A DNA stretch of 64,000 bases. Source: Thiohalophilus sp. (GTDB taxonomy: Bacteria; Pseudomonadota; Gammaproteobacteria; UBA6429; Thiohalophilaceae). Position numbers and translations under genes: made by a program. Below, piece by piece: positions 1 to 64,000 of this stretch. The notes under the pieces were generated by a model. That model was not told where the DNA came from, searched no databases, and was given only the letters and a program-made list of their open reading frames with translations. The stretch covers positions 2,418,001-2,482,000 of the forward strand of contig NZ_JAXHLN010000003.1 of the NCBI RefSeq assembly GCF_034522235.1. Direction: 5' to 3'. The first letter of the stretch is position 1; each line of letters starts with the position of its first letter.

Positions 1-867
1 ATCATCGATGAAAGTATTGATAACCAGGCCTTATTTATTCAACATCAGACAAATGCCACCCGTTATGGCGAACTGACCGCCAGTGCACGCGTCGATGATC
101 ACAGCGATGCCGGCACGAATGAAACCTGGAGCCTGGGCTGGAGTAAAAAGGTCGGCAATCTGCGTTATCTGGCCTCTTACGGCACGGCTTTTAAAGCGCC
201 TTCGATCAATGATCTCTACTGGCCCAACAGTACCAGTACCTTCCTGGGCACCACCTATATCAGCGAAGGCAATCCGGACCTCGAACCGGAAGAGAGCGAC
301 ACGCTGGAACTGGGGTTACGCCACCAGCTCACTGCCAACAGTCGGTATGAGGTTTCCATCTACCAGACCAACCTCGACAACCTGATCGACTGGCAAACCA
401 CCCAGACCGGCGCCGACGAATTCACAACCACGCCCAGCAACATAGAAAACGCGACGATTCGTGGTCTGGAATTGATTGCTGCCACGCGGCTGTCGAACTG
501 GGAACTGTCCGGCTCGTTCACCCTGCTGTCGGCCAAAAACGATGCCACGGGGGTACAACTGGATAACCGGCCCAGGGAAAAAATGAAGCTTCAGGCGCTG
601 TGGAGCGAAGATGATAAAAAACTGACCATGGAGTTGCTTGGCGCGGGAACGCGCAAGGACCGGGATGGCAGTGTCGAGCTGGATGGCTATCACATCTTCA
701 ATCTCAACTACCAGTGGGATTATGCCAAACAGGCCACCGGCCGGATTCGTTTCGAGAATCTGTTTGACGAGGAGTATGTGCTCTCCAGCAGTTACGGTGG
801 AGACTACAACACTATCGGACGCAGCATGTTTATCGACTTTATCTACTATTTCGATAACCGGAAATAG
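1..867 (+). CDS. btuB: TonB-dependent vitamin B12 receptor BtuB, C-terminal part (5' end outside window)
   Basis: Reading frame 1 is open from the first base to the stop at 865-867, giving the last 288 residues of an outer-membrane beta-barrel. It contains the TonB-dependent receptor block SYGTAFKAPSINDLY, then EGNPDLEPEESDTLELG, then a final domain with alternating aromatic strands and GRIRFENLFDEEY near the end. These are the usual C-terminal landmarks of the BtuB/FhuA/CirA class. The specificity for corrinoids is inferred from context: eight cobalamin-related genes follow at very short spacing (tonB starts 3 bases after the stop). Such receptors move cobalamin into the periplasm using TonB energy. 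The plug domain, TonB box and any upstream riboswitch lie outside the window. A cobinamide or other corrinoid ligand is equally possible. Confidence 0.85.
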   Translation: MIDESIDNQALFIQHQTNATRYGELTASARVDDHSDAGTNETWSLGWSKKVGNLRYLASYGTAFKAPSINDLYWPNSTSTFLGTTYISEGNPDLEPEESDTLELGLRHQLTANSRYEVSIYQTNLDNLIDWQTTQTGADEFTTTPSNIENATIRGLELIAATRLSNWELSGSFTLLSAKNDATGVQLDNRPREKMKLQALWSEDDKKLTMELLGAGTRKDRDGSVELDGYHIFNLNYQWDYAKQATGRIRFENLFDEEYVLSSSYGGDYNTIGRSMFIDFIYYFDNRK

Positions 868-870
868 GCC

Positions 871-1572
871 ATGGTGGAGCGCTGGCAACCACAGTCACGG
901 CAACGCCTTGTCTTGCTGCTGCCACTCTCGCTGGCGCTCCACCTGCCCCTGCTCGCCTATTTTACCGCGCCGGTGATCCTGCCCGTCGCCGACTCGGCGC
1001 CGGGCATGTCTGTACGGATCGCGGCAAGCGCCACACACAACCGGACCGCGGACGACTCCGAGGCAAAAACCGTCGCCAGGCAAAAAATGCCATCTGAAAC
1101 AGAACCAGAACCGGTAAATCACAAGCCAGAACCAACACCTGAGCAACAGGACAAGGATTCTCAGAAAAAGGAACAGCAACGCCAATCCGAAACGATTAAG
1201 ACACCCGATCAAAAACAGAACAGGCAGATAAAAAAGACCGAGACCTTACACGCAGAACCAACACCGGCAGAACCGACCACCGACAGGGCACTGGTACAGC
1301 AGCGTTTGCAACAGGAAATGCCCAATCATTTCTATTATCCGCGCCTGGCGCGCCGCCAGGGCTACCAGGGCACGGTCACCCTGGGAATCGAACTGCATCG
1401 GCAAGGGTATATCGCCGAGATTCAGATCCTGAAAAGTTCCGGCTACCGGATCCTCGATCTGGCCGCCAGAGACGCGGCTAGTCGCATGGCGGTCGGTTGG
1501 GCGAACCAACTGGTGCATGAGCCCAGCGTCAAAATAAAATTACCCATCCAATACATCCTCACGGAGGGCTGA
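871..1572 (+). CDS. TonB-family energy transducer dedicated to the corrinoid receptor
   Basis: The 233-residue protein has the full TonB plan. A single N-terminal membrane anchor (about residues 12-35, LVLLLPLSLALHLPLLAYF) is followed by a charged Pro/Glu/Lys/Gln-rich periplasmic spacer (about 60-145). The C-terminal TonB domain (about 150-233) carries YPRLARRQGYQGTVTLGIEL and ILKSSGYRILDLAA. The family links the ExbB-ExbD proton motor to the TonB box of outer-membrane receptors. It lies between btuB and the adenosyltransferase gene with gaps of 3 and 2 bases, so it is probably cotranscribed and serves this BtuB. The ExbB-like and DUF2149 proteins further down the operon are candidate motor partners, though general ExbB/ExbD encoded elsewhere could also serve. 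Confidence 0.9.
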   Translation: MVERWQPQSRQRLVLLLPLSLALHLPLLAYFTAPVILPVADSAPGMSVRIAASATHNRTADDSEAKTVARQKMPSETEPEPVNHKPEPTPEQQDKDSQKKEQQRQSETIKTPDQKQNRQIKKTETLHAEPTPAEPTTDRALVQQRLQQEMPNHFYYPRLARRQGYQGTVTLGIELHRQGYIAEIQILKSSGYRILDLAARDAASRMAVGWANQLVHEPSVKIKLPIQYILTEG

Positions 1573-1574
1573 AC

Positions 1575-2126
1575 ATGGGACACCGCTTATCGAAAATTTA
1601 CACCCGCACCGGCGATCAGGGCGAAACCGGCCTGGGCGACGGCAGTCGGGTCAGCAAGACTCACCCGCGCGTGGAAACCTTCGGCACGGTGGATGAACTC
1701 AACAGCCTGATCGGCATGATCCTGGCGCATGAGCTGCCGCAGGCCGTGCGTGACTGCCTGGTGGCGATTCAGCACGATCTGTTCGATCTCGGCGGTGAGC
1801 TGAGCGTGCCCGGCTACGAAGCCGTCGATGCAAGTTATGCAGAGCGTCTGGAAACCGAGCTGGACAAATTCAACGACACCTTGCCGGCCCTCAAGGAGTT
1901 CATTCTTCCCGCCGGGGGCATCGCTACTTCCACCTGCCATCTGGCCCGCGCGGTCTGCCGCCGCGCTGAACGCGACGCTGTGGCCCTGGCCGCCAGTGAA
2001 GCAATCAACCCGGCGGGACTCATCTACCTGAACCGGCTTTCCGATCTGCTGTTTGTCGTCGCCCGGGTGCTGGCGCGGTTTGAAAACGGCGAGGAAGTCC
2101 TGTGGCAACCGGGGAAGAACCGATAA
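1575..2126 (+). CDS. pduO: PduO-type cob(I)alamin adenosyltransferase
   Basis: The 183-residue protein begins with the family ATP-binding motif TRTGDQGETGLGDGSRV (about residues 10-26), followed by DELNSLIG. It ends with the conserved helices carrying RRAERDAV and LNRLSDLLFVVAR. PduO-type enzymes transfer the adenosyl group of ATP to cob(I)alamin to make coenzyme B12 in the cytoplasm. The length is normal for a single-domain member. It starts 2 bases after the tonB stop. A second, unrelated adenosyltransferase (CobO type) is encoded about 6 kb downstream in the same operon, so the two may act on different corrinoids (imported versus incomplete). Confidence 0.93.
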   Translation: MGHRLSKIYTRTGDQGETGLGDGSRVSKTHPRVETFGTVDELNSLIGMILAHELPQAVRDCLVAIQHDLFDLGGELSVPGYEAVDASYAERLETELDKFNDTLPALKEFILPAGGIATSTCHLARAVCRRAERDAVALAASEAINPAGLIYLNRLSDLLFVVARVLARFENGEEVLWQPGKNR

Positions 2127-2146
2127 CGATCTCACTTTCCCGACAG

Positions 2147-2165
2147 GCGGGGAACGCCTCCCCGC
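2147..2165 (+). other. GC-rich hairpin between the adenosyltransferase and cobN-like genes
   Basis: Perfect 7-bp stem GCGGGGA/TCCCCGC with a 5-base loop in the only sizeable gap (63 bases) of the first operon. No T run follows, so it is unlikely to be a strong intrinsic terminator. It could set relative expression by RNA processing or partial attenuation. Confidence 0.45.
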
Positions 2166-2189
2166 GCGGCCAACTCACAGGCGATCCCG

Positions 2190-5100
2190 ATGAATGCCTA
2201 TATAATAAGAATCCTTCAGGCGCTGCTGCTTTGCGCCGGGCTGTTCGCCTCCGGCACGGCAAGCAGCGCCACGCTGTTTGGTATTGTCTCGGAGCGCTCC
2301 GCCCAGGACCTGGTCGCCGGCGCCAGACAATTCGCTGAAAGCCACCCCGGACACACGCTCAAGCTGCGCACGCCCTCGCAGATCGCCGCTTATTCGGACA
2401 AGCAGCTTGTGGAACAACTGCAAAAGGCCGACGCCATCCTGATCGCCGCGATCTTTTCCGAGCCGGTTCCCCGCCTGCAGCGGCTGCTTGACGAAACCGC
2501 GCTGGCGAAAGATATCCCACTGTTCATCACCCACAGCGACCGACGACTGATTCGCCTCTCCCGTCTTGGTGGCAAGCGCGTACTGCAAGACCTCGATGAC
2601 AAGCAACTGAATGCGATCAACGAGAACCCGGCGCACGACGAAGCGTACCGGGCGCATCTGGCAAACCTGATCGACGCCTACCCGGCGCAACAACGCTGGC
2701 TGGAATTGCGCGCCTACTGGCAAAACCGCGGCAGCGACAATGTGGCCGGGTTGATCGCCAGTCTTTTACAAAAGACCGACCCCACAATCAGCGTACCGCC
2801 ACTGAACCCCCGGGCCGCCGTACGTTATTACAATGACGAGCGAATGACGTCAGCGGATAAACTCGAGCTTGATCCCGACAAACCGCTGATCGCCATTCTC
2901 GACTACCACACCGGCGATCGGGCCGGGGATATCGACTTGCTGGAGATGTTGTGCGAGCGGCTTGAACAACGACGTTTTCAGTGCCTGGGCATCCTCGCCC
3001 GCTGGGGCCAGGCCAGTGTTCAGGCACTGCGGCAATTGTCACAGGGGATCCCCGGCGGCAAACCGGTTGCCATCATCAACTTGCAGGATTTCGCGGTCGG
3101 CGGCGGGGAACATCGCCGCGAGGCGACCCGTTTGCTGGAACAGATCGATGTCCCGGTATTAAAAGGCATCCGCCTGGCCGAGCGCACGGCGGATCAGTGG
3201 CAACTCTCCGAAGACGGCGTTCCCTGGAATGACGTCCATTACAAGGTCGCCATGCCGGAGATCCAGGGCAGCAGCCAGCCGCTGGTGCTGGCCACCCGCC
3301 GCGAACCCTTTATCGATCCGCTGACCGGGCTGGAGATTGCGCCGCTCGAACCGGCATCCCGTCAGGTGGATCGGATCGTTGCGCGCCTGTCCAACTGGCA
3401 CCGGCTGCAACGCAAACCCAACAGTGAGAAGCGCATTGCCGTTATTTACTACAATCATCCGCCGGGACGGCACAACGTCGGCGCCGACAACCTCGATGTG
3501 CCCGCCTCGCTCTGGGATCTGTTGCAGCATTTAAAAAAGGCCGGTTACCGCACCGGGCCGCTCCCCAAAGACCCCGAAGCCCTGCTGGAGCGGATCCAGG
3601 ATCAGGGGCTCAACCTGCCCGAGGATCATGCTGCCCTGACCCGGATGGCAGGCAAGACAAGCCGGCTCAGCCTGGCGGACTATCAAGACTGGTTCGACAC
3701 CCTGCCCGAGGCGGTCCGCGATGAGCTCAGCCACGGACCGCTGGCCTATCTCACCGCCATGTTGAAACAGGCGCGCGAGCGCCAGCAACCGCGGATCGGC
3801 AAGGCGCTACTTGAACGGACGATGAACGATATCCGTCATCTGCTGGAGAGTGTCGACCACCCGGCCCGGCAACGGGCGCTGGATCTGCTCGAGCAGTTGC
3901 AGACGGCCCACCGGGCGTCGCTGGCCGGCGAGGATCGAAACAACGCGATCCGGCGCCTGAACCGGGCGCTGCGAAACACGGGGATCGAGGGACTGCGCGG
4001 CTGGGGCGAGCCGCCGGGCAAGGTGATGGTACACGACAACCGGTTTGTGCTGCCCGGCATCCGTTTCGGCAATGTCTTTATCGGCCCGCAACCGCCGCGC
4101 GGCTGGGAGGTGAACGAGGAGCTGCTACACGCCAACCTCGCCTTTCCGCCGCTGCATCAATATCTGGCCTTCTATCGCTGGCTGCAAAATGAATTCAAGG
4201 CCGATGCCCTGGTGCATCTGGGTCGCCACTCGACGTACGAGTTCCTGCCGCGACGCCGGGTCGGGCTGACCGGCGAGGATTATCCGACCCTGATGGCCGG
4301 CGACCTCCCCGGGGTATATCCCTATATCGTCGACGGCGTCGGCGAAGGCATCCAGGCCAAGCGACGCGGCCTGGCGGTGATCGTCGATCACCTGACGCCG
4401 CCGCTGAAGACCACGCCGCTGTACGATGATCTGTTGCAGCTGCGCCAGCTGGTCGAAAGCTTCGAAGCCTCGCGTGATAACAGCCCGACTCGCACGCAGG
4501 CCGTGGAAAAAATTCGCGCGCTGATCGACGAACTCAACCTGCGCGAGGAACTCGAGGCGGTGATGCAAAAAGAGCTGGCCGTGCGCCAGATCGATTTCGA
4601 ACAGGTCGACGACGATCTGCTGGTCCACGAAGTGGGGCATTATCTGACCGAGATGCAGGAACGCTTCATGCCGCTGGGACTGCATGTGTTCGGTCGCGAC
4701 TGGGAAAGCGAGGCCGTCGACACCATGCTCGCTTCCATGATCGAACAATCCAGGATCGAGCAATCCGGGATGGATCAATCCGGGACGGATCGATCCGGGG
4801 ATAGCCGCCCCGGCGATGATACCCGCGCGGCGCTGGAAAACTCACCGGCGCAGGAGATCCGCGCCCTGCTCGCCGGGCTGGAAGGCCGCTTCGTCAAACC
4901 CGGCAAGGGTAACGATCCGATCCGCACCCCCGAGGCGTTACCGACCGGCCGAAATTTTCACGCACTGGACGGCAGCGTACTACCCACCCGGATCGGGTAC
5001 GAACTGGGCGTGCAACTGGCCCGCGAGGCCCGTCACAACAACCGCGACGAGGCACCGGGCAGTGAGGCGCTGGTGTTGTGGGCCTCCGATACGGTGCGCG

Positions 5101-6590
5101 ACGAAGGGGCGATGGTCGCCTTCGGGATGGACATGCTGGGGATCAAGCCAATCTGGAACAGTCGCGGCATCTTCAAGGGCATCGAACGGCTCGAACTGAA
5201 AGCGGGTCGCCAGCGTCGTGATATGGTGTTCACTACCTCGGGCCTGTTTCGCGATCTCTACGCCAACCTGCTGGTCTGGCTGGACAAGGCAGTGCTGCTG
5301 GCCCTGAATGGCGCCAGCGAAACCATCCGCCGCGAGCATCCGCAACTGGCCGAGGCCCTGCAGCATGCGCTGGCCCCGCTGGGCGACGAGCGCGATCCCG
5401 GCAACGAATCCCTGGCCCAAAATCACGTCGCCGCCAACTGGGTCCAGCAGGCACAGGAACTTATTAATAAGAATAAAAACGCGGCTCTGGCCGGCCGACT
5501 GGCGACATTGCGCCTGTTCGGCGATGCGCCGGGATCCTACGGTGCCGGCGTAAACCGGCTCGCCGAGCGTTCCGGCGCCTGGTCGGATCGGCGGCAACTG
5601 AGCCAGACCTATATCCATCGCATGGGGCATGCCTACGGCGCCGATCTTGACGGCCTGCCCGCCCATGACAGCTTCAGGGCCTCATTGGGCAAGGTTCGGC
5701 ACACCTATCTCGGCCGCGCCAGCAACCTGTACGGGCTGATGGATAACAACGATGCCTTTGATTATCTGGGCGGCCTGAGCATGGCGGTGGAACACACCGC
5801 CGGCACGGCACCGGATAATCACGTCATCCAGCACGCCGATCCAAACAATGCCGGTATCCAGCCCCTGGACAGCGCCCTGTTGCAGGAACTGCGCGGCCGG
5901 TTTCTCAATCCGGCCTGGTTGAAAGCTCTGATGAAACATGACTATGCCGGCGCACGCACCATGGGCAGTGAATTTATGGAATACCTGTGGGGCTGGCAAA
6001 TCACCAACCCGGCGATCATCAAGTCCTGGGTCTGGGATGAGGTCAAAGCGGTCTACATCGACGATCGTCACCAGCTTGGCCTGGACGAGTTTCTGGAACA
6101 GGGCCGGAACGCGCATGTGAAAACCAACATGCTGGCGATCATGCTGGTCGCCGCGCACAAGGAATTCTGGGAGGTCGACGCGCAGACGCGACAGGAACTG
6201 GCCCGGGCCTTTGCGCAACTGGTCAACCGCCACGGCCTGCCCGGCAGCGGGCATACCCGGGCGGACCATCCCATGCTGCAGGGGATCAAGCCCCTGCTGG
6301 ATGAACCGACCCGCCGGACGTTCGAAAACGTGCTGGCGGCGGCCGCCGGCCCCCAACAGCCGGCTAAACCGGACACCGTGACCACCACCATCAGTGAAAT
6401 CAAACCTGAATCCAGCACGACGCAAACCGAATCGCCTGCCAGTGAGAGCGAAGCGAAACCGTCCGAACCCCATGAACCGGGCAAGGAAAAGTGGCTGATC
6501 CTGGCCATTGCCCTGCTGGTGATAACCGGCGGTGCCCTGTATGAACGTTATTTGTCGGGGCGCCGGCTGACAACAAACCGAGGTCGATGA
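2190..6590 (+). CDS. Membrane-anchored, exported CobN/HmuS-like metal chelatase
   Basis: The 1466-residue protein belongs to the CobN/magnesium-chelatase H superfamily: the core has ALVHLGRHSTYEFLPRR (about residue 670), GDLPGVYPYIVDG, VDHLTPPLKTTPLYD, and near the end DNNDAFDYLGGLSMAVE. Unlike cytoplasmic CobN (around 1275 residues) it starts with a signal peptide (about 1-28, ILQALLLCAGLFASGTASSA). It ends with a Pro/Ser/Glu-rich tail and one membrane helix (WLILAIALLVITGGALY, about 1439-1455) followed by Arg/Lys, so the body should be periplasmic. The canonical G-T-H-G-x-L-E active-site block reads G-R-H-S-T-Y-E, keeping His and Glu. No ChlI/ChlD-type ATPase subunits (CobS/CobT chelatase) are nearby. 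Its 3' end overlaps an ExbB-like gene by 4 bases. The closest known arrangement is HmuS of Bacteroidetes haem loci. Metal insertion or removal on a corrinoid is inference. Confidence 0.8.
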   Translation: MNAYIIRILQALLLCAGLFASGTASSATLFGIVSERSAQDLVAGARQFAESHPGHTLKLRTPSQIAAYSDKQLVEQLQKADAILIAAIFSEPVPRLQRLLDETALAKDIPLFITHSDRRLIRLSRLGGKRVLQDLDDKQLNAINENPAHDEAYRAHLANLIDAYPAQQRWLELRAYWQNRGSDNVAGLIASLLQKTDPTISVPPLNPRAAVRYYNDERMTSADKLELDPDKPLIAILDYHTGDRAGDIDLLEMLCERLEQRRFQCLGILARWGQASVQALRQLSQGIPGGKPVAIINLQDFAVGGGEHRREATRLLEQIDVPVLKGIRLAERTADQWQLSEDGVPWNDVHYKVAMPEIQGSSQPLVLATRREPFIDPLTGLEIAPLEPASRQVDRIVARLSNWHRLQRKPNSEKRIAVIYYNHPPGRHNVGADNLDVPASLWDLLQHLKKAGYRTGPLPKDPEALLERIQDQGLNLPEDHAALTRMAGKTSRLSLADYQDWFDTLPEAVRDELSHGPLAYLTAMLKQARERQQPRIGKALLERTMNDIRHLLESVDHPARQRALDLLEQLQTAHRASLAGEDRNNAIRRLNRALRNTGIEGLRGWGEPPGKVMVHDNRFVLPGIRFGNVFIGPQPPRGWEVNEELLHANLAFPPLHQYLAFYRWLQNEFKADALVHLGRHSTYEFLPRRRVGLTGEDYPTLMAGDLPGVYPYIVDGVGEGIQAKRRGLAVIVDHLTPPLKTTPLYDDLLQLRQLVESFEASRDNSPTRTQAVEKIRALIDELNLREELEAVMQKELAVRQIDFEQVDDDLLVHEVGHYLTEMQERFMPLGLHVFGRDWESEAVDTMLASMIEQSRIEQSGMDQSGTDRSGDSRPGDDTRAALENSPAQEIRALLAGLEGRFVKPGKGNDPIRTPEALPTGRNFHALDGSVLPTRIGYELGVQLAREARHNNRDEAPGSEALVLWASDTVRDEGAMVAFGMDMLGIKPIWNSRGIFKGIERLELKAGRQRRDMVFTTSGLFRDLYANLLVWLDKAVLLALNGASETIRREHPQLAEALQHALAPLGDERDPGNESLAQNHVAANWVQQAQELINKNKNAALAGRLATLRLFGDAPGSYGAGVNRLAERSGAWSDRRQLSQTYIHRMGHAYGADLDGLPAHDSFRASLGKVRHTYLGRASNLYGLMDNNDAFDYLGGLSMAVEHTAGTAPDNHVIQHADPNNAGIQPLDSALLQELRGRFLNPAWLKALMKHDYAGARTMGSEFMEYLWGWQITNPAIIKSWVWDEVKAVYIDDRHQLGLDEFLEQGRNAHVKTNMLAIMLVAAHKEFWEVDAQTRQELARAFAQLVNRHGLPGSGHTRADHPMLQGIKPLLDEPTRRTFENVLAAAAGPQQPAKPDTVTTTISEIKPESSTTQTESPASESEAKPSEPHEPGKEKWLILAIALLVITGGALYERYLSGRRLTTNRGR
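4739..4798 (+). repeat. Four in-frame 15-bp tandem repeats inside the CobN-like gene
   Basis: Four units of 15 bp resembling GATCGAGCAATCCGG lie end to end and encode a hydrophilic Ile-Glu-Gln-Ser-Gly / Met-Asp-Gln-Ser-Gly / Thr-Asp-Arg-Ser-Gly linker at about residues 850-869. A fifth, more diverged unit follows. Being a multiple of three, copy-number change would keep the frame. Confidence 0.8.
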
Positions 6591-7051
6591 GTATGTTTAC
6601 CCAACAATCCATTCAGATGATGCATTATGCCGTGGACTGGTTGTTACAACCGGTCATCTATTGCCTGCTGTTCGTGGTACTGGCCGCCCTGTGGGAGAGC
6701 GGTATCGCCCTGAGCGAACGTTTCGGCGGGTTGAATAAACTGGTGCAACAGAACAATCCTGATCGCAGCGCCGCGCAGGGACGCCGACGGATCGAACGGG
6801 CCGATCTGCTGGCCCGTATCGGCCCCATGCTCGGCCTGATGGGCACGCTGATCCCCCTGGGCCCGGGACTGGCGGCGCTCGGCCAGGGGGATCTGCAGAC
6901 CCTGGCCCGCGCCGTCACCGTCGCCTTCGATACGACCGTCCTGGGTTTGCTGGTCGGGATCGCCGGCTTTATCCTCGGTCGCCTGCGCCGCCGCTGGTAC
7001 GACCAGCTTCTCGACACCCTGGAAACCCGCACACAGGAGAGCACCGCATGA
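6587..7051 (+). CDS. MotA/TolQ/ExbB-type proton-channel protein
   Basis: The 154-residue protein has an N-terminal membrane helix (about 17-36, LLQPVIYCLLFVVLAALWES), then the family core GPMLGLMGTLIPLGPGLAAL (about 79-98) and a third helix around FDTTVLGLLVGIAGFILG. This matches the ExbB/TolQ/MotA motif in which the last two helices line the proton path. It is shorter than ExbB (about 240). ATG 6587 overlaps the stop of the CobN-like gene (translational coupling); an ATG at 6593 is an alternative start. With the DUF2149 protein downstream it may form an ExbB/ExbD-like motor that drives either the local TonB or the exported chelatase. Which of the two cannot be decided from sequence. Confidence 0.82.
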   Translation: MSMFTQQSIQMMHYAVDWLLQPVIYCLLFVVLAALWESGIALSERFGGLNKLVQQNNPDRSAAQGRRRIERADLLARIGPMLGLMGTLIPLGPGLAALGQGDLQTLARAVTVAFDTTVLGLLVGIAGFILGRLRRRWYDQLLDTLETRTQESTA

Positions 7052-7719
7052 TAAGCGCCATCGGCATCGGTCCCGGCGACCCCAACTACATGACCCGCCT
7101 TGGCGAAGCCCGTCTGCAAAAAGCCGAACTCGTGGTCGGCTTTGAGACGGTCCTGAAACTGGCCGGCGAACTGATTCCCGCCAGCGCCGAGCGCGTGGTC
7201 CTGACCTACCGCAACCAGGAAGATCAACTGGCGCACGTGGCCGCCCGGCATGCCGCCGGCGCGCGTTGCGCGGTGCTGTTCATGGGCGATTTCCTGTTTT
7301 CGGGCTATCAGATGCTGGAACGGCTGGAGCGGGCCTGCGGCGAGCGGGTGGAACGCATTCCCGGGATCAGCGCCGCGCAACTGGTCGCCGCCGCCGGCGA
7401 TGTCTGCTTTGACGAGACCACTTTCATCACCTTCCATCGACGCGGCGATCTGCAGCCTTTCCAGCAACGGCTGGTAAACACCCTGCAGGAAGGCTGGAAC
7501 GCGATCGTGATTCCCCGCCCGTGGGATTTCATGCCGCACGAGATCAGCCGTTATCTGATCGAGCAGGGCGTCGATGAGCGGCATCCTCTGGAAGTATGGG
7601 AAAATCTCAGCGGCGAGGAGGATCACTGGTCGGGGACACTGGCCAGCTGTCCCGACTCGTTCAGTGACATGAGTATCCTGTTAATCCGCACGCTGACCCC
7701 CATCCCCAGCGCGGTATAG
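7048..7719 (+). CDS. CbiE-like precorrin C5-methyltransferase family protein
   Basis: The 223-residue protein has the SAM-dependent tetrapyrrole methylase fold: N-terminal AIGIGPGDPNYMTRLGEARL, FMGDFLFSGYQML where family members usually have G-D-P-x-F/Y, and RIPGISAAQLVAAA. It resembles CbiE (cobalt-precorrin-7 C5-methyltransferase, the N-terminal half of CobL). The start overlaps the ExbB-like stop by 4 bases. No other corrin-ring methyltransferase (CbiT, CbiF, CbiH, CbiL) is in the window, so this is a lone member between two motor genes. It could complete a pathway encoded elsewhere or have been recruited for another role. The change from Pro to Phe in the GDP-x-F motif is notable. Confidence 0.75.
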   Translation: MISAIGIGPGDPNYMTRLGEARLQKAELVVGFETVLKLAGELIPASAERVVLTYRNQEDQLAHVAARHAAGARCAVLFMGDFLFSGYQMLERLERACGERVERIPGISAAQLVAAAGDVCFDETTFITFHRRGDLQPFQQRLVNTLQEGWNAIVIPRPWDFMPHEISRYLIEQGVDERHPLEVWENLSGEEDHWSGTLASCPDSFSDMSILLIRTLTPIPSAV

Positions 7720-7732
7720 GGAGGCGACCACT

Positions 7733-8047
7733 ATGCACGGAGAGTCCCGACATCGTCTCGACAGCAACCGCTTCGATCCGCCGGATCAGGAGCCGCTGGG
7801 CCCGCTGGCCAATCTGGTGGATATTATGCTGGTCTTCGCCTGCGGGCTGATCGCCGCGCTGGCCGCCAGCCAGGGCGGCCTGGCCGATTATACCCGGGCC
7901 GGCGGTCAAACCATTGAACAGGGCAGAGAGATCCCGGAGATGCCGAGCGTCGCCGGTGAAGCCGGCGCCGGCTATGAGTCCGTCGGCAAAGTCTACCGCG
8001 ATCGCAAAACCGGCAAGCTGATTTTGATTGGAGAAGAACATGAGTAA
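7733..8047 (+). CDS. DUF2149 protein, ExbD-like single-pass membrane protein
   Basis: The 104-residue protein has a short cytoplasmic N-terminus, one membrane helix (about 26-47, ANLVDIMLVFACGLIAALAA) and a small periplasmic tail. The helix begins with L-V-D30-I-M-L-V-F, closely resembling the I-D-V-M-L-V-L of ExbD/TolR, whose Asp carries the proton. I recognise the family as DUF2149, which co-occurs with CobN-like and ExbB-like genes. A strong ribosome site AGGGAGG lies 8 bases before the ATG. The stop overlaps the start of cobO by 8 bases. The role as the ExbD partner of the ExbB-like protein is inferred from motif and order. Confidence 0.75.
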   Translation: MHGESRHRLDSNRFDPPDQEPLGPLANLVDIMLVFACGLIAALAASQGGLADYTRAGGQTIEQGREIPEMPSVAGEAGAGYESVGKVYRDRKTGKLILIGEEHE

Positions 8048-8648
8048 TGAAGAAACCGCAGAACAACGTTATCAACGCCGCATGGAACGCAAAAAAGCCG
8101 TGGTGGACGAGAAAGTCGCCCGGGCCGATCAGGACAAGGGCCTGATCCTGGTACATACCGGCAACGGCAAGGGCAAAAGCAGCGCGGGCTTCGGCATGGT
8201 GGCGCGCGCCCTGGGCCACAACATGCAGGTTGGTGTCGTGCAATTTATCAAGGGCAGCTTTTCCACCGGCGAGGAGACCTTTTTCCGTCGTTTTCCCGAG
8301 GTGCAGTATCATGTCATGGGAGAAGGCTTCACCTGGGAGACCCGGGATCGGGAACGGGATACCGAGATGGCCTATCACGCCTGGCAAGAAGCGCAGGCCA
8401 TGCTGCTGGATCCGGCTATCAACCTGGTGCTGCTGGATGAGATCAACATCGCCCTCAAATACAAATATATCCCGATGGATGAAGTGATTGACGCGCTGGC
8501 CAACAAACCGGCCATGCAACACGTCATCCTCACCGGCCGCGGCGCGAAACCGGAACTGATCGAGGTCGCCGATACGGTGACGGAAATGAAAGAGATCAAG
8601 CACGCCTTCAAGGCCGGGATCCGCGCCCAGCAGGGCGTCGAGCTGTAA
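8040..8648 (+). CDS. cobO: CobO/BtuR-type corrinoid adenosyltransferase
   Basis: The 202-residue protein has the P-loop GNGKGKSSAGFGMVARALG (about residues 37-55), QFIKGSFSTGEETFF, LLDEINIALKYKYI and the C-terminal VILTGRGAKPELIEVADTVTEM. These define cob(I)yrinic acid a,c-diamide adenosyltransferases. The reaction adds the 5'-deoxyadenosyl group to the reduced corrinoid in the cytoplasm. ATG 8040 is preferred over TTG 8028 because GGAG at 8030-8033 sits 6 bases before it. The gene overlaps the DUF2149 stop by 8 bases and the bluB start by 1 base, indicating translational coupling. Confidence 0.95.
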   Translation: MSNEETAEQRYQRRMERKKAVVDEKVARADQDKGLILVHTGNGKGKSSAGFGMVARALGHNMQVGVVQFIKGSFSTGEETFFRRFPEVQYHVMGEGFTWETRDRERDTEMAYHAWQEAQAMLLDPAINLVLLDEINIALKYKYIPMDEVIDALANKPAMQHVILTGRGAKPELIEVADTVTEMKEIKHAFKAGIRAQQGVEL

Positions 8649-9298
8649 TGGACCGATCGCATCGCTATTCACAAGCGGAGATCGACGCGGTTTATCGCGT
8701 GATAGAAGAACGCCGCGACATGCGCCATTTTCTGCCGAATCCGATCGACCCGACCCTGCTGCAACGATTGCTGCAGGCTGCCCATCACGCCCCCAGTGTC
8801 GGTTATATGCAGCCCTGGCGGTTTGTTCGAATAACCGACAACAACCTGCGCCAAAACATTCATCAACTGGTCGATCAGGAACGAGTGACCACCGCCGAGG
8901 CGCTGGGCAAGCGGCAAGAGGAGTTCATGCGGCTCAAGGTCGAGGGTATTCTCGATTGCGGCGAATTGCTGGTGGTGTCGCTGATGGACCGGCGCGAGAA
9001 GCATGTATTTGGCCGGCGCACCATGCCCCACATGGATCTCGCCTCGGCTACCTGCGCCATTCAGAACCTGTGGCTGGCCGCCCGGGCCGAAGGGCTGGGC
9101 CTGGGCTGGGTCTCGCTGTTCGATCCCGCCGAACTGGCCCAATTGATACAGGCCCCGGAAGGAGCCGAGCCTGTCGCTATACTTTGCCTGGGCCATGTAA
9201 AAGCATTCTATGACAAGCCCATGCTGGAACAGGAAAACTGGGCGCAACGCGCCAGCCTGGATGATCTCGTTTTCGAAAACCACTGGTCAGCAGATTAA
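8648..9298 (+). CDS. bluB: 5,6-dimethylbenzimidazole synthase BluB
   Basis: The 216-residue flavin nitroreductase-fold protein carries the BluB landmarks RRDMRHFLPNPIDPTLL (about residues 20-36), AAHHAPSVGYMQPWRFV (about 44-60) and NLWLAARAEGLGLGWVSLF (about 139-157). The enzyme cleaves reduced FMN with oxygen to produce DMB, the lower ligand of cobalamin, which implies at least microaerobic synthesis. The ATG shares its A with the TAA stop of cobO. It is the last gene of the first operon; the convergent cobB ends 112 bases away. Its product is the substrate of CobT, encoded at 24300-25364. Confidence 0.95.
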   Translation: MDRSHRYSQAEIDAVYRVIEERRDMRHFLPNPIDPTLLQRLLQAAHHAPSVGYMQPWRFVRITDNNLRQNIHQLVDQERVTTAEALGKRQEEFMRLKVEGILDCGELLVVSLMDRREKHVFGRRTMPHMDLASATCAIQNLWLAARAEGLGLGWVSLFDPAELAQLIQAPEGAEPVAILCLGHVKAFYDKPMLEQENWAQRASLDDLVFENHWSAD

Positions 9299-9334
9299 TA
9301 CTACTTTAAACCACAAAGGACACGAAGGTAAGTT

Positions 9335-9407
9335 AATTAAAAAAGCTTATCTCTCGCAGTGGTAGGCCGGACATAGCAACGCGGTGTCCGGCAATCGGCT
9401 GCGAGAG
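9335..9407 (-). terminator. Intrinsic terminator of cobB with a dispersed palindrome nested inside
   Basis: Read on the minus strand, the cobB TAA is followed 2 bases later by CTCTCGCAG, an inner stem GCCGGACA/TGTCCGGC, the closing CTGCGAGAG, then ATAAGCTTTTTT. A 9-bp outer stem plus a T run is a good rho-independent terminator. The inner arms are a half-copy of the repeat found complete at 35474, 39205 and 39422. The hairpin could also work for bluB transcripts coming the other way. Confidence 0.75.
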
Positions 9408-9409
9408 CA

Positions 9410-10699
9410 TTAAAGCGACGGTGCAAACAGTTTCGCAACGGCGTGAGGGTTAGAGGGAAAATAGAAGTGAAAATAGGAGGCGACCAGATTGCCTTCCCGA
9501 TAGACCGGCTCACCGCGGCGCCCGGCACGTTGCCCCTCACTCCAGGCAACGGGAACAAGTGAACTTTCCACCTGTGAATAATGGAACGTATGTCCACGTA
9601 ATCTGCCTTCGGGTAATTCGACATGGTGAAGGCCCAGGTTGGCCAGTTTCTTCTGCATGCTGGCCTGCCCCGGCAACAAGCCCAGCATATCCGCCTGTTC
9701 ACCTTTGACATCGGTCAGCGACTCCAGCAGATACAGCATCCCGCCGCATTCGGCGACGACGGCCTTGCCACTGGCATGAAATGCCAGGATGGCGTTTTTC
9801 ATGGCGCTATTGGATGCCAGTTGTTCAAGATGTAACTCGGGGTATCCCCCGGGCAGATACAGAGCATCGGCGTCGGGAACGGCTTCGTCATCAAGCGGCG
9901 AGAAAAATTCAAGTTGGGCACCGAGAGTTTGTAAAAGCTCGAGATTGGCGCGATATAAAAAGGCAAAAGCGGCATCCTTTGCCACAGCAATATGCCGCCC
10001 TTTCAATCGCGGTTCAAGGGAGTGCGGTGTCGGAGCGGTGATTTCGACCGCAGGCGGTAACGGAATATTCATCTCGCCAAGCGCCGCAGCGGCCCGGGCT
10101 ATGCGTGACTCCAGATCGCCCACCTCGGTGGCCTGCACCAGACCAAGATGACGTTCCGGCAATGCAAGTTCGGTATCCCGTGCCAGCCAGCCGTAGGCGG
10201 TCATCCCGGCCGGCAGACTCTCGGCGAGCATCTGGTAATGGCGCTCACCCGCCACCCGATTGGCAAAGACCCCGGCAAACGGCAGATCGTCGCGATACGT
10301 TGACAGGCCATGCGCGATGGCGCCAAACGTCTGGGCCATGGCGCTGCCATCGATGATCGCAAGTACCGGAATATCGAACAAAGTCGCCAGATCGGCGCTG
10401 GACGGTTCGCCATCGAACAACCCCATCACCCCTTCGATCAGGATCAGATCGGCTTCCTTTGCCGCATCGTGCAGAAGTTGACGACAGTGTTGCTCCCCGC
10501 CCATCCACAAATCGAGTTGATAGACCGGTGCCCCGGAAGCGTATTCCAGGATCATGGGATCAAGAAAATCCGGTCCACACTTGAACACCCGGACCTGGTT
10601 CCCCCGATCCCGGTAATGTCTCGCCAGTGCGGCTGTCACCGTGGTCTTGCCCTGTCCGGAAGCCGGTGCCGCAATGAAAAGTGCGGGACAAAAAACCAT
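9410..10699 (-). CDS. cobB: Cobyrinic/hydrogenobyrinic acid a,c-diamide synthase (CobB/CbiA)
   Basis: The 429-residue protein has an N-terminal dethiobiotin-synthetase-like ATPase domain (AAPASGQGKTTVTAALARHY, about residues 9-28; FKCGPDFLDPMILEYASG) and a C-terminal type-1 glutamine amidotransferase domain (LYLPGGYPELHLE; nucleophile Cys in VVAECGGMLYLLESL; His in LRGHTFHYS). It amidates the a and c carboxylates of cobyrinate or hydrogenobyrinate using glutamine and ATP. AGGAAA upstream of the ATG is the ribosome site. It is convergent with the first operon, monocistronic between a cobalamin riboswitch and a terminator, and so is probably repressed by B12. Confidence 0.94.
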   Translation of the reverse strand: MVFCPALFIAAPASGQGKTTVTAALARHYRDRGNQVRVFKCGPDFLDPMILEYASGAPVYQLDLWMGGEQHCRQLLHDAAKEADLILIEGVMGLFDGEPSSADLATLFDIPVLAIIDGSAMAQTFGAIAHGLSTYRDDLPFAGVFANRVAGERHYQMLAESLPAGMTAYGWLARDTELALPERHLGLVQATEVGDLESRIARAAAALGEMNIPLPPAVEITAPTPHSLEPRLKGRHIAVAKDAAFAFLYRANLELLQTLGAQLEFFSPLDDEAVPDADALYLPGGYPELHLEQLASNSAMKNAILAFHASGKAVVAECGGMLYLLESLTDVKGEQADMLGLLPGQASMQKKLANLGLHHVELPEGRLRGHTFHYSQVESSLVPVAWSEGQRAGRRGEPVYREGNLVASYFHFYFPSNPHAVAKLFAPSL

Positions 10700-10739
10700 G
10701 AAGTTTCCTCCGCTCGCGTCAAACCACGCGTATCAGTAA

Positions 10740-10915
10740 TAACAAGTTCAGCGGAGAATGTGATTCAGACGGAAACAGCGTCAATGATCTGCCGGCCGTC
10801 GCATCGCCCTCCGCAATACCAACCATTCACTTCAGGCCGGTCTCCGGGCTTGCGAGCGGGCCGGATACAAGGCCCGGGCGGATCGCCTTCCCATACCGTT
10901 AATGCCAACTACTAG
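10740..10915 (-). promoter_or_regulatory. Cobalamin (AdoCbl) riboswitch in the cobB leader
   Basis: On the minus strand the leader contains the B12 box AAGCCCGGAGACCGGCCT (10835-10852), matching the consensus A-G-Y-C-x-G-G-A-G-A-C-C-x-G-C-C. A GC-rich peripheral stem lies upstream and further paired segments lead toward the cobB ATG about 135 bases downstream of the box. This class folds around adenosylcobalamin or a related corrinoid and usually hides the ribosome site or terminates transcription. No other gene in the window shows a B12 box. The exact limits of the aptamer are approximate. Confidence 0.85.
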
Positions 10916-11040
10916 TCAGAACCAATTTCCTTTGTTTCTCTGCACCCAAACAACGGGCATAAACGTCTTTGCGCCTTTGCGTCCTCCGCGTTATTCACAG
11001 TGAACTATAAAAATGTGATATTACCTGCATACCCTTCTCA

Positions 11041-11079
11041 TCAGATCCTTATCTCCTCAGATCCTTATCTCCTCAGATC
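11041..11079. repeat. 16-bp tandem repeat overlapping the hppA stop
   Basis: Two full copies of TCAGATCCTTATCTCC and a partial third that contains the hppA stop codon (TCA at 11073-11075 on the + strand). On the minus strand each unit carries TGA and TAA, and because 16 is one more than a multiple of three the stops fall in successive reading frames. Confidence 0.85.
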
Positions 11080-13094
11080 AAGGGCACGATCAACAATGCC
11101 ACGATGTTGATGATCTTGATCAGCGGGTTGATTGCCGGTCCGGCGGTGTCCTTGTAGGGATCGCCGACCGTATCGCCGGTCACCGAGGCCTTGTGCGCCT
11201 CGGAACCCTTGCCGCCATGATGATCATCCTCGATATACTTTTTGGCGTTGTCCCAGGCGCCACCACCGGTGGTCATGGAGATGGCAACGAACAGGCCGGT
11301 GACGATGGAACCCACCAGCAAGCCACCCAGCGCCTGCGGGCCGAGAATGAAACCGACCGCGATGGGCACCAGCACCGGTAACAATGAGGGCAGAACCATC
11401 TCCTTGATCGCGGCGGTGGTCAGCATGTCCACGGTCAGCGAGTAGTCCGGTTTCTGGGTGCCGTCCATGATCCCCGGCATCTCCTTGAACTGGCGACGCA
11501 CGTCCACGACCACCGCGCTGGCGGCACGTCCGACGGCTTCCATTGCCAGAGCACCGAACAAATACGGGACCAGCCCGCCGATGAACAGTCCGATGATCAC
11601 CTTGTGGCTGGAGAGATCAAACGTCATGCCCGCCCCGCCAACGTGGGACAACTCACGAGTGAAGTCGGCAAACAGCACCAGTGCGGCCAGACCGGCGGAG
11701 CCGATGGCATAGCCCTTGGTGACTGCCTTGGTGGTGTTACCGACTGCATCCAGCTCATCGGTCACCTTGCGGACTTCCGGATCCATATCGGACATTTCCG
11801 CCAGACCACCGGCGTTGTCGGTGATCGGGCCATAGGCATCCAGGGCCACGATGATGCCGGTCATCGACAGCATGGAGGTGGCGGCGATAGCGATGCCGTA
11901 AAGCCCGGCAAAATAGTGCGCCAGTAAAATACCCAGGCAAACCACCAGTACCGGTCCCGCGGTGGAGCGCATGGACAAGGCCAGTCCGGCAATAATGTTA
12001 GTTGCGTGACCGGTGGTGGAGGCTTCGGCCACCCGCCGTACAGGGGAGAAATCAGTGGCGGTATAGTACTCGGTGATCATCACCAACATGCCGGTCACAC
12101 CCAGTCCGACCAGTGCCGCGCTATACAGACCGTTGATCGTCTCCTGACTGCTGCCGGGAAACATCATTTCGGTGACCGGATAAAATGCAATACCGGCCAG
12201 AACGCCGGCGGTAATCAACCCCTTGTAGAGCGCATTCATCACCTTACCGCCCTCGCGCACCCGCACCAGCCAGGTACCGATAATCGAAGCGATGATCGAA
12301 ACACCGCCGATGACCAGCGGATAAAGGGTTGCCTGCAGAGTGTCGCCGCCCATCCAGTAACTGCCCAGAATCATGGTGGCAATGATGGTCACCGCGTAGG
12401 TCTCGAACAGATCCGCCGCCATGCCGGCGCAGTCACCGACATTGTCGCCGACGTTATCGGCAATGACCGCCGGGTTGCGCGGATCATCCTCGGGGATCCC
12501 CGCTTCGACCTTGCCGACCAGATCGGCGCCGACGTCAGCCCCCTTGGTAAAGATACCGCCACCCAGACGGGCAAAGATCGAGATGAGCGAGCCCCCGAAG
12601 GCCAGTCCGATCAGGGGAGCCAGCACGGTTTCGCCCGTTTCGGTCATAAACTCCAGTAGCGCGTAAAACCCGGCAACCCCGAGCAGGCCCAGGCCCACCA
12701 CCAACATGCCGGTCACCGCACCGCCGCGAAAGGCGACTTGCAGACCGGCATTGATACCGGATTTAGCGGCTTCGGCCGTGCGCGAATTGGCTCGCACTGA
12801 CACGTGCATGCCGATAAAGCCTGCCAGCCCGGAAAAGATCGCGCCAATCGCAAAGCCAAGTGCACTCAGCCACCCGAGTGCAAACCAGATCACAATCAAC
12901 AGCAGCACACCGACCACCCCGATCGTCATGTACTGTCTTTTCAGATAAGCCGCGGCCCCTTCCTGGATCGCCAGAGCGATTCGCTTGACTTCGTCACTGC
13001 CGCCCGGCAGTGCCAGAATCCGAAACGTGGAGAAGATCCCGTACCCAATGGCCCCCGCTGCGCACAACAGGGCAAACACCAATTCACCAGACAT
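11073..13094 (-). CDS. hppA: Membrane-bound proton-pumping pyrophosphatase (K+-independent type)
   Basis: The 673-residue polytopic protein has about 16 membrane helices and the PPi-binding signatures [20 protein letters not shown] (about residues 178-197) and [20 protein letters not shown]. It hydrolyses pyrophosphate and pumps protons (or Na+) out of the cytoplasm, conserving energy. In the ion-dependence motif it reads [16 protein letters not shown], with Lys where K+-dependent enzymes have Ala, so it should be K+-independent and proton-pumping. A strong ribosome site (AAGGGAGGAAG) precedes the ATG. The stop codon lies in a 16-bp tandem repeat. Confidence 0.95.
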
Positions 13095-13443
13095 CCCGCT
13101 TCCTCCCTTATGAAAAATGGTTATTATTTCGCATGCTATCCGGTTTTATTATTCAATACATATCAACACTTTTATCGTGCCATATGATTTTTTGATGTAG
13201 CAATAGAACTGGTCTAAATCCAGTTAGCATACCAAAATCTGTGCCATCACAACCCGGCGGGCGTTGAGGCCGCCTTGATAATGATCAAGTCATTCCGGGG
13301 CAATGTCGAATACAGGGGAGTTCACAAATCAGCCAGTGCGGTCCTTTATTCATTCAACGACCGGATCGAAAGATTACCGCAGCACCGCACGCGTACTGTC
13401 ACTGCACCTTCTATACTTGCGTAATATGAGTAAATAACCCGAA
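13095..13443. other. Intergenic leader of hppA
   Basis: 349 bases between two minus-strand genes. The part nearest hppA is AT-rich and holds the AAGGGAGGAAG ribosome site; a TTGATA element about 70 bases upstream of the ATG could be a -35 box but no convincing -10 follows. I see no open frame, repeat array or structured RNA. Confidence 0.4.
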
Positions 13444-16400
13444 TCAGCTCAGCCACTTCTCGAAGTCTCTCACCGGCATCGGCCGGTCGAAGAGATAACC
13501 CTGATAGACATCACACTGGTATTTTTCCAGATAGGCCCTCTGCTCTTCGGTTTCGACCCCTTCGGCGACAACCTGAAGTCCCAGCGAGTGGCCCATGGCG
13601 ATAATCGCGCGAACGATTGCCGAGTCATGCATGGAATGCGCGATATCCCGCACAAAGGAGTTATCAATCTTGATCTGCTCAATCGGCAGGCGTTTGAGAT
13701 AAGACAATGATGAATACCCGGTACCAAAATCATCCATCGAGGTGCCGATGCCGAGTTTTTTCAATTCCTGCAAGCGTTCAATAACGTAGTTGATATCATC
13801 CAGCACGACCGTCTCGGTCAACTCCAGCTTCAGGCTGCTCGGATTAACTTCGGTATTCTGAACAATTTCCTGCAGGCGATGTACAAAATCATGTTGATGA
13901 AATTGCCGGGCACTGATATTGACCGCCAGGTTGAACGACCTGTTTGGGGTTTGTTGTTGCCAGGCACGCAATTGCCGGCAAGCGGTCTCGATCACCCAGT
14001 AACCAATCGGCACGATCAGGCCGGTATCCTCGGCCAGGGGTATAAAGTCCGCCGGTGAGACCATGGAGCCACTGTCTTGCGGTACCCAGCGCAACAGGGC
14101 TTCGGCGCCCAGCAACTCGCCGTTGTGGTTGACCTGTGGCTGGTAGTAGAGCAGAAACTCTTCCTGCTCCAGCGCCTTGGACAAGGCCGTTTCCAGTCTG
14201 GCGCGCTGTTCCACCTTGTCCTGCATCTCCGGATTGAAGAAGCGAACGGCATTACGTCCTGCCGCCTTGGCTTCGTACAATGCCACATCTGACTGCTTGA
14301 GGAGCTCCTCCACACTGGTATCACGCCCGAGAAACAGAACCACGCCGATACTGGGTGTGATGCGATAGTCCTTCACTTCATCAAGATGGTAGGGAATGGT
14401 TAGAGCAGATTGGATTTTATCGGCCAGATCACTGGCCAGGTTAACGGCGACATCCCTCTCTGAATTCAGGCCTTCTAGCAAAATCACAAATTCATCCCCA
14501 CCGAAGCGGGCCACTGTGTCTGCTTCGCGCACCTGCTCTTTGAGTCTTTTCCCCACCTCGATCAATAACTGATCTCCTGCATGATGTCCCCGTGTATCAT
14601 TCAATACCTTGAAGTGGTCCATATCCAGCATCAAAATCGCACCATATTGTTTGCTGCGTTCACCGGTCAACCTCGCATGCTCGATACGATCGATGAACAG
14701 CCGCCGGTTGGCCAGCCGGGTCAGCGGATCATAAAACGCCAGTTGATGGATATGTTGCTCGGCCGCCTTACGCTCAGTAATATCGGAAAACGAACCGATG
14801 TAGTGGGTGACCTGGCCCTGATTATTTTTCACAACACTGATGGTCAGCCACTCTGGGTAGATATCCCCGCCCTTTTTTCGATTCCAGATTTCGCCTTCCC
14901 AGTAACCTTGCTCATTGATCTCTTGCCACATCTGCTGGTAAAAAGCCTTGCTGTGCTGGCCCGATTTCAGAAAGGTCGGAACCCTGCCGATCACCTCGTC
15001 GGCCTCGTAACCTGTGATGCGGGTAAACGCCCGATTAACCCGCTCAATAATCTGTTCCCGATTGGTAATCATAATACCGTTTTCCACTTCGAATGCGACA
15101 GCGGCAATGCGTAATTGTTCTTGAGTCGCCCGCTGCTCGGTTACATCCCGGATCAATGCCACATAACCCAGCAGTTCGTCGTTCTCGTTACGCAAGGCGG
15201 TTCCAATGGTCTCGCCGATAAATATCTCGCCGTTCTTGCGTCGGTAACGGGCCTCGTAGCGGTCCTCATGTGTATTGGCGTCCCGGTTATATCTCAACTG
15301 CCCTTGTCGAATATACTCTTCGGCACTCTCGTAAAGAGCCTCGCTCTGCTTGCCCTGAATATCATCCAGCCTGTAACCGAATATCTCGATAACCCTGGAA
15401 TTGATCCACCGGATATTTCGTTGCGGATCGGCCATGACAATGGCATCGCCAATACCCTCGGCGATAGCATGAAAGCGGGCCTCGCTGGCGGCCAGCTCAA
15501 GAGTCCGTTGATAGTTCTCCATCCCAAAGCCGATATCCTCGGCCATCTCTTCCAACAGATGGATCTCTTTGTTCTGAAAAAAGCCGGGTTCACTGGCATA
15601 GATATTCAATACACCAAATATCATGCCGTTGCGTCGCAGGGGAAATGCGGCCGAGGCGCAAATATTGAATTGCGCCGCCTGTTCGTGCCAGGGCCGGGTC
15701 ATTTCGTTCTGCGCAAAATCGTTGATGATCCGACGTTCCCCTGTTCGATAAGCCTGCGCGGTCGGCCCGCGACCTTCCGGTTGTTCGGGATCGATGGCGA
15801 TATGGAGACCTTCCAGATAGCCCGTCTGTCCACTGGCCGCGCTCACTTCAATACTCTCTTCCCGTTGATTCGGCAAGCCGACCCAGGCGAGGCTGAAACC
15901 GCCGTGCTCGACGGCGATGTCACAGATCCGCTGAAACAGTTCCTGCTGTTCCGATATCCGGACAATCGCCTGATTGGTCTCGCTGAGCGTCGCATAGAGA
16001 CGGCTCATACGCTGGATCTCCGCCTCGGACTGTTTACGCCGGGTAATATCGATATGGGTACCCAGCATCAACAACGGTTTGCCCTCCGGCGTGCGCGTAA
16101 GCAGTCGGCCACGATCCTGCACCCAGACCCAGTGACCCTGTTTGTGACGCATACGGCATTCGCATTCGTAATAGTCCAGTTCACCGTTAAAATGGCGTTG
16201 TAACAGCTCATTGGCCTTGCGCAGATCATCGGGATGAGTATGTTCCGACCAGGTGTCGATGGAGACGGGCGCCAGCTCGTCGAGGGTATAGCCGATCATC
16301 TCGGCCCAGCGTTCGTTGAACACCGTCCGGCCGCTGGGCACATGCCACTCCCAGGTACCGGCGCGGGTACCTTCGAGGATGCCGGCCAGCCGCCGGCGCT

Positions 16401-16764
16401 CTTCGCTGAGTGCCTCGGCGGCACGGTGGGTGCGATAGTTCTCGCGCACACACAACAGGAAAACCAACAGGGTCGACAGCCCGATGAAAATCAGGCCCTT
16501 GGCACTTTGCAGGGTGCTCAGCGCATCGGCATCTACCGCCACCAGCGACACGAACCAGTCGCTGAGCAGTATCCAGGCAATGCCGAACAGCCCGTAATAG
16601 GCGGCGATACGGGCGGCCGAGATGCGAACGCTGGGAATATTGAGCAGTGTCTTGTTATTCAAACCCGATCGCCGACTGTCCTGTCCAAAGATAAGGTAGC
16701 CATCACCGTGCGGTGATTCCCGATACTGGCAAATATATCCTCCGCCTGCCAGACAGAAATACAA
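13444..16764 (-). CDS. Membrane-bound PAS/GAF sensor diguanylate cyclase-phosphodiesterase (GGDEF-EAL)
   Basis: The 1106-residue protein has two N-terminal membrane helices (about 53-72 and 88-107), a PAS/PAC block (about 125-243, ending GTHIDITRRKQSEAE), a GAF domain (about 265-415), two more PAS/PAC blocks (about 425-545 and 550-672), a GGDEF domain and an EAL domain. GGDEF is intact (ARFGGDEFVILLEG, about residue 753) with the inhibitory RxxD (READ) five residues upstream. The EAL signature is GAEALLRW (about 887) with DDFGTGYSSLSYLKRLP downstream, so both cyclic-di-GMP synthesis and breakdown are possible. The first 40 residues are atypical and an internal start is possible. No neighbour shows an obvious functional link. 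Confidence 0.9.
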   Translation of the reverse strand: MYFCLAGGGYICQYRESPHGDGYLIFGQDSRRSGLNNKTLLNIPSVRISAARIAAYYGLFGIAWILLSDWFVSLVAVDADALSTLQSAKGLIFIGLSTLLVFLLCVRENYRTHRAAEALSEERRRLAGILEGTRAGTWEWHVPSGRTVFNERWAEMIGYTLDELAPVSIDTWSEHTHPDDLRKANELLQRHFNGELDYYECECRMRHKQGHWVWVQDRGRLLTRTPEGKPLLMLGTHIDITRRKQSEAEIQRMSRLYATLSETNQAIVRISEQQELFQRICDIAVEHGGFSLAWVGLPNQREESIEVSAASGQTGYLEGLHIAIDPEQPEGRGPTAQAYRTGERRIINDFAQNEMTRPWHEQAAQFNICASAAFPLRRNGMIFGVLNIYASEPGFFQNKEIHLLEEMAEDIGFGMENYQRTLELAASEARFHAIAEGIGDAIVMADPQRNIRWINSRVIEIFGYRLDDIQGKQSEALYESAEEYIRQGQLRYNRDANTHEDRYEARYRRKNGEIFIGETIGTALRNENDELLGYVALIRDVTEQRATQEQLRIAAVAFEVENGIMITNREQIIERVNRAFTRITGYEADEVIGRVPTFLKSGQHSKAFYQQMWQEINEQGYWEGEIWNRKKGGDIYPEWLTISVVKNNQGQVTHYIGSFSDITERKAAEQHIHQLAFYDPLTRLANRRLFIDRIEHARLTGERSKQYGAILMLDMDHFKVLNDTRGHHAGDQLLIEVGKRLKEQVREADTVARFGGDEFVILLEGLNSERDVAVNLASDLADKIQSALTIPYHLDEVKDYRITPSIGVVLFLGRDTSVEELLKQSDVALYEAKAAGRNAVRFFNPEMQDKVEQRARLETALSKALEQEEFLLYYQPQVNHNGELLGAEALLRWVPQDSGSMVSPADFIPLAEDTGLIVPIGYWVIETACRQLRAWQQQTPNRSFNLAVNISARQFHQHDFVHRLQEIVQNTEVNPSSLKLELTETVVLDDINYVIERLQELKKLGIGTSMDDFGTGYSSLSYLKRLPIEQIKIDNSFVRDIAHSMHDSAIVRAIIAMGHSLGLQVVAEGVETEEQRAYLEKYQCDVYQGYLFDRPMPVRDFEKWLS

Positions 16765-16940
16765 TACAAGCAGCGGTTCACTCTATATAGCGGCATTCCC
16801 TGTTGTCCTTTTGAGCTATCCTGCCCGGCAACCTGACCGAAAAACGGCTATGCTGGCCAAAGGTCCCGGCGACTCGTACAATTTCAGTCTATCCGTCTCA
16901 TGACCCAAAATAAACCAAGCCAAATCAAGGAATCTGCTTC

Positions 16941-17705
16941 ATGAATGATCCTGTCATAGTCGTCGGCATCGGCGAGATGGGCGGCGTATTCACCCGCGGC
17001 CTGTTGCGTCTTGGCCACCCGGTTTTCCCGGTCACCCGCCACTCGGACATGGACAGGATCGCCGCCGCGGTGCCCGATCCCCGGCTGGTGCTGGTGTCGG
17101 TCGGCGAGGACGATCTGCACCCCACGCTCAAGGGCCTGCCAGATGCCTGGAAAAATCATCTCGGCCTGCTGCAGAACGAACTGCTGCCGGGTGACTGGAA
17201 GCAGCACGACATCGCCAACCCGACCGTCATTTCGGTCTGGTTCGAGAAGAAAAAGGGTCAGGACTACAAGGTACTGATTCCCTCCCCCACTTACGGCCCC
17301 CAGGCGCCGCTGCTGGAAAACGCCCTGGCGACGCTCGAGATTCCGACCTGGGAAGTCGCCACGCCCGAAGCGATAGAGTTCGAGCTGGTGCGCAAGAATG
17401 TCTATATCCTGACCACCAACATTGCCGGCATGGTGGTCGGCGGCGACGTGGAGCAACTGTGGGATCAACATCGGGATCTGGCCCGCCAGGTGGCCGATGA
17501 AGTGATGGACATCCAGGCCTGGCTGGTCGGGCATCATCTGGAACGGGACAAACTGATCGAGGGCATGGTCGAAGCGATCGAAGGCGATCTGCGCCACCAG
17601 TGCACCGGCCGCAGCGCCCCGAAACGGCTGGCCCGTGCCCTGGCTTACGCCGACGAGGCCGATCTCAAGGTGCCCAAACTGCGGGAGATACAGAACAGTT
17701 GCTAG
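16941..17705 (+). CDS. Rossmann-fold NAD(P)-binding protein, ketopantoate reductase-like (function unknown)
   Basis: The 254-residue protein begins with a dinucleotide-binding motif, VIVVGIGEMGGVFTRGLLRL (G-x-G-x-M-G), and has RHSDM at the end of the second strand where NADP enzymes hold the 2'-phosphate. The rest (SPTYGPQAPLLE, a helical C-terminal half) fits the 6-phosphogluconate-dehydrogenase-like/ApbA-PanE-like superfamily, but I cannot name a substrate. AAGGAA lies 8 bases before the ATG. It is divergent from the GGDEF-EAL gene. Its TAG stop starts a short tandem-repeat array. Confidence 0.6.
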   Translation: MNDPVIVVGIGEMGGVFTRGLLRLGHPVFPVTRHSDMDRIAAAVPDPRLVLVSVGEDDLHPTLKGLPDAWKNHLGLLQNELLPGDWKQHDIANPTVISVWFEKKKGQDYKVLIPSPTYGPQAPLLENALATLEIPTWEVATPEAIEFELVRKNVYILTTNIAGMVVGGDVEQLWDQHRDLARQVADEVMDIQAWLVGHHLERDKLIEGMVEAIEGDLRHQCTGRSAPKRLARALAYADEADLKVPKLREIQNSC

Positions 17706-17765
17706 TCTCCAGGCTCCTAGGTGTAGGTGTAGGTGTAGGTCAGGTTGCGCGCAGCGCTACCTGAC
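17703..17765. repeat. Degenerate 7/6-bp tandem array plus dispersed hairpin
   Basis: TAGTCTC-CAGGCTC-CTAGGTG (7-bp period) begins at the stop of the Rossmann-fold gene and runs into three copies of TAGGTG (6-bp). It is followed by a hairpin, GTCAGGT-T-GCGC/GCGC-T-ACCTGAC, at 17739-17765. The same hairpin occurs in inverted form at 59295-59321. Confidence 0.8.
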
Positions 17766-17888
17766 ATTCTCCGTATCGGCAGGGATGTCACGCAGGCTAA
17801 CGCCAGCGTGACCGACAGAATTCGTTATTTAGATTCTGACGAGAAAGGATTTGTTCCGAGCTTCCCGGGCGTCTGGAGCAAAAGCACC

Positions 17889-18791
17889 CTAGTTCTTTGC
17901 GGGGGAAGAAGTATCGTGGTCTGTGCGGACCTGCTCCAATTGCCGGCACAGGGTCTCGGCCCCCTGCAGGATGCGCACGGTGTGGCGTTGCAGATGATCG
18001 GGCTGGATCATAAAGAGGTGATCCTGCGCCACCGCCGGAATCGATTTCCAGCGCTGCCAGCGTTCGATCCATTCGGCATGTTGCTCGCCCATACCGCCGA
18101 TCACGATAGCCTGCGGCGCTCTTGCGATCACCGCTTCTTCTGAAATTTGCGGCGTCAGACTGACCGTCTCGCCGAAGACATTATGCCCGCCGCACAAACG
18201 GATCACATCGCCGATCAGGTGTTCATCATTAACCGTCATCAACGGCCGATCCCATATCTGGTAAAAGACTTTGACCGGTTGCCGGTCGCTGAAACGCTGC
18301 AAATATTCGAGGCGATTCTTGAACTCGACGATCACCGTCTCGGCTTGTTGTTGATTACCGGTCAATACCGCCAGGCGCCGCAGGGTATCGGGGATATCGG
18401 TCAGGCGGCGGGGTTCATTGATGAACAACGGCAGATCGAAACGCCGGAGCTTTTCCAGGTCGGCCGGATTATTGCCGCTTTGCCAGCCGACCACCAGATC
18501 CGGCTCAAGGGTTACAATGCGTTCCAGATCCAGCGCGTTATACCCGCCGACTCGTGGAATCGATTCGGCGGCCTCGGGATAATCACTGTAATTGACCGCT
18601 CCCACCACGCGCTCGCCGGCGCCGATGCTGAACAGCAACTCGGTAATGTGCGGCGCCAGGCTGACGATGCGCCGGGCCGGCTGATCCAGCTGGACCTTCT
18701 GCCCGGTATAATCAGTGACGCTGAAGGTCCCGGCGCTCGCCAGCCCGGCGAACAGACAGAGCCAGCCTGTTGCGATCCAACGATATTTCAT
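17889..18791 (-). CDS. btuF: Periplasmic cobalamin-binding protein BtuF
   Basis: The 300-residue protein has a signal peptide (about 1-20, ending LASAG) and the class-III solute-binding plan of BtuF: RIVSLAPHITELLFSIGAGE (about 40-59), VVGAVNYSDYPEAAESIPRV, a DLVVGWQSGN segment and a long connecting helix. It would deliver cobalamin or cobinamide to a BtuCD importer, but no BtuC or BtuD gene is in the window. The start overlaps the stop of cobC by 4 bases. The family also binds haem and siderophores, but the overlap with cobalamin genes supports BtuF. Confidence 0.85.
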   Translation of the reverse strand: MKYRWIATGWLCLFAGLASAGTFSVTDYTGQKVQLDQPARRIVSLAPHITELLFSIGAGERVVGAVNYSDYPEAAESIPRVGGYNALDLERIVTLEPDLVVGWQSGNNPADLEKLRRFDLPLFINEPRRLTDIPDTLRRLAVLTGNQQQAETVIVEFKNRLEYLQRFSDRQPVKVFYQIWDRPLMTVNDEHLIGDVIRLCGGHNVFGETVSLTPQISEEAVIARAPQAIVIGGMGEQHAEWIERWQRWKSIPAVAQDHLFMIQPDHLQRHTVRILQGAETLCRQLEQVRTDHDTSSPAKN

Positions 18792-19831
18792 GCCTGCACC
18801 GCCTGGTTGCGTTTCGATGGATGAATCTGTGCCAGCGCGATCCCGAGTCGCTGCCAGTCGGCCTCCTCGCCCGGCAGCCCCAGGCGCAAACCGGGACCGC
18901 CGGCGGCCGGGTCAAAATAGCGGCTCCAGATCCCTGCATGGGCCAGCTGCTCGTGCAGCGCGCGTGCCGTCGATGTCGGCAACCAGGCAAACAGCGGCGA
19001 ATGACCGCCGACCGGCAAACCGTATTCACTGAGCAAGTGCACCAGTCGTTCGCTGGCCCGGGGCAGTTGCTCGCGCATCCGCTGCTGCCAGGCGTCATCC
19101 GCCAGCGCCGCCTGCATGATGAAGCGGGCCGGGCCGGCTACGGCCCAGGGGCCAAGCCGCTCGGACAGTGCCGCGAGCAGCCCGGTCTCGCCCAGCACGA
19201 AGCCCCCGCGCAGCCCGGGCAGGCCGAAGAACTTGCCGATGGAGCGCAACACGATCAGCCCCGGCCGAGCGCTGTGGGCGGCCAGACTCAGTTCGGGCGT
19301 CGCATCGATAAAGGCCTCGTCCACCACCAGCCAGCCCCCGCGGGCCTGCAGGCGCCGGTGCCAGTCGAGCAGTTGTGCGGGCGCAAAGCGGTGGCCGGTG
19401 GGGTTGTTGGGATTGACCACCACCAGCACATCCAGCGTATCGAGTTGCGAATCGAGGCTGTCCTCGAGGGTATCTCCGTGGGTATTCAGGCGCAGTGGCA
19501 CCAGCGTATGGCCACCCTGCTGCCAGCGCCAGGCGTGTTCGTTGTAGCTCGGGGAGAGCACCCCGACGCGGCCGGGGGCGCGCAGGCCCGGCAACAGCTG
19601 GATGGCCTGCTGCGAGCCGGCCACCGGCAGCAGCGCGGGCGCACCGTAATAATCGCGGGCGATGTCGATCAGACCGTCGTCCTGCTGGGGCAGCTGCTGC
19701 CAGACACGCGGCGGCAGCGACGGCACCGGATACGCCCCGGGATTGATCCCGGTCGACAGATCCAGCCACGCGTCCGGTGCCCGCCCGTAACGGCGTGCCG
19801 CTTCCAGCAGATTACCCCCATGTTGTGGCAA
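18788..19831 (-). CDS. cobC: Threonine-phosphate decarboxylase / aminopropanol-forming enzyme CobC (CobD in Salmonella)
   Basis: The 347-residue PLP enzyme of aminotransferase fold I starts HGGNLLEAARRYG and DLSTGINPGAYP, typical of CobC/CobD. It has VVVNPNNPTGHRF (about residues 135-147), WLVVDEAFID (about 168-177), and the PLP lysine in LRSIGKFFGLPGLRGGFVLG (about 194-213). It makes (R)-1-aminopropan-2-ol phosphate from threonine phosphate for attachment to adenosylcobyric acid. It overlaps cbiB by 20 bases and btuF by 4 bases, so cbiB-cobC-btuF form one unit. The following partner step is done by CbiB. Note that the phosphatase at 23434 also bears the name CobC in another nomenclature. Confidence 0.9.
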   Translation of the reverse strand: MPQHGGNLLEAARRYGRAPDAWLDLSTGINPGAYPVPSLPPRVWQQLPQQDDGLIDIARDYYGAPALLPVAGSQQAIQLLPGLRAPGRVGVLSPSYNEHAWRWQQGGHTLVPLRLNTHGDTLEDSLDSQLDTLDVLVVVNPNNPTGHRFAPAQLLDWHRRLQARGGWLVVDEAFIDATPELSLAAHSARPGLIVLRSIGKFFGLPGLRGGFVLGETGLLAALSERLGPWAVAGPARFIMQAALADDAWQQRMREQLPRASERLVHLLSEYGLPVGGHSPLFAWLPTSTARALHEQLAHAGIWSRYFDPAAGGPGLRLGLPGEEADWQRLGIALAQIHPSKRNQAVQA

Positions 19832-20750
19832 ACAGACCTCCTGCGATCGCGATGATCACCAGCCATAAAATCAGCGTGTATTGTACGAGACGCACCGCCC
19901 GGGTGATATCACCCACCCGGGCAGGGGGGCCGGCACCCAGCGGCGGCCGCTCGCGCAGCGCGCCATGATAATTGACCGGGCCCCCCAGCGTCCGGTTCAG
20001 CGCCCCGGCGCCGCTGGCCATCACCACGCCGGGATTGATGCCTTCCCAGTGCGGCGCCTGGGTCCGCCAGCAGCGCAGGGCCTGGCGAGTGTGGCCCAGC
20101 AGGGCATAGCTCAGGGCAGTCAGCCGCGCCGGCAGCCAGTTCAGACCATCGTCCAGACGCGCCGCCAGGGTGCCGAAATCCCGGTAGCGGTCGTTACGAT
20201 AACCCCACATCGCATCCAGGGTATTGGCCAGCCGGAAGAGCACCACCCCCGGCGCGCCGAGCAGCAGGAACCAGAACAGGGTGGCGAATACCGCGTCGTT
20301 GCCGTTCTCCAGCACCGATTCCACCGTGGCGGCGCTGATCTGCGAGGCATCCAGCACCCCGGTATCCCGACTGACCAGCATCGCCACGGCGTGGCGCGCC
20401 CCGTCCAGATCCGCCTGCTCCAGCTTGCGGGCGACCCGCCGCGCATGTTGCGCCAGCGAGCGGCCGCCCAGGGCCAGATAAAGCAACAGCAACTCGAGCA
20501 CGGCCCCGCCCCACAGCGGCAGAACCATCACCAGCCAGGCGGTCAGCCCCACCGGCGGCGCCACCAGCAACAGCCAACCGAGCAGGCCGCGCCAGCGCCG
20601 CCGCGCGGCACTCACCGAAGGTGGCCCGTAAACCCGGGCTTCCAGCCAGAGAACCAGGCGACCAAACCCGGCCAGCGGATGATAACGCCGGGGATCGCCC
20701 AGCCACTGGTCCAGCACCACGGCCGCCAGCACGATCGCGACGCTCAGCAT
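19812..20750 (-). CDS. cbiB: Adenosylcobinamide-phosphate synthase CbiB (CobD)
   Basis: The 312-residue membrane protein begins LSVAIVLAAVVLDQWLGDPR with the family motif G-D-P-x-x-x-H-P. It also has SRDTGVLDASQISAATVESV (about residues 146-165), ENGNDAVFATLFWFLLLGAP and WGYRNDRYRDFGTLAARLDD. It joins aminopropanol phosphate to adenosylcobyric acid at the inner membrane. ATG 20750 is chosen because family members start 10-20 residues before G-D-P; ATG 20777 would add nine residues. No strong ribosome site is visible for either. It is divergent from cobQ, sharing a promoter region of under 80 bases. Confidence 0.92.
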   Translation of the reverse strand: MLSVAIVLAAVVLDQWLGDPRRYHPLAGFGRLVLWLEARVYGPPSVSAARRRWRGLLGWLLLVAPPVGLTAWLVMVLPLWGGAVLELLLLYLALGGRSLAQHARRVARKLEQADLDGARHAVAMLVSRDTGVLDASQISAATVESVLENGNDAVFATLFWFLLLGAPGVVLFRLANTLDAMWGYRNDRYRDFGTLAARLDDGLNWLPARLTALSYALLGHTRQALRCWRTQAPHWEGINPGVVMASGAGALNRTLGGPVNYHGALRERPPLGAGPPARVGDITRAVRLVQYTLILWLVIIAIAGGLFATTWG

Positions 20751-20824
20751 CGGGTTTGTGACCCGGCAGGGGGGCATTCTGTATTAAAATAGCGGATTCG
20801 TTTCACTGGATACCGGATGTTATT

Positions 20825-22291
20825 TTGAGAACCTCTCGCGCCCTGATGATCCAGGGCACCACCTCCGATGCCGGCAAAAGCATCATGGTCACCGGCCTGT
20901 GCCGGCTGTTTGCCAATCGTGGCCAGCGCGTCGCGCCGTTCAAGCCACAGAATATGGCGCTCAACAGCGCGGTCTCCACGGACGGCGGCGAGATCGGCCG
21001 GGCCCAGGCGGTGCAGGCGCAGGCCGCGCGGCTGGCCCCGCACACGGACATGAACCCGGTGCTGATCAAACCCGCCAGCGACACCGGGGCGCAGATCATC
21101 ATTCAGGGCCGGGCGCTGGGAAACATGGACGCGGTAGAATACCACCAATACAAACAGACCGCGAAAACCGCGGTGCTGGACTCCTGGCAGCGGCTGGCGA
21201 ACCAGTATGAGCTGTTATTCGTCGAGGGCGCCGGCAGCCCCGCCGAAATCAATCTGCGCGAACACGATATCGCCAACATGGGCTTCGCCGAGGCGGTGGA
21301 CTGCCCGGTGGTGCTGGTCGCCGACATCGATCGCGGCGGCGTCTTCGCCCAGCTGGTCGGCACCGTGCAACTGCTTGCTCCCTCGGAGCGCAAACGGATC
21401 AAGGGCTTTATCATCAACCGCTTTCGCGGCGACGTCAGCCTGCTGCAACCGGGCCTCGACTGGCTGGAACGAGAGACCGGCATCCCGGTACTGGGGGTGA
21501 TTCCCTATCTGATGAATCTGCAGATCGACGCCGAGGACAGCCTCAACCTTGAACAGCAGTGTGACACTGACCGGCCTTTTGAGGTCATCGTCCCGCTGCT
21601 GCCGCGGATCAGCAACCATACCGACTTCAATCCCCTGCGCGTGGATCCGCGTATCAACTTTCACTATATCAGCCCCCACGATCCGATCCCGCCGGCGGAT
21701 CTGATCCTCCTGCCCGGCAGCAAGAACGTGCGCGCCGATCGCCAGTGGCTGACCGAGCACGGCTGGGACGCCGCCATCGCCCGGCATCTGCGTTACGGCG
21801 GCAAGCTGATCGGCATCTGCGGCGGTTTTCAGATGCTGGGCGAGCAGCTGCACGATCCGCAGGGAGTGGAAGGGCCGCCCGGTTCGACAACCGGACTCGG
21901 TTATCTGCCCATGGAAACCACCCTGGAACCGGTCAAACAACTGCACAACGTGCAGGGTCGCCTGACCATTGCCGGTGTCCCGGTCAGCGGTTATGAAATT
22001 CACATGGGCCACACGCAAGGTCCCGCCTGCGCGTCCCCGGCCGTGATCCTCGACGATCGCCACGACGGGGCGATATCGAGCGATAACAATGTCATGGGAA
22101 CATATCTGCATGGCCTATTCGACGAACCCCGGGCCTGCCAGGCCCTGCTGGAATGGGCCGGACTTGCCCGGCAATCGGAACCACAACCGGACTATCAACA
22201 ACTGCAGGAAGCCGCCATCGACCGACTGGCCACTACACTCGAACAGCACCTGGACATAGCCAAACTAAAAAACATTATAGGCCTGGAGTAG
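20825..22291 (+). CDS. cobQ: Cobyric acid synthase CobQ (CbiP)
   Basis: The 488-residue protein has the N-terminal ATPase domain [20 protein letters not shown] (about residues 7-26), [13 protein letters not shown], and [20 protein letters not shown]. The C-terminal glutamine amidotransferase domain has the nucleophile in [13 protein letters not shown] (about 331-343) and [12 protein letters not shown]. It amidates four carboxylates of adenosylcobyrinic a,c-diamide. The likely start is TTG 20825 because the upstream ATG at 20817 meets a stop after three codons; ATG 20846 would remove the first seven residues. It is transcribed alone, divergent from cbiB. Confidence 0.95.
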
Positions 22292-22672
22292 CATTAGCTT
22301 TTTTCGCGTGCGCCGATCCTGCAGACAGGAACAATCTACTCCCTCTCCCTCAGGGAGAGGGTGGGGGTGAGGGGATATCAATCAGGCTCTGGCGTATCCT
22401 TTCAAGGACATCCCGGGTATTTACCAAAACGTCATGATTCCAAAATCGTGCATGTGCCTTGAATTTTGATCCCCTCACCCTGTCCCTCTCCCGGAGGGAG
22501 AGGGGACCTTTCTTCCCTGATTTTGTCATTTTTCATCCATGTTGGTGTAATGAAAAAAATAAACTAAATATCAAACCCCCATCCAATTATTACACTCTGC
22601 CAACTGATGACTGCCAACTGCCAACTCATCTCAGAACTCAGAACTCAGAACTCAGAACTCAGAACTCAGAAC
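22292..22672. repeat. Repeat-filled gap between cobQ and cobS
   Basis: No gene is present. At 22338-22372 and 22469-22505 lie mirrored copies of a palindrome built on CCCTCTCCCTCAGGGAGAGGG with a GGTGAGGGG flank; together they form an inverted repeat of about 40-base arms around a 95-base spacer. From 22600 a tandem array with strict 7-bp period begins (CCAACTG, ATGACTG, CCAACTG, CCAACTC, ATCTCAG, then eight AACTCAG) and runs to 22690, into the 3' end of cobS. Confidence 0.9.
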
Positions 22673-22690
22673 TCAGAACTCAGAACTCAG
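22600..22690. repeat. Thirteen-unit heptanucleotide array entering cobS
   Basis: Thirteen consecutive 7-base units, the last eight identical (AACTCAG, 22635-22690). On the minus strand the unit is CTGAGTT, so TGA recurs every seven bases and falls in each reading frame in turn. The stop codon of cobS (22673-22675) is one of these TGAs and its last codons are made of repeat sequence. Confidence 0.95.
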
Positions 22691-23437
22691 AACTATTAGA
22701 CACAGCAACACCGCTTCGGTAATTTCGATCAGGGCCCCGGCGGTATCGCCGGTGGTGCCACCGAGCCGCTGTTGCATGATCGCGCGCAACACGATAAAGA
22801 CCACGACCATCCCGACGATCAACAACCAGCCCGTCTCGATCAACACGGTCACGGCCACAGCGATTAACAATAGCCACAGCCACGCTGTCTTGCGCGGCAG
22901 GTGTTCGGTGGCAGCCGAGCCCATGCCGCCGGAGCGAACATAGGGCGTGGTCAGAAACAGCAACATCACCTGCAAGCGTGCCAGCACCGGAATGACCAGC
23001 AACTGCGGGCAGAATGCCCAGGTCATTTCGCCGAGCGCGGCGAATTTGAGCAGCAGAACCACGACGATCGCCGTTACCCCGGCCGGTCCGGCGTAAGGGT
23101 CTTTCATGATCGCCAGGGTCCGTTCGCGATCGCCGAACCCGCCCAGCCAGGCATCGGCGCTGTCGGCCAGTCCGTCCAGATGCAGGGCACCGGTGATGCC
23201 CACCCAGCACAACACCAGTAACCCGGCCAGCAGCAAAGACGCCTCGCTGTTTGCAACAACCTGTAGCAACCACCACACCAGTAGCAACAGGCCCCCGATC
23301 AACAATCCCACCACGGGATAGAACAACACCGACCAGCCGGCGATCGCCGCCTGATTGGCAGTAGCATAACGGGGCAGACGCAGGGGAATACGCGTCAGCA
23401 ATTGCAGTGCGGTGATCAGGGCCTGCAGCGCGCTCAT
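22673..23437 (-). CDS. cobS: Adenosylcobinamide-GDP ribazoletransferase CobS (cobalamin synthase)
   Basis: The 254-residue membrane protein has ALQLLTRIPLRLPR at the N-terminus, ALHLDGLADSADAWLGGFGD (about residues 76-95), RERTLAIMKDPYAGPAGVTA and SGGMGSAATEHLP, the characteristic CobS motifs, with several membrane helices. It condenses AdoCbi-GDP with alpha-ribazole (phosphate). ATG 23437 is chosen because it starts the family-typical sequence and overlaps the cobC stop as ATGA; the open frame extends upstream but does not look like CobS. The C-terminal residues (Ser-Ser-Glu-Phe-stop) are encoded by the heptanucleotide array, so the original end may have been changed. Confidence 0.94.
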   Translation of the reverse strand: MSALQALITALQLLTRIPLRLPRYATANQAAIAGWSVLFYPVVGLLIGGLLLLVWWLLQVVANSEASLLLAGLLVLCWVGITGALHLDGLADSADAWLGGFGDRERTLAIMKDPYAGPAGVTAIVVVLLLKFAALGEMTWAFCPQLLVIPVLARLQVMLLFLTTPYVRSGGMGSAATEHLPRKTAWLWLLLIAVAVTVLIETGWLLIVGMVVVFIVLRAIMQQRLGGTTGDTAGALIEITEAVLLCLIVLSSEF

Positions 23438-24051
23438 TTGAGCTGGCCGCCGTGGAAGATCAGCCGGGGCAGTTGTTGACCCTCGTGGGATTCGATCTCG
23501 ATACGGGTAATCCCGGCCAGGTCCACGCGCAAACGAAACATGCTCGACAACGGCATATTCAGCACATGGCGCAGGATCATTCGAATCATCCCGGCATGCC
23601 CGACCACCAGCAGATGTTCGCCGGCATGTTGTTGCAACAGGTCTTCCCACGCACCGATCACCCGCTGCTCGAACTCGTGCAGGGTCTCGGCGCCGGGTGG
23701 CGTATTGTTAAGCGGATCGGACCAGAAACGAAACAACCGCTGTTGATCCTCGGCCATCAACTCTTCTGCGCTACGCCCTTCCCATTCGCCGAAGCCGATC
23801 TCCATCAGACGCGGTTCCGGCCGCAGCGGCAGGCTATGACGTTCGGCCAGCTCCCGTGCAAAGTCATGGCATCGGCATAAACTGGAAGTCACAATGCGAT
23901 CCCAGGGGCAGTGATCGGCCACCGCTTCGCGCATCTGCCGCCAACCCAGTTCGCTTAACGGATCATCGATCTGCCCGCGATAGCGCTTGCCGCCCACCGG
24001 TTCGCCGTGGCGCAGCAGGTCAACCGTCGTTACTACAGATTTTTCAGCCAT
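23434..24051 (-). CDS. cobC: Alpha-ribazole-5'-phosphate phosphatase CobC (histidine phosphatase family)
   Basis: The 205-residue protein has the phosphohistidine signature LLRHGEPVGGKRYRGQIDDP (about residues 12-31), the family ITSSLCRCHDFARELA-like segment (here VTSSLCRC), FGEWEGRSAEEL and the second catalytic His in LLVVGHAGMIRMIL. It would remove the phosphate of alpha-ribazole phosphate or adenosylcobalamin phosphate in the last steps of cobalamin synthesis. ATG 24051 is used rather than the TTG six bases upstream. The stop overlaps cobS by 4 bases. Without its cob neighbours it could be mistaken for a phosphoglycerate mutase. Confidence 0.88.
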   Translation of the reverse strand: MAEKSVVTTVDLLRHGEPVGGKRYRGQIDDPLSELGWRQMREAVADHCPWDRIVTSSLCRCHDFARELAERHSLPLRPEPRLMEIGFGEWEGRSAEELMAEDQQRLFRFWSDPLNNTPPGAETLHEFEQRVIGAWEDLLQQHAGEHLLVVGHAGMIRMILRHVLNMPLSSMFRLRVDLAGITRIEIESHEGQQLPRLIFHGGQLK

Positions 24052-24103
24052 AATCAAGTTCGTTTTTTTACCACAGAGGACGCCAGGGTCTGGCTATAAA
24101 TGT

Positions 24104-24246
24104 TGAATTCTGAATTTTGAATTTTGAATTTTTGTACCCGGGGACGTGAACACATCCAGTAGCTCTCATACCTGGGAGATATCAAGCCAATGATCTCCGC
24201 CGCAAATTGATATTAATTCAGCATTCAAAATTCAAAATTCAAAATT
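24104..24246. repeat. Mirrored TGAATTT arrays between cobT and cobC
   Basis: Four heptads TGAATTC/TGAATTT at 24104-24131 and their inverted counterpart (AATTCAGCATTCAAAATTC and on) at 24214-24246 are separated by about 80 bases. They could pair into a stem of about 28 bp. The gap of 248 bases between cobT and cobC holds nothing else recognisable except an outer flank, ACCACAGAGG, partly matched by CTGCCTCTGCG at the other side. Confidence 0.85.
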
Positions 24247-24299
24247 ATTTTCTGCCTCTGCGTTAATTTCCAGAATATCTTAAAGAAGAGGTATGACAG

Positions 24300-25364
24300 T
24301 CAATCATCCCCCGCCTCTTTGTTTGAGACCGCCGCCTCTTCGAATGTGGCCATGCCGTTATGCAACGCGCAGGCATGGCGCAGCAGTGACAGGGCCACGG
24401 CCGCCCCGCTGCCCTCGCCCAGGCGCATGCCGAGATCGAGCAGCGGCACGGCTCCCAGCGCATCCAGGATCGCCCGGTGACCCGGCTCGGCGGAGCGGTG
24501 GCTGTAGATAAACCATTGACTGCAGCCGGGTAACAATCGTTCAGCGATCAGCGCCGCGACGCTGCAGATAAACCCGTCCACCAGCACCGGCAGGCCACGC
24601 TGGGCGGCATGCATAAACGCCCCGCTCAGAGCCGCGATCTCAAAGCCGCCGAAACAGCAAAGCATCTGCTGCACATCATCGGGATCGAGCGCGTGCCAGG
24701 CGATCGCCGCGTCGATCACCTCGGCCTTGTGTCGCACACCGGCATCATCCAGTCCGGTGCCGGGTCCGACCAGTTCCCGGGCCGGTTGCTGCAACAATAC
24801 ACACCCCAGTGCCGCGGCCGAGGTGGTGTTGGCGATGCCCATCTCACCACCGATATAGATCTGGCTTCCGTCTTCCAGTGCGCGTTGTACCGAATCGCGG
24901 CCCGCCTTCAGCGCCTGCTCTCCCTGTTGGGGTGTCATGGCCGGTTGCCGGCTGAAGTCGGCCGTGCCTTCGCTAATGCGCTGGTCGACCACCCCCGGCA
25001 GTTTACCCGGATCGTGCGCGGTACCGACATTGACCACTTCCAGGCGGGCATGCTGTTGCGCCGCCAGGACGCTGATCGCGGCACCGCCACGGGTAAAGTT
25101 GCGCACCATCTCGGTGGTGACGATTTGCGGAAAGGCGGATACGCCCTGATGGGCGACGCCGTGATCGGCGGCAAATACCGCGATCCAGCTGTGTTCGATC
25201 ACCGGTGTCGGGTTCGCCTGCAGGCCGGCCAGTTGAATGGCCAGTGACTCCAGTCGACCGAGTGACCCCGGTGGCTTGGTCAATTGGCCCTGCCGCTGTT
25301 GCGCGGCGTGCCGAGCACTTACATCGATCGTGTGGACAGGCTGCTGCAGCCAGGGTGAGGTCAT
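24300..25364 (-). CDS. cobT: Nicotinate-nucleotide-dimethylbenzimidazole phosphoribosyltransferase CobT
   Basis: The 354-residue protein has LTKPPGSLGRLESLAIQLAG (about residues 29-48), VFAADHGVAHQGVSAFPQIVT (in short, the ADHGV motif), GEMGIANTTSAAALGC, and the C-terminal ALDALGAVPLLDLGMRLGEG with the conserved catalytic Glu in the G-E-G-S-G motif. It makes alpha-ribazole phosphate from DMB (from BluB) and nicotinate mononucleotide. It starts 3 bases after cobU in the same operon. Confidence 0.96.
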   Translation of the reverse strand: MTSPWLQQPVHTIDVSARHAAQQRQGQLTKPPGSLGRLESLAIQLAGLQANPTPVIEHSWIAVFAADHGVAHQGVSAFPQIVTTEMVRNFTRGGAAISVLAAQQHARLEVVNVGTAHDPGKLPGVVDQRISEGTADFSRQPAMTPQQGEQALKAGRDSVQRALEDGSQIYIGGEMGIANTTSAAALGCVLLQQPARELVGPGTGLDDAGVRHKAEVIDAAIAWHALDPDDVQQMLCCFGGFEIAALSGAFMHAAQRGLPVLVDGFICSVAALIAERLLPGCSQWFIYSHRSAEPGHRAILDALGAVPLLDLGMRLGEGSGAAVALSLLRHACALHNGMATFEEAAVSNKEAGDD

Positions 25365-25367
25365 GAC

Positions 25368-25880
25368 TTATCCTTTGAGTATTTGCGGCAATCCGGCCGT
25401 GATCAGGGTCACCCGATCACACACCCGGGCAAGGCGCTGATGCAGGCGGCCGGTTTCATCGGCAAAGCGACGCGACAGCGGATCGGCGGGAATGATGCCC
25501 TGCCCCACTTCGTTACTGACAAACAACAGATCGGCCTGCAACGACGGCAGGCAGGCCAGCAGTTTGTTCTGTTCCTGTTCCAGCCGTTGCGGATCGCTGT
25601 CGAGTAACAGGTTGGTCAGCCACAGGGTCAGACAGTCGATCAGTATAATTGCCCTGGGATCATCCCTTTTCTGCAAGGCATCGCCCAGCGCCAGCGGTTC
25701 TTCAATGACCTGCCAAGCGGCGGGTCGATCCTGTTGATGGCGACGAATGCGTTCGGCCATCTCGGCATCGCCGGCGGTGGCCGTTGCGATCAGGATGACC
25801 GGTTTGCCGCTGTCCTGCGCCAATTGCTGGGCATAGCGACTTTTACCGGAGCGGACACCGCCAAGGATCAATTGCTGCAT
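25368..25880 (-). CDS. cobU: Adenosylcobinamide kinase / adenosylcobinamide-phosphate guanylyltransferase CobU
   Basis: The 170-residue protein starts with the P-loop LILGGVRSGKSRYAQQLA (about residues 4-21), then VILIATATAGDAEMAERIRRH with the guanylylated His region, IILIDCLTLWLTNLL, and FVSNEVGQGIIPADPLSRRF. This is the bifunctional CobU/CobP. It phosphorylates adenosylcobinamide and activates it with GMP. It lies 15 bases after ampE and 3 bases before cobT, in a run ampD-ampE-cobU-cobT-cobC-cobS on the minus strand. Confidence 0.96.
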   Translation of the reverse strand: MQQLILGGVRSGKSRYAQQLAQDSGKPVILIATATAGDAEMAERIRRHQQDRPAAWQVIEEPLALGDALQKRDDPRAIILIDCLTLWLTNLLLDSDPQRLEQEQNKLLACLPSLQADLLFVSNEVGQGIIPADPLSRRFADETGRLHQRLARVCDRVTLITAGLPQILKG

Positions 25881-25895
25881 GAGTTGGAACGAAAA

Positions 25896-26765
25896 TCAGA
25901 AAGTAAGACCCATCAGGGTCAGCAGCGCGAGCAGTGCCACCCAGACCACCAGCGACCGCTTGACCAGCGCCAGGGCATGTTGAGCCGGGGCAATATTGAT
26001 CGCGGCTTCATCGTCGGACTCGGTATATTCACCCTGTATCGCCCCGTTACCGCTGACGATCAAGAAGGTGTCGCTGTCCTGTTCCCAGAGGTCTTTGGGG
26101 CTCTGCCAGCGGCTGAGGGTGTCGACAAAATTACCCGCCAGGGCGTAACACACTACGGTGAGCCGGGCAGGAATCCAGGCGAGTATCCGGTACAGATCGC
26201 GGGCGGCATTGCGATATTCGTCGGTGACCGGGGCTTGCTGGCGCACCTGACAACTTAATCGAAACAACACCGCGCCGATCGGGCCGAGAATCAAAAACCA
26301 GAACAACACACCGAACATGCGGGTGTTGGCTTCCACCAGAATCCGATCGCGTACCTGCTGTACCAGTTCAGCGGGTGATTCGGCGGTGATTTCTGCCTCG
26401 TCGCCGAGCTGGCGGGCACCGAGTGCCGCCGCTTCGGGATCGTCGCGCTCCAGGGCGTCCAGTACCGGCTGAACATCCTCTTCCAGATCGCGCGGACCGA
26501 GTGTGAAAATCAGTACCACCAGCCCGAATAAAAAGGCCAGCAACCCGGTCAGGGCGCCCAGCGCCGCCAGCACGATCCAGACCGCCAGCGCCACCAGCCC
26601 GATCAGCAGGATGACCCCCACCGGCCCGTCGCGCAGCGGCTGGCCCTCGAGTTTCTGATAGAGGGTTTCGTGGTAACGATCGAACCAGTCGTAACGGCGC
26701 AGATCGGACACCGGCTTGTAGAAGAACTCCACCGCCAGTGCCAGCAATATACTTATCAGATTCAT
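25896..26765 (-). CDS. ampE: AmpE-like membrane protein, paralogue of CbiB
   Basis: The 289-residue protein follows ampD and has the AmpE start, NLISILLALAVEFFYKPVSD, helices at about 48-70 and 73-95, and LFWFLILGPIGAVLFRL (about 178-194). The latter and the following AWIPARLTVVCYALAG closely parallel LFWFLLLGAPGVVLFRL and NWLPARLTALSYALLG of CbiB in this window, showing common descent. AmpE is described as an inner-membrane modulator linked to AmpD and peptidoglycan recycling; its reaction is not established to my knowledge. Placement just before cobU makes a connection with cobalamin metabolism thinkable but unproven. Confidence 0.85.
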   Translation of the reverse strand: MNLISILLALAVEFFYKPVSDLRRYDWFDRYHETLYQKLEGQPLRDGPVGVILLIGLVALAVWIVLAALGALTGLLAFLFGLVVLIFTLGPRDLEEDVQPVLDALERDDPEAAALGARQLGDEAEITAESPAELVQQVRDRILVEANTRMFGVLFWFLILGPIGAVLFRLSCQVRQQAPVTDEYRNAARDLYRILAWIPARLTVVCYALAGNFVDTLSRWQSPKDLWEQDSDTFLIVSGNGAIQGEYTESDDEAAINIAPAQHALALVKRSLVVWVALLALLTLMGLTF

Positions 26766-26827
26766 GATGCCAAGTGTCTATATAAAAGGTGTAAATATCA
26801 AGCCTTGTTCCCCATTTCCGGGGGTGA

Positions 26828-27373
26828 TCAGAGCCCGGCCAGCAGCCGACCCCAGTCAAAAACCGGCCCCGGATCAGTCTTGCGCCCCGGCGCAATATGA
26901 CAATGGCCCACAATCCGCTCACGGGTAATCGCCGGATAGGCCTGTTGCAACAGGCGGGTGACTTCTTGCAGGCGTTGATACTGAATCGGCTCGTAAGGCA
27001 GTTCATCACTGCCTTCGAGCTCGATGCCGATGGAAAAGTCGTTGCAGTTGGTCCGTCCGCCAAACTCCGAGTCACCGGCGTGCCAGGCCCGCTCGCCAAA
27101 TGGCACATACTGCACTACCTCGCCGTCGCGGCGAATCAATAAATGGGAAGAGACCTGCAAACCGCAAATCTCCCGAAAATAGGGATGCCGGTCGGGATCC
27201 AGACAATTGGTGAAGAACCGGTCGATGTCGACCCCGCCGAACTGATCCGGCGGCAGACTGATACCGTGGATCACCAGCAGGGAAATATCCGCCGGATCGG
27301 GGCGCGCGTTGTAATTGGGGGAGGGGCACTGTCGTGCGCCCTGCAGCAGCCCGGTTTGAAGATCGATCCGCAT
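26828..27373 (-). CDS. ampD: 1,6-anhydro-N-acetylmuramyl-L-alanine amidase AmpD
   Basis: The 181-residue cytoplasmic amidase_2 protein has CPSPNYNARPDPADISLLVI with zinc His in VIHGISLPP (about residues 34-42), VSSHLLIRRDGEVVQYVPF, AWHAGDSEFGGRTNCNDFSI, IGIELEG, and the C-terminal zinc ligands in IVGHCHIAPGRKTDPGPVFDW. It cleaves the stem peptide from anhydromuropeptides during cell-wall recycling. No signal peptide, as expected for AmpD rather than AmiD. It is the first gene of the ampD-ampE-cobUTCS run and is divergent from the alanine symporter, which fits a recycling theme. Confidence 0.95.
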   Translation of the reverse strand: MRIDLQTGLLQGARQCPSPNYNARPDPADISLLVIHGISLPPDQFGGVDIDRFFTNCLDPDRHPYFREICGLQVSSHLLIRRDGEVVQYVPFGERAWHAGDSEFGGRTNCNDFSIGIELEGSDELPYEPIQYQRLQEVTRLLQQAYPAITRERIVGHCHIAPGRKTDPGPVFDWGRLLAGL

Positions 27374-27541
27374 CGGTTATTCCATCACCCTGCAACGTTC
27401 CTGTGGTAAGCCCGCTTGTGCGGTTATGACAAGCCTGAATTTTGTGTACTTCACATTACACCATCCGCCACAGACTGTTAATATCACCAACAGCACCCCG
27501 CCCTGTCCTGAATACAAAAATAACCATCACGGGAGAACCGC

Positions 27542-28903
27542 ATGGACAACCTGTTGGCCGCATTGACCGAATGGACCGGCACGGTCTCGGATTATGCCTG
27601 GGGCATTCCCTCGATTATCCTGCTGGTCGGCACCGGACTCTATCTGACCATTCGCCTGCGCTTTGTGCAGTTGCGCGGCTTCAAGCACTCCTGGCAAATC
27701 ATTCGCGGCAACTACGATAAGCCGGCCGACCCCGGCGAAGTCAGTCACTTTCAGGCGCTGTCCACGGCGCTGTCGGCCACGGTCGGTACCGGCAACATCG
27801 CCGGCGTGGCCACGGCTATCGCCTTCGGCGGGCCCGGCGCCGTGTTCTGGATGTGGATTACCGCGCTGGTGGGCATGGCGACCAAATTTGCCTCCTGCTC
27901 GCTGGCGCTCAAGTTTCGCCGTTTTCACCCCGACGGCTCGGTCTCCGGCGGGCCGATGTACACCCTGCTGTACGGACTCAATTTCAAGACTCTGGCTGTC
28001 CTGTTCGCGGCTTTTACCCTGATCGCCTCGTTCGGTATCGGCAACATGGTGCAGGCCAATTCGGTGGTAGACGGGCTGGCCTATGTCTTTCCCGGCATCA
28101 TCGACTACCGGCTCGGGATCGGCGTCATCATCGCCATTCTGGTCGGCCTGGTGATCATCGGCGGCATCAAGCGTATCGCCAAGGTGACCTCCCGCATCGT
28201 CCCCTTCATGGCGGTGTTCTATTGCGGCGCGGCGCTGCTGGTGCTGTTTTTACATATCGAGCAGATTCCGGCCGCCTTTGCCACCATCTTTAACCTGGCT
28301 CTGAATCCCTGGGCCGCCGGCGGCGGGGCCATCGGTGCCGCCATCCAGTACGGCGTGGCGCGCGGGGTCTTTTCCAATGAGGCAGGGCTGGGCTCGGCAC
28401 CCATGGCCCACGCCGCCGCGCGCACCAGCGAACCGGTGCGCGAGGGGCTGGTGGCCATGATGGGGCCGTTCATCGACACCATCGTCATCTGTACCATGAC
28501 CGCGCTGGTCATCGTGATCATGGGCGCCTGGGGCGAGGCCCGGCCCGACGGACTGGAAGGCGCGGCCCTGTCGGCCTACGCCTTCGAACAGGGGCTGGGT
28601 CGCATCGGCGGCTGGATCGTCGGCATCGGCCTGGTGTTTTTCGCTTACTCGACCATGATCGCCTGGTCCTATTACGGCGATCGCAGTGCCGAGTTCCTGT
28701 TCGGCGAACGGGCGGTGATGCCCTATCGCGTTATATTCACCGTCCTGGTGGTGGTCGGTGCTTATGTACCGCTGCAGCTGGTGTGGAACTTTGCCGATAT
28801 CGCCAATATTTTGATGGCGGCCCCGAACCTGATCAGCCTGATCCTGCTCGCCGGGCTGGCGAAAAAGCTGTCCGACGATTATTTCCGTCGCATGCCGGGC
28901 TGA
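27542..28903 (+). CDS. Alanine/glycine:Na+ symporter (AGCS family)
   Basis: The 453-residue protein has about 11 membrane helices and the family signatures ATVGTGNIAGVATAIAFGGP (about residues 79-98), MWITALVGMATKFASCSLAL, GVARGVFSNEAGLGSAPMAH (about 275-294) and FAYSTMIAWSYYGDR. AGCS carriers import alanine or glycine with sodium. It is transcribed away from ampD; a 168-base divergent region separates them. CGGGAGAACC lies before the ATG. Substrate cannot be set from sequence. Confidence 0.92.
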   Translation: MDNLLAALTEWTGTVSDYAWGIPSIILLVGTGLYLTIRLRFVQLRGFKHSWQIIRGNYDKPADPGEVSHFQALSTALSATVGTGNIAGVATAIAFGGPGAVFWMWITALVGMATKFASCSLALKFRRFHPDGSVSGGPMYTLLYGLNFKTLAVLFAAFTLIASFGIGNMVQANSVVDGLAYVFPGIIDYRLGIGVIIAILVGLVIIGGIKRIAKVTSRIVPFMAVFYCGAALLVLFLHIEQIPAAFATIFNLALNPWAAGGGAIGAAIQYGVARGVFSNEAGLGSAPMAHAAARTSEPVREGLVAMMGPFIDTIVICTMTALVIVIMGAWGEARPDGLEGAALSAYAFEQGLGRIGGWIVGIGLVFFAYSTMIAWSYYGDRSAEFLFGERAVMPYRVIFTVLVVVGAYVPLQLVWNFADIANILMAAPNLISLILLAGLAKKLSDDYFRRMPG

Positions 28904-28966
28904 ACGCGCTAGAATGAAAGAATGAATTCGGCCTGCTGTGGCAGCTATCGACAAGGAGATCGACCT

Positions 28967-29530
28967 ATGAACAAATTGCAGCTCCTGAAACAGGGATTGC
29001 TCATCAGCCTCGTCATCGGGCTGGCGGCCTGCGGCGGCAAGACTCAGGTGGAAAGCGATCTGGGTATCCGTGGCGGGCCCGAATGGGTCAACGAAGGCAC
29101 CCAGTATCTGAACGACCGGGACGGACGGTTGTTCCATGGTGTCGGCCATACCCCGCCAATGGGTGACAAGTCGCTGCAAATCGCCACCGCCGATAACCGG
29201 GCCCGCGCGGAAGTAGCCCGGATTCTCAGTTCGTACATGGATGTGGTCAGCGATGATTACAGCGCCCATGCCGCCAGTGCCGGCCGTTCGATCAACCAGC
29301 AAAACGTCTCGCGGCAGATTAATAATCTGACCAGGGTGAACCTGACCGGCGTCAGGATCATCGGCCACTGGCAAAACGAGCAGACCGGGAATATCTGGTC
29401 CATCGCGGAACTGGACATGGCCCGGATAGCCGAGACGCTGGACAAGGTCGACGACATGAACGCCGATCTGAAACGTTATATCAGCGATCAGGGCGGCAAC
29501 ATTTTCGATTCACTGGCGCAGGAGAACTGA
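28967..29530 (+). CDS. LPP20-type lipoprotein
   Basis: The 187-residue protein has a lipoprotein signal with lipobox LAAC (GLAACGGK) and a body with WVNEGTQYLNDRDGRLFHGV and AEVARILSSYMDVVSDDY, resembling the LPP20 fold of outer-membrane lipoproteins. ATG 28967 is chosen because AAGGAG sits 8 bases upstream; an earlier in-frame ATG at 28922 gives a poor leader. It is the first of four lipoprotein genes spaced by 2, 22 and 1 bases. A role in envelope maintenance with the LpoB-like neighbour is plausible, not shown. Confidence 0.75.
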   Translation: MNKLQLLKQGLLISLVIGLAACGGKTQVESDLGIRGGPEWVNEGTQYLNDRDGRLFHGVGHTPPMGDKSLQIATADNRARAEVARILSSYMDVVSDDYSAHAASAGRSINQQNVSRQINNLTRVNLTGVRIIGHWQNEQTGNIWSIAELDMARIAETLDKVDDMNADLKRYISDQGGNIFDSLAQEN

Positions 29531-29532
29531 GC

Positions 29533-30147
29533 ATGCCGTATCGTACTATCCGAACCCTTTTCCTTTTACTCGGCGGTGTCCTCCTGATGGCGGGGCTGGC
29601 CGGTTGCGGCACCCAGGTCGAGCGACTGGAGCCCGAAGAGGTACGCGATCTCAGCGGGGCCTGGAACGATACCGACTCGCGCCTGGTCTCGGAGGAGATG
29701 ATCAGCGACATGCTGTCACGTCCCTGGGTGAATGATTTCAAACGCCAGACCGGCAAGCAGCCGGTGGTCATCGTCGGCACCGTGCGCAACCTGAGCCACG
29801 AACACATCAACACCAATACTTTCGTCAACGATATCCAGCGCGAGTTGACCAACTCCGGGCGGGTCACATTCGTCGCCTCGCGTGTCGAACGTGACGAGAT
29901 TCGTGATGAACGGCTGGATCAGGACATTCATGCCAGTGCGGAAACCCGCAAAGCTATGGGTCAGGAATACGGCGCCGATTACATGCTCAGCGGCCAGATC
30001 AACACCATCATCGACATGGAAGGGCGCACCCAGGTCCGCTACTACCAGGTGGATCTCACCTTGATCAGTCTGACGGATAATCGCAAGGCCTGGGTGGGGC
30101 AGAAGAAGATCAAAAAAGAGGTCGTCAATAGCAAGCTGCGTTACTAG
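29533..30147 (+). CDS. LpoB-like penicillin-binding-protein activator lipoprotein
   Basis: The 204-residue protein has signal plus lipobox LAGC (about residues 22-25), then RPWVNDFKRQTGKQPVVIVG, ERDEIRDERLDQ, AMGQEYGADYMLSGQINTII and VDLTLISLTDNRKAWVGQKK. The last three blocks match the TolB-N/LpoB-like fold. E. coli LpoB is anchored in the outer membrane and activates PBP1b. The genes either side encode LPP20-like and COG3014-like lipoproteins, a set I recall as conserved in marine gammaproteobacteria. PBP activation is inferred from the family. Confidence 0.82.
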   Translation: MPYRTIRTLFLLLGGVLLMAGLAGCGTQVERLEPEEVRDLSGAWNDTDSRLVSEEMISDMLSRPWVNDFKRQTGKQPVVIVGTVRNLSHEHINTNTFVNDIQRELTNSGRVTFVASRVERDEIRDERLDQDIHASAETRKAMGQEYGADYMLSGQINTIIDMEGRTQVRYYQVDLTLISLTDNRKAWVGQKKIKKEVVNSKLRY

Positions 30148-30169
30148 ATGGCGCCGCCAGGCTTATCTC

Positions 30170-31495
30170 ATGCGCCTGCGCCTGCCACAGCGCCCTGTTC
30201 GCTATGCCGGCTGGCTATTGGCCGGCGTTCTGCTTCTGCAGCAAAGCGGCTGTACCACCTACAGCCGCAACTTTGAACAGGAAGTTCAGAACCTTGCCAG
30301 CCGGGATCCGGCTGCCGCTCTCGAAGTACTGGAAAAACAGCACCATCCCGAACGCAACCAGCTGCTCTATCACCTGAACAAAGCCATGTTATTGCACATG
30401 CTCGGCGACTACGCTGAGAGCAACAACGAGTTCGAGCAGGCCAAGAAAATTATTGAGCACTACCAGGCAGCCAGTATCTCTGAGGAGAGTGCGGCATTTT
30501 TCATCAACGACGGTACCCGCACCTACACCGGCTCGTCACTCGAACAGCTGATGCTGCACGTCTACGCGGCCATCAACTATCTGTTGCAAAATCAGGTGGA
30601 TGCGGCCCGGGTCGAGGCATTGCAGATCGATGTGCGCCTGCGCCAGCTACAGGATGCCAATCCCGACAGTATTCTCAGCATCGATCCCTTTGTCCGCTAT
30701 CTCACCGGGCTGATCTACGAGCAACTGGGTGAAAGCGACAACGCCATGATCGCCTACCGCAAGGCCTATAACGCCTACCTGGAACACCGAAAAGTCTACG
30801 CTATCAATGTCCCCCGGATCCTCCAGCAGGATCTGTTACGTTTGAGTCGACAACTGGGACTCACCGAAGAGTACGCTGAATATCGTGCGCGCTTTGACAC
30901 CGATGCCCGACAGTTTGACCGGGACGGGGCCGAGCTAATCGTGCTGTTTCACAAGGACCTGGCCCCTATCAAACGCTCACAACGGATCGCCCAGGTCGAT
31001 CCCGCTAGCGGCTATCTGGTCCATTTTGCCGTGCCGGTTTATGAACCACGCCACAGCTATCTCAGTCATGCCCGGGTTGTGGTCGCTGAGCAACGGGTCC
31101 GTACCGAACCCATGGAAAACATCAGCGGCATCGCCCTGCGCACCCTGCAGGAAAGTATGCCCGCGATCACCGCCCGCGCGCTGGCCCGCGCGGTGATCAA
31201 ATACAAGATGTCACGCCAGGCCGGGGAAAACGACGGGCTTGCCGGCCTGTTGATGAATATCGCCGGCGTGATCTCCGAGCAGGCCGATACCCGCAGCTGG
31301 TTGACCCTGCCCGGCGAGATCCAGATGGCGCGTGTCACACTGCCGCCGGGCGACTATAATGTGACATTGGAGCTGATCGGACAAGCCGGCCAGGTGACTG
31401 CTACCCGGCAGCTCGATCGAATCAATCTGACACGCGGCGGCAAACGTTATCTGTCCTATTTATGGTTCCCGGCTTACCCAACAACGAGGCACTAG
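30170..31495 (+). CDS. COG3014-like lipoprotein with TPR-like helices
   Basis: The 441-residue protein has a long N-terminal basic stretch, a hydrophobic segment and lipobox LQQSGC (Cys about residue 28). The first half consists of paired helices of TPR type (LNKAMLLHMLGDYAESNNEF, FVRYLTGLIYEQLGESDNAM); the second half is beta-rich with LIVLFHKDLAPIKRSQ and VHFAVPVYEPRHSY. I recognise the family as COG3014, whose function is not known. It sits between the LpoB-like and second LPP20-like genes with small gaps. Confidence 0.7.
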   Translation: MRLRLPQRPVRYAGWLLAGVLLLQQSGCTTYSRNFEQEVQNLASRDPAAALEVLEKQHHPERNQLLYHLNKAMLLHMLGDYAESNNEFEQAKKIIEHYQAASISEESAAFFINDGTRTYTGSSLEQLMLHVYAAINYLLQNQVDAARVEALQIDVRLRQLQDANPDSILSIDPFVRYLTGLIYEQLGESDNAMIAYRKAYNAYLEHRKVYAINVPRILQQDLLRLSRQLGLTEEYAEYRARFDTDARQFDRDGAELIVLFHKDLAPIKRSQRIAQVDPASGYLVHFAVPVYEPRHSYLSHARVVVAEQRVRTEPMENISGIALRTLQESMPAITARALARAVIKYKMSRQAGENDGLAGLLMNIAGVISEQADTRSWLTLPGEIQMARVTLPPGDYNVTLELIGQAGQVTATRQLDRINLTRGGKRYLSYLWFPAYPTTRH

Positions 31496-31496
31496 C

Positions 31497-32528
31497 ATGA
31501 ACAACCCCGCCAGTTTTTTTTCTCCCCTTGTCATGACCGCGCTGGTCATGATGTTGACCGGCTGTGCCGGTCCTGGCACGGGTGACGACAGACCCGCGTG
31601 GATCAGCGGTAACAGCAAGGCCTATCCGACCGAACAATACCTGATTGGCCGCGGTGAAGCGGAACATGCCGCTGTGGCCCGGGATCGGGCCCGCGCTGAT
31701 CTGGCCAAGATATTTGAGGTCAGCATCAGCGAACAGAGCCGGGATATCACCGAATACAGTCGAACCACCGGCAGCGGCGAGCAAACCCAATCCAGCCTGG
31801 AGACTGCCATCTCACGGCAGATCGCCACCCGCACCGACCAGACCCTGTCAAATATCGAAATCGCCGAGATATGGCAGGACCCCGACAGCGGGCGCCATCA
31901 CGCCCTTGCCGTACTCGATCGCCTCAAGGCCGGACAACAGCTGCGGGATGCAATCCAACAGTTGGATAACCTGACCGGTAAGGTGATCGAGGATGCCTGG
32001 CAGCAAAGTGAACTGCTGCGCCAGCTCGCGCGGGCCAATCGCGCCGTCGAGACCCAGCTGCAGCGCCGTGCCCTGCAACGCCAGTTGCAGGTGATCGATC
32101 CCATCGGCAGGGGCGTGCCGAGCCGTTATCAACTCGAAAGACTGCTGCATGACCGTAATAATCTGGCCCAGCGAGTCCGCATCCGTACCCATATCGAACA
32201 GGATGCGAGCGGGCAATTACCGACCATTATCAATGGCGCCCTGGCCGAAGCGGGTTTCCGGCAGGTTGATGACCATGCCAATTACCAGCTTGATGCCAGT
32301 CTGGATCTGACCTCCTTCCCGGATCAACAATGGCACTGGGTGCACGGTAACCTGACCATCGTGCTACGCTCCCTGTCCAACAAGTCCGTGCAGGGCAGCC
32401 ATCGTTGGGAGATCAAGCAGGCCGCCAGTCAACCCTTGCTTGCTCGTCAACGGGCACTCCAGAGTCTGAATGATCGACTCAATAATGAGTTGCGCGATGT
32501 CATTACCGGTTTTGCCGAAGCCAGGTAA
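31497..32528 (+). CDS. LPP20-family lipoprotein
   Basis: The 343-residue protein has a signal with lipobox LTGC (about residues 20-23) and an N-terminal LPP20 domain (RPAWISGNSKAYPTEQYLIG, ARDRARADLAKIFEVSISEQ). A helical middle (about 140-200) and a C-terminal LPS-assembly-like beta region (NYQLDASLDLTSFPDQQWHW) follow. It begins 1 base after the COG3014-like stop and ends 9 bases before nadC. Function unknown. Confidence 0.75.
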   Translation: MNNPASFFSPLVMTALVMMLTGCAGPGTGDDRPAWISGNSKAYPTEQYLIGRGEAEHAAVARDRARADLAKIFEVSISEQSRDITEYSRTTGSGEQTQSSLETAISRQIATRTDQTLSNIEIAEIWQDPDSGRHHALAVLDRLKAGQQLRDAIQQLDNLTGKVIEDAWQQSELLRQLARANRAVETQLQRRALQRQLQVIDPIGRGVPSRYQLERLLHDRNNLAQRVRIRTHIEQDASGQLPTIINGALAEAGFRQVDDHANYQLDASLDLTSFPDQQWHWVHGNLTIVLRSLSNKSVQGSHRWEIKQAASQPLLARQRALQSLNDRLNNELRDVITGFAEAR

Positions 32529-32537
32529 AAACAGACT

Positions 32538-33377
32538 ATGCCGTTTACCGTCTCCCCCGAGAAAATTCAACAACAGGTCGAACTCGCTCTGGCCGAAGAT
32601 ATCGGCAGCGGTGATGTCACCGCTGCCCTGTTACCGGAAGCCGATCAGGTCGATGCGCGGGTCATTTGTCGCCAGTCCGCGATAATCGCCGGCCGTGCCT
32701 GGTTTGACGAGGTATTTCGACAACTCGACCCGACTATCACTATCCATTGGCAGGTCAACGACAGCGAGCGTGTCGAACCCGAGCAATTACTTTGTGAGTT
32801 GCACGGCCCGGTTCGCTCGCTGTTAACCGGCGAACGTACCGCGCTCAACTTTTTGCAAACGCTTTCCGGCACCGCTACATCTGTGCGCCACTATGTCGAT
32901 CAGATAGCCGATACCGGTGCGCAAATCCTCGACACACGAAAAACCCTGCCCGGCCTGCGTCTGGCACAAAAATACGCGGTCAGTTGCGGTGGCGGCACCA
33001 ACCACCGTATCGGCCTGTATGACATGGTATTAATCAAGGAGAATCATATCACTGCCGCCGGTTCCCTGCTGGAAGCGGTCAAAACGGCGCGACGATTATC
33101 ACCGCAACTCGAAATCGAAGTGGAAGTCGAAACCCTGGAGCAACTGGAGCAGGCCCTGGAAGCCGGCGTCGAACGGGTCCTGCTCGATAACATGTCTCTC
33201 AAGACACTGAGGCAGGCTGTCAGCCTGAACAGCGGCCGCACGATACTGGAGGCCTCCGGCGGGATTACACTGGAAAATATTCGCGATGTCGCACAGACCG
33301 GTGTTGATTTCATCTCCGTCGGTGCCCTGACCAAGGACATCCAGGCCGTGGATCTGTCGATGCGGGTTAGCGAATGA
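32538..33377 (+). CDS. nadC: Nicotinate-nucleotide pyrophosphorylase (carboxylating)
   Basis: The 279-residue protein has [18 protein letters not shown] (about residues 16-33), [40 protein letters not shown] (about 131-150), [20 protein letters not shown] and the C-terminal [20 protein letters not shown]. It converts quinolinate and PRPP to nicotinate mononucleotide, the NAD precursor; NaMN is also the cosubstrate of CobT. It follows the lipoprotein cluster by 9 bases. Its TGA stop is the first element of a heptad array, so downstream stops occur in all frames. Confidence 0.96.
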
Positions 33378-33467
33378 TAAATGTTGAGTTTTGAATGTTG
33401 AGTTGATGAGACGCTGGCTGCGCCAGCGTTGTTTTACATTAATTCAAAATTCAAAATTCAAAATTCA
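33375..33467. repeat. Two outward-pointing heptad arrays with central hairpin between convergent genes
   Basis: From the nadC stop: TGATAAA-TGTTGAG-TTTTGAA-TGTTGAG-TTGATGA (33375-33409). Then a perfect stem ACGCTGGC/GCCAGCGT with TGC loop, then the reverse complement of four TGAATTT units ending at the stop of the 579-residue gene (33465-33467). Each convergent gene thus ends in a TGA array reading outward, and the central hairpin could act as a bidirectional terminator. Confidence 0.9.
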
Positions 33468-35204
33468 TCTAAGTCCCGGCGAACGCAGCTCGTATATAGT
33501 GAACTCTTTTTCCACCAGCCAGACTTCGCCCAGCCTGACCGGCAACCGGGAACCGTCGTTGCGGATCAATTTGAGTGGATCGCCACTTTTGACCGCCAGG
33601 CCAGTATTGACAATTAACTGCCATTGGCCACGCAAATCCTTCACCAATATTGCAGTATGGCCCGATTTTTCCTGAATATCCTGTTCAGTCTGAATTACCA
33701 CCGCTTCGGCATGGCTCGACAGCCGGACAATGGCGACTTCCACACGGTGGTCTTCGGTGCGATGCAACCGGTTAATATAGCCCAGGGTAATCCGATGCAA
33801 TTCTGCGTCAACTGGACCGAAAGCGACCAGCTGACCAATCTTGATGGGTGTACTGAAGGCGGTTTCTTCGGTCCCGATCAGCAAGCCGCCGGAACTGAAG
33901 TTGATCATAGCCCACTGGGTATTCATGTGCGACTTTGCATCATCGGCCAACAACGAGGATTGCCGGGCCAGTTTGTCGACAAACTGACGCGAGTCGATAA
34001 TCCGCTGCATATCTTTGGAAGAAATATCTCTCAACAATCGAAAAACTTCGTTAAGCCCGAAATAAACGCGTAGCGCATCATAAGTGTGGACACGGTGGCG
34101 TTTCTTCTGCCGGCTGCGCTGTATGAGTGCGATCAGCATGGACTCGATAACCGGTAACCGCTCTTCGTCGTTGAGTTCCTGCAAAGGCTTGGTGAGTTTT
34201 TTCGGATCAACAGCCCCGATAAATCTCATCTTGCCAATGTTTTCATGTTCCTTGACCAGCGCGTTGTACAACCCGGTATAGTCGATCAGTATACTCGGGC
34301 CTTTGATGTCCTCGCGACGCTGGAATTGCGGCGGACTGTTATTATTTAGATAGGTAATCAGGTTTCCCGGCTGCAAAGGGGCATGAGTGTCCGCCACTAT
34401 CCGGAAACTCTCCATGCCCAACGTATTCAGCCAGGCATCCGGTATATGCAACAAACGGGTCGACCAACTATTGGTTTCAAGCAGACCAAACAGCTGGATA
34501 GACAGGTAGATCTCCTGCATGGAGCCTTTCGAGGTGCTGCTGCGCTCCGATTTGTTCTGCCGGCTTCTGGCGCCAACCGTGCCCAGCAGATCCAGCTTAT
34601 CGTTCACGGCATTGTGCAACAACATGGAGAAAAACACCTGATTGACGTCCAGCCAGTCGGTTTTGCTCATCTTCTGATAACGCAGAGCCTTTAACCGCTG
34701 CATCAACCGCAATAGCTCGATAATCCGCAGGCCCCGGGCATACAGCTGCTGTTGGTTACGCGCGAAACTTGAAGGACTGGCGCTGTAATCGGCGTGAAAC
34801 AGCAGTTTGTAGCTGATCGCCACCTGCTCAACGGCCTTGATACTGGTCTCCAGCGCATTACGCCGTTCATTACTCTCCGGCAGGCTGCTTTGCTCCGCCT
34901 GGAATTTCTCGTACCACATGGCCACCACCGGATAAATCTGCCCCAGTACCGTCTGGGTCAGCTGCTCGCGTTTTTCCGGTTTCATTTTCAGGCGATTGAG
35001 ACTGGCCTGGATGCGCACCGCCTCTTCCAGCAGCCGCACCGGCGCCCGCTGGTAATTGGTCAACGTTTGCAGATAACGCTCCCTGTCGAGATCCTTGCGC
35101 TCGGCATCCTTGTAAGGCCTGGTAAGGTTGCCGAAATGGCCAAACTGGCTGCTATCGAGATCCGGCTCGGGTTTGTCGGTTTTGGGTTTTGTTGTAAACA
35201 GCAT
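33465..35204 (-). CDS. Uncharacterised 579-residue protein with PilZ-like C-terminal region
   Basis: I do not recognise a named family. No signal peptide or membrane helix is visible, so it is probably cytoplasmic. The first 400 residues are mostly helical and charged. About residues 440-520 read WAMINFSSGGLLIG then KIGQLVAFGP and LGYINRLHRTEDHRVEVAIV, a beta-barrel pattern reminiscent of PilZ (the S-x-G-G turn is present, the R-x-x-x-R c-di-GMP motif is not seen). The stop is the first TGA of a TGAATTT array. It has no operon partner. Confidence 0.6.
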   Translation of the reverse strand: MLFTTKPKTDKPEPDLDSSQFGHFGNLTRPYKDAERKDLDRERYLQTLTNYQRAPVRLLEEAVRIQASLNRLKMKPEKREQLTQTVLGQIYPVVAMWYEKFQAEQSSLPESNERRNALETSIKAVEQVAISYKLLFHADYSASPSSFARNQQQLYARGLRIIELLRLMQRLKALRYQKMSKTDWLDVNQVFFSMLLHNAVNDKLDLLGTVGARSRQNKSERSSTSKGSMQEIYLSIQLFGLLETNSWSTRLLHIPDAWLNTLGMESFRIVADTHAPLQPGNLITYLNNNSPPQFQRREDIKGPSILIDYTGLYNALVKEHENIGKMRFIGAVDPKKLTKPLQELNDEERLPVIESMLIALIQRSRQKKRHRVHTYDALRVYFGLNEVFRLLRDISSKDMQRIIDSRQFVDKLARQSSLLADDAKSHMNTQWAMINFSSGGLLIGTEETAFSTPIKIGQLVAFGPVDAELHRITLGYINRLHRTEDHRVEVAIVRLSSHAEAVVIQTEQDIQEKSGHTAILVKDLRGQWQLIVNTGLAVKSGDPLKLIRNDGSRLPVRLGEVWLVEKEFTIYELRSPGLR

Positions 35205-35663
35205 GGCGTCAGTTATGTTGTGTCGACAGGCGCCGGCCTCCGTGTCTGATCAGTGGCTATTTTCTATGCTAATCATATAACAATTCTTCTTTCCTGCCAT
35301 CCCTGTAACACCATCATATTCTCAGGGTAAACCCTGAGATAGTGCTGAGTGCTGAGTTGGCAGTGAAATGATGAGGTAGGAGCGGCTGCGCCGCGATAGA
35401 CCTCACCGCCGGCACAACCTGTCGCGCCAGAGGCGCTCCTACAATCAATGGAACCGATTTTTCTTTCCAATCGTCGGCCCGATATAGCACCCTGCGGGCA
35501 TAAACTCCGCGGTATCGGGCACACCTCCGGATTGCCGGACACCGCGTTGCTCTGTCCAGCCTGCCTTGTGCGGAAAACCTTTCACCACCAGGACATCCGG
35601 GGATCATATTTTTCATAATTACTTCTTCGTGTCTTCGTGTCTTCGTGTCTTCGTGGTGAATCT
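35205..35663. repeat. Gap holding several dispersed repeats
   Basis: No gene. In order: a perfect palindrome CTCAGGGT/ACCCTGAG (35321-35338), two GTGCTGA heptads (35342-35355), an imperfect hairpin GTAGGAGCGGC...GCGCTCCTAC (35376-35442), copy A of the dispersed palindromic element (35474-35565) and an 8-bp array (CTTCGTGT) at about 35627-35655. The last lies just downstream of the stop of the ABC-F gene. Confidence 0.85.
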
Positions 35664-37556
35664 TTATAGCGGCTCGAACACCTCGAGCTGTTCGGTGACT
35701 TCCAGCCACTCGGCCTCGGCCGCCTGTTGCTGCTGTTGCAGATCGGCCTGTTTGGCGAGCAGTTCCTGTAGCTCGTCCTTGTTCGCCTCCTCGTACAGGC
35801 TGTTATCAGCCAGCTCGGCATGTAATTCTTCCTGACGTTTGGCCAGGATATCCAACCGCTGCTCGAGTTTTTTGATCTTGTTGCGCAACGGCTGCATCTG
35901 ACGGCGCTGTTCGGCGGCCTGCTGGCGTTGCTGCTTTTTGTTGAGCCCGGGTGCGGTTTTACCACGGGAGTCCGCCGCGAAGGCTTTTTCCTGTTCCTGT
36001 ACCCACTGGCGATAATCGTCCAGATCGCCGTCAAAGGGCGAAACCGTCCCATCGGCAACCAGCAACAGGGTATCGGCGACACTGCGCAGCAGATAGCGAT
36101 CATGCGAGACCACCACCATGGCACCGTCGAATTCCTGCAGCGCCAGCGTCAGGGCATGACGCATTTCCAGATCCAGGTGGTTGGTGGGCTCGTCGAGTAA
36201 TAACAAATTGGGTTTTTGATAGACCAGCATGGCCAGCACCAGGCGCGATTTTTCCCCGCCGGAGAACGGCGCCACCGGCGACAGGGCCATCTCGTTGCCA
36301 AAGCCGAAACCGCCCAGATAATTGCGCAGGGCCTGTTCGCTCGCCCTGGGATCGATCCGCTGCAAATGCAACAGGGGACTGGCCTGCGGATCAAGTTGCT
36401 CCAGCTGATGCTGGGCAAAGTAGCCGACTGCCAGTCCTTTGGCCGGCGTGATTTCTCCCGCCAGCGGGATCAGCTCACCGGCCAGTAACTTGATCAGGGT
36501 CGACTTGCCGGCCCCGTTGTAACCCAGCAGACCGATGCGATCCCCCGGGGCGATGGTCAACTTGACCTGGTTCAGTACCGGTTCCTGCGCATAACCGATA
36601 TCGACTTCATCCAGTTGCAATAACGGGTTGGGTAACTGATCGGGATTGTAGAACCGGAAATGAAAAGGCGAGTCGACATGCGCCTGGCTGATCACTTCCA
36701 TGCGCTCCAGCGCCTTGATCCGGCTTTGCGCCTGGCGCGCCTTGTTGGCCTGCACCCGAAAGCGATCGATAAATTTCTGGATATGGGCGATTTCGCGTTG
36801 CTGTTTTTCATACGCCGATTGCTGGTTGGCCAGGTGCTGCGCGCGCAGGACTTCAAAGGCGGAGTAGTTGCCCGTATACAGCGTCATTCTCTGTTGCTCG
36901 ATATGCGCGATGTGGGTGGTCACCCGATCCAGAAAGTCGCGATCGTGGGAGATCAGCAACAACGTGCCGGGATAGGCACGCAACCACTCTTCCAGCCAGA
37001 CCACGGCTTCCAGATCCAGATGGTTGGTCGGCTCATCGAGTAACAACAGATCCGAGCGGCACATCAGCGCCTGGGCCAGATTCAGGCGCATGCGCCAGCC
37101 GCCGGAAAATTCGCGCACCGGCACCGATTCCTGTTCGGCGGAAAAACCCAGCCCGTGCATTAACTTGCCGGCACGACTGGCGGCGCTGTAGCCGTTGATA
37201 TGTTCCAGTTCACTGTGCAGCCGGGCCAGTTGTTCGCCGCGGTTCTGCAGTTCGGCGTCGCGGATCTGCTGTTCGATCTCGCGCAAACGGGTATCGCCGT
37301 CGATGACATACTCCAGCGCGCTTTTGTCCGTCGCCGGCATCTCCTGGGCGACATGGGCGATCACCGTGTTCGGCGGCAGGGAGAACTCACCGGCATCCGG
37401 CTGCAACTCATTTAATATCAGCGCGAACAGGCTGGACTTGCCGACGCCGTTGGCGCCGGTAATACCCACTTTCTGGCCCGCCTGTACCGTACAGGTGACA
37501 TCGCGCAACAGCTCGTGCTTGCCGCGGCGCAGGGAAAGATGGGAGAAGTTCAGCAT
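35664..37556 (-). CDS. yheS: ABC-F family ATPase, YheS-like
   Basis: The 630-residue protein has two ABC cassettes and no membrane helices. Cassette 1: Walker A GANGVGKSSLFALIL (about residues 34-48), signature EFSGGWRMRLNLAQALM, Walker B LLLLDEPTNHLDLEA. Cassette 2: GYNGAGKSTLIKLLAG, PFSGGEKSRLVLAMLV, LLLLDEPTNHLDLEM. The linker between them (about 240-300) is helical and basic, and the C-terminal 90 residues form a coiled coil rich in Gln/Lys/Glu. ABC-F proteins act on the ribosome. Length and tail match YheS better than Uup or EttA. ATG 37556 starts the family-typical LNFSHLSLRRG; the upstream open frame is not conserved-looking. Confidence 0.9.
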   Translation of the reverse strand: MLNFSHLSLRRGKHELLRDVTCTVQAGQKVGITGANGVGKSSLFALILNELQPDAGEFSLPPNTVIAHVAQEMPATDKSALEYVIDGDTRLREIEQQIRDAELQNRGEQLARLHSELEHINGYSAASRAGKLMHGLGFSAEQESVPVREFSGGWRMRLNLAQALMCRSDLLLLDEPTNHLDLEAVVWLEEWLRAYPGTLLLISHDRDFLDRVTTHIAHIEQQRMTLYTGNYSAFEVLRAQHLANQQSAYEKQQREIAHIQKFIDRFRVQANKARQAQSRIKALERMEVISQAHVDSPFHFRFYNPDQLPNPLLQLDEVDIGYAQEPVLNQVKLTIAPGDRIGLLGYNGAGKSTLIKLLAGELIPLAGEITPAKGLAVGYFAQHQLEQLDPQASPLLHLQRIDPRASEQALRNYLGGFGFGNEMALSPVAPFSGGEKSRLVLAMLVYQKPNLLLLDEPTNHLDLEMRHALTLALQEFDGAMVVVSHDRYLLRSVADTLLLVADGTVSPFDGDLDDYRQWVQEQEKAFAADSRGKTAPGLNKKQQRQQAAEQRRQMQPLRNKIKKLEQRLDILAKRQEELHAELADNSLYEEANKDELQELLAKQADLQQQQQAAEAEWLEVTEQLEVFEPL

Positions 37557-37646
37557 GGGCGCAGTGTAACAGAGCCACGGGCCTGATTGTTCTGTCGCCC
37601 GCCGCCCGTTACTATCGACTGACGCCCTTACCATAAGCGGGAAGCC

Positions 37647-39086
37647 ATGTCCGAACATTATCACCTGATCGTCCTCGGCGCCGGCACCGCCGGTCTCGTC
37701 GCCTGGAAGGAAGCCAGCCGCCATACCGATGAACTGTTGCTGATCGACCCCGGCCCGCTGGGCACCACCTGCGCGCGGGTCGGCTGCATGCCCTCCAAGG
37801 TGCTGTTACAGGTGGCCAGGGAGTTTCATACCGGGCGCCGCCTGGCCGAACGCGGATTAACCCGGGATGTGCCGCCGGTCCCCGACGGCGCGGAGGTGAT
37901 GCAACATGTCCGCACCCTGCGGGATCGTTTCGCCAGCGGGTCGATCAATATGGTTAAGAAACTGGGCGAGCGTTATCTCAAGGGGCATCCACGCTTTGTC
38001 GCGCCCGATACCCTGGAGATCAACGGCCGACAGCTCAGCGCCGATGCCATTATCGTCGCCACCGGCACCCGCCCGGTCGTCCCCGAACCCTGGCAGGCAC
38101 TGGGCGAGCGACTCATCACCAGCGACACGATCTTTGATCTTGAGACCCTGCCCAAACGCCTGGCGGTGGTGGGGCCGGGTGCCATCGGCACCGAACTGGG
38201 GCAGGCGCTGGCGGGGCTCGGTGTCGAGGTCCATGCCTTCGGCCGTGACGACCGTCTGGCGGGACTGGACGATGAGCCCGTCAACCAGGCCGCCTTCGAG
38301 GCACTCGGTCAATCGATGACCCTGCATACCGGACACGATGTCGACGTCGAAGCCGCGGACAGTGGCGTGTTACTGAACTTCGGCGAACAACAGTTTGAAT
38401 TCGAGGCCCTGCTGGCCGCCGTCGGCCGCCGGCCCAATATCGAGGATCTGAACCTCGACGCGCTGGGCCTGCCCCTGCAGGACAACGGCCTGCCGGCGAT
38501 CGATCCGCAACGCCTGCGCGCGGGCGACACGCCGGTCTATTTCGCCGGCGACGTCAACGGTATCCGACCGCTGATGCACGAGGCCGCCGACGAGGGACGG
38601 ATCGCCGTGTACCACGCCCTGCATCCCGACACCGAGTGCCTGCAACGGCGCACCGCGCTGGGCATCGTCTTCACCGAACCGCAGATCGCCCAGGTCGGTA
38701 TCGGATTTGACGAACTCCCCGACGATGCCCTGATCGGTGAAACCGATTTCGGCGATCAGGGTCGCGCCGTGATACTCGATCAGGATCACGGCCTGTTGCG
38801 GGTCTACGCCGATGCACAGGGCCAATTGCTCGGCGCGCAAATGGCCATCCCCGGCGCCGAACACCTCGCCCACGAACTGGCCTGGCTGATCCAGCAAAAC
38901 ATCGACGTCGAAACCGCGCTGCAACTGCCCTACTACCACCCGGTTCTGGAAGAGGGTCTGCGCAGCGCCTTGCAGGGCATTCGCCGCCAGCTCAACGCCG
39001 ACCGACGGCATCCCGATCTGCCCTTGTGCGGAGAAGAAGACGATCCATTGGCCGGCGCGGTCGCGCCGGCAGAAACCAGGGGCTAG
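37647..39086 (+). CDS. Dihydrolipoamide dehydrogenase-like flavoprotein disulfide reductase
   Basis: The 479-residue protein has an FAD motif, LIVLGAGTAGLVAWKEA (about residues 8-24), the redox disulfide in CARVGCMPSKVLLQV (about 44-58), an NAD motif, LAVVGPGAIGTELGQALAGL, and DTPVYFAGDVNGIRPLMHEA. The C-terminal dimer domain has the catalytic His in QLPYYHPVLEEGLRSAL (His-x-x-x-x-Glu). It resembles the stand-alone lipoamide dehydrogenase group of Pseudomonas rather than a 2-oxoacid dehydrogenase operon member: no E1 or E2 gene is near. The substrate (lipoamide or another disulfide) is not settled. The TAG stop lies inside a 7-bp array (CCAGGGG-CTAGGGG-CCAGGAA). Confidence 0.85.
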   Translation: MSEHYHLIVLGAGTAGLVAWKEASRHTDELLLIDPGPLGTTCARVGCMPSKVLLQVAREFHTGRRLAERGLTRDVPPVPDGAEVMQHVRTLRDRFASGSINMVKKLGERYLKGHPRFVAPDTLEINGRQLSADAIIVATGTRPVVPEPWQALGERLITSDTIFDLETLPKRLAVVGPGAIGTELGQALAGLGVEVHAFGRDDRLAGLDDEPVNQAAFEALGQSMTLHTGHDVDVEAADSGVLLNFGEQQFEFEALLAAVGRRPNIEDLNLDALGLPLQDNGLPAIDPQRLRAGDTPVYFAGDVNGIRPLMHEAADEGRIAVYHALHPDTECLQRRTALGIVFTEPQIAQVGIGFDELPDDALIGETDFGDQGRAVILDQDHGLLRVYADAQGQLLGAQMAIPGAEHLAHELAWLIQQNIDVETALQLPYYHPVLEEGLRSALQGIRRQLNADRRHPDLPLCGEEDDPLAGAVAPAETRG

Positions 39087-39681
39087 GGGCCAGGAAACCC
39101 TTTAACCACCAAGACACGAAGACACGAAGACACGAAGAATGATTTTCATCCTGGCGTCCTGGTGCCCTGATGGTTTGCCTTGTCCCCCGACAAACCGGCT
39201 GGCGTAGGCCCGATATAGCACCCAGCGGGCATAAACTCCGCGGTATCGGGCACCATCCGAATTGCCGGACACCGCTACACTATGTCCGGCCTACTCCTGG
39301 TGTGATCGCACTGCCAGGGACGAGGACCCCCCTTAACCACCAGGACACAAAGAATGATTTTTTTACCTTGGTGTCTTGGCGTCTTGGTGGTTTGCTCTTG
39401 TCCCCCGACAAACCGGCTGACGTAGGCCCGATATAGCACCCAGCGGGCATAAACTCCGCGGTATCGGGCACGCCTGGATTGCCGGACACCGTTACACTAT
39501 GTCCGGCCTACCCCTGGCCGGTGCAGGCGCACCGGCAGGGCCGAGTGACGAGGGACGAGTTTCGAAGGGAACCACATATTTTTCCTCGTCACTCGTCACT
39601 CGGCCCTGAGCCCGGGAGACCCTTGTGGTCCTCACGGGCGACTGGCAGAATGGCACAAACTCCCTGACGACAACTGACAAC
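39076..39681. repeat. Repeat island between the reductase gene and recQ
   Basis: No gene. It holds the heptad array at 39076-39096, an 8-bp GACACGAA array (about 39108-39137), two near-identical blocks at about 39172-39300 and 39390-39515 that share a TTGTCCCCCGACAAACCGGC lead-in and copies B and C of the dispersed palindromic element, and a 23-bp-arm inverted repeat of GTGACGA-type heptads (39537-39559 / 39585-39607). That last dyad lies 75 bases before recQ. Confidence 0.9.
39205..39511. repeat. Copies B and C of a dispersed two-part palindromic element
   Basis: Each copy (39205-39294 and 39422-39511) has a left palindrome, GCCCGATA...TATCGGGC enclosing a CAGCGGGCATAAACTCCGCG core, and a right palindrome, GCCGGACA...TGTCCGGC. 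A third copy is at 35474-35565, and the right palindrome alone, inverted, is at 9362-9395. The element resembles the paired REP/BIME sequences of other proteobacteria. Confidence 0.85.
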
Positions 39682-41808
39682 ATGGACGACCCGGCCGACA
39701 TACTCAGGACGATCTTCGGCTACGAACAGTTTCGCCCGCCGCAGGACGGGGTCATCGATACCCTGATCGCGGGGGACGATGCCCTGGTGCTGATGCCCAC
39801 CTGCGGGGGTAAATCCCTCTGCTACCAGATCCCGGCCATCGCCCGCCCCGGGGTGGGCATTATCGTCTCCCCGCTCATCGCCCTGATGCAGGATCAAGTC
39901 GCGGCATTGACCCAGGCCGGGGTGCGCGCGGCCTATGTCAACTCCAGCCTGAGCGCGGAAGAGGCCGCCCGGGTCGAGGCGCAGATGCAGCGCGGGGAAC
40001 TGGATCTGGTGTATGTCGCGCCCGAACGGCTGCTGACCGAACGCTTCCTTGCCAAACTCGATCAGACTCCGCTGGCGCTGTTCGCCATCGACGAGGCGCA
40101 TTGTGTGTCGCAATGGGGTCATGACTTTCGGCCCGAATACATCCAGCTATCCTTGCTGGCCGAACGCTATCCCAGCATTCCGCGCATCGCCCTGACCGCC
40201 ACCGCCGACGAGCTGACCCGCCAGGAGATCGTCAGCCGCCTGCAACTGCAACAGGCAAGGCAGTTCATCAGCAGTTTCGATCGGCCCAATATCCGTTATC
40301 GCATCAATCAACGCGGCAATGCCCGCGAGGAACTGTTGCGCTTTATCCAGGAACAGCATCCCGGTCAATCGGGCATTGTCTATTGCCTGAGCCGCAAGAA
40401 GGTCGAGACCACCGCCGAGTGGCTCGGCAATCGGGGCCTGACCGCGCTGCCCTATCATGCCGGGCTCGGCAGCGAGTTACGTCAGCATCACCAGCACCGC
40501 TTTCAAAACGAGGAGGCGGTGATCATCGTCGCTACCATCGCCTTTGGTATGGGCATCGACAAACCGGACGTGCGTTTTGTCGCGCATCTGAATCTGCCCA
40601 AGAGTATCGAAGCTTATTATCAGGAGACCGGCCGCGCCGGACGCGACGGCCTGCCCGCCGATGCCTGGATGGCCTACGGACTGGAGGATGTGATCACCCT
40701 CCGCCAGATGGTCGAGCAGTCCGAGGCCAATGAAGCGCGCAAGCGGATCGAACGCCACAAACTCGAAGCGATGCTCGGCCTGTGCGAAACCACCGCCTGC
40801 CGCCGCCAGGCGCTGTTGCGCTATTTCGACGAGCCCCGCGACGAACCCTGCGGCAACTGCGACACCTGTCTCACCCCGCCGCAGACAGTGGATGCCACCG
40901 AAACCGCGCGCAAAGCGCTCTCCTGCGTCTATCGCACCGGCCAGCGCTTCGGCGTGACCTACCAGATCGATATCCTGCTGGGCAAAAGCGATCCGCGCAT
41001 CGAACGCAACGGCCACGATCAACTCCAGCTGTTCGGCGCCGGCAAGGAACGCAACGCCACCGAATGGCGCGGTATCTTCCGCCAGCTCATCGCGCTCGGT
41101 TACCTGCAGGTCGATGTCGGCGGCCACGGCAGCCTGCGCCTGGCGGAAAGCTGCCGGCCGTTGCTGCGTGGCGAGCAGACCCTGCAATTGCGCGTGGAAC
41201 AAAAACCCACGCGCAAACGCCGCGCCGCACGGGGCGGCAGCGAACCGGCCAGCGATCCCGACAAACAACTGTTCGAAGCGCTGCGCAGCCTGCGCCGGCA
41301 ACTGGCCGAAACCCAGGGCGTGCCGCCCTACGTCGTGTTCCACGACGCCACGCTCATGGAACTGGTCGAACGGCGACCGCAAACCCTGGAACAACTGGCT
41401 GACATCGCCGGCCTGGGCGAACGCAAGATCGCCGCCTACGGCCAGGCGGTGCTGGATCTGTTAGCCCAACATCGCAACCCACCGAGCGAGCGATCCGACA
41501 CTGTGGACGAAACCCTGCGCCTGCTGCGCGAGGGCCACGACGCCGCCGAAATCGCCCGCCAGCGCGGCCTGACCGAAAGCACCATCTACACCCACTTTGC
41601 CCGCGCCCTGGAACAGGGCGAGGTGCAACTGCACGACGTGATCAAACTCAAAGAAGAGCAACTGAACACCATCCGCGCGGCGTTTGATCTGGCCGGCGCC
41701 AGCGGTCGACTCAAGGATGTGTATACCGCCCTCGACGGCAAATTTGATTACGGAATATTAAGATGCGTCGGCACAGAGTGCGGCAAGCTGGCGTCGGCCG
41801 GCGGATAA
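39682..41808 (+). CDS. recQ: ATP-dependent DNA helicase RecQ
   Basis: The 708-residue protein starts [20 protein letters not shown] (RecQ motif 0). Walker A reads [15 protein letters not shown], with Cys41 where Gly is usual, and motif II is [20 protein letters not shown]. The second RecA domain has [20 protein letters not shown] and [15 protein letters not shown]; the zinc-binding RQC region has Cys residues in [15 protein letters not shown] and CGNCDTCL. A winged helix, an HRDC domain (about 530-600) and a C-terminal helix-turn-helix ([19 protein letters not shown]) follow. It unwinds forked and recombination DNA. ATG 39682 is used, not the earlier in-frame start at 39625, because conserved sequence begins there. 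Confidence 0.95.
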
Positions 41809-41985
41809 CATAAAACCTGCTCACGCCCTGCCTGGACTATCCATTCTCCATCAGCATATTCGAATAAATTAACTTTAAATTTTGTTACTGGCTTCACCAT
41901 TTTTTTTATCCGGTTTTGCTGGACGTCCGGTTTTCGCTACCTATATTTGTAGTATGTAAATTACATATTTGGGGCACGCTGGCGC

Positions 41986-42381
41986 ATGGCTGCCAACGAC
42001 GCATACAAGACACGACTGATCGACTGTGACGCCGGCAGAAGAATGGGTTGCCAATCCTTCTGCTGTCGCATGCTGGTGCGGCTCAAACCCCATGAAATGG
42101 AAAAACCAGCCGACGGAACGCCACCGAAAAGCTTTATCGACAAGGATGAGGAAGGCTACTGTATTCACTTCGATAAAAAAACGTCGCTGTGCGGTATCTG
42201 GGAACAGCGCCCGGAAATTTGCCGGGAGTATGAATGCAACTCGGATTTTATGTTGCAGGTCGCTCTCAGGGAAACGTTTTGTAATATTGTCGAGCTGGCG
42301 ACAAAGGCGGCCTCAACGTACATTCCGGCAGAAACCTACACATTCATCCCGGAAATAGAAGCCGATGAAAGCGAAGACTGA
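41986..42381 (+). CDS. YkgJ-type cysteine-cluster (metal-binding) protein
   Basis: The 131-residue protein has the spaced cysteines of the CxxCxxCC family: DCDAGRRMGCQSFCCRMLVR (about residues 12-31), GYCIHFDKKTSLCGIWEQRP (about 57-76) and ICREYECN. The family is annotated as zinc- or iron-chelating, with no established function. It stands alone 177 bases after recQ. Confidence 0.75.
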   Translation: MAANDAYKTRLIDCDAGRRMGCQSFCCRMLVRLKPHEMEKPADGTPPKSFIDKDEEGYCIHFDKKTSLCGIWEQRPEICREYECNSDFMLQVALRETFCNIVELATKAASTYIPAETYTFIPEIEADESED

Positions 42382-42847
42382 TCCTGCCTGAAAGGACAGT
42401 GATGGTAATCAGTCCCCGTGTTTTTGATATCACGCTGCCGCCTGTTCCGACCTGAACGACTTCAATACCGACTCAGCAGATACCAACAGTCTCCCTGTGC
42501 CATATATCCCCGGCGCAATTGCACCCTGCTCAAGCTCCGTCGAATTGTCGCCCGGGACGTACTATGATTCTTTAGTATGTAAAGCTTCTGGCCTGCCAAA
42601 ACGGAAAACCCGTTATGCCCTGTATTTTGCAATTCAGATCGGGAACGTTCTTATTCTGCAACAGGACAAATCCTTTTGATATGAAATAAGTTATTGAGAT
42701 TGAAAAGAAATCACCTGATACCAGGTGGCATGGATAGTGCAGCATAGATATTGAGTTGAAGGCCTGTTGCTCGGGAGGTTATACCGAAATTGACCAGGCT
42801 GTCTTGTCGTTAAAAGTAAACAGGGTACCGACTCGGGAGAGAAAGCC
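42382..42847. other. 466-base gap without recognisable content
   Basis: Lower GC than its neighbours. I see no convincing open frame, tandem array, tRNA or riboswitch. The last 20 bases carry GGGAGAGAAAG, the ribosome site of the next gene, and its promoter is presumably here. Confidence 0.4.
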
Positions 42848-43234
42848 ATGCTGGGACTCGGGAGAACTTGCGGATTTGGACTGTTGCTCTGCCTGTTGCC
42901 AGTGAACCTGACAGCTGAGCCGCTGGTCAGTGAAAAAGAGCAGGCCTGGATCGAAGAAGCGCAGCAGTTGGTAGAGGCCGCCGCCAGTGGCCGGGCCGAA
43001 GCACGTTCGTTCCAGCGTCAGGTGGAACAAAGCCGCGAAGCCCTGCGCGAGATCGTCAAAAATGCAGAAAGTGGGGATAGTGAGCGGCATCAAAACATGA
43101 TTCTCATGGTGGCGCTGCTGGATGCCGCGGCGGCGTGTCACCGGGCGGGACATATCGTTTGTCCGCCGGATCTGATGCGACAGCTGCGTGCCCAGCTTGC
43201 CCGACTGCAGGCCCAGGTCGGGACGCTCGGCTGA
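42848..43234 (+). CDS. Small secreted protein of unknown function
   Basis: The 128-residue protein has a signal peptide (about 1-23, FGLLLCLLPVNLTAEP) and an all-helical, charged body with WIEEAQQLVEAAASGRAEAR and MLDAAAACHRAGH-like C-terminal part containing two cysteines (ACHRAGHIVCPPDL), perhaps a disulfide. GGGAGAGAAAG lies 3 bases before the ATG region. It ends 5 bases before the permease gene, so the two are probably cotranscribed. No family recognised. Confidence 0.6.
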   Translation: MLGLGRTCGFGLLLCLLPVNLTAEPLVSEKEQAWIEEAQQLVEAAASGRAEARSFQRQVEQSREALREIVKNAESGDSERHQNMILMVALLDAAAACHRAGHIVCPPDLMRQLRAQLARLQAQVGTLG

Positions 43235-43239
43235 CCCCC

Positions 43240-44376
43240 ATGGCTTCCTCGTCACTTTTCGAAACAGCCCGTGAACTGGTTTTTACAGGAACGTCTATCC
43301 TGCTGGACGCGGGTTTCTGGATCGTGGTCAGTCTGGTCGCCGCCGGTATTGTTTATGAATACCTGGGGACGTCCCGGCTGAGCCGGTTTATGCGTCATCA
43401 GGGCGCCGGCAGCATTGCCGGTGCCCTGGGGGCCGGGGCATTGTTGCCCATGTGCAGTTGCGGTGTGGTTCCCCTCGCCGTGAGCCTGCGCCTGACGGGA
43501 GTGCGCCTGGCATCAGTGATGACCTTCACTGCCGCAACGCCGGTGATCAATCCGGCGGCGGTACTGCTCTCCTACGCCCTGCTCGGGCCCCATATCACCC
43601 TGGCCTATGTGCTGTTCGGTTTGACCGTCCCTGTGCTTGTGGGGCTGGTGGTTGAACGGTTCGGGACGCAAGGGGAGACGGACGAAGCGGTCCGCCTCAA
43701 ACAATGTTGTTGCGGTGGCAACGAAACGCAAAATGCCGGGACTGAAGTGGCCGGCCGGGCCCGTTTTACCCGGGCCATGCGCTGGGGATTCACCGAACTG
43801 GGCCCGACCCTGGGCCTCTATCTTGCCGTCGGTATCGCGCTGGCCTCGATCATTATGACCCTGTCACCCACCCACTGGATCCCGCAACACCTGGGCGGCG
43901 CGGCCCCCTTCAGTTCGCTGTTGATCGTCGCGTTGCTGGGAATGGTGATTTACGTTTGCGCTGTGGCACACATTCCGCTGGTCGCCGCGCTACTGGCGGC
44001 AGGCGCCAGCCCCGGCATCGCCGTGGTTTTTCTTGTGACCGGCGCGGTGACCAATCTTCCCGAACTTATTGCACTGCAACGCATTCTCGGGCGACGGACC
44101 ATCGCGGTGTATGTGATATCGCTGGTAGTCGCTTCCATTGGAGCCGGCTGGTTACTGAACCTGTGGCTGTTGCCGGCGTTCTCGCCGCAACTGGCGCCCG
44201 TTGACAGCATGCGCTGGGGGGATCTGGCCGACCGGGTCAGCTTTGTTATTCCAGAGACACTGGCTATCGCCAGCGCGGTGGTCGTGGCCGGTCTGTGTGT
44301 GTGGGGCGTGGGACGCTGGTTACGCGCCCGGATTCCCGCCAGATGGACCGGTCGCACCGCCGCCCCGCAGGAGTAA
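43240..44376 (+). CDS. DUF318/SO_0444-type permease, putative metal or arsenic efflux
   Basis: The 378-residue protein has about eight to ten membrane helices and the family signature GALLPMCSCGVVPLAVSLRL (about residues 65-84) plus TAATPVINPAAVLLSYALLG, a pattern repeated in the second half (AHIPLVAALLAAGASPGIAV). A cytoplasmic loop carries the cysteine cluster KQCCCGGNE (about 149-157), a likely soft-metal site. Relatives export copper/zinc or organoarsenicals. ATG 43240 is chosen because the upstream in-frame stretch overlaps the secreted-protein gene and is not hydrophobic. The operon mate upstream is of unknown function. Confidence 0.8.
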   Translation: MASSSLFETARELVFTGTSILLDAGFWIVVSLVAAGIVYEYLGTSRLSRFMRHQGAGSIAGALGAGALLPMCSCGVVPLAVSLRLTGVRLASVMTFTAATPVINPAAVLLSYALLGPHITLAYVLFGLTVPVLVGLVVERFGTQGETDEAVRLKQCCCGGNETQNAGTEVAGRARFTRAMRWGFTELGPTLGLYLAVGIALASIIMTLSPTHWIPQHLGGAAPFSSLLIVALLGMVIYVCAVAHIPLVAALLAAGASPGIAVVFLVTGAVTNLPELIALQRILGRRTIAVYVISLVVASIGAGWLLNLWLLPAFSPQLAPVDSMRWGDLADRVSFVIPETLAIASAVVVAGLCVWGVGRWLRARIPARWTGRTAAPQE

Positions 44377-44502
44377 TATTGCAAAATTCGCAATCAGGCC
44401 CGGGGAACTCTCATTCTGCAATTTGAATCTGCTCCCCCCTCTTTGTTTGTCCGTCGCATAATTCACAGCCAAATCAATACCTTATTGTTTTCATAGGGTA
44501 TA

Positions 44503-44518
44503 TGGCCCGCAAATTGCA
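44503..44518 (+). promoter_or_regulatory. Sigma54-type promoter upstream of the large lipoprotein gene
   Basis: TGGCCCGCAAATTGCA has the -24 GG and -12 GC dinucleotides 10 bases apart and matches the RpoN consensus TGGCACG-N4-TTGCA at all but one position. Transcription would start near 44529, giving a leader of about 90 bases that ends in a strong ribosome site (CAGGAGG). The enhancer-binding regulator is not identifiable in the window. Confidence 0.7.
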
Positions 44519-44618
44519 CAAATAATAACCATATCAAATTGATAGAAATAGCAGTCACAGCTTTCCTCAAGTCTGTAATGGCAATTGACTGACTAGACAA
44601 CCTCAGGAGGATGCACAA

Positions 44619-46541
44619 ATGACTTATTTCAACTTTATCCGGGACCGACTGGGCTCCCTGGCCGTGGCGCCACTAGCGGTGCTTGCCTTGATACTGGCTG
44701 GTTGTAGTGGTGACGAAGGTGAGATCAGCGCGTCAAAGCGTGATCCGGCACAGGCACTTTTTGCCTTTTACGTTGATGGCGATGGACAGGATCAGCTGGC
44801 CCGCATCGATCCGGATACCCTGGAAGTTCTCGATATCAAACATGTCCCATTCAACGCCGGGGGCGGCAAACAAAAATCGTATTTCTACGAGGAGGGTTAT
44901 ATCTGGACAGGATCCGGCAACGAGGTGTTTGGGTTTGATCCCGATACCCTTGAGCCGGTTGAGGGACAAACCGGGCCGTTTGTTCAGGGTAACCGTTCCG
45001 GCGAGGTGGGATCCGCGCTGGTCAGCAGTGCCGGGACATTGAGCGGCCAGTCTACGGATACCAATCAACGTATTTTCGACAAAGAAACCGTCAGCCTGAT
45101 GCAACGCACTTCCTGGACCGAGGAAGAGATGCAGCGCTACGATCTCTGTGAACTGAATCATTCGGTCACGAATCTGTCGCGCACCCTGGCGGCCGGTGGC
45201 GGTGAATTTACCGCGCTCGAGCACATGGAGACGGACGAGGTATTGTTCCATGACATGGGCTATCGACCTGTAGGGAATGAAACCGCACCCGACGGCAAAC
45301 TGGTAATGTACGGGGTGCGTCAGGGGGATCATATCCTGTTTCTGGACACCGACCCGAATTCGGAAACCTTCGGACAACCGGTACGCTTTGTCTATCCCCG
45401 CTTCGGTTACGTCAAAGATCAGACTAATGCTGTAGTGGCGAATTTTAGTTCTCCATATGATCAGGCGGGTGGTACGGCACCAGGAGATTGGCGTCACACT
45501 CGCGCCGGTAATGCCGCACCTGGTGAAGACGATCCTGAAACCTATGTTGAACCCTGTGACTCGACCATGCTGCGTGATGCCGACGGGGTGGTATGGACCT
45601 GTAGTCCGGAGGTGGACGGTGACGCCTTTACCTGTGTGAATGTTGATACGATTACCACTGACACTCCCGAGGTTTATAATACACCTGTGCCGGTTATACG
45701 TCAGGCCAACTTCCACAATGATATAGCAACCGCGGGCCCCTGGATGGCCTCGCTGGTGAATCGTAATGCCGGTGACAACGAGTTGCTGTTATTCACGGAA
45801 TTGGAAGGTGAAAACGCGGAAAGTATCTGGAACATCTCTGACCCGAGCGCAGCGTACGAGATACAGCGGATCTATGACGACCTGTCGGATGTTGCTGATC
45901 CAAGCGGGACCGGCGGTGAATTCGTTGATGGCTCGGATTACACGGTAGATATTGATTACAGTACTAGCGGGGGGGCCAATACTCCCGTAACTTACCGTTA
46001 TGTCGCTCTGGACGGCGATGATGGTACCGGTGCCAGTGCCAGCGGCGAAAACACTGCTTATCTTGCCAAGGTGGACGATGCGGATCCGGGACCGAACTAC
46101 TTGCTCAATGGGTTGAATGGCCGGGCCGGCACAAGTAACGGTGCTCTTTCCAGAAAATCCGGAGAGGGTAGTGAAACGATCATCTTCAGTGATGAGGTAT
46201 GGCTGACCACATTTCAGGGACCCGGTACCTTCCAGATCGTGGATCTGACTACATCAGCACCATACAATGTCGAGACAGTGGATATTCCTTCCGCCTTTTC
46301 CGGTTACTTCTCGCCGGATGGCAGCAAGTACTTCCAGACGGTTGGTGGTGATATAGAGGTCATTGACCGTGCAAGTCGTAGCGTGGTTGATACTATCAGT
46401 CTCTCCGGCTCGGTAAGCTCGATCGCCATCGGAACCTACACTTCAGGCGCTGCCGGATCCATTGGAACCGGTGATGGTGATGGCAGTGATGACGGTGGCG
46501 GCGATGGTGATTTGCTGCCGCCGAACCCCTGTGGCGGTTAA
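44619..46541 (+). CDS. Large beta-propeller-like lipoprotein of unknown function
   Basis: The 640-residue protein has a lipoprotein signal with lipobox LAGC (Cys about residue 29). The mature part is beta-rich, with propeller-like units such as DQLARIDPDTLEVLDI and EVFGFDPDTLEPVEGQTG and, near the end, SGYFSPDGSKYFQTVGGDIE. Pairs of Cys (ELNHS preceded by LC; VEPCDSTM; VWTCSPEVDG) suggest disulfides. The tail is a Gly/Asp run followed by PPNPCGG. CAGGAGG lies 8 bases upstream of the ATG. It lies behind a sigma54-type promoter and 100 bases ahead of a DsrE-like gene. No catalytic function can be assigned. Confidence 0.65.
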   Translation: MTYFNFIRDRLGSLAVAPLAVLALILAGCSGDEGEISASKRDPAQALFAFYVDGDGQDQLARIDPDTLEVLDIKHVPFNAGGGKQKSYFYEEGYIWTGSGNEVFGFDPDTLEPVEGQTGPFVQGNRSGEVGSALVSSAGTLSGQSTDTNQRIFDKETVSLMQRTSWTEEEMQRYDLCELNHSVTNLSRTLAAGGGEFTALEHMETDEVLFHDMGYRPVGNETAPDGKLVMYGVRQGDHILFLDTDPNSETFGQPVRFVYPRFGYVKDQTNAVVANFSSPYDQAGGTAPGDWRHTRAGNAAPGEDDPETYVEPCDSTMLRDADGVVWTCSPEVDGDAFTCVNVDTITTDTPEVYNTPVPVIRQANFHNDIATAGPWMASLVNRNAGDNELLLFTELEGENAESIWNISDPSAAYEIQRIYDDLSDVADPSGTGGEFVDGSDYTVDIDYSTSGGANTPVTYRYVALDGDDGTGASASGENTAYLAKVDDADPGPNYLLNGLNGRAGTSNGALSRKSGEGSETIIFSDEVWLTTFQGPGTFQIVDLTTSAPYNVETVDIPSAFSGYFSPDGSKYFQTVGGDIEVIDRASRSVVDTISLSGSVSSIAIGTYTSGAAGSIGTGDGDGSDDGGGDGDLLPPNPCGG

Positions 46542-46550
46542 ACTCTCTGT

Positions 46551-46576
46551 CGCGGCTGCCCGGTCGGGCAGCCGCG
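46551..46576. terminator. GC-rich hairpin after the large lipoprotein gene
   Basis: CGCGGCTGCCC-GGTC-GGGCAGCCGCG is a perfect 11-bp stem. The downstream sequence lacks a T run, so it may be a partial terminator or an RNA stabiliser between the lipoprotein and DsrE-like genes. Confidence 0.6.
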
Positions 46577-46642
46577 CACATTGATTGCCTGAATAAAAAC
46601 TCTATCCTCAATAAAACTAACAAGAACCTAAGGAGCAAAGAG

Positions 46643-46978
46643 ATGCGTATCGCCTACATATTTTCAACCGGGAACGCCAGTTATATTCTGGAGAAGATGA
46701 TACTTCCGCAACTTGAATCCGGCTCGCATGGCGTGACCGTTGTGGGAATGTTCTTTTTCGTGGATAACAATTACATGCTCGAGGAAGGCAACCCCACCGC
46801 AGTGCGCCTGGCCGCGCTTGCCAGGGAACATGGCATACTGGTGATGGGCTGTGATCAGTGTTGTGAACTGCGCCGTATTGATGACAAGATCCAGGAGCCC
46901 TTTACCATTGGTTGTTTTCCCAATCTCTATGGCGCGCTGTCAAAGGCGGGCGGTCTGGACCAGGTCATTACACTCTGA
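46643..46978 (+). CDS. DsrE-family protein with C-x-x-C-C motif
   Basis: The 111-residue protein fits the DsrE/DsrF-like fold: IAYIFSTGNASYILEKM (about 3-19), TVVGMFFFVDNNYMLEEGNP (about 32-51) and LAREHGILVMGCDQCCELRR. Cysteines are Cys70, Cys73, Cys74 and Cys91; the position of the CDQCC cluster corresponds to where sulfur-carrier DsrE-type proteins keep their active cysteine. It would be cytoplasmic. CTAAGGAGCAAAG gives a good ribosome site. Link to the upstream lipoprotein is by order only; sulfur or selenium/arsenic handling is a guess. Confidence 0.7.
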   Translation: MRIAYIFSTGNASYILEKMILPQLESGSHGVTVVGMFFFVDNNYMLEEGNPTAVRLAALAREHGILVMGCDQCCELRRIDDKIQEPFTIGCFPNLYGALSKAGGLDQVITL

Positions 46979-47116
46979 ATACCGGTTTGAGCTGAGCCTG
47001 GTTGTTTGGTGTTTTGGTGGGGAAGGAGTGAATTTTTACTGCCTCCCCCGCCCCTTCACATAGGGGTCGCCATAATGACCAAAACAAAGAACGAAATTCT
47101 CTGATGATATTTGGGT

Positions 47117-47365
47117 TCAGGGTAAAAACTTCTCTTCCTTTGGTTTTGGACCACGCTTCATAGGCGTAACCCGCCGACCTGTTAATTTTTCAATCTCTTC
47201 CCTGAAGCGATCATTGCCAAGAGCCATTTCTTTATTCGTGGCCTGCCGGATTCGGTTTATCGTCGAATCGTCCAGATGTCCCCGGAATAATTCCCGATAA
47301 CCCTGGAGTCTTTCATGTTCTGTTTTGCCGAGCTGTTGATAAATTGGATGCGCTGAACACATACG
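47117..47365 (-). pseudogene. C-terminal fragment of a REP-associated (Y1) transposase
   Basis: The last about 80 residues of the frame read HPIYQQLGKTEHERLQGYRE, INRIRQATNKEMALGNDRFR and RRVTPMKRGPKPKEEKF, the conserved C-terminal helices of RAYT/IS200-like transposases of REP elements. The catalytic His-U-His and Tyr parts are missing. The stop codon lies in the left inverted end. The 5' part has been replaced by RHS sequence at about 47355-47365. Confidence 0.7.
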
Positions 47366-47606
47366 CATAGCGGGCGACGAGGCTGCCGTTTTCGCTGACC
47401 TGTGTCAGGCGGCCGGCCAGGTCGTACTGGTAGTCATGGACCGTGGTGCGGCCGTCGAGGGTTTCGGTTTTTTGGGTAATCCGGCCCAGGTCATCACGGA
47501 CATAGCTCACGTCGTACAGGCTCGTGGTGTTGAAGCTCGCCTGGTACGCAGTCATCTCACCGCAGGGGTTGTAGTCGTGCTGGGTGTTGACACTGCCGAT
47601 GAGTTT
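47352..47606 (-). pseudogene. RHS/YD-repeat protein fragment
   Basis: In the frame adjacent to the transposase fragment, about 80 residues include LYDVSYVRDDLGRITQKTET and YQYDLAGRLTQVSENGSLVA, typical YD repeats of RHS polymorphic toxins. Neither N-terminus nor toxin tip is present; the frame ends at a stop in the right inverted end and fuses out of frame to the transposase piece. It is a dead fragment. Confidence 0.65.
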
Positions 47607-47635
47607 TTACCCTGACCCTAAATATCCTTGGTGAA

Positions 47636-47791
47636 ATGGTGCTGGAAGAAGGCACGCTGTGCAGCAGTTGCGAGCAGGCAATCGACAAGGGAGAGAGCGT
47701 GCGCTATCACCTTCGTACCGGCGAAACCTATTGCCCTGCCTGTGCCGCCCTGGAAACATCCCCCGTCGACAGCTCCAGCGGTACATCATGA
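47636..47791 (+). CDS. Possible small zinc-ribbon protein (or fragment)
   Basis: A 51-residue frame starting ATG-GTG-CTG encodes LCSSCEQAIDKGESVRYHLR and ETYCPACAALE, two C-x-x-C pairs 25 residues apart, as in small zinc ribbons. It begins just outside the right inverted end of the remnant element and no clear ribosome site is visible, so it may be the rest of an interrupted gene. The 220 bases that follow, up to the tRNA, show nothing I recognise. Confidence 0.35.
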   Translation: MVLEEGTLCSSCEQAIDKGESVRYHLRTGETYCPACAALETSPVDSSSGTS

Positions 47792-48012
47792 CCCGCCGAA
47801 ACAGATCAAACAGGAAGCTACCCCTCCGTTCACGAACAACCTGACTGCCAGGCAACACCTGACACATCGTCCATTAGCAGTGTTAAGCAGGGATAAAGGG
47901 ATAGTGCAGGGTTTAGCTTTTCGGGGTATTCAGGCACATCCCGGACAGCAGGGTTGTTGCTTGAATATGTCGATTCAATCCGGGGAAGTTCATAAAGGGC
48001 CGGGTGTTAAAA

Positions 48013-48088
48013 TGGTGCCGGTGAGAGGAGTCGAACCCCCGACCTGCGCATTACGAATGCGTTGCTCTACCGACTGAGCTACACCGGC
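48013..48088 (-). tRNA. tRNA-Thr (anticodon CGU)
   Basis: On the minus strand GCCGGTG pairs with CACCGGC to close the acceptor stem, followed by an encoded CCA. D arm GCTC/GAGC, anticodon loop TTCGTAA giving CGT (reads ACG, threonine), T loop TTCGACT. The first anticodon-stem pair is a mismatch (A-C). It sits just downstream of the Fur-family gene on the same strand. Confidence 0.93.
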
Positions 48089-48100
48089 GGCAACGGTTAC

Positions 48101-48532
48101 TCAGGCACTGCTGCGTACCCGGATGATGATATCCACCCCGTCGGCTTCGGTCCCGTCGGGCAGGGTCGGCAGCTGATCCAGTTTGAGCTCTTGCGAGTCG
48201 ATGTCCATCAACTCGCCGGAATCGACGTTATAGAAATGATGGTGGTCGCTGACGTTGGAGTCGTAGAACACCTTGCTCGGATCCACAATCACCTCGCGGA
48301 CCAGCCCCTTGCGGGCGAACAGGTTGAGGGTGTTGTAGATGGTCGCCTTGGAGACCACCTGGGTCTCCTGGTTGACGATGGACAGCACTTGATCGGCCGA
48401 CAGATGCTGCGGCCGGGCGAACAGGATCCGGGCGATATCAACCCGCTGCTGGGTGGGTGTAATATCGTGTGCCCGCAAGCGGCTGTCGATCGCCGCATCA
48501 CTCATCTGGGGTGTTGGCTTTTTATCCATCAT
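48101..48532 (-). CDS. Fur-family transcriptional regulator (Irr/PerR-like)
   Basis: The 143-residue protein has the winged-helix DNA-binding half (ITPTQQRVDIARILFARPQH, VSKATIYNTLNLFARKGLVR) and the metal-sensing half with FYDSNVSDHHHFYNVDSGEL (about residues 85-104). The triple His recalls Irr and PerR-type members; the C-terminal C-x-x-C zinc sites of Fur are missing. It would act as a metal-, haem- or peroxide-responsive repressor. The start is placed at the ATG pair 48532/48529, because a good -10 box lies only 6 bases upstream; ATG 48562 would overlap the promoter. The likely operator is the 13-bp palindrome upstream. Confidence 0.85.
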   Translation of the reverse strand: MMDKKPTPQMSDAAIDSRLRAHDITPTQQRVDIARILFARPQHLSADQVLSIVNQETQVVSKATIYNTLNLFARKGLVREVIVDPSKVFYDSNVSDHHHFYNVDSGELMDIDSQELKLDQLPTLPDGTEADGVDIIIRVRSSA

Positions 48533-48538
48533 TAGCCA

Positions 48539-48568
48539 AGTATAGACCACCCTTTTAGACAAAGTCTA
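48539..48568 (-). promoter_or_regulatory. Promoter and palindromic operator of the Fur-family gene
   Basis: On the minus strand TAGACTTTGTCTA (48556-48568) is a perfect palindrome around TTT and precedes a -10 box, TATACT (48539-48544), by 12 bases; its first half can serve as a weak -35 box with 18-base spacing. The -10 lies 6 bases from the ATG, implying a leaderless transcript. Autoregulation by the encoded protein is likely but inferred. Confidence 0.5.
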
Positions 48569-48626
48569 GCGTCATCTCCCGCCCATGTGTGAAAACGGCA
48601 ACAAATTCAGGGATATAGACGACACA

Positions 48627-48809
48627 GTGACGAGGGCCGAGTAACGAGTGACGAGGACAAATGAACCACGAAGGCACGAAGACCCGAAGGAGCAACAATA
48701 ACAACTTCGTGGCTTCGTGCCTTCGTGGTGAAATTTCCAGATAACATCAGCAGGGCGCTGAAATCGCCGCCTTTCCTCGTCCCTCGTTACTCGTCCCTCG
48801 GCCCTCCCG
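48627..48809. repeat. Nested inverted repeats made of 7-bp and 8-bp arrays
   Basis: Outer arms are heptad arrays: GTGACGA-GGGCCGA-GTAACGA-GTGACGA at 48627-48654, and mirrored CCTCGTC-CCTCGTT-ACTCGTC-CCTCGGC at 48775-48802. Inner arms, 48666-48689 and 48705-48728, are CACGAAGG-type octads and their reverse complement around a 15-base loop. The right outer arm runs into the 3' end of thiO and supplies its last codons and TAA stop. Confidence 0.9.
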
Positions 48810-49890
48810 CCGCGGGCTGGTAAGGCGCCGGCGGGACGGTGGGTTCCCGTCCCAGCATCAAATCCGAGAGCAGCCGGGCCGAGGCGAGCCCGAGCACCAC
48901 GCCGTTGCGAAAGTGGCCGGTGTTGAGATAGAGCCCCGCGACGCCGGGCACCTCACCTATATAAGGAATACCGTGGGGCGAGCCGGGGCGCAGGCCGGCC
49001 CACTGGTGTTCGAGGGGCCACTCGGCCAGTGCCGGCACCAGCTGCTCGCCCGCCTCGCGCAGGGTTGCCAGGGCCTCGTCGGTCGTCGATTTGTCGAAGC
49101 CCACCTCTTCGATCGTGCTGCCCACCAGCACCCGCCCGTCACGGCGCGGGATGATATAGCGGTCCTGGCTGAGCACGATCCGCCGCAACGCCCCCGGCTC
49201 ACCGCGATAGAGGATCATCTGCCCCCGTACCGGCCTCACCGGCAAGGCGATCCCGAGTGTTTCCAGCAAGCCGGCACTCCAGGCCCCGCCGGCGATGACG
49301 ACCTGCTCCGCGTGGAAAGTCGTCCCGCCACTGCTGACCACGCCCCGGCAGCGGCCGGCCTCGATCAGCAATTCCTCCACCGGCTGTTGCTCGTACACCG
49401 CCACGCCCAGGGCATCGAGACTGCCGCGCGCCGCGCGAGCCAGCCGCGGATTGCGCAACTGGCCGACTTCGGGGAGCCACAGGGCCTCTGCGGGCACGCT
49501 CCCCAGTCGCGGTTCAAGTTCGCGAATTGCCCCCGCGCCCACCAGTTGCACATCCGCCTCCCAACGCCGCGCCCAGGTTAGGGCCGCTTCGCGCTCATCG
49601 CAGTCGAGAATCAGCAGCCCGCTGGGCTCGTATTCGGGGTCGATGCCGCTCTCCTGCTTCAACTGCCCGGCAAAAGCCGCATAGCGCGGCTGGCCCCAGC
49701 GGGCCAGCGCGTTGACCGCATCGTCAAACCGCCACGGATACAGCGGCGAGAGAATCCCGCCGCCGGCCCAGGTCGACTCGCGGCCGGTTTGGCCCCGATC
49801 GAACAGGGCAACCCTGCACCCGGCCCGCGCCAGCTCCCGGGCCGACAGCATGCCCAGCAGGCCGCCGCCGATGATAATCACCTCGTACAT
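48787..49890 (-). CDS. thiO: Glycine/D-amino-acid oxidase ThiO-like FAD protein
   Basis: The 367-residue protein starts YEVIIIGGGLLGMLSARELA with the FAD motif (G-x-G-x-x-G), then STWAGGGILSPLYPWRFDD (about residues 40-58), RPVRGQMILYRG and the C-terminal LYLNTGHFRNGVVLGLASAR. These match ThiO, which oxidises glycine to iminoglycine for the thiazole of thiamine; other thiamine genes are not in view, so a general D-amino-acid oxidase is possible. ATG 49890 is chosen because GGAGAGGAA directly precedes it. In Pseudomonas a DAO-like gene holds the same place beside fimT. The C-terminal Gly-Pro-Arg-Asp-Glu is encoded by a heptad array. Confidence 0.85.
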   Translation of the reverse strand: MYEVIIIGGGLLGMLSARELARAGCRVALFDRGQTGRESTWAGGGILSPLYPWRFDDAVNALARWGQPRYAAFAGQLKQESGIDPEYEPSGLLILDCDEREAALTWARRWEADVQLVGAGAIRELEPRLGSVPAEALWLPEVGQLRNPRLARAARGSLDALGVAVYEQQPVEELLIEAGRCRGVVSSGGTTFHAEQVVIAGGAWSAGLLETLGIALPVRPVRGQMILYRGEPGALRRIVLSQDRYIIPRRDGRVLVGSTIEEVGFDKSTTDEALATLREAGEQLVPALAEWPLEHQWAGLRPGSPHGIPYIGEVPGVAGLYLNTGHFRNGVVLGLASARLLSDLMLGREPTVPPAPYQPAAGGPRDE

Positions 49891-50028
49891 TTCCTCTCCC
49901 GTGACGGCGTACACCCCGCCATCCGACAAATCCGGTATTATGCCACCAATCAGGCAAGTCCTGACGACGAAACAGTCATGTGATTGCGTTCACACCTGAT
50001 GCACCGGGATAACCGCTTATCAGGAAAT

Positions 50029-50058
50029 TTGACACGTTTATCCATAAGTCACTGATAT
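50029..50058 (+). promoter_or_regulatory. Candidate sigma70 promoter of the minor-pilin operon
   Basis: A perfect -35 TTGACA (50029-50034) is followed after 18 bases by TGATAT, a weak -10. Transcription would start about 20-25 bases before the fimT ATG. No other gap in the operon offers a comparable site. Confidence 0.4.
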
Positions 50059-50086
50059 CTTGAAAAGAATGAGCTAAAACTCAAGT

Positions 50087-50560
50087 ATGAAAACGCACAA
50101 CGGCTTTACAATTACCGAGCTGGTGATAACGCTGGGAGTGCTAAGCATCATGCTCGCCCTGGCTACCCCGAGTTTCACCCAGATGATCAAAAGCAATCGC
50201 CTGGCAACCCAGGCGAATGAGTTTGTTTCAACATTAAACGTGGCTCGAAGCGAAGCCGTCAAACGGAGGGATGTTATCAACATCACCGCTGCCGATGCTT
50301 CCGATGGAAATAACGAATGGGGTCCCGGCTGGGAAGTCACAAACTCGGGAGGCGATGTGCTCTTCGAGTCAGATGGCCTGCACCCGACTTTGACACTGGA
50401 CAGCAGCAATGATCTCGGCAGTTACCAGTACCAGGCCACCGGCATGATTGACAACGGTGACACACTAATGCTGTGTGATGATCGAAGTGGCGCAAATGGG
50501 CGGCAAATAACCATCACCAACACGGGACGAGTCAGCGTGGGCGATGTCACATGTCCATGA
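50087..50560 (+). CDS. fimT: FimT/FimU-like minor pseudopilin (GspH family)
   Basis: The 157-residue protein has a type III leader cut before Phe (HNG/FTITELVITLGVLSIML; Glu at +5) and the hydrophobic helix of type IV pilins, then the GspH/FimT domain. Product is exported and processed by PilD, and primes pilus assembly with PilVWX and PilY1. It is the first gene of the minor-pilin operon, and overlaps the upstream reading frame of pilV. Confidence 0.9.
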   Translation: MKTHNGFTITELVITLGVLSIMLALATPSFTQMIKSNRLATQANEFVSTLNVARSEAVKRRDVINITAADASDGNNEWGPGWEVTNSGGDVLFESDGLHPTLTLDSSNDLGSYQYQATGMIDNGDTLMLCDDRSGANGRQITITNTGRVSVGDVTCP

Positions 50561-50589
50561 TGCCATCGATTTCAGGAAAAGGCCTTTCT

Positions 50590-51099
50590 ATGCTGATGCG
50601 AAGCAAACAATCCGGCTTTACATTAATCGAGGTCCTGGTCACTGTTTTAATCCTGGCCATTGGTTTCCTCGGCCTGGCTGGGTTACAGCTATCAGCGCTG
50701 CGTAACAATAACAGTGCTTATGAACGCTCACAGGCGTCAATACTGACCTATGACATTATCGACCGGATGCGTGCCAATCGCGACAGTGCCCTCAATGGTG
50801 ATTACGACACCAATCTGACCGACGCCCCGACAGCAACAGACTGTCGGGGAAGCGGTTCCAATTGCAATACAACGCAACTGGCACAATACGATGTCAACCA
50901 GTGGAAATGCAGTCTGGGCGACTGGAACAGCCATGCTTCCTGTCAGGCGCTGGGCATGACCGGCAAGCTACCCAAGGGCGATGGTTCCATTGAGCTTAAT
51001 AGTACCGAGATTACCGTTACCGTCCAGTGGGAGGATAATCGTTCCGAAGCGGCCGCAGCAGATAAGCTGACCTCCTTCTCTATTACGACAACAATGTGA
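50590..51099 (+). CDS. pilV: Minor pilin PilV
   Basis: The 169-residue protein has the prepilin site SG/FTLIEVLVTVLILAIGFLG (about residues 7-27) and AYERSQASILTYDIIDRMRA typical of PilV. ATG 50590 is preferred because AGGAAAAGG lies 7 bases upstream; the ATG at 50551 overlaps fimT and gives an over-long leader. Eight bases separate it from pilW. Confidence 0.9.
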   Translation: MLMRSKQSGFTLIEVLVTVLILAIGFLGLAGLQLSALRNNNSAYERSQASILTYDIIDRMRANRDSALNGDYDTNLTDAPTATDCRGSGSNCNTTQLAQYDVNQWKCSLGDWNSHASCQALGMTGKLPKGDGSIELNSTEITVTVQWEDNRSEAAAADKLTSFSITTTM

Positions 51100-51106
51100 A
51101 ATCAAT

Positions 51107-52144
51107 ATGAAGATAATTTCATACAAACAGCAACAGGGCTTCACTCTGATTGAGATCATGGTTGCCGCCGTTATCAGTCTGATCATACTCGGCGGAGTGG
51201 CGCAGGTCTTTCTCGGCAACCGGGACTCTTATCGTCTGTTGCAAGCCTCCTCCAATGTACAGGAAACCGGACGTTTTGGGATGGAGTTTCTGATCAAGGA
51301 CGTTCGCATGGCCGGATACATGGGCTGTGCCAGCGCCAACAATGTTAATTTGACCAACAATGTGGATATCACTAAAAACAGCGATGATGTCGATAACTCT
51401 GTCGGCAATTTCGACGGCACCAACTCAATTACAGGCTATACCTACGACACGACTTTCCCCACGGAACTTGGCGATTTTAATCTCACACCCTCTGATGTCG
51501 TGCAAGGTACCGATATTGTTTTTATTCAACGCGCCAGCAGCTGCCCCGGCAGCGACATCCTCGATCATAATCAAACAAGTGCTCAATATCAGATTGCGGA
51601 TAACTCGCAATGCCAGATACAGCAAAACGATATCGTGCTGCTCTCTGACTGCGCTAATGCGGATATACACGGCGTAACCAATAATGTCGGCAGCACCGGA
51701 ACAGTAAACATTGCGCACGGTGCCAATCTCAACAAAACGCCCAAACTGAACAACACTTATGGCCCCGGCTCCAGCATGTATGAAATGACCGCCATAGTCT
51801 ATTACCTCGGCTTCAACCCTGACAATGAGCCGGCCCTGTTTCGCCGCCGACTCGTGGGTGACAGCTTTGTCGCCGAGGAACTGGTCGAAGGGGTTTATGA
51901 CATGGAGCTTCTCTACGGATTGGACACCGATGGTGACAATGTCGCCAACCGCTATGTTACAGCGGCTGACGTCGGCAACTGGGAAGGCGTTGTGACCGTC
52001 AACACCACCCTGTTCACTCGTTCACTGCAGGATGGTGTCACCGAAGAGCCGGTTACCTATAACTATAATGGGGCAAGCCTGACTGACAATCGTCTTCAGC
52101 GTGATTTTCGCTTCACCACCACTATCAGGAACCGGGTGCAATAA
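51107..52144 (+). CDS. pilW: Minor pilin PilW
   Basis: The 345-residue protein has prepilin cleavage site QG/FTLIEIMVAAVISLIILGG (about residues 7-27) and the long PilW C-terminal domain with paired cysteines (GYMGCASANNV, SSCPGSDILD, NSQCQIQQ). It is a subunit of the minor-pilin priming complex at the inner membrane and pilus tip. 7 bases after pilV and 2 bases before pilX. Confidence 0.93.
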   Translation: MKIISYKQQQGFTLIEIMVAAVISLIILGGVAQVFLGNRDSYRLLQASSNVQETGRFGMEFLIKDVRMAGYMGCASANNVNLTNNVDITKNSDDVDNSVGNFDGTNSITGYTYDTTFPTELGDFNLTPSDVVQGTDIVFIQRASSCPGSDILDHNQTSAQYQIADNSQCQIQQNDIVLLSDCANADIHGVTNNVGSTGTVNIAHGANLNKTPKLNNTYGPGSSMYEMTAIVYYLGFNPDNEPALFRRRLVGDSFVAEELVEGVYDMELLYGLDTDGDNVANRYVTAADVGNWEGVVTVNTTLFTRSLQDGVTEEPVTYNYNGASLTDNRLQRDFRFTTTIRNRVQ

Positions 52145-52146
52145 CG

Positions 52147-52668
52147 ATGACGATCAAAGCACAAAACCCAAAAACCATCCAGATGAATCTGGCTGGCAAA
52201 CAACAGGGCGTGGTACTTATTGTCAGCCTGATGTTGCTGGTCGTCATTACCCTTCTGGGCATCAGCGGCATGCGCAATACGACCCTGGATGAACGCATGG
52301 CCGGCAACATGCGCGATTTGCAACTGGCATTTTATTCCGCCGAGTCCGCCCTGCGTGAGGCCGAGCAGCAAATCAAGGTGATATCGCTCCCCCCCTTTAA
52401 CAATACCAATGGCTATTACGAAACAGACTCCACCCTGTGGCAAACCATAGACTGGAGCGATACTTCGGCCGTCATACAGGTCACCACCACAATCGATGAG
52501 GTCAGCGCACCGCCGGCCTATTATGTCGAGGAAATGCCGGCCACCCCCAGCGACGGCAGTCTGGAAGCGGGTATCCCCCACGATTCAGAAGTTTACCGTA
52601 TCACGGCCAGAGGTGTCGGTGGCAGCACAACCTCGGTGGCCATTTTACAAGCCACTGTCCGGAGATAA
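52147..52668 (+). CDS. pilX: Minor pilin PilX
   Basis: The 173-residue protein has KQQGVVLIVSLMLLVVITLL (about residues 19-38) and RNTTLDERMAGNMRDLQLAF, the PilX N-terminal signature with the conserved E-R-M-A-G-N. As usual for PilX it lacks a standard F-T-L-I-E leader. It lies 2 bases after pilW and 2 bases before pilY1. Confidence 0.92.
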   Translation: MTIKAQNPKTIQMNLAGKQQGVVLIVSLMLLVVITLLGISGMRNTTLDERMAGNMRDLQLAFYSAESALREAEQQIKVISLPPFNNTNGYYETDSTLWQTIDWSDTSAVIQVTTTIDEVSAPPAYYVEEMPATPSDGSLEAGIPHDSEVYRITARGVGGSTTSVAILQATVRR

Positions 52669-52670
52669 TC

Positions 52671-55600
52671 ATGTTCAATCCAACACCCAAACAGGCTCTC
52701 TCACATCCGGAGAACAACATGACTGGCTATGCGCGCAAAATATTATTAACCCTGTCCACAACGATGACATTAATAATGGCCTTGCCGGCTCATTCGGCCA
52801 CCGTCGATATTGCCGACATCCCCCTGACCCTGGGCGGACAGATCAAACCCAACATTACTTATCTGCTCGACGATTCGGGTTCCATGCATTTTGAAATCAT
52901 GCCCGAGGATTACATAAAGGACGGGGGTAACCAATATTATCCTGCCAGGTATATCTATCCTCGTACCAATGGGGTCTATGGTGGCGATGATTACAACAAC
53001 GTGGTTCCGACGGTAGACAATAATCCATATAATGCTCTGAGCCGCTCTTCGGATTTCAATGCCACTTATTATAATCCGGAATTTGTCTATGAGCCGTGGA
53101 CCAAGGCCGATGGTTCGCAATATGCCGACGCCGATCCGACCAATGCCTTCCACAACCCGGAAAATACCGGCGCTGGCAGCCGGGATTTGACCACGGATAA
53201 CTCTCAAAGCGCCTGGTGGGTAGAATGCAATGATGCCACCGACTGTGACTATTCCAATTCAGGTAACTATGTAAGCAAGACCTTTTATCCTGCCACCTAT
53301 TTCAAATACAACGGCGGCGGCGAATGGGACTGGAATCATTACACCAAAGTCGAAATCAAATCAGGTAACGCCCCCTTTTCCCGCTCTGCCGCGCGTGAAG
53401 ATTGTGCCGATCACACGGCCTGTACCTATGACGAGGAAATGCAGAACTTCGCCAACTGGTATCAGTATTACCGCTCGCGGATCCTGACCGCGCGGGCCGG
53501 CACCGGCGCCGCGTTTGCCCAGCTTGCCGATCCGACCGATCCCGCCGCGGCGGTACGCGTCAACTTCGCCACTCTCAACAAGGGCAGTGAGTCCATCGAT
53601 AGCGTGACCACGGACACTCTGGTCAATGGCGTACGGCCCTTCATCGGCACCGATCGTGATGACTTCTTTACTGAACTTTATACCCGTACCATCCCCGCCG
53701 CGGGCACACCAACCCGCAAGGCACTCGATGACGTCGGTCAATACTATTCCCGCGCCGACAGTCGCGGTCCCTGGAGCGAAACACCGGGTACCGATGGCGG
53801 TGACGACATATCCTGTCGACAGAGCTATTCCATCGTGATGACGGACGGTTACTGGTCAACGGGTGATTCCAATGATGCCGACACCGATGATGCGCGCGAT
53901 AATAACGACGGCGAGGATGGCACCACGATTACCGGCCCCGACGGTGCCAGTTATCAATACACGGCCGAATCCCCGTTCGAGGACAATGTCAGCAGCACCC
54001 TGGCGGATGTGGCCATGTATTACTGGAAGCGGGATCTGCGCACCGATCTGACCAACGACGTGCCGACCAACGAGGCTGACCCGGCCTTCTGGCAACACAT
54101 GGTTACCTTCGGCGCCAGCTTCGGGGTCACCGGCACTGTTAATTCGCAGGATGCCTTCGATGCCATCGGCGACGACAGTGTGACGCTTTCCTGGCCCGAC
54201 CCCTTTGCTACGGAAGAGGCAAAAATCGACGACCTGCTGCACGCCTCGGTCAATAGCCGAGGGGGATTCTTCAGCGCCCAGAACCCGAAAGAGTTTGCCG
54301 ACGGGCTGGCGGCCACCATCAACAATGTCTCCGGCCGAACCAGTTCCTCGGCGGCGATTGCGGCCAACTCGACCCGGCTTGATTCCGGTACCTTTATCTA
54401 CCAGGCCAAGTTCGACAGTTCCGTCTGGTCCGGCACGGTCCAGGCCTTCAAGGTCAACCTGGATGGCAGCATTGCCACCAATCCGGAATGGAATGCGGCC
54501 GATGAACTGCCCCCGCATACCAGCCGGAATATTTTCACCTTTGATGGCACAAATGGTGTCGAGTTTGACTGGAACGCAATCAGCACCGCCCAGCAGACCG
54601 CGCTCGGCTCGCAAAACGTACTCGAGTATCTTCGCGGCGATCAGAGCAATGAAGTCAGAAATGGCGGGACTTTCCGTAACCGTGACAGCCTGCTCGGCGA
54701 CATTGTCAACTCCGATCCCTGGTTCGTCGGCGAAACCAACTTCGGCTACGGGCTGCTGGTGGGCGATGAAGGCGATGATTATGTCGACTTTTTGCGCAGT
54801 GCAAGTTACACAAACCGGAAAAATGCCATCTATATCGGTGGCAATGACGGCATGCTGCACGCCCTGGATGCCGAAACCGGTCAGGAACTGTTCGCTTATG
54901 TGCCCAATGCGGTCTATGACAACCTGGCCGACCTGACCAGTACCAGCTACAACCACAAATTCTATGTCGACGGCAGCCCACGTGCCGGTGCTGCCTATAT
55001 CGATGTGGGCAGCGGCAAGCAATGGCGCACCGTTCTGCTCGGCAGCACCGGCGCGGGGGGTCGCAGCGTGTTTGCCCTGGATGTCACTGATCCATCGACA
55101 TTCAGCGCGTCGGATATCCTGTGGGAATTCACTCATCCCGAACTGGGTTACAGCATCGGCCAGCCGACCATTGTTCGCCTAAATACCGGGCAATGGGCGG
55201 CCATCTTTGGCAATGGCTATAACAGCGACAGTCAGAAGGCCGGGATTTTCATGGTCGATATCGAAACCGGTAACGTGATCGAATATTTTGACACCGATAC
55301 CGGGGATACCAACAATCCGAACGGCATGGCCACACCGCTGGTTATCGACCTGGACAATGACCGGATCGCGGACCGGATTTACGCGGGCGATCTGCTCGGC
55401 AACATGTGGCGTTTCGACATCGACGACAGCAACACCAATCAGTGGGGTAGTGCCTTCAAACAGGGCAATACACCCGAACCGCTGTTTACCGCCGTAGGGC
55501 CCAACTCCGAGGTACAGCCAATCACCTCCAAACCCCAGGCCAAGAACCACGATGATGGCGGGATCATGGTCTATTTCGGGACCGGCAAATACTTCGAGGT

Positions 55601-56270
55601 GGGTGACAATATCGTCCCCTCTAGCGATATTCCCATCAACAGTTTCTACGGGGTTCTTGACGAAGATGCCCAGGTCGCCCGCGGCGATCTGCTCGAACAG
55701 GAGATCTTTTACGAGGATTCCAACGAGTCCTTTAATAACCCGGAGACCAACGAGGACCACGAGTGGGGCATCAGAATGATTACCGCGAGGGAAATGACCA
55801 CCCAACCCGGCTGGTATATGGATCTCATCTCCCCTGCACCCAATAACTTCGGCGCACAGGGCGAACGTGTCATTGCTGCTCCCCTGCTCTGGGCGGGCCG
55901 GATCATTATCACCTCCATTATCCCGAATGACGATCCCTGTGGCTGGGGCGGTTCGACCTGGCTTATGGAATTGGATCCCAACAGCGGTGGCAGGCTGAGC
56001 TACTCAGTCTTCGACCTGAATGCGGATGGCAATTTTGATAATCAGGAATTCATGACTGTATACGATCCGGACAGCGGTGAAACAGTGAGTATTCCGGTTT
56101 CCGGTATGCAGCCTAAAGAGGGTCTGGCCGGAGGCGCACCGCCGCCGCCTATCTGCTCCGATGATTTCTGTATCAAACTTATGAGCGGCTCTACCGGTAC
56201 AGCCGAGTCCATCAAGAATAATCCCAAGAACACAGGTAGTAACCGGCTATCCTGGGAGCAGCTGAAATAA
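52671..56270 (+). CDS. pilY1: PilY1, type IV pilus tip-associated adhesin
   Basis: The 1199-residue protein has a signal peptide after an N-terminal extension (about 24-42, ILLTLSTTMTLIMALPAHSA). A von Willebrand A-like domain has the MIDAS pattern Asp67-x-Ser69-x-Ser71 (LLDDSGSMHFE). The C-terminal PilY1 beta-propeller has YIGGNDGMLHALDAETGQEL (about 722-741). A calcium loop Asp893-x-Asp895-x-Asp897-x3-Asp901 is in the propeller, and a second loop Asp1115-x-Asn1117-x-Asp1119-x3-Asp1123 lies near the end. PilY1 with minor pilins primes and caps the pilus, takes part in surface sensing, and its calcium site governs retraction in Pseudomonas. Length matches the P. aeruginosa protein. Confidence 0.95.
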   Translation: MFNPTPKQALSHPENNMTGYARKILLTLSTTMTLIMALPAHSATVDIADIPLTLGGQIKPNITYLLDDSGSMHFEIMPEDYIKDGGNQYYPARYIYPRTNGVYGGDDYNNVVPTVDNNPYNALSRSSDFNATYYNPEFVYEPWTKADGSQYADADPTNAFHNPENTGAGSRDLTTDNSQSAWWVECNDATDCDYSNSGNYVSKTFYPATYFKYNGGGEWDWNHYTKVEIKSGNAPFSRSAAREDCADHTACTYDEEMQNFANWYQYYRSRILTARAGTGAAFAQLADPTDPAAAVRVNFATLNKGSESIDSVTTDTLVNGVRPFIGTDRDDFFTELYTRTIPAAGTPTRKALDDVGQYYSRADSRGPWSETPGTDGGDDISCRQSYSIVMTDGYWSTGDSNDADTDDARDNNDGEDGTTITGPDGASYQYTAESPFEDNVSSTLADVAMYYWKRDLRTDLTNDVPTNEADPAFWQHMVTFGASFGVTGTVNSQDAFDAIGDDSVTLSWPDPFATEEAKIDDLLHASVNSRGGFFSAQNPKEFADGLAATINNVSGRTSSSAAIAANSTRLDSGTFIYQAKFDSSVWSGTVQAFKVNLDGSIATNPEWNAADELPPHTSRNIFTFDGTNGVEFDWNAISTAQQTALGSQNVLEYLRGDQSNEVRNGGTFRNRDSLLGDIVNSDPWFVGETNFGYGLLVGDEGDDYVDFLRSASYTNRKNAIYIGGNDGMLHALDAETGQELFAYVPNAVYDNLADLTSTSYNHKFYVDGSPRAGAAYIDVGSGKQWRTVLLGSTGAGGRSVFALDVTDPSTFSASDILWEFTHPELGYSIGQPTIVRLNTGQWAAIFGNGYNSDSQKAGIFMVDIETGNVIEYFDTDTGDTNNPNGMATPLVIDLDNDRIADRIYAGDLLGNMWRFDIDDSNTNQWGSAFKQGNTPEPLFTAVGPNSEVQPITSKPQAKNHDDGGIMVYFGTGKYFEVGDNIVPSSDIPINSFYGVLDEDAQVARGDLLEQEIFYEDSNESFNNPETNEDHEWGIRMITAREMTTQPGWYMDLISPAPNNFGAQGERVIAAPLLWAGRIIITSIIPNDDPCGWGGSTWLMELDPNSGGRLSYSVFDLNADGNFDNQEFMTVYDPDSGETVSIPVSGMQPKEGLAGGAPPPPICSDDFCIKLMSGSTGTAESIKNNPKNTGSNRLSWEQLK

Positions 56271-56273
56271 CCA

Positions 56274-56296
56274 TGGGCAGCCTTGATGGCTGCCCA
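56274..56296. other. Hairpin between pilY1 and the PilY2-like gene
   Basis: TGGGCAGCC-TTGAT-GGCTGCCCA, a perfect 9-bp stem beginning 3 bases after the pilY1 stop. No T run follows; it may protect the upstream mRNA or lower downstream expression. Confidence 0.55.
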
Positions 56297-56307
56297 CACT
56301 GCGAGGT

Positions 56308-56634
56308 ATGGATATGAAACAGATTCTTGCTACAACAATTTGTGCCCTTGCCATGATAACCGCGCCTGGGCTGGTTCAGGCGCAAACCCCAACGCACAAT
56401 GTCGTCGGTGTGGTTACGGGCCTGAACAGTGACAAACGGCTGATTTATATTGATGATATGCCGTACCGGGTTGCCAGGGATGCCCGGGCCACCTCCTCGG
56501 ACAGCAATACCTATCGTGATCCACTGTTAATCAGTCCCGGAACGGTGGTCCGATTCAGGTGGAAAGAGGAAAACAACCAACCGGTGACCACCGAGCTGCA
56601 TGTGCTTGAGGGTTTGAAGGATATTCCCCAATAA
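56308..56634 (+). CDS. Small exported protein in the PilY2 position
   Basis: The 108-residue protein has a signal peptide (about 1-25, ICALAMITAPGLVQAQ) and a compact beta-rich body with HNVVGVVTGLNSDKRLIYID and VVRFRWKEENN. In P. aeruginosa the small pilY2 gene lies at the same place between pilY1 and pilE, so positional equivalence is clear while sequence homology is not proven. An alternative start ATG lies 6 bases in. Function unknown. Confidence 0.65.
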   Translation: MDMKQILATTICALAMITAPGLVQAQTPTHNVVGVVTGLNSDKRLIYIDDMPYRVARDARATSSDSNTYRDPLLISPGTVVRFRWKEENNQPVTTELHVLEGLKDIPQ

Positions 56635-56653
56635 TCAAACAGAGTAACCGTTT

Positions 56654-57103
56654 ATGTTGATGAAAAAAGAATCCGGCTTTACCCTGATCGAGCTGATGAT
56701 CGTCACCGCCATCCTCGGGATCCTGGCGGGAATTGCCTACCCGTCCTACCAGGGGTACCTGGAGAAGACTCGCCGGGCCGATGCCAAGGGCGCGCTTGTT
56801 TCCTTCGCCAATGCCATGGAACGCCACTATACGGAAAATTATACCTATGAAGGTGCGGCCACCGGTGGTAACGATACCGGCACACCGGCTATTTTTCCTA
56901 CTGAAGCACCACTGGATGGCGATTCAAAGTCTTATGACCTGACAATTCAAAGCGCGGACTCAACAACCTTTGTCTTGCGTGCCACCCCAAAAAATGCCCA
57001 GTCCGGTGATGGCTACCTGGAAATTACCTCAACCGGCCAGCGAGGCTGGGACAAGAACAATGACGGGGCGGTTGGTGCCAATGAGGATACGTGGGATCAT
57101 TAG
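56654..57103 (+). CDS. pilE: Type IV pilin-like protein PilE
   Basis: The 149-residue protein has a short prepilin leader, LMKKESG/FTLIELMIVTAI, with Glu at +5, YPSYQGYLEKTRRADAKGAL typical of PilE minor pilins, and a globular domain ending GQRGWDKNNDGAVGANED. It completes the minor-pilin set and joins the priming complex. Whether it is the minor PilE or the major subunit cannot be told, but the operon position fits the minor PilE. It is convergent with ispH; a heptad-based dyad separates them. Confidence 0.9.
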   Translation: MLMKKESGFTLIELMIVTAILGILAGIAYPSYQGYLEKTRRADAKGALVSFANAMERHYTENYTYEGAATGGNDTGTPAIFPTEAPLDGDSKSYDLTIQSADSTTFVLRATPKNAQSGDGYLEITSTGQRGWDKNNDGAVGANEDTWDH

Positions 57104-57116
57104 AAGTTGGCAGGCT

Positions 57117-57183
57117 GAATTAATGATGAATGTTAAATTTTGAATGTTGAATTCAACATTCAAAATTCATCATTAAAAATTCA
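57117..57183. repeat. Palindromic TGAATTT-type array between pilE and ispH
   Basis: Degenerate 7-bp units (TGAATTA, TGATGAA, TGTTAAA, TTTTGAA, TGTTGAA) run into a centre of dyad symmetry at GAATTC and return as their complements, ending at the ispH stop (57181-57183). The arms of about 30 bases can pair into one long AT-rich hairpin shared by the two convergent genes. Confidence 0.88.
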
Positions 57184-58149
57184 CGGCCTACTGCCATCTG
57201 ATGACTGCAATCTTTCTTCCTTGAGTTCGACGGGCAAGGAGAACACCACGTTCTCGGACTGCCCTTCACCGCGCTCGACTTCATCCACACCCCATTCACG
57301 CAGTTTGTCGATTACCTGTTCGACCAGGACTTCCGGTGCCGAGGCGCCGGCGGTCAGGCCGATGCGGGCAATTCCCTCCAGCCAGGCTTTTTCTATCTGG
57401 TCGGCGTTGTCGATGAGATAGGCGCTGGTGCCGCGCCGTTCGGCCACTTCCTTGAGGCGGGTGGAGTTGGAGCTGTTGGGGGAGCCGACCACCAGCAGCA
57501 GATCGACCCGATCGGCGAGGGATTTGACCGCGTCCTGGCGGTTCTGGGTGGCGTAGCAGATATCGTCCTTGCGCGGTCCCTGGATGGCGGGAAAGCGTTC
57601 ACGCAGGGCATCGATGATCGCGGCGGTATCGTCCATCGACAGGGTAGTCTGGGTGACGAAGGCCAGGTGCTGCGGATCGTCGACCTGCAGCGCGGCCACA
57701 TCCGCCACGTTTTCGACCAGATACATTTGGCCGCCGGGGCCGGTATCAAACTGGCCCATAGTGCCTTCCACCTCCGGGTGGCCGGCATGGCCGATCAGAA
57801 TGCACTCCTGGCCGTTACGGCTGTAGCGTTTGACCTCCAGATGCACCTTGGTCACCAGCGGGCAGGTGGCGTCGAAGACACTCAGGCCGCGGCGGTCGGC
57901 TTCCTGGCGCACGGCCTGGGAGACACCGTGAGCACTGAAGATCACCGTGGCGTCATCCGGCACCTCGTCCAGCTCCTCGACAAAGATCGCGCCCTTATTA
58001 CGCAGATCATCGACCACGAAACGGTTGTGGACCACTTCATGACGCACATAGATGGGCGCGCCGAACAGTTCCAGCGCCCGCTCGACGATGTCGATGGCAC
58101 GATCCACCCCGGCGCAGAAACCGCGCGGATTGGCGAGTATGACTTTCAT
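57181..58149 (-). CDS. ispH: 4-hydroxy-3-methylbut-2-enyl diphosphate reductase IspH
   Basis: The 322-residue protein has [20 protein letters not shown] (first Fe-S Cys at about residue 12), [20 protein letters not shown] (His), [20 protein letters not shown] (second Cys), [28 protein letters not shown] (third Cys) and [13 protein letters not shown]. It carries out the last step of the MEP isoprenoid pathway using a [4Fe-4S] cluster. The start overlaps the fkpB stop by 4 bases. The stop TGA is the first unit of a heptad array. Confidence 0.97.
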
Positions 58150-58619
58150 GCGTCACTGTCCTGGGTGAATTCACCCGGTTGAATGGCCAGAATCTCCACC
58201 TCGAAGACCACCGGTCGGCCGGCGAGGGGGTGATTGAAGTCGACCACCACTTCCTCGTCGTGGACTTCATGAATGGTGCCCGGCACCTCTTCACCGGAAG
58301 GGGTGCTGAAGCCGAGAATGATCCCCTCCTCCAGCGGCAACTCCGCGGCAAACTCGCTGCGCGCCAGGGTATGGATGTTATCCTCTTCAGGAAAACCGAA
58401 GGTATCGCGCGGCCCGATCTCCAGACACTGCTTGTCGCCCACTTTCAGACCGTACAAGACCATCTCCAGTCCCTCGATCAGGGTACCATCCCCCATGGTG
58501 AAGGTCATCGGTTCCCCCTCCTCGCTGCTGTCCGCCACCGTGCCATCGGTGAGGCTCAGGGTAAAGTGCATGGTCACCCGCGATCCCGGGCCGATGGTCA
58601 ACGCTTCGATGTCCGCCAT
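58146..58619 (-). CDS. fkpB: FKBP-type peptidyl-prolyl isomerase FkpB (SlpA-like)
   Basis: The 157-residue protein starts [20 protein letters not shown], has [20 protein letters not shown] and an insert-in-flap domain, then [20 protein letters not shown] at the C-terminus. This is the SlyD/FkpB branch of FKBPs without the His-rich tail. It isomerises prolyl bonds in the cytoplasm. It lies 15 bases after lspA in the ileS-lspA-fkpB-ispH operon, a classic order. Confidence 0.94.
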
Positions 58620-58634
58620 AATAATCCGCTCGTT

Positions 58635-59177
58635 TTATCCGTCTTTGTATTTTGCCGCCAGTTTCCTATCGGCCCGGTACTGACGCAGCGTATCGATTAG
58701 AATCAACACCACACCCAGTGTGATCGCCGCATCGGCCAGATTAAAGGCCGGCCAGTGACATTCAGGCTGGCCACCGCGATGCCAGGTAAAAAACATGGGC
58801 AAACAGCTGGTACCGCGATAATAGACATCGAGAAAATCAATGACATAGCCGTGCACCAGGCGATCGATCAGATTGCCCAGCGCCCCGCCCAGGATCAACG
58901 CCAGCGAAGCCGCCTGCAGATGCTCATGTTTGAGGCGTTTGATCCACATAAAGATCACCACGCTGATCACAATCGAGACCAGCGTGAAAAACCAGCGCTG
59001 CCAGCCCCCGGCATCGCTGAGAAAGCTGAACGCCGCGCCGCTGTTGTGCATCAGGGTCAGATTAAACATTGGCAGCAACTCGACCGGCTGATGCAGCGTC
59101 AGATAGGCACTGGCAACAAACTTGCTCAACTGATCGAGCAATATCACCACCCCGGAAAGCCACAACCATCTCAACAT
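58635..59177 (-). CDS. lspA: Lipoprotein signal peptidase LspA
   Basis: The 180-residue protein has four membrane helices and the catalytic aspartates in GGALGNLIDRLVHGYVIDFL (about residues 97-116) and FNLADAAITLGVVLIL (about 145-160). The NSGAAFSFLSDAGGWQ block is also present. It removes signal peptides from prolipoproteins, such as the four encoded at 28967-32528. 205 bases carrying two heptad arrays separate it from ileS. Confidence 0.96.
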   Translation of the reverse strand: MLRWLWLSGVVILLDQLSKFVASAYLTLHQPVELLPMFNLTLMHNSGAAFSFLSDAGGWQRWFFTLVSIVISVVIFMWIKRLKHEHLQAASLALILGGALGNLIDRLVHGYVIDFLDVYYRGTSCLPMFFTWHRGGQPECHWPAFNLADAAITLGVVLILIDTLRQYRADRKLAAKYKDG

Positions 59178-59192
59178 GCTAAATCCTCTATG

Positions 59193-59382
59193 CAGTTTCC
59201 AGTCGCTAGCGGCTAGTAACTAGAAACTGATTTTATAGTGCAACCGCTTCTCGCCTGCCCGTCAACATTCACGGCACAGTCCTGTAGCAAGAATGTCAGG
59301 TAGCGCGATGCGCAACCTGACCTACGCCTCAATATATCGTTTTTTGACCTCGTCACTCGTACCTCGTAACTCGTCACTGTTC
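59193..59382. repeat. Two heptad arrays and a dispersed hairpin between ileS and lspA
   Basis: CAGTTTC-CAGTCGC-TAGCGGC-TAGTAAC-TAGAAAC occupies 59193-59227 (five exact 7-bp units). The hairpin GTCAGGT/ACCTGAC with GCGC inner stem is at 59295-59321, an inverted copy of 17739-17765. CCTCGTC-ACTCGTA-CCTCGTA-ACTCGTC-ACTGTTC (59348-59382) ends exactly at the ileS stop codon. Confidence 0.9.
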
Positions 59383-62300
59383 TTACGCGTGCAACCGCTC
59401 CTCGCCCGCGCCGTCCACATTCTCGACACACCGCCCGCACAGCTCGGGATGATCGGCATGACTGCCTACATCCTCACGATGATGCCAGCAGCGCACGCAC
59501 TTGGGATGCGCGGAAGCCGAGACCGAGACCCAGATCTCGTCGTTGCCCGCCAGGGTGTAGTGCTGTGCCTCGGAGGGTGGATCACCGGCCAGATAGAGAC
59601 GGGCCTCCGAGGTAATCAGGACAAAGCGCAATTCGTCTTCCAGCTGCGCCAGGGCATCGTGAATTTCCCGCCCGGCGTAAATACCGACTTCGGCATCGAG
59701 ATTGGCACCGATGCCGCCGGCAACGCGCAGGTTTTCCAGTTCCTTGTTGACCGCGTCGCGCACCTGCATGATGCGTTGCCAGTACGCCAGCTCATCGCTG
59801 GCAGTCTGATCATCACCAAACATGCGGGGCAACTCGTACCAGGTATTGAGCAATACCGACGCGCCGCGTTCGCCGGGAATGTTTTCCCAGATATCTTCGG
59901 CGGTAAAACTCAGAATGGGCGCCATCCAGCGCACCATTGCCTCGGCAATATAATAGGCCGCGGTCTGTGCCGAACGCCGGGCCGCGCTCTCTGTCGGCAT
60001 GGTGTACTGGCGGTCCTTGATCACATCCAGATAGAAGCTGCTCAGATCCACCGCGCAGAAGTTGTGCATCTGCTGATAGATATTATGAAACTCGTAATTG
60101 TCATAGGCGGTCACGATCTGCTGCTGGATCTCGCGGGTGCGTTCCACCGCCCATTTGTCCAGCGCCAGCATCTGATCGGCCGGCACGCTGTGTTGGCTCG
60201 GGTCAAAGTCCCCCAGGTTGGCCAGCAGATAGCGGGCGGTGTTGCGCATGCGCCGGTAGGCATCGGCGGTACGCTTGAGAATCTCGTCGGAGACACGCAT
60301 CTCGCCGCTGTAATCGGTGGCCGCCACCCACAGGCGCAGGATGTCCGCGCCCAGGTTGTTGATCACCTTTTGCGGCGCCACCACGTTACCCTTTGACTTG
60401 GACATCTTCTGGCCTTTGGCATCGACCGTGAAGCCGTGGGTCAATACCGCTTTGTAAGGCGCGCTGCCCTGCATGGCCACGGCGGTCAGCAGCGAGGACT
60501 GGAACCAGCCGCGATGCTGATCCGATCCTTCCAGATAAAGATCGGCGGCGGGATACTCTGTCAGACCCAGACGTTGACCCAACACGGCGAAATGGGTCAC
60601 CCCCGAGTCGAACCAGACATCGAGCGTATCGCGCACCTGTTCGTAATCATCAGCGTCGTCACCCAGGAGGTTACTGATATCCAGCTCGAACCAGGCATCG
60701 ATGCCGCGCTGTTCGATCTGTTGTGCCGCCTGTTCGATCAGCTCACCGGTTTTGGGATGCAGCTTGCCGGTTTTTTTATGCACGAACAGAGTAATCGGAA
60801 CGCCCCAGGTGCGCTGGCGCGAGATACACCAGTCGGGCCGGTTCTCCACCATGCCGATGATGCGTGCCTCACCCCATTGTGGCATCCAGCGGGTTTTACC
60901 AATGGCGGCAAGCGCGTTTTTACGCAAGCTCGCCTGTTCCATGGCGATACCCTGGTCTTTGTTCCCGACAAGACCAGGATACACGCCATCCATGGCGATA
61001 AACCACTGCGGCGTGGCGCGGAAGATAATCGGGGTCTTGTGCCGCCAGCAATGCGGATAGCTATGACGAAAGGCCTCTTCGTGCACCAGTTTGTTGTGCG
61101 CCTTGAGGGCATCGAGCACGCTGTCGTTGGCCTTGAACACATGCTGGCCTTCGAACAGGGGCGTGCCTTCGAGGAACTTGCCGTCGCCGCCTACAGGGTT
61201 GTCGACCTTGAGGTGATAACGCTGGCCGACCACATAATCATCCTGGCCGTGGCCGGGCGCGGTGTGCACGGCGCCGGTCCCCGCCTCCGTGCTGACGTGT
61301 TCGCCGCAGATGATCGGCACTTCGCGATCATAGAAGGGATGCTGCAATTTAAGGTCTTCGAGCTCGGCCCCCTTGCAATAGGCCACCACGCGATACGCTT
61401 CCACCTCCCAGCGCGCCATGATGTCGCCCAGCATGGCGTCGGCCACGATCAACCGCTCGGGCACGTGATCGCCCACCCCGTCGCACTGGACCACGGCGTA
61501 ATCGAGTTCGGGATTGACCGCCACCGCCTGGTTGGCCGGCAGGGTCCAGGGTGTGGTGGTCCAGATGACCACCGAGATCGGACCCTTAGTCGCTCCCGGC
61601 TTCCTGCCTCCCGCGACAGAGCCTGCCCCATGAGCGTAGCGAGTGTTTTGGGTACTAGCACGTCCCTGTGCGTCGCCCTCATGGCCTTCGACGTGATGAC
61701 AACGGCTCATCAGCGCTTCTTCGTTCAGTACTTCAAAGCGCACGTCGATGGCCGGCGAGGTCTTGTCCTCGTATTCCACCTCCGCCTCGGCCAGGGCCGA
61801 GCCGCAGTCGACACACCAGTGTACCGGCTTGAAGCCCTTGTGCAGATGGCCCTGGTCGATGATGTTGCCCAGGGCGCGAACGATATCCGCCTCGAACTGG
61901 TAGTCCATGGTCAGATAAGGGTGATCCCAGTCACCAAGAACTCCGAGGCGTTTGAAGTCATTGCGCTGACCGTCCACCTGTTCGGCCGCGTAATCGCGAC
62001 AGGCGGCACGGAACTGGTCATGGGCGACGGCAACACCGGCCTTGCCGATTTTCTTTTCCACCTGCAACTCGATCGGCAGACCGTGGCAGTCCCAGCCGGG
62101 GATATAGGGCGCATCGTAACCGGCCAGCGTCTTGGACTTGATAATGATGTCCTTGAGGATCTTGTTGACGGCGTGACCAATATGAATATCGCCGTTGGCA
62201 TAGGGCGGGCCGTCGTGCAGCAGAAACAACGGCCGCTGCTCCGCTTTGGCCTGCTCGCGCAACTGTTGATAGAGATCCGTCTCGTACCAGCGCTTGAGAA

Positions 62301-62394
62301 AGTCCGGCTCGCGTTTGGCCAGATTGCCACGCATGGGAAAATCGGTCTGCGGAAGATTCAGGGTATGCTTGTAATCAGTCACATTGTTATCCAT
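59383..62394 (-). CDS. ileS: Isoleucyl-tRNA synthetase
   Basis: The 1003-residue protein has the class I motifs HIGH ([17 protein letters not shown], about residue 67) and KMSKS ([12 protein letters not shown]). The CP1 editing domain has [20 protein letters not shown] and [17 protein letters not shown]. The C-terminal zinc finger is [20 protein letters not shown] then CGRC. It charges tRNA-Ile. It is about 60 residues longer than the usual E. coli-type enzyme; half of the excess is an insertion just before the CP1 WTTTPW motif, absent from the E. coli sequence as I recall it and derived from repeat DNA. The stop abuts a heptad array. It lies 8 bases after ribF. Confidence 0.96.
61588..61700 (-). 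other. Repeat-derived in-frame insertion in ileS
   Basis: Between the codons for E-A-L-M-S-R-C-H and K-G-P-I-S the gene has about 30 extra codons rich in Gly, Ala, Arg and Ser. The DNA contains GCTCCCG-GCTTCCT-GCCTCCC (61592-61612), a 7-bp-period array like those in intergenic regions, and a block near CACTCGCTACGCTCATG. No stop or frameshift is created. The boundary at the upstream side is approximate. Confidence 0.65.
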
Positions 62395-62402
62395 TTTGGC
62401 AT

Positions 62403-63347
62403 TCAGTATGTTTCTTTGTGACGTGCGGCAAAGTAGGCACGTGTCTGTTGAACATCCGTGTTGATCTGCTGTTTCAATCGTTCCAGCGAATCGTATTTTT
62501 CTTCATCGCGCAGCTTGTGCAAAAAACTGACCTGCAGGTGCCGACCATAGATAGCCTGATCGAAATCGAGGATGAACACTTCCAGCAGAGCGCGCGTACC
62601 GTCCACCGTCGGCCGGGTACCAAGACTGGCGGCACCCTGCAACGGTTCACGATCGAGGCCGAACACGTCCACCGCGAAGATGCCCTGCAACGGTGTCACC
62701 CGCCGATGCAGATGAATGTTGGCGGTGGGAAACCCGAGCTGACGCCCCAGCCGGTTGCCGTGTGCGACCCGCCCGCTCATCCGGTAGTCACGGCCCAGCA
62801 GCCGTTCGGCCGCCCCCATGTCGCCGGCTTCCAGCGCCTGGCGAATGCGCGTGCTGCTGACCCGCTCGCCGTCGATCTCGAAGGTGTGCATGTTGACCAC
62901 CGTAAAGCCGTGTTCGGCTCCGGCGGCCCGCAAGTCGTCGATGGTGCCGGCCCGGCCGCGACCAAAACGAAAATCGTCGCCGACCACCAGATACCTCACA
63001 CCCAGCCCGTCGACCAGCACCTGTTGAATAAACTCCGCCGGGCTCAGCTGCGCCAGCTTGCGATTGAACGGCAGACACAACACCCGATCCACGGCATAGC
63101 GACGCAGGGCCTGGATCTTTTCCCGAAAGCGGGTCAGGCGCGAGGGGGCCGCCCCGGGTTTGAAATACTCCAGCGGCTGCGGCTCGAAGGTGATCACCAC
63201 CGCCGGCAGACACAACTCATCGGCCTTCTCCGCCAGCTGGCCGATGACCGCCTGATGGCCCAGATGCACCCCGTCGAAATTGCCGATGGTGGCCACGCAA
63301 CCGTGGTGACGGGGGCGCAGATTATGCAGACCGCGGATCAGCTCCAT
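62403..63347 (-). CDS. ribF: Bifunctional riboflavin kinase / FMN adenylyltransferase RibF
   Basis: The 314-residue protein has the FAD-synthetase half, [20 protein letters not shown] (about residues 16-35), [20 protein letters not shown], and the kinase half, [20 protein letters not shown] (about 191-210). It makes FMN and FAD; FMN is also the source of DMB through BluB. ATG 63347 is chosen because conserved sequence starts just after it, though no strong ribosome site is visible; ATG 63377 would add ten residues. It precedes ileS by 8 bases. Confidence 0.95.
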
Positions 63348-63462
63348 GATTGATTTACACCACCGGAAAAAGGCCAAAAGTATAACAAAAACAAGGGGCT
63401 GTTAGCGAAAAATAAAGAACCCCCCTGCGCGGAAAACCCGGGGCAATTCAAGGCCGATATCA

Positions 63463-63563
63463 ACCACCGAAGCACTGAACACACCGAATTCACCGAATAC
63501 TGATTGGCCGGAGCATCATGCCCTGTTCGGTGATTTTCAGTGCTTTTCGGTGTCTTCGGTGGT
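63463..63563. repeat. Inverted repeat of ACCGAA-type arrays between murJ and ribF
   Basis: ACCACCGAAGCACTGAACAC...ACCGAA (63464-63498) is mirrored by TTCGGTGA...TTCGGTGGT (63525-63562) around a spacer of about 26 bases. The units are degenerate and the arms about 35 bases long. Nothing else is seen in this 205-base... gap between murJ and ribF. Confidence 0.8.
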
Positions 63564-63582
63564 GAGCGCGCCCAACCCGGAA

Positions 63583-64000
63583 TTAACCTGACACCGGTCG
63601 GCGAAACTGGCCGAAGCGCAGGCCGCTGAGCGCGAGCACACCAAAGTAAATCGCCACCCCGGCCGGGATCAGCCAGCCCAGATGCGTCAGCCGCTGGGCC
63701 AGCGTGTAGTCGACCCACTGCGTCCAGTCGCCGGCCAGAACCCAGAGACTGGTGCCCATCACCCCGGCGGCCAGGATCACGCGCACAAAGTAGAGGCCCC
63801 AGCCGGCTTCGGGGCGGAACACCCCGTCACGCAACAGGCCGCGCAGCAACAGCATGGCGTTGAGGAAGGAGGAGAGCGTGGTCGCCAGTGCCAGCCCGGC
63901 GTGGGGCGCGGAATAGCCCACCTGCACCAGCGTCACCACCAGGATCACGTTGAAAATCATGTTGGCCACCATCGCAATCAGCGCCACCTTCATCGGGGTT
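63583..64000 (-). CDS. murJ: Lipid II flippase MurJ, C-terminal part (5' end outside window)
   Basis: The frame is open to the window edge and encodes the last 139 residues. It has T-P-M-K-VALIAMVANMIFNVILVV, then AGLALATTLSSFLNAMLLLR, and two final helices (RVILAAGVMGTSLWVLAG, GWLIPAGVAIYFGVLALSGL). This matches the end of MurJ/MviN, which flips lipid II across the inner membrane. The order murJ-ribF-ileS-lspA-fkpB-ispH is the same as in Pseudomonas. The ATG at 63993 is internal. Confidence 0.92.
   Translation of the reverse strand, partial: TPMKVALIAMVANMIFNVILVVTLVQVGYSAPHAGLALATTLSSFLNAMLLLRGLLRDGVFRPEAGWGLYFVRVILAAGVMGTSLWVLAGDWTQWVDYTLAQRLTHLGWLIPAGVAIYFGVLALSGLRFGQFRRPVSG

Follow-up and report, generated by a model that had tools for sequence, protein, structure and literature searches.

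Outside the cytoplasm, some bacteria seem to handle the cobalt of the vitamin B12 ring with a membrane-anchored CobN-like enzyme beside a dedicated proton-driven motor

What might a CobN-like chelatase do that bears the marks of export and membrane anchoring, and whose gene overlaps that of an ExbB-like stator protein in a vitamin B12 operon? This locus lies in a window of 64,000 nucleotides from Thiohalophilus sp. (the window being the whole stretch of DNA that was analysed). A sequence-only reading had proposed a corrinoid metallation or demetallation machine driven by the proton motive force, distinct from ATP-driven chelatases, which handles imported corrinoids before they reach BtuF. According to our analysis, some bacteria seem to handle the cobalt of the B12 ring outside the cytoplasm, and we see an even chance that the specific reaction consists in loading a metal-free corrin ring with cobalt in the periplasm, by a CobN-like/ExbB/DUF2149 machine that the proton gradient drives.

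The operon and its CobN-like protein

The operon runs on the forward strand and is headed by the only cobalamin riboswitch of the genome (116.2 bits), which stands before btuB, 1.1-1.3 kb upstream of and thus outside the window (about window position -1313 to -1101). The window opens with the 3' part of btuB (1..867; the whole gene is L007:11014-12867), followed by tonB (871..1572; PF03544, 59.1 bits), a pduO-type cob(I)alamin adenosyltransferase gene (1575..2126; TIGR00636, 193.5 bits) and the gene of the predicted exported, C-terminally anchored CobN-like chelatase of 1466 aa (2190..6590; PF02514, 857.7 bits). An ATGA overlap joins the latter to the gene of a short-form ExbB/TolQ/MotA-like stator protein (6587..7051; PF01618, 38.6 bits, cut-off 22.9). 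A lone CbiE-like tetrapyrrole methylase gene (7048..7719; TIGR02467, 103.8 bits, cut-off 92.9) sits between exbB and the gene of a DUF2149 protein (7733..8047; 34.2 bits, cut-off 27.1), after which come the adenosyltransferase gene cobO (8040..8648, open frame from 8028; TIGR00708, 223.1 bits) and bluB (8648..9298; TIGR02476, 269.5 bits). Convergent to the operon, on the reverse strand, lies cbiA/cobB, encoding (hydrogeno)cobyrinic acid a,c-diamide synthase (9410..10699; PRK01077, 458.5 bits). The overlap and the shared operon of btuB, tonB, pduO, cobO and bluB had been recognised by the sequence-only reading and are confirmed here; its inventory was incomplete, as it missed the CbiE-like methylase, the convergent cbiA and the riboswitch.

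Further B12 genes of the window are located on the reverse strand: those of a btuF-like periplasmic B12-binding protein (17889..18791; PRK03379, 183.1 bits, cut-off 234), threonine-phosphate decarboxylase CobD (18788..19831; TIGR01140, 352 bits), CbiB (19812..20777; PF03186, 311.2 bits) and cobalamin-5-phosphate synthase CobS, which is not the chelatase subunit of that name (22673..23650; PF02654, 177.9 bits). The cobyric acid synthase gene cbiP/cobQ (20825..22291; PRK00784, 686.8 bits) is on the forward strand. The genome is without corrin ring synthesis, and its cobN is not part of a cobG-type cluster. A FecCD permease upstream of the riboswitch matches the BtuC profile with 226.8 bits, below the curated cut-off of 334; since this permease and the BtuF-like gene are both present, we rejected the idea that the complex replaces BtuCD.

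Export and anchoring were called solely by hydropathy in 19-residue windows (no SignalP or DeepTMHMM), the two highest of which start at residues 3 (1.82) and 1434 (1.63). They correspond to a predicted signal peptide of about residues 1-27 (2190..2270, cleavage site placed by eye) and a predicted C-terminal membrane helix (6489..6545), which is preceded by an E/P/S/T-rich linker and followed by a basic tail. Both hydrophobic ends, on which the earlier claim of export and anchoring had been built, are kept in 12 of 12 subfamily proteins by the same measure. The protein matches PF02514 and CobN profiles, as would be expected of an ordinary cytoplasmic CobN with meaningless hydrophobic ends. Yet this reading is highly improbable in view of the conserved ends, the missed equivalog cut-offs (best CobN model 645 bits, cut-off 1248; TIGR02257 535.3 bits, cut-off 822.05), the separate clade described below and a ChlID-type partner that was not found among the subfamily genomes. 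By hydropathy, the protein is not a soluble, helix-free CobN.

In a midpoint-rooted FastTree phylogeny of 78 of the 89 proteins compared (beta and delta groups being loose labels), the window protein belongs, with full support, to a clade separate from CobN, ChlH and HmuS, the groups against which it was judged, the tree containing no BtuS reference sequence of 2003. The sequence-only reading had set placement inside ordinary CobN with ChlI/ChlD partners as its own refutation; neither the placement nor, by the search described below, a ChlI/ChlD-type partner was seen, and its distinction from ATP-driven chelatases is supported.

The alignment assigns His680 (4227..4229) as the equivalent of the catalytic HmuS His-538, and Asp1188 (5751..5753) to the column of HmuS His-1209, both numbers being hand-counted; the superfamily His and the corrin-type Asp are therefore both present, as in CobN. 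The HmuS motif LSLDHxxEFMGG (with His-1209 and Glu-1212) is absent; the window protein reads LMDNNDAFDYLGG, with Asp at both columns. The HmuS haem-site columns Met-79 and His-254 hold Ile and Asp in a weakly aligned region, and an HGR tripeptide occurs nowhere in the window protein. For the methionine-rich insertion, the maximum is 6 Met per 120 residues, where the HmuS control of B. finegoldii itself reaches only 10.

Among 370 genomes drawn from the window's class, Gammaproteobacteria, 40 gave some match and 12 carry this CobN-like subfamily, with at most two first-look candidates scored per genome. A cobalamin riboswitch above cut-off is found at 10 of the 12 loci; the locus of G226 gives a sub-threshold match (30.1 of the 31.5 bits required), that of G126 none. 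Riboswitches were sought by a pattern scan with Rfam checks, a covariance model having been passed over because at least two alignment rows, L067 and L074, look misplaced. The 30 riboswitch-linked proteins used for comparison rest on the Rfam genome survey (10), on Rfam applied to further loci (12) and on the pattern scan alone (8: L090, L095, L109, L110, L112, L123, L126 and L159); some of their riboswitches lie several kb upstream of cobN, and when the same 1.32 Mb were mononucleotide-shuffled, the pattern matched 3 times. The His-1209 column holds Asp in all 30, leaving out L137 (sole riboswitch match downstream of the cobN-like gene; Met at the column) and L131 (match on the other strand; no CobN-like match), and equally in 4/4 cytosolic CobN. 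It holds His in 5/5 HmuS-like proteins, four of which had been preselected by the His/Glu motif and later formed one clade (only L093 is within an annotated hmu operon), and H, N or Y in 7/7 of the ChlH/BchH clade. Archaeal proteins mostly have Asp, with His in L152, Cys in L164 and Gly in L167. As predicted from these residues, the active site is corrin-type, with Asp as in CobN versus His in HmuS. Together with the riboswitches and the B12 enzymes of the operon, this bears out the corrinoid context.

The stator pair and its partner

The AlphaFold2 model of the ExbB-like protein (mean pLDDT 92.1) finds its best Foldseek matches in ExbB/TolQ (probability 0.95-1.00, best E 0.033), with nothing at E <= 0.001. 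DUF2149 is modelled as one membrane helix with Asp30 plus a small C-terminal beta part (mean pLDDT 62), and Asp30 is invariant across 30 aligned proteins. When profiles were compared by hhalign, five canonical ExbD proteins matched it with a probability of 3%; we therefore rejected the view that homology to ExbD is proven and regard 'ExbD-like' as an analogy. The earlier claim that an ExbD-like DUF2149 protein follows thus stands for its downstream position and its single helix with an Asp, not for ExbD homology; moreover, the CbiE gene intervenes. The build of DUF2149, one helix with a near-invariant Asp, recalls ExbD. In a PDB search, the best E was 0.62 for the ExbB-like protein and 0.79 for DUF2149, and a DUF2149 search of plasmids gave no match.

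The linkage of CobN-like protein and stator is consistent. exbB and DUF2149 follow cobN in 12/12 subfamily genomes, in two of them with cbiE in between. We compared 89 CobN/ChlH-type proteins of 1000 aa or more whose stop codon lies within the locus, 15 having been dropped. In 75 of them the C-terminal helix is accompanied by an ExbB-DUF2149 pair nearby, in 13 both are missing and in one the two traits disagree. This amounts to agreement in 88 of 89, with a helix cut of 1.1 chosen after the values had been seen, and 'nearby' meaning matches in the same locus (the gap is 2.1-3.0 kb in 5 of 63 CobN-holding loci). Archaeal L164, one of the 13, has an ExbB-like match and no DUF2149 match in its locus. 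When 559 loci were ranked by ExbB alignment alone, the best 80 included DUF2149 in 77 and a CobN-like gene in 63; the CobN-like gene was present in 13 of the 28 archaeal loci among these 80.

The ExbB-like protein and DUF2149 could instead energise TonB/BtuB, whose genes lie in the same operon, with CobN as a passenger, and HmuU and HmuV have been described in this way for HmuR, as ExbB- and ExbD-like proteins (PMC10100974). We consider this quite improbable: all 75 stator-linked CobN proteins carry the C-terminal helix, and in one subfamily genome (G138) cobN-exbB-DUF2149 stands under its own riboswitch, apart from btuB-tonB. The pair also coexists with exbB-exbD-tonB, as in Trichlorobacter lovleyi, which has both sets separately, and a canonical ExbD was found in 12/12 subfamily genomes. 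Archaea carry the cassette too, and the motor therefore serves CobN, not TonB, which supports the coupling assumed in the sequence-only reading. That proton flow drives the CobN-like machine, as also assumed there, is what we infer from this partnership.

Aerobic clusters and the direction of the reaction

Four of the 12 subfamily genomes carry the CobN-like gene within an aerobic cluster with cobG, cobH, cobI, cobJ, cobK, cobL and cobM, and its product is the single class I chelatase reported in each. These genomes held 3, 4, 2 and 5 candidates, of which two per genome were scored, so that a second chelatase is not strictly excluded. A ChlI/ChlD-type partner was not found in the 12 genomes by a search that is not specific for CobS/CobT: the best score was 37.8 bits in the four aerobic genomes and 47.1 in all 12, whereas two control genomes of phototroph type reached 462 and 465 bits. 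No genome, controls included, passed the family cut-off of 779 bits. In the same search G145, whose CobN-like L031 is itself stator-linked, scored 46.8 bits.

CobW, which is required in vivo to supply CobNST with cobalt unless cobalt is in surplus (PMC7689651), was absent from the four aerobic subfamily cluster regions (35-47.5 kb per genome) and present in 5/5 canonical clusters. Conversely, an ABC-2 exporter occurs in 4/4 aerobic subfamily clusters and was not found in the five canonical ones, which cover 11.7-25.3 kb each and were picked from plasmid matches, three of them having supplied the CobW queries. Cobalt importers were likewise not found in the four aerobic clusters (35-47.5 kb per genome).

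As the same cell makes the ring in 4/12 genomes, metallation rather than demetallation is indicated. Of the two directions that the sequence-only reading had left side by side, the first is thus favoured over the second. Its idea that imported corrinoids are handled before BtuF suits eight of the 12 genomes, whose tetrapyrrole methylases are too few to build the ring, and does not suit the four that make the ring themselves.

The opposite direction would correspond to a periplasmic, HmuS-like de-chelatase that harvests metal, be it cobalt or another, by removing it from corrinoids or from tetrapyrroles of other kinds. HmuS, the closest characterised relative of the same architecture, removes metal, turning haem into protoporphyrin and Fe(II) (PMC12583661), which speaks against insertion. 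In other clades, a predicted permease (DUF2162, weakly NicO-like, HmuT) adjoins the machine, and CbiM also occurs among the neighbours that resemble metal permeases; these suit harvest as well, as does a Runella plasmid copy located in a nickel-hydrogenase operon. Nevertheless, we judge harvest unlikely. Freed cobalt would not help B12 formation in 8/12 genomes, because they have too few tetrapyrrole methylases, none of the identified operon genes of the window codes for such a permease, and the window protein lacks the HmuS motif and aligned haem-site residues.

Another reading dispenses with metal chemistry: the CobN-like body might bind corrinoids and hand them over in a proton-driven handling or transport machine. 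Class I chelatase head and neck domains resemble periplasmic binding proteins (PMC12583661), and the stator is paired with the predicted transporter DUF2162 in 20/28 archaeal loci. In a genome of the same genus (G107), cobN, exbB, cbiE, DUF2149 and cbiA are absent from otherwise syntenic places, which we count in favour of insertion. The cobN-exbB-cbiE-DUF2149 slot is filled there by a protein that starts like a signal peptide and weakly matches the BtuF binding-protein family (22.9 bits, below the cut-off of 27.5), which suits a transport role. Such a machine is nonetheless improbable, as the CobN-like protein retains both the chelatase His and the CobN-type Asp, the aerobic clusters would be left without any chelatase found, and the genome already encodes a permease resembling BtuC and a protein resembling BtuF.

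Known systems and a possible mechanism

The haem de-chelatase operon of Bacteroidota, HmuS-HmuT-HmuU-HmuV, shares with the window an exported class I chelatase that is hydrophobic at its N-terminus and at its C-terminus, an adjoining ExbB-like protein (HmuU), DUF2149 (HmuV) and a TonB-dependent receptor. The window protein differs in its separate clade, in Asp for His-1209 and in lacking the HGR motif; its operon is governed by a cobalamin riboswitch rather than by iron, is joined to B12 enzymes and is without an HmuT-like gene separating cobN from exbB. BtuS, a family that goes back to Rodionov et al. 2003, was defined as a CobN-related branch apart from CobN and ChlH; the excerpted account in PMC6460266 has it predicted to function in metalloporphyrin salvage and contains neither a link to aerobic clusters nor the exporter or the lack of a found ATPase partner. 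HmuS and BtuS were known before, and the exported CobN-like protein of the window is a further variant beside both. Bacteroides hmu-like operons behind a cobalamin riboswitch, like the window's, have been suggested to act in cobalamin metabolism; they belong to another phylum, and the excerpts of PMC10100974 propose neither a direction nor a motor. Cytosolic CobNST and CobN-ChlID share the corrin-type Asp and, in cobG clusters, the pathway step; they are ATP-driven, soluble and CobW-fed, whereas the window protein is predicted to be exported, anchored and stator-linked. For cobN-exbB-exbD-tonB on pSZ77 of Geobacter (Trichlorobacter) lovleyi, near B12 genes as in the window, no CobS/CobT was found in the genome, and in the portion of PMC3403914 cited here the authors left the role open; this CobN belongs to the delta/beta clade and has DUF2162. 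No description of a periplasmic or proton-driven cobaltochelatase was found in the literature searched (titles and abstract openings), and a literature search found nothing on salvage of metal-free corrins as a nutrient.

For cobalt insertion, the following sequence of events may be envisaged. With a cobalamin riboswitch ahead of its operon, the machine would be produced under B12 shortage. The CobN-like body would be exported and held by its C-terminal helix, which, together with the linker, might engage the dedicated stator of ExbB-like protein and DUF2149, so that proton flow would perform the conformational work done in the cytoplasm by the ATP-driven CobS/CobT or ChlI/ChlD. Most likely, cobalt would be inserted into the metal-free ring of hydrogenobyrinic acid or of its a,c-diamide. 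Where the aerobic pathway is present, the ring might reach the periplasm through the ABC-2 exporter encoded with it. For the window genome and other salvagers, BtuB uptake would be followed by metallation and transfer to BtuF-BtuCD, and the metallated ring could be finished by CbiA, CobO, CbiP, CbiB and CobS. A complete B12 synthesis with such a periplasmic loop, from ABC-2 ring export over proton-driven cobalt insertion to BtuFCD re-uptake, with salvagers metallating the rings of their neighbours, is a more tentative proposal, which we hold to be possible and rather less probable than insertion itself. If it is true, cobalt need not enter the cytoplasm and CobW would be dispensable.

If correct, insertion would represent a metal chelatase powered by a proton gradient, with a stator in place of AAA+ ATPases, and evolution would have swapped the motor of class I chelatases. 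Aerobic B12 producers in which no ChlID-type ATPase was found would gain a named enzyme for cobalt insertion, and the presence of HmuU and HmuV in hmu operons would have an explanation. The roles of the CobN-like proteins of Geobacter lovleyi and Bacteroides would become directly testable by deletion, and the idea would extend to methanogens and other archaea. Two observations weigh against insertion: the nearest named copy, a Marinobacter plasmid cobN with 50% identity, is without stator and without C-terminal helix, and the stator-CobN machine also occurs in riboswitch-less and archaeal settings.

The stator and its CobN-like partner

The topology of all 12 subfamily proteins was judged from hydropathy alone. 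By this measure the window protein (2190-6590, + strand; 1466 aa) starts with a hydrophobic stretch of the signal-peptide type and ends in a low-complexity linker followed by one hydrophobic helix and a short tail of basic residues; both hydrophobic ends are common to 12 of 12 members. Some CobN match occurs in 40 of the 370 gammaproteobacterial genomes sampled, and this near full-length type in 12, the window's own genome counted. The 11 other members share 50-58% identity with the window protein, and the next-best match drops to 221 bits. The sample's sole same-genus genome and its three same-family genomes lack a subfamily protein. All 12 genomes have cobN followed by exbB and the DUF2149 gene, and the riboswitch at the locus is above cut-off in ten, sub-threshold in one and absent from one.

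To find the partner of the stator (ExbB-like protein, 6587-7051 +; DUF2149 protein, 7733-8047 +), named genomes were searched with an ExbB-like alignment as the sole query, and the top 80 of 559 loci were retained. Within these 80, DUF2149 adjoins the ExbB-like gene in 77 and a CobN-like gene is present in 63 (bacterial 50/52, archaeal 13/28); many of the 17 CobN-less loci are short contigs, yet they also include three archaeal loci of 20.6 kb. None of the 28 archaeal loci in this set has a TonB or receptor match, and in 20 of them a predicted transporter, DUF2162, adjoins the stator. Trichlorobacter lovleyi carries an ExbB-DUF2149 pair and a separate canonical exbB-exbD-tonB set side by side. 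Of 89 CobN/ChlH-type proteins, 75 have the C-terminal helix together with a nearby stator and 13 have neither, the sole discordant protein being L179 of Cupriavidus; L031 and L178, two apparent exceptions, do have a stator. The nearest named copy of the window protein lies on a plasmid of Marinobacter sp. M3C, between cbiA and cobO (L090:8004-12206); it may be decaying, and helix, exbB and DUF2149 are all missing together. The concordance of helix and stator, the TonB-less archaeal loci, the double set of T. lovleyi and the joint absence in Marinobacter thus show that the stator belongs with CobN.

Class I chelatases depend on work from AAA+ partners. ATP is lacking outside the cytoplasm, and the ExbB-like stator with its one-helix Asp partner could relay proton-gradient energy through the membrane helix to a periplasmic CobN, as stator and helix do with TonB and TolA. 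DUF2149 and ExbB would pull or turn the CobN linker, so that the body opens and closes, and the reaction driven would be cobalt insertion, although in HmuS the same architecture is able to run toward metal removal. The helix Asp of DUF2149 is invariant in a set of 30 proteins; Runella has Glu. The model of the ExbB-like protein (mean pLDDT 92.1) has ExbB and TolQ as its top fold matches, none at E <= 0.001. A profile comparison of DUF2149 with five ExbD proteins (probability 3%) established no ExbD kinship; the sequence-only reading had called the protein ExbD-like.

Related cassettes were also seen elsewhere. Methanothrix, ANME-1 and further Methanosarcinales carry CobN, DUF2162, ExbB and DUF2149 (L141-L170). 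A Runella slithyformis plasmid (L091:3902-11936) has a TonB receptor, a weakly NicO-like protein, ExbB, DUF2149 and CobN. The operon around them is of the hyp nickel-hydrogenase type, a hint that the machine may have a nickel counterpart.

Active site and relation to known chelatases

Published work already covers HmuS together with its ExbB-like and DUF2149 partners, as well as a BtuS class separate from CobN/ChlH (PMC12583661, PMC13227078, PMC6460266, PMC10434189). In Bacteroides, hmu-like operons are led by a riboswitch and a cobalamin role was suggested (PMC10100974), and the authors on Geobacter lovleyi CobN, which lacks CobS/CobT, left its role open (PMC3403914). No exported or proton-driven cobaltochelatase was described in the literature searched. 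Judged by the features tested, the window protein is a variant of the class I chelatases that is neither HmuS nor CobN: CobN is closest to it in chemistry, in the proposed working, whereas HmuS is closest in placement.

In the active site of HmuS, His-538 and His-1209 lie opposite one another, and the H538A mutant has no turnover (PMC12583661). The His-538 equivalent is conserved in the window protein. The His-1209 column holds His in 5/5 HmuS-like proteins, four of which were grouped by a His/Glu motif before tree building, and Asp in 4/4 cytosolic CobN and in 30/30 riboswitch-linked proteins, a count that excludes L137 (riboswitch match downstream of the cobN-like gene; Met) and L131 (opposite strand, no CobN-like match). 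In the ChlH/BchH clade the column is His in three, Asn in three and Tyr in one. Three stator-linked CobN-like proteins (L136, L137 and L139, from Chitinophaga, Alcanivorax and a Moraxellaceae MAG) have Phe/Asn in the His column and Glu/Met in the Asp column.

In a tree built from 78 of the 89 CobN/ChlH-type proteins, the 13 of window type cluster as one clade, separate from the HmuS-like (5), CobN (4), ChlH (7), archaeal (11) and beta/delta groups; the CobN, ChlH, HmuS-like and archaeal rows each form a single clade. Stator-linked forms flank the CobN+ChlH branch on both sides in this midpoint-rooted tree, whose true root may differ, and a single motor switch on that branch would therefore explain the stator distribution.

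Genomes with the aerobic route

Tetrapyrrole methylases number 6-8 in four subfamily genomes (G104, G209, G077, G350) and 2-4 in the remaining eight. All four clusters contain cobG (precorrin-3B synthase), whose G104 copy scores 269 bits, above cut-off, and is 54-64% identical to the other three, together with cobH, cobI, cobJ and cobL, and with cobK and cobM found by BLAST. This set marks the aerobic, late-cobalt B12 route, by which cobalt must go into a metal-free ring. G104 and G350 also carry cbiD, a gene likewise seen in the Azospirillum oryzae aerobic cluster. The exported CobN is the single class I chelatase reported in these four genomes, with two first-look candidates scored per genome. 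The best match to a ChlID-type partner in any of the 12 subfamily genomes reached 47.1 bits; two control genomes that encode ChlH-type proteins scored 462 and 465 bits. CobW, CbtA, HoxN, CbiM and ChlI/VWA gave no match in the four clusters (35-47.5 kb searched per genome), and CobW is present in 5/5 canonical aerobic clusters. A YadGH-like ABC-2 exporter (L199:10909-12600) lies upstream of cobG in 4/4 clusters, its ATPase and permease sharing 70-85% and 79-88% identity, respectively, with the G104 copies; none of the five canonical clusters yielded one.

The operon and its same-genus counterpart

The + strand gene order in the window (G000:C3:2418001-2482000, of a 3.06-Mb genome) is btuB, tonB, pduO, cobN-like, exbB-like, cbiE-like, DUF2149, cobO, bluB. 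The sole cobalamin riboswitch of the genome (116.2 bits) precedes btuB, with a btuC-like gene and an ABC ATPase gene farther upstream. ATGA overlaps at both the cobN/exbB and exbB/cbiE junctions suggest translational coupling of cobN-exbB-cbiE. Convergent to the operon is cbiA (9410-10699), and btuF, cobD, cbiB, cbiP and cobS follow at 17.9-23.7 kb. The genome is a salvager: it has one class I chelatase, and its four tetrapyrrole methylases do not suffice for ring synthesis. Even so, a lone CbiE-like methylase (7048-7719) sits between exbB and DUF2149; G123 has one at the same place (73% identical), and the remaining 10 subfamily loci have no CbiE-like gene there, just weak matches to other sequences in L050 and L051.

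The same-genus genome G107 is syntenic with the window (protein identities: pduO 92%, cobO 89%, bluB 78%, H+-PPase 97%). Its pduO-cobO interval of about 0.85 kb encodes a 272-aa protein in place of cobN-exbB-cbiE-DUF2149; the start of this protein resembles a signal peptide, and it matches the periplasmic binding protein family weakly, below cut-off. There is no cobN match anywhere in this genome, none of its three methylases reaches CbiE level, and exbB, DUF2149 and cbiA, all looked for at the locus only, are missing there, cbiA from between bluB and the PPase. The module is thus gained or lost at one locus jointly with cbiA. CbiA takes the un-amidated ring as its substrate, at a step adjoining that of cobalt, and a second GATase_3 match at CbiA level (102-124 bits), beyond CbiP, occurs in 9/12 subfamily genomes.

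A membrane H+-pyrophosphatase (11073-13094) and a 1106-aa PAS/GAF/GGDEF/EAL protein (13444-16764) adjoin the B12 genes of the window. Near contig ends, the genome also holds two Mg-chelatase-domain matches of equal score and frame length (559 aa; G000:C1:35389-36000 and G000:C3:26735-27346), presumably ComM-like and perhaps an assembly overlap.
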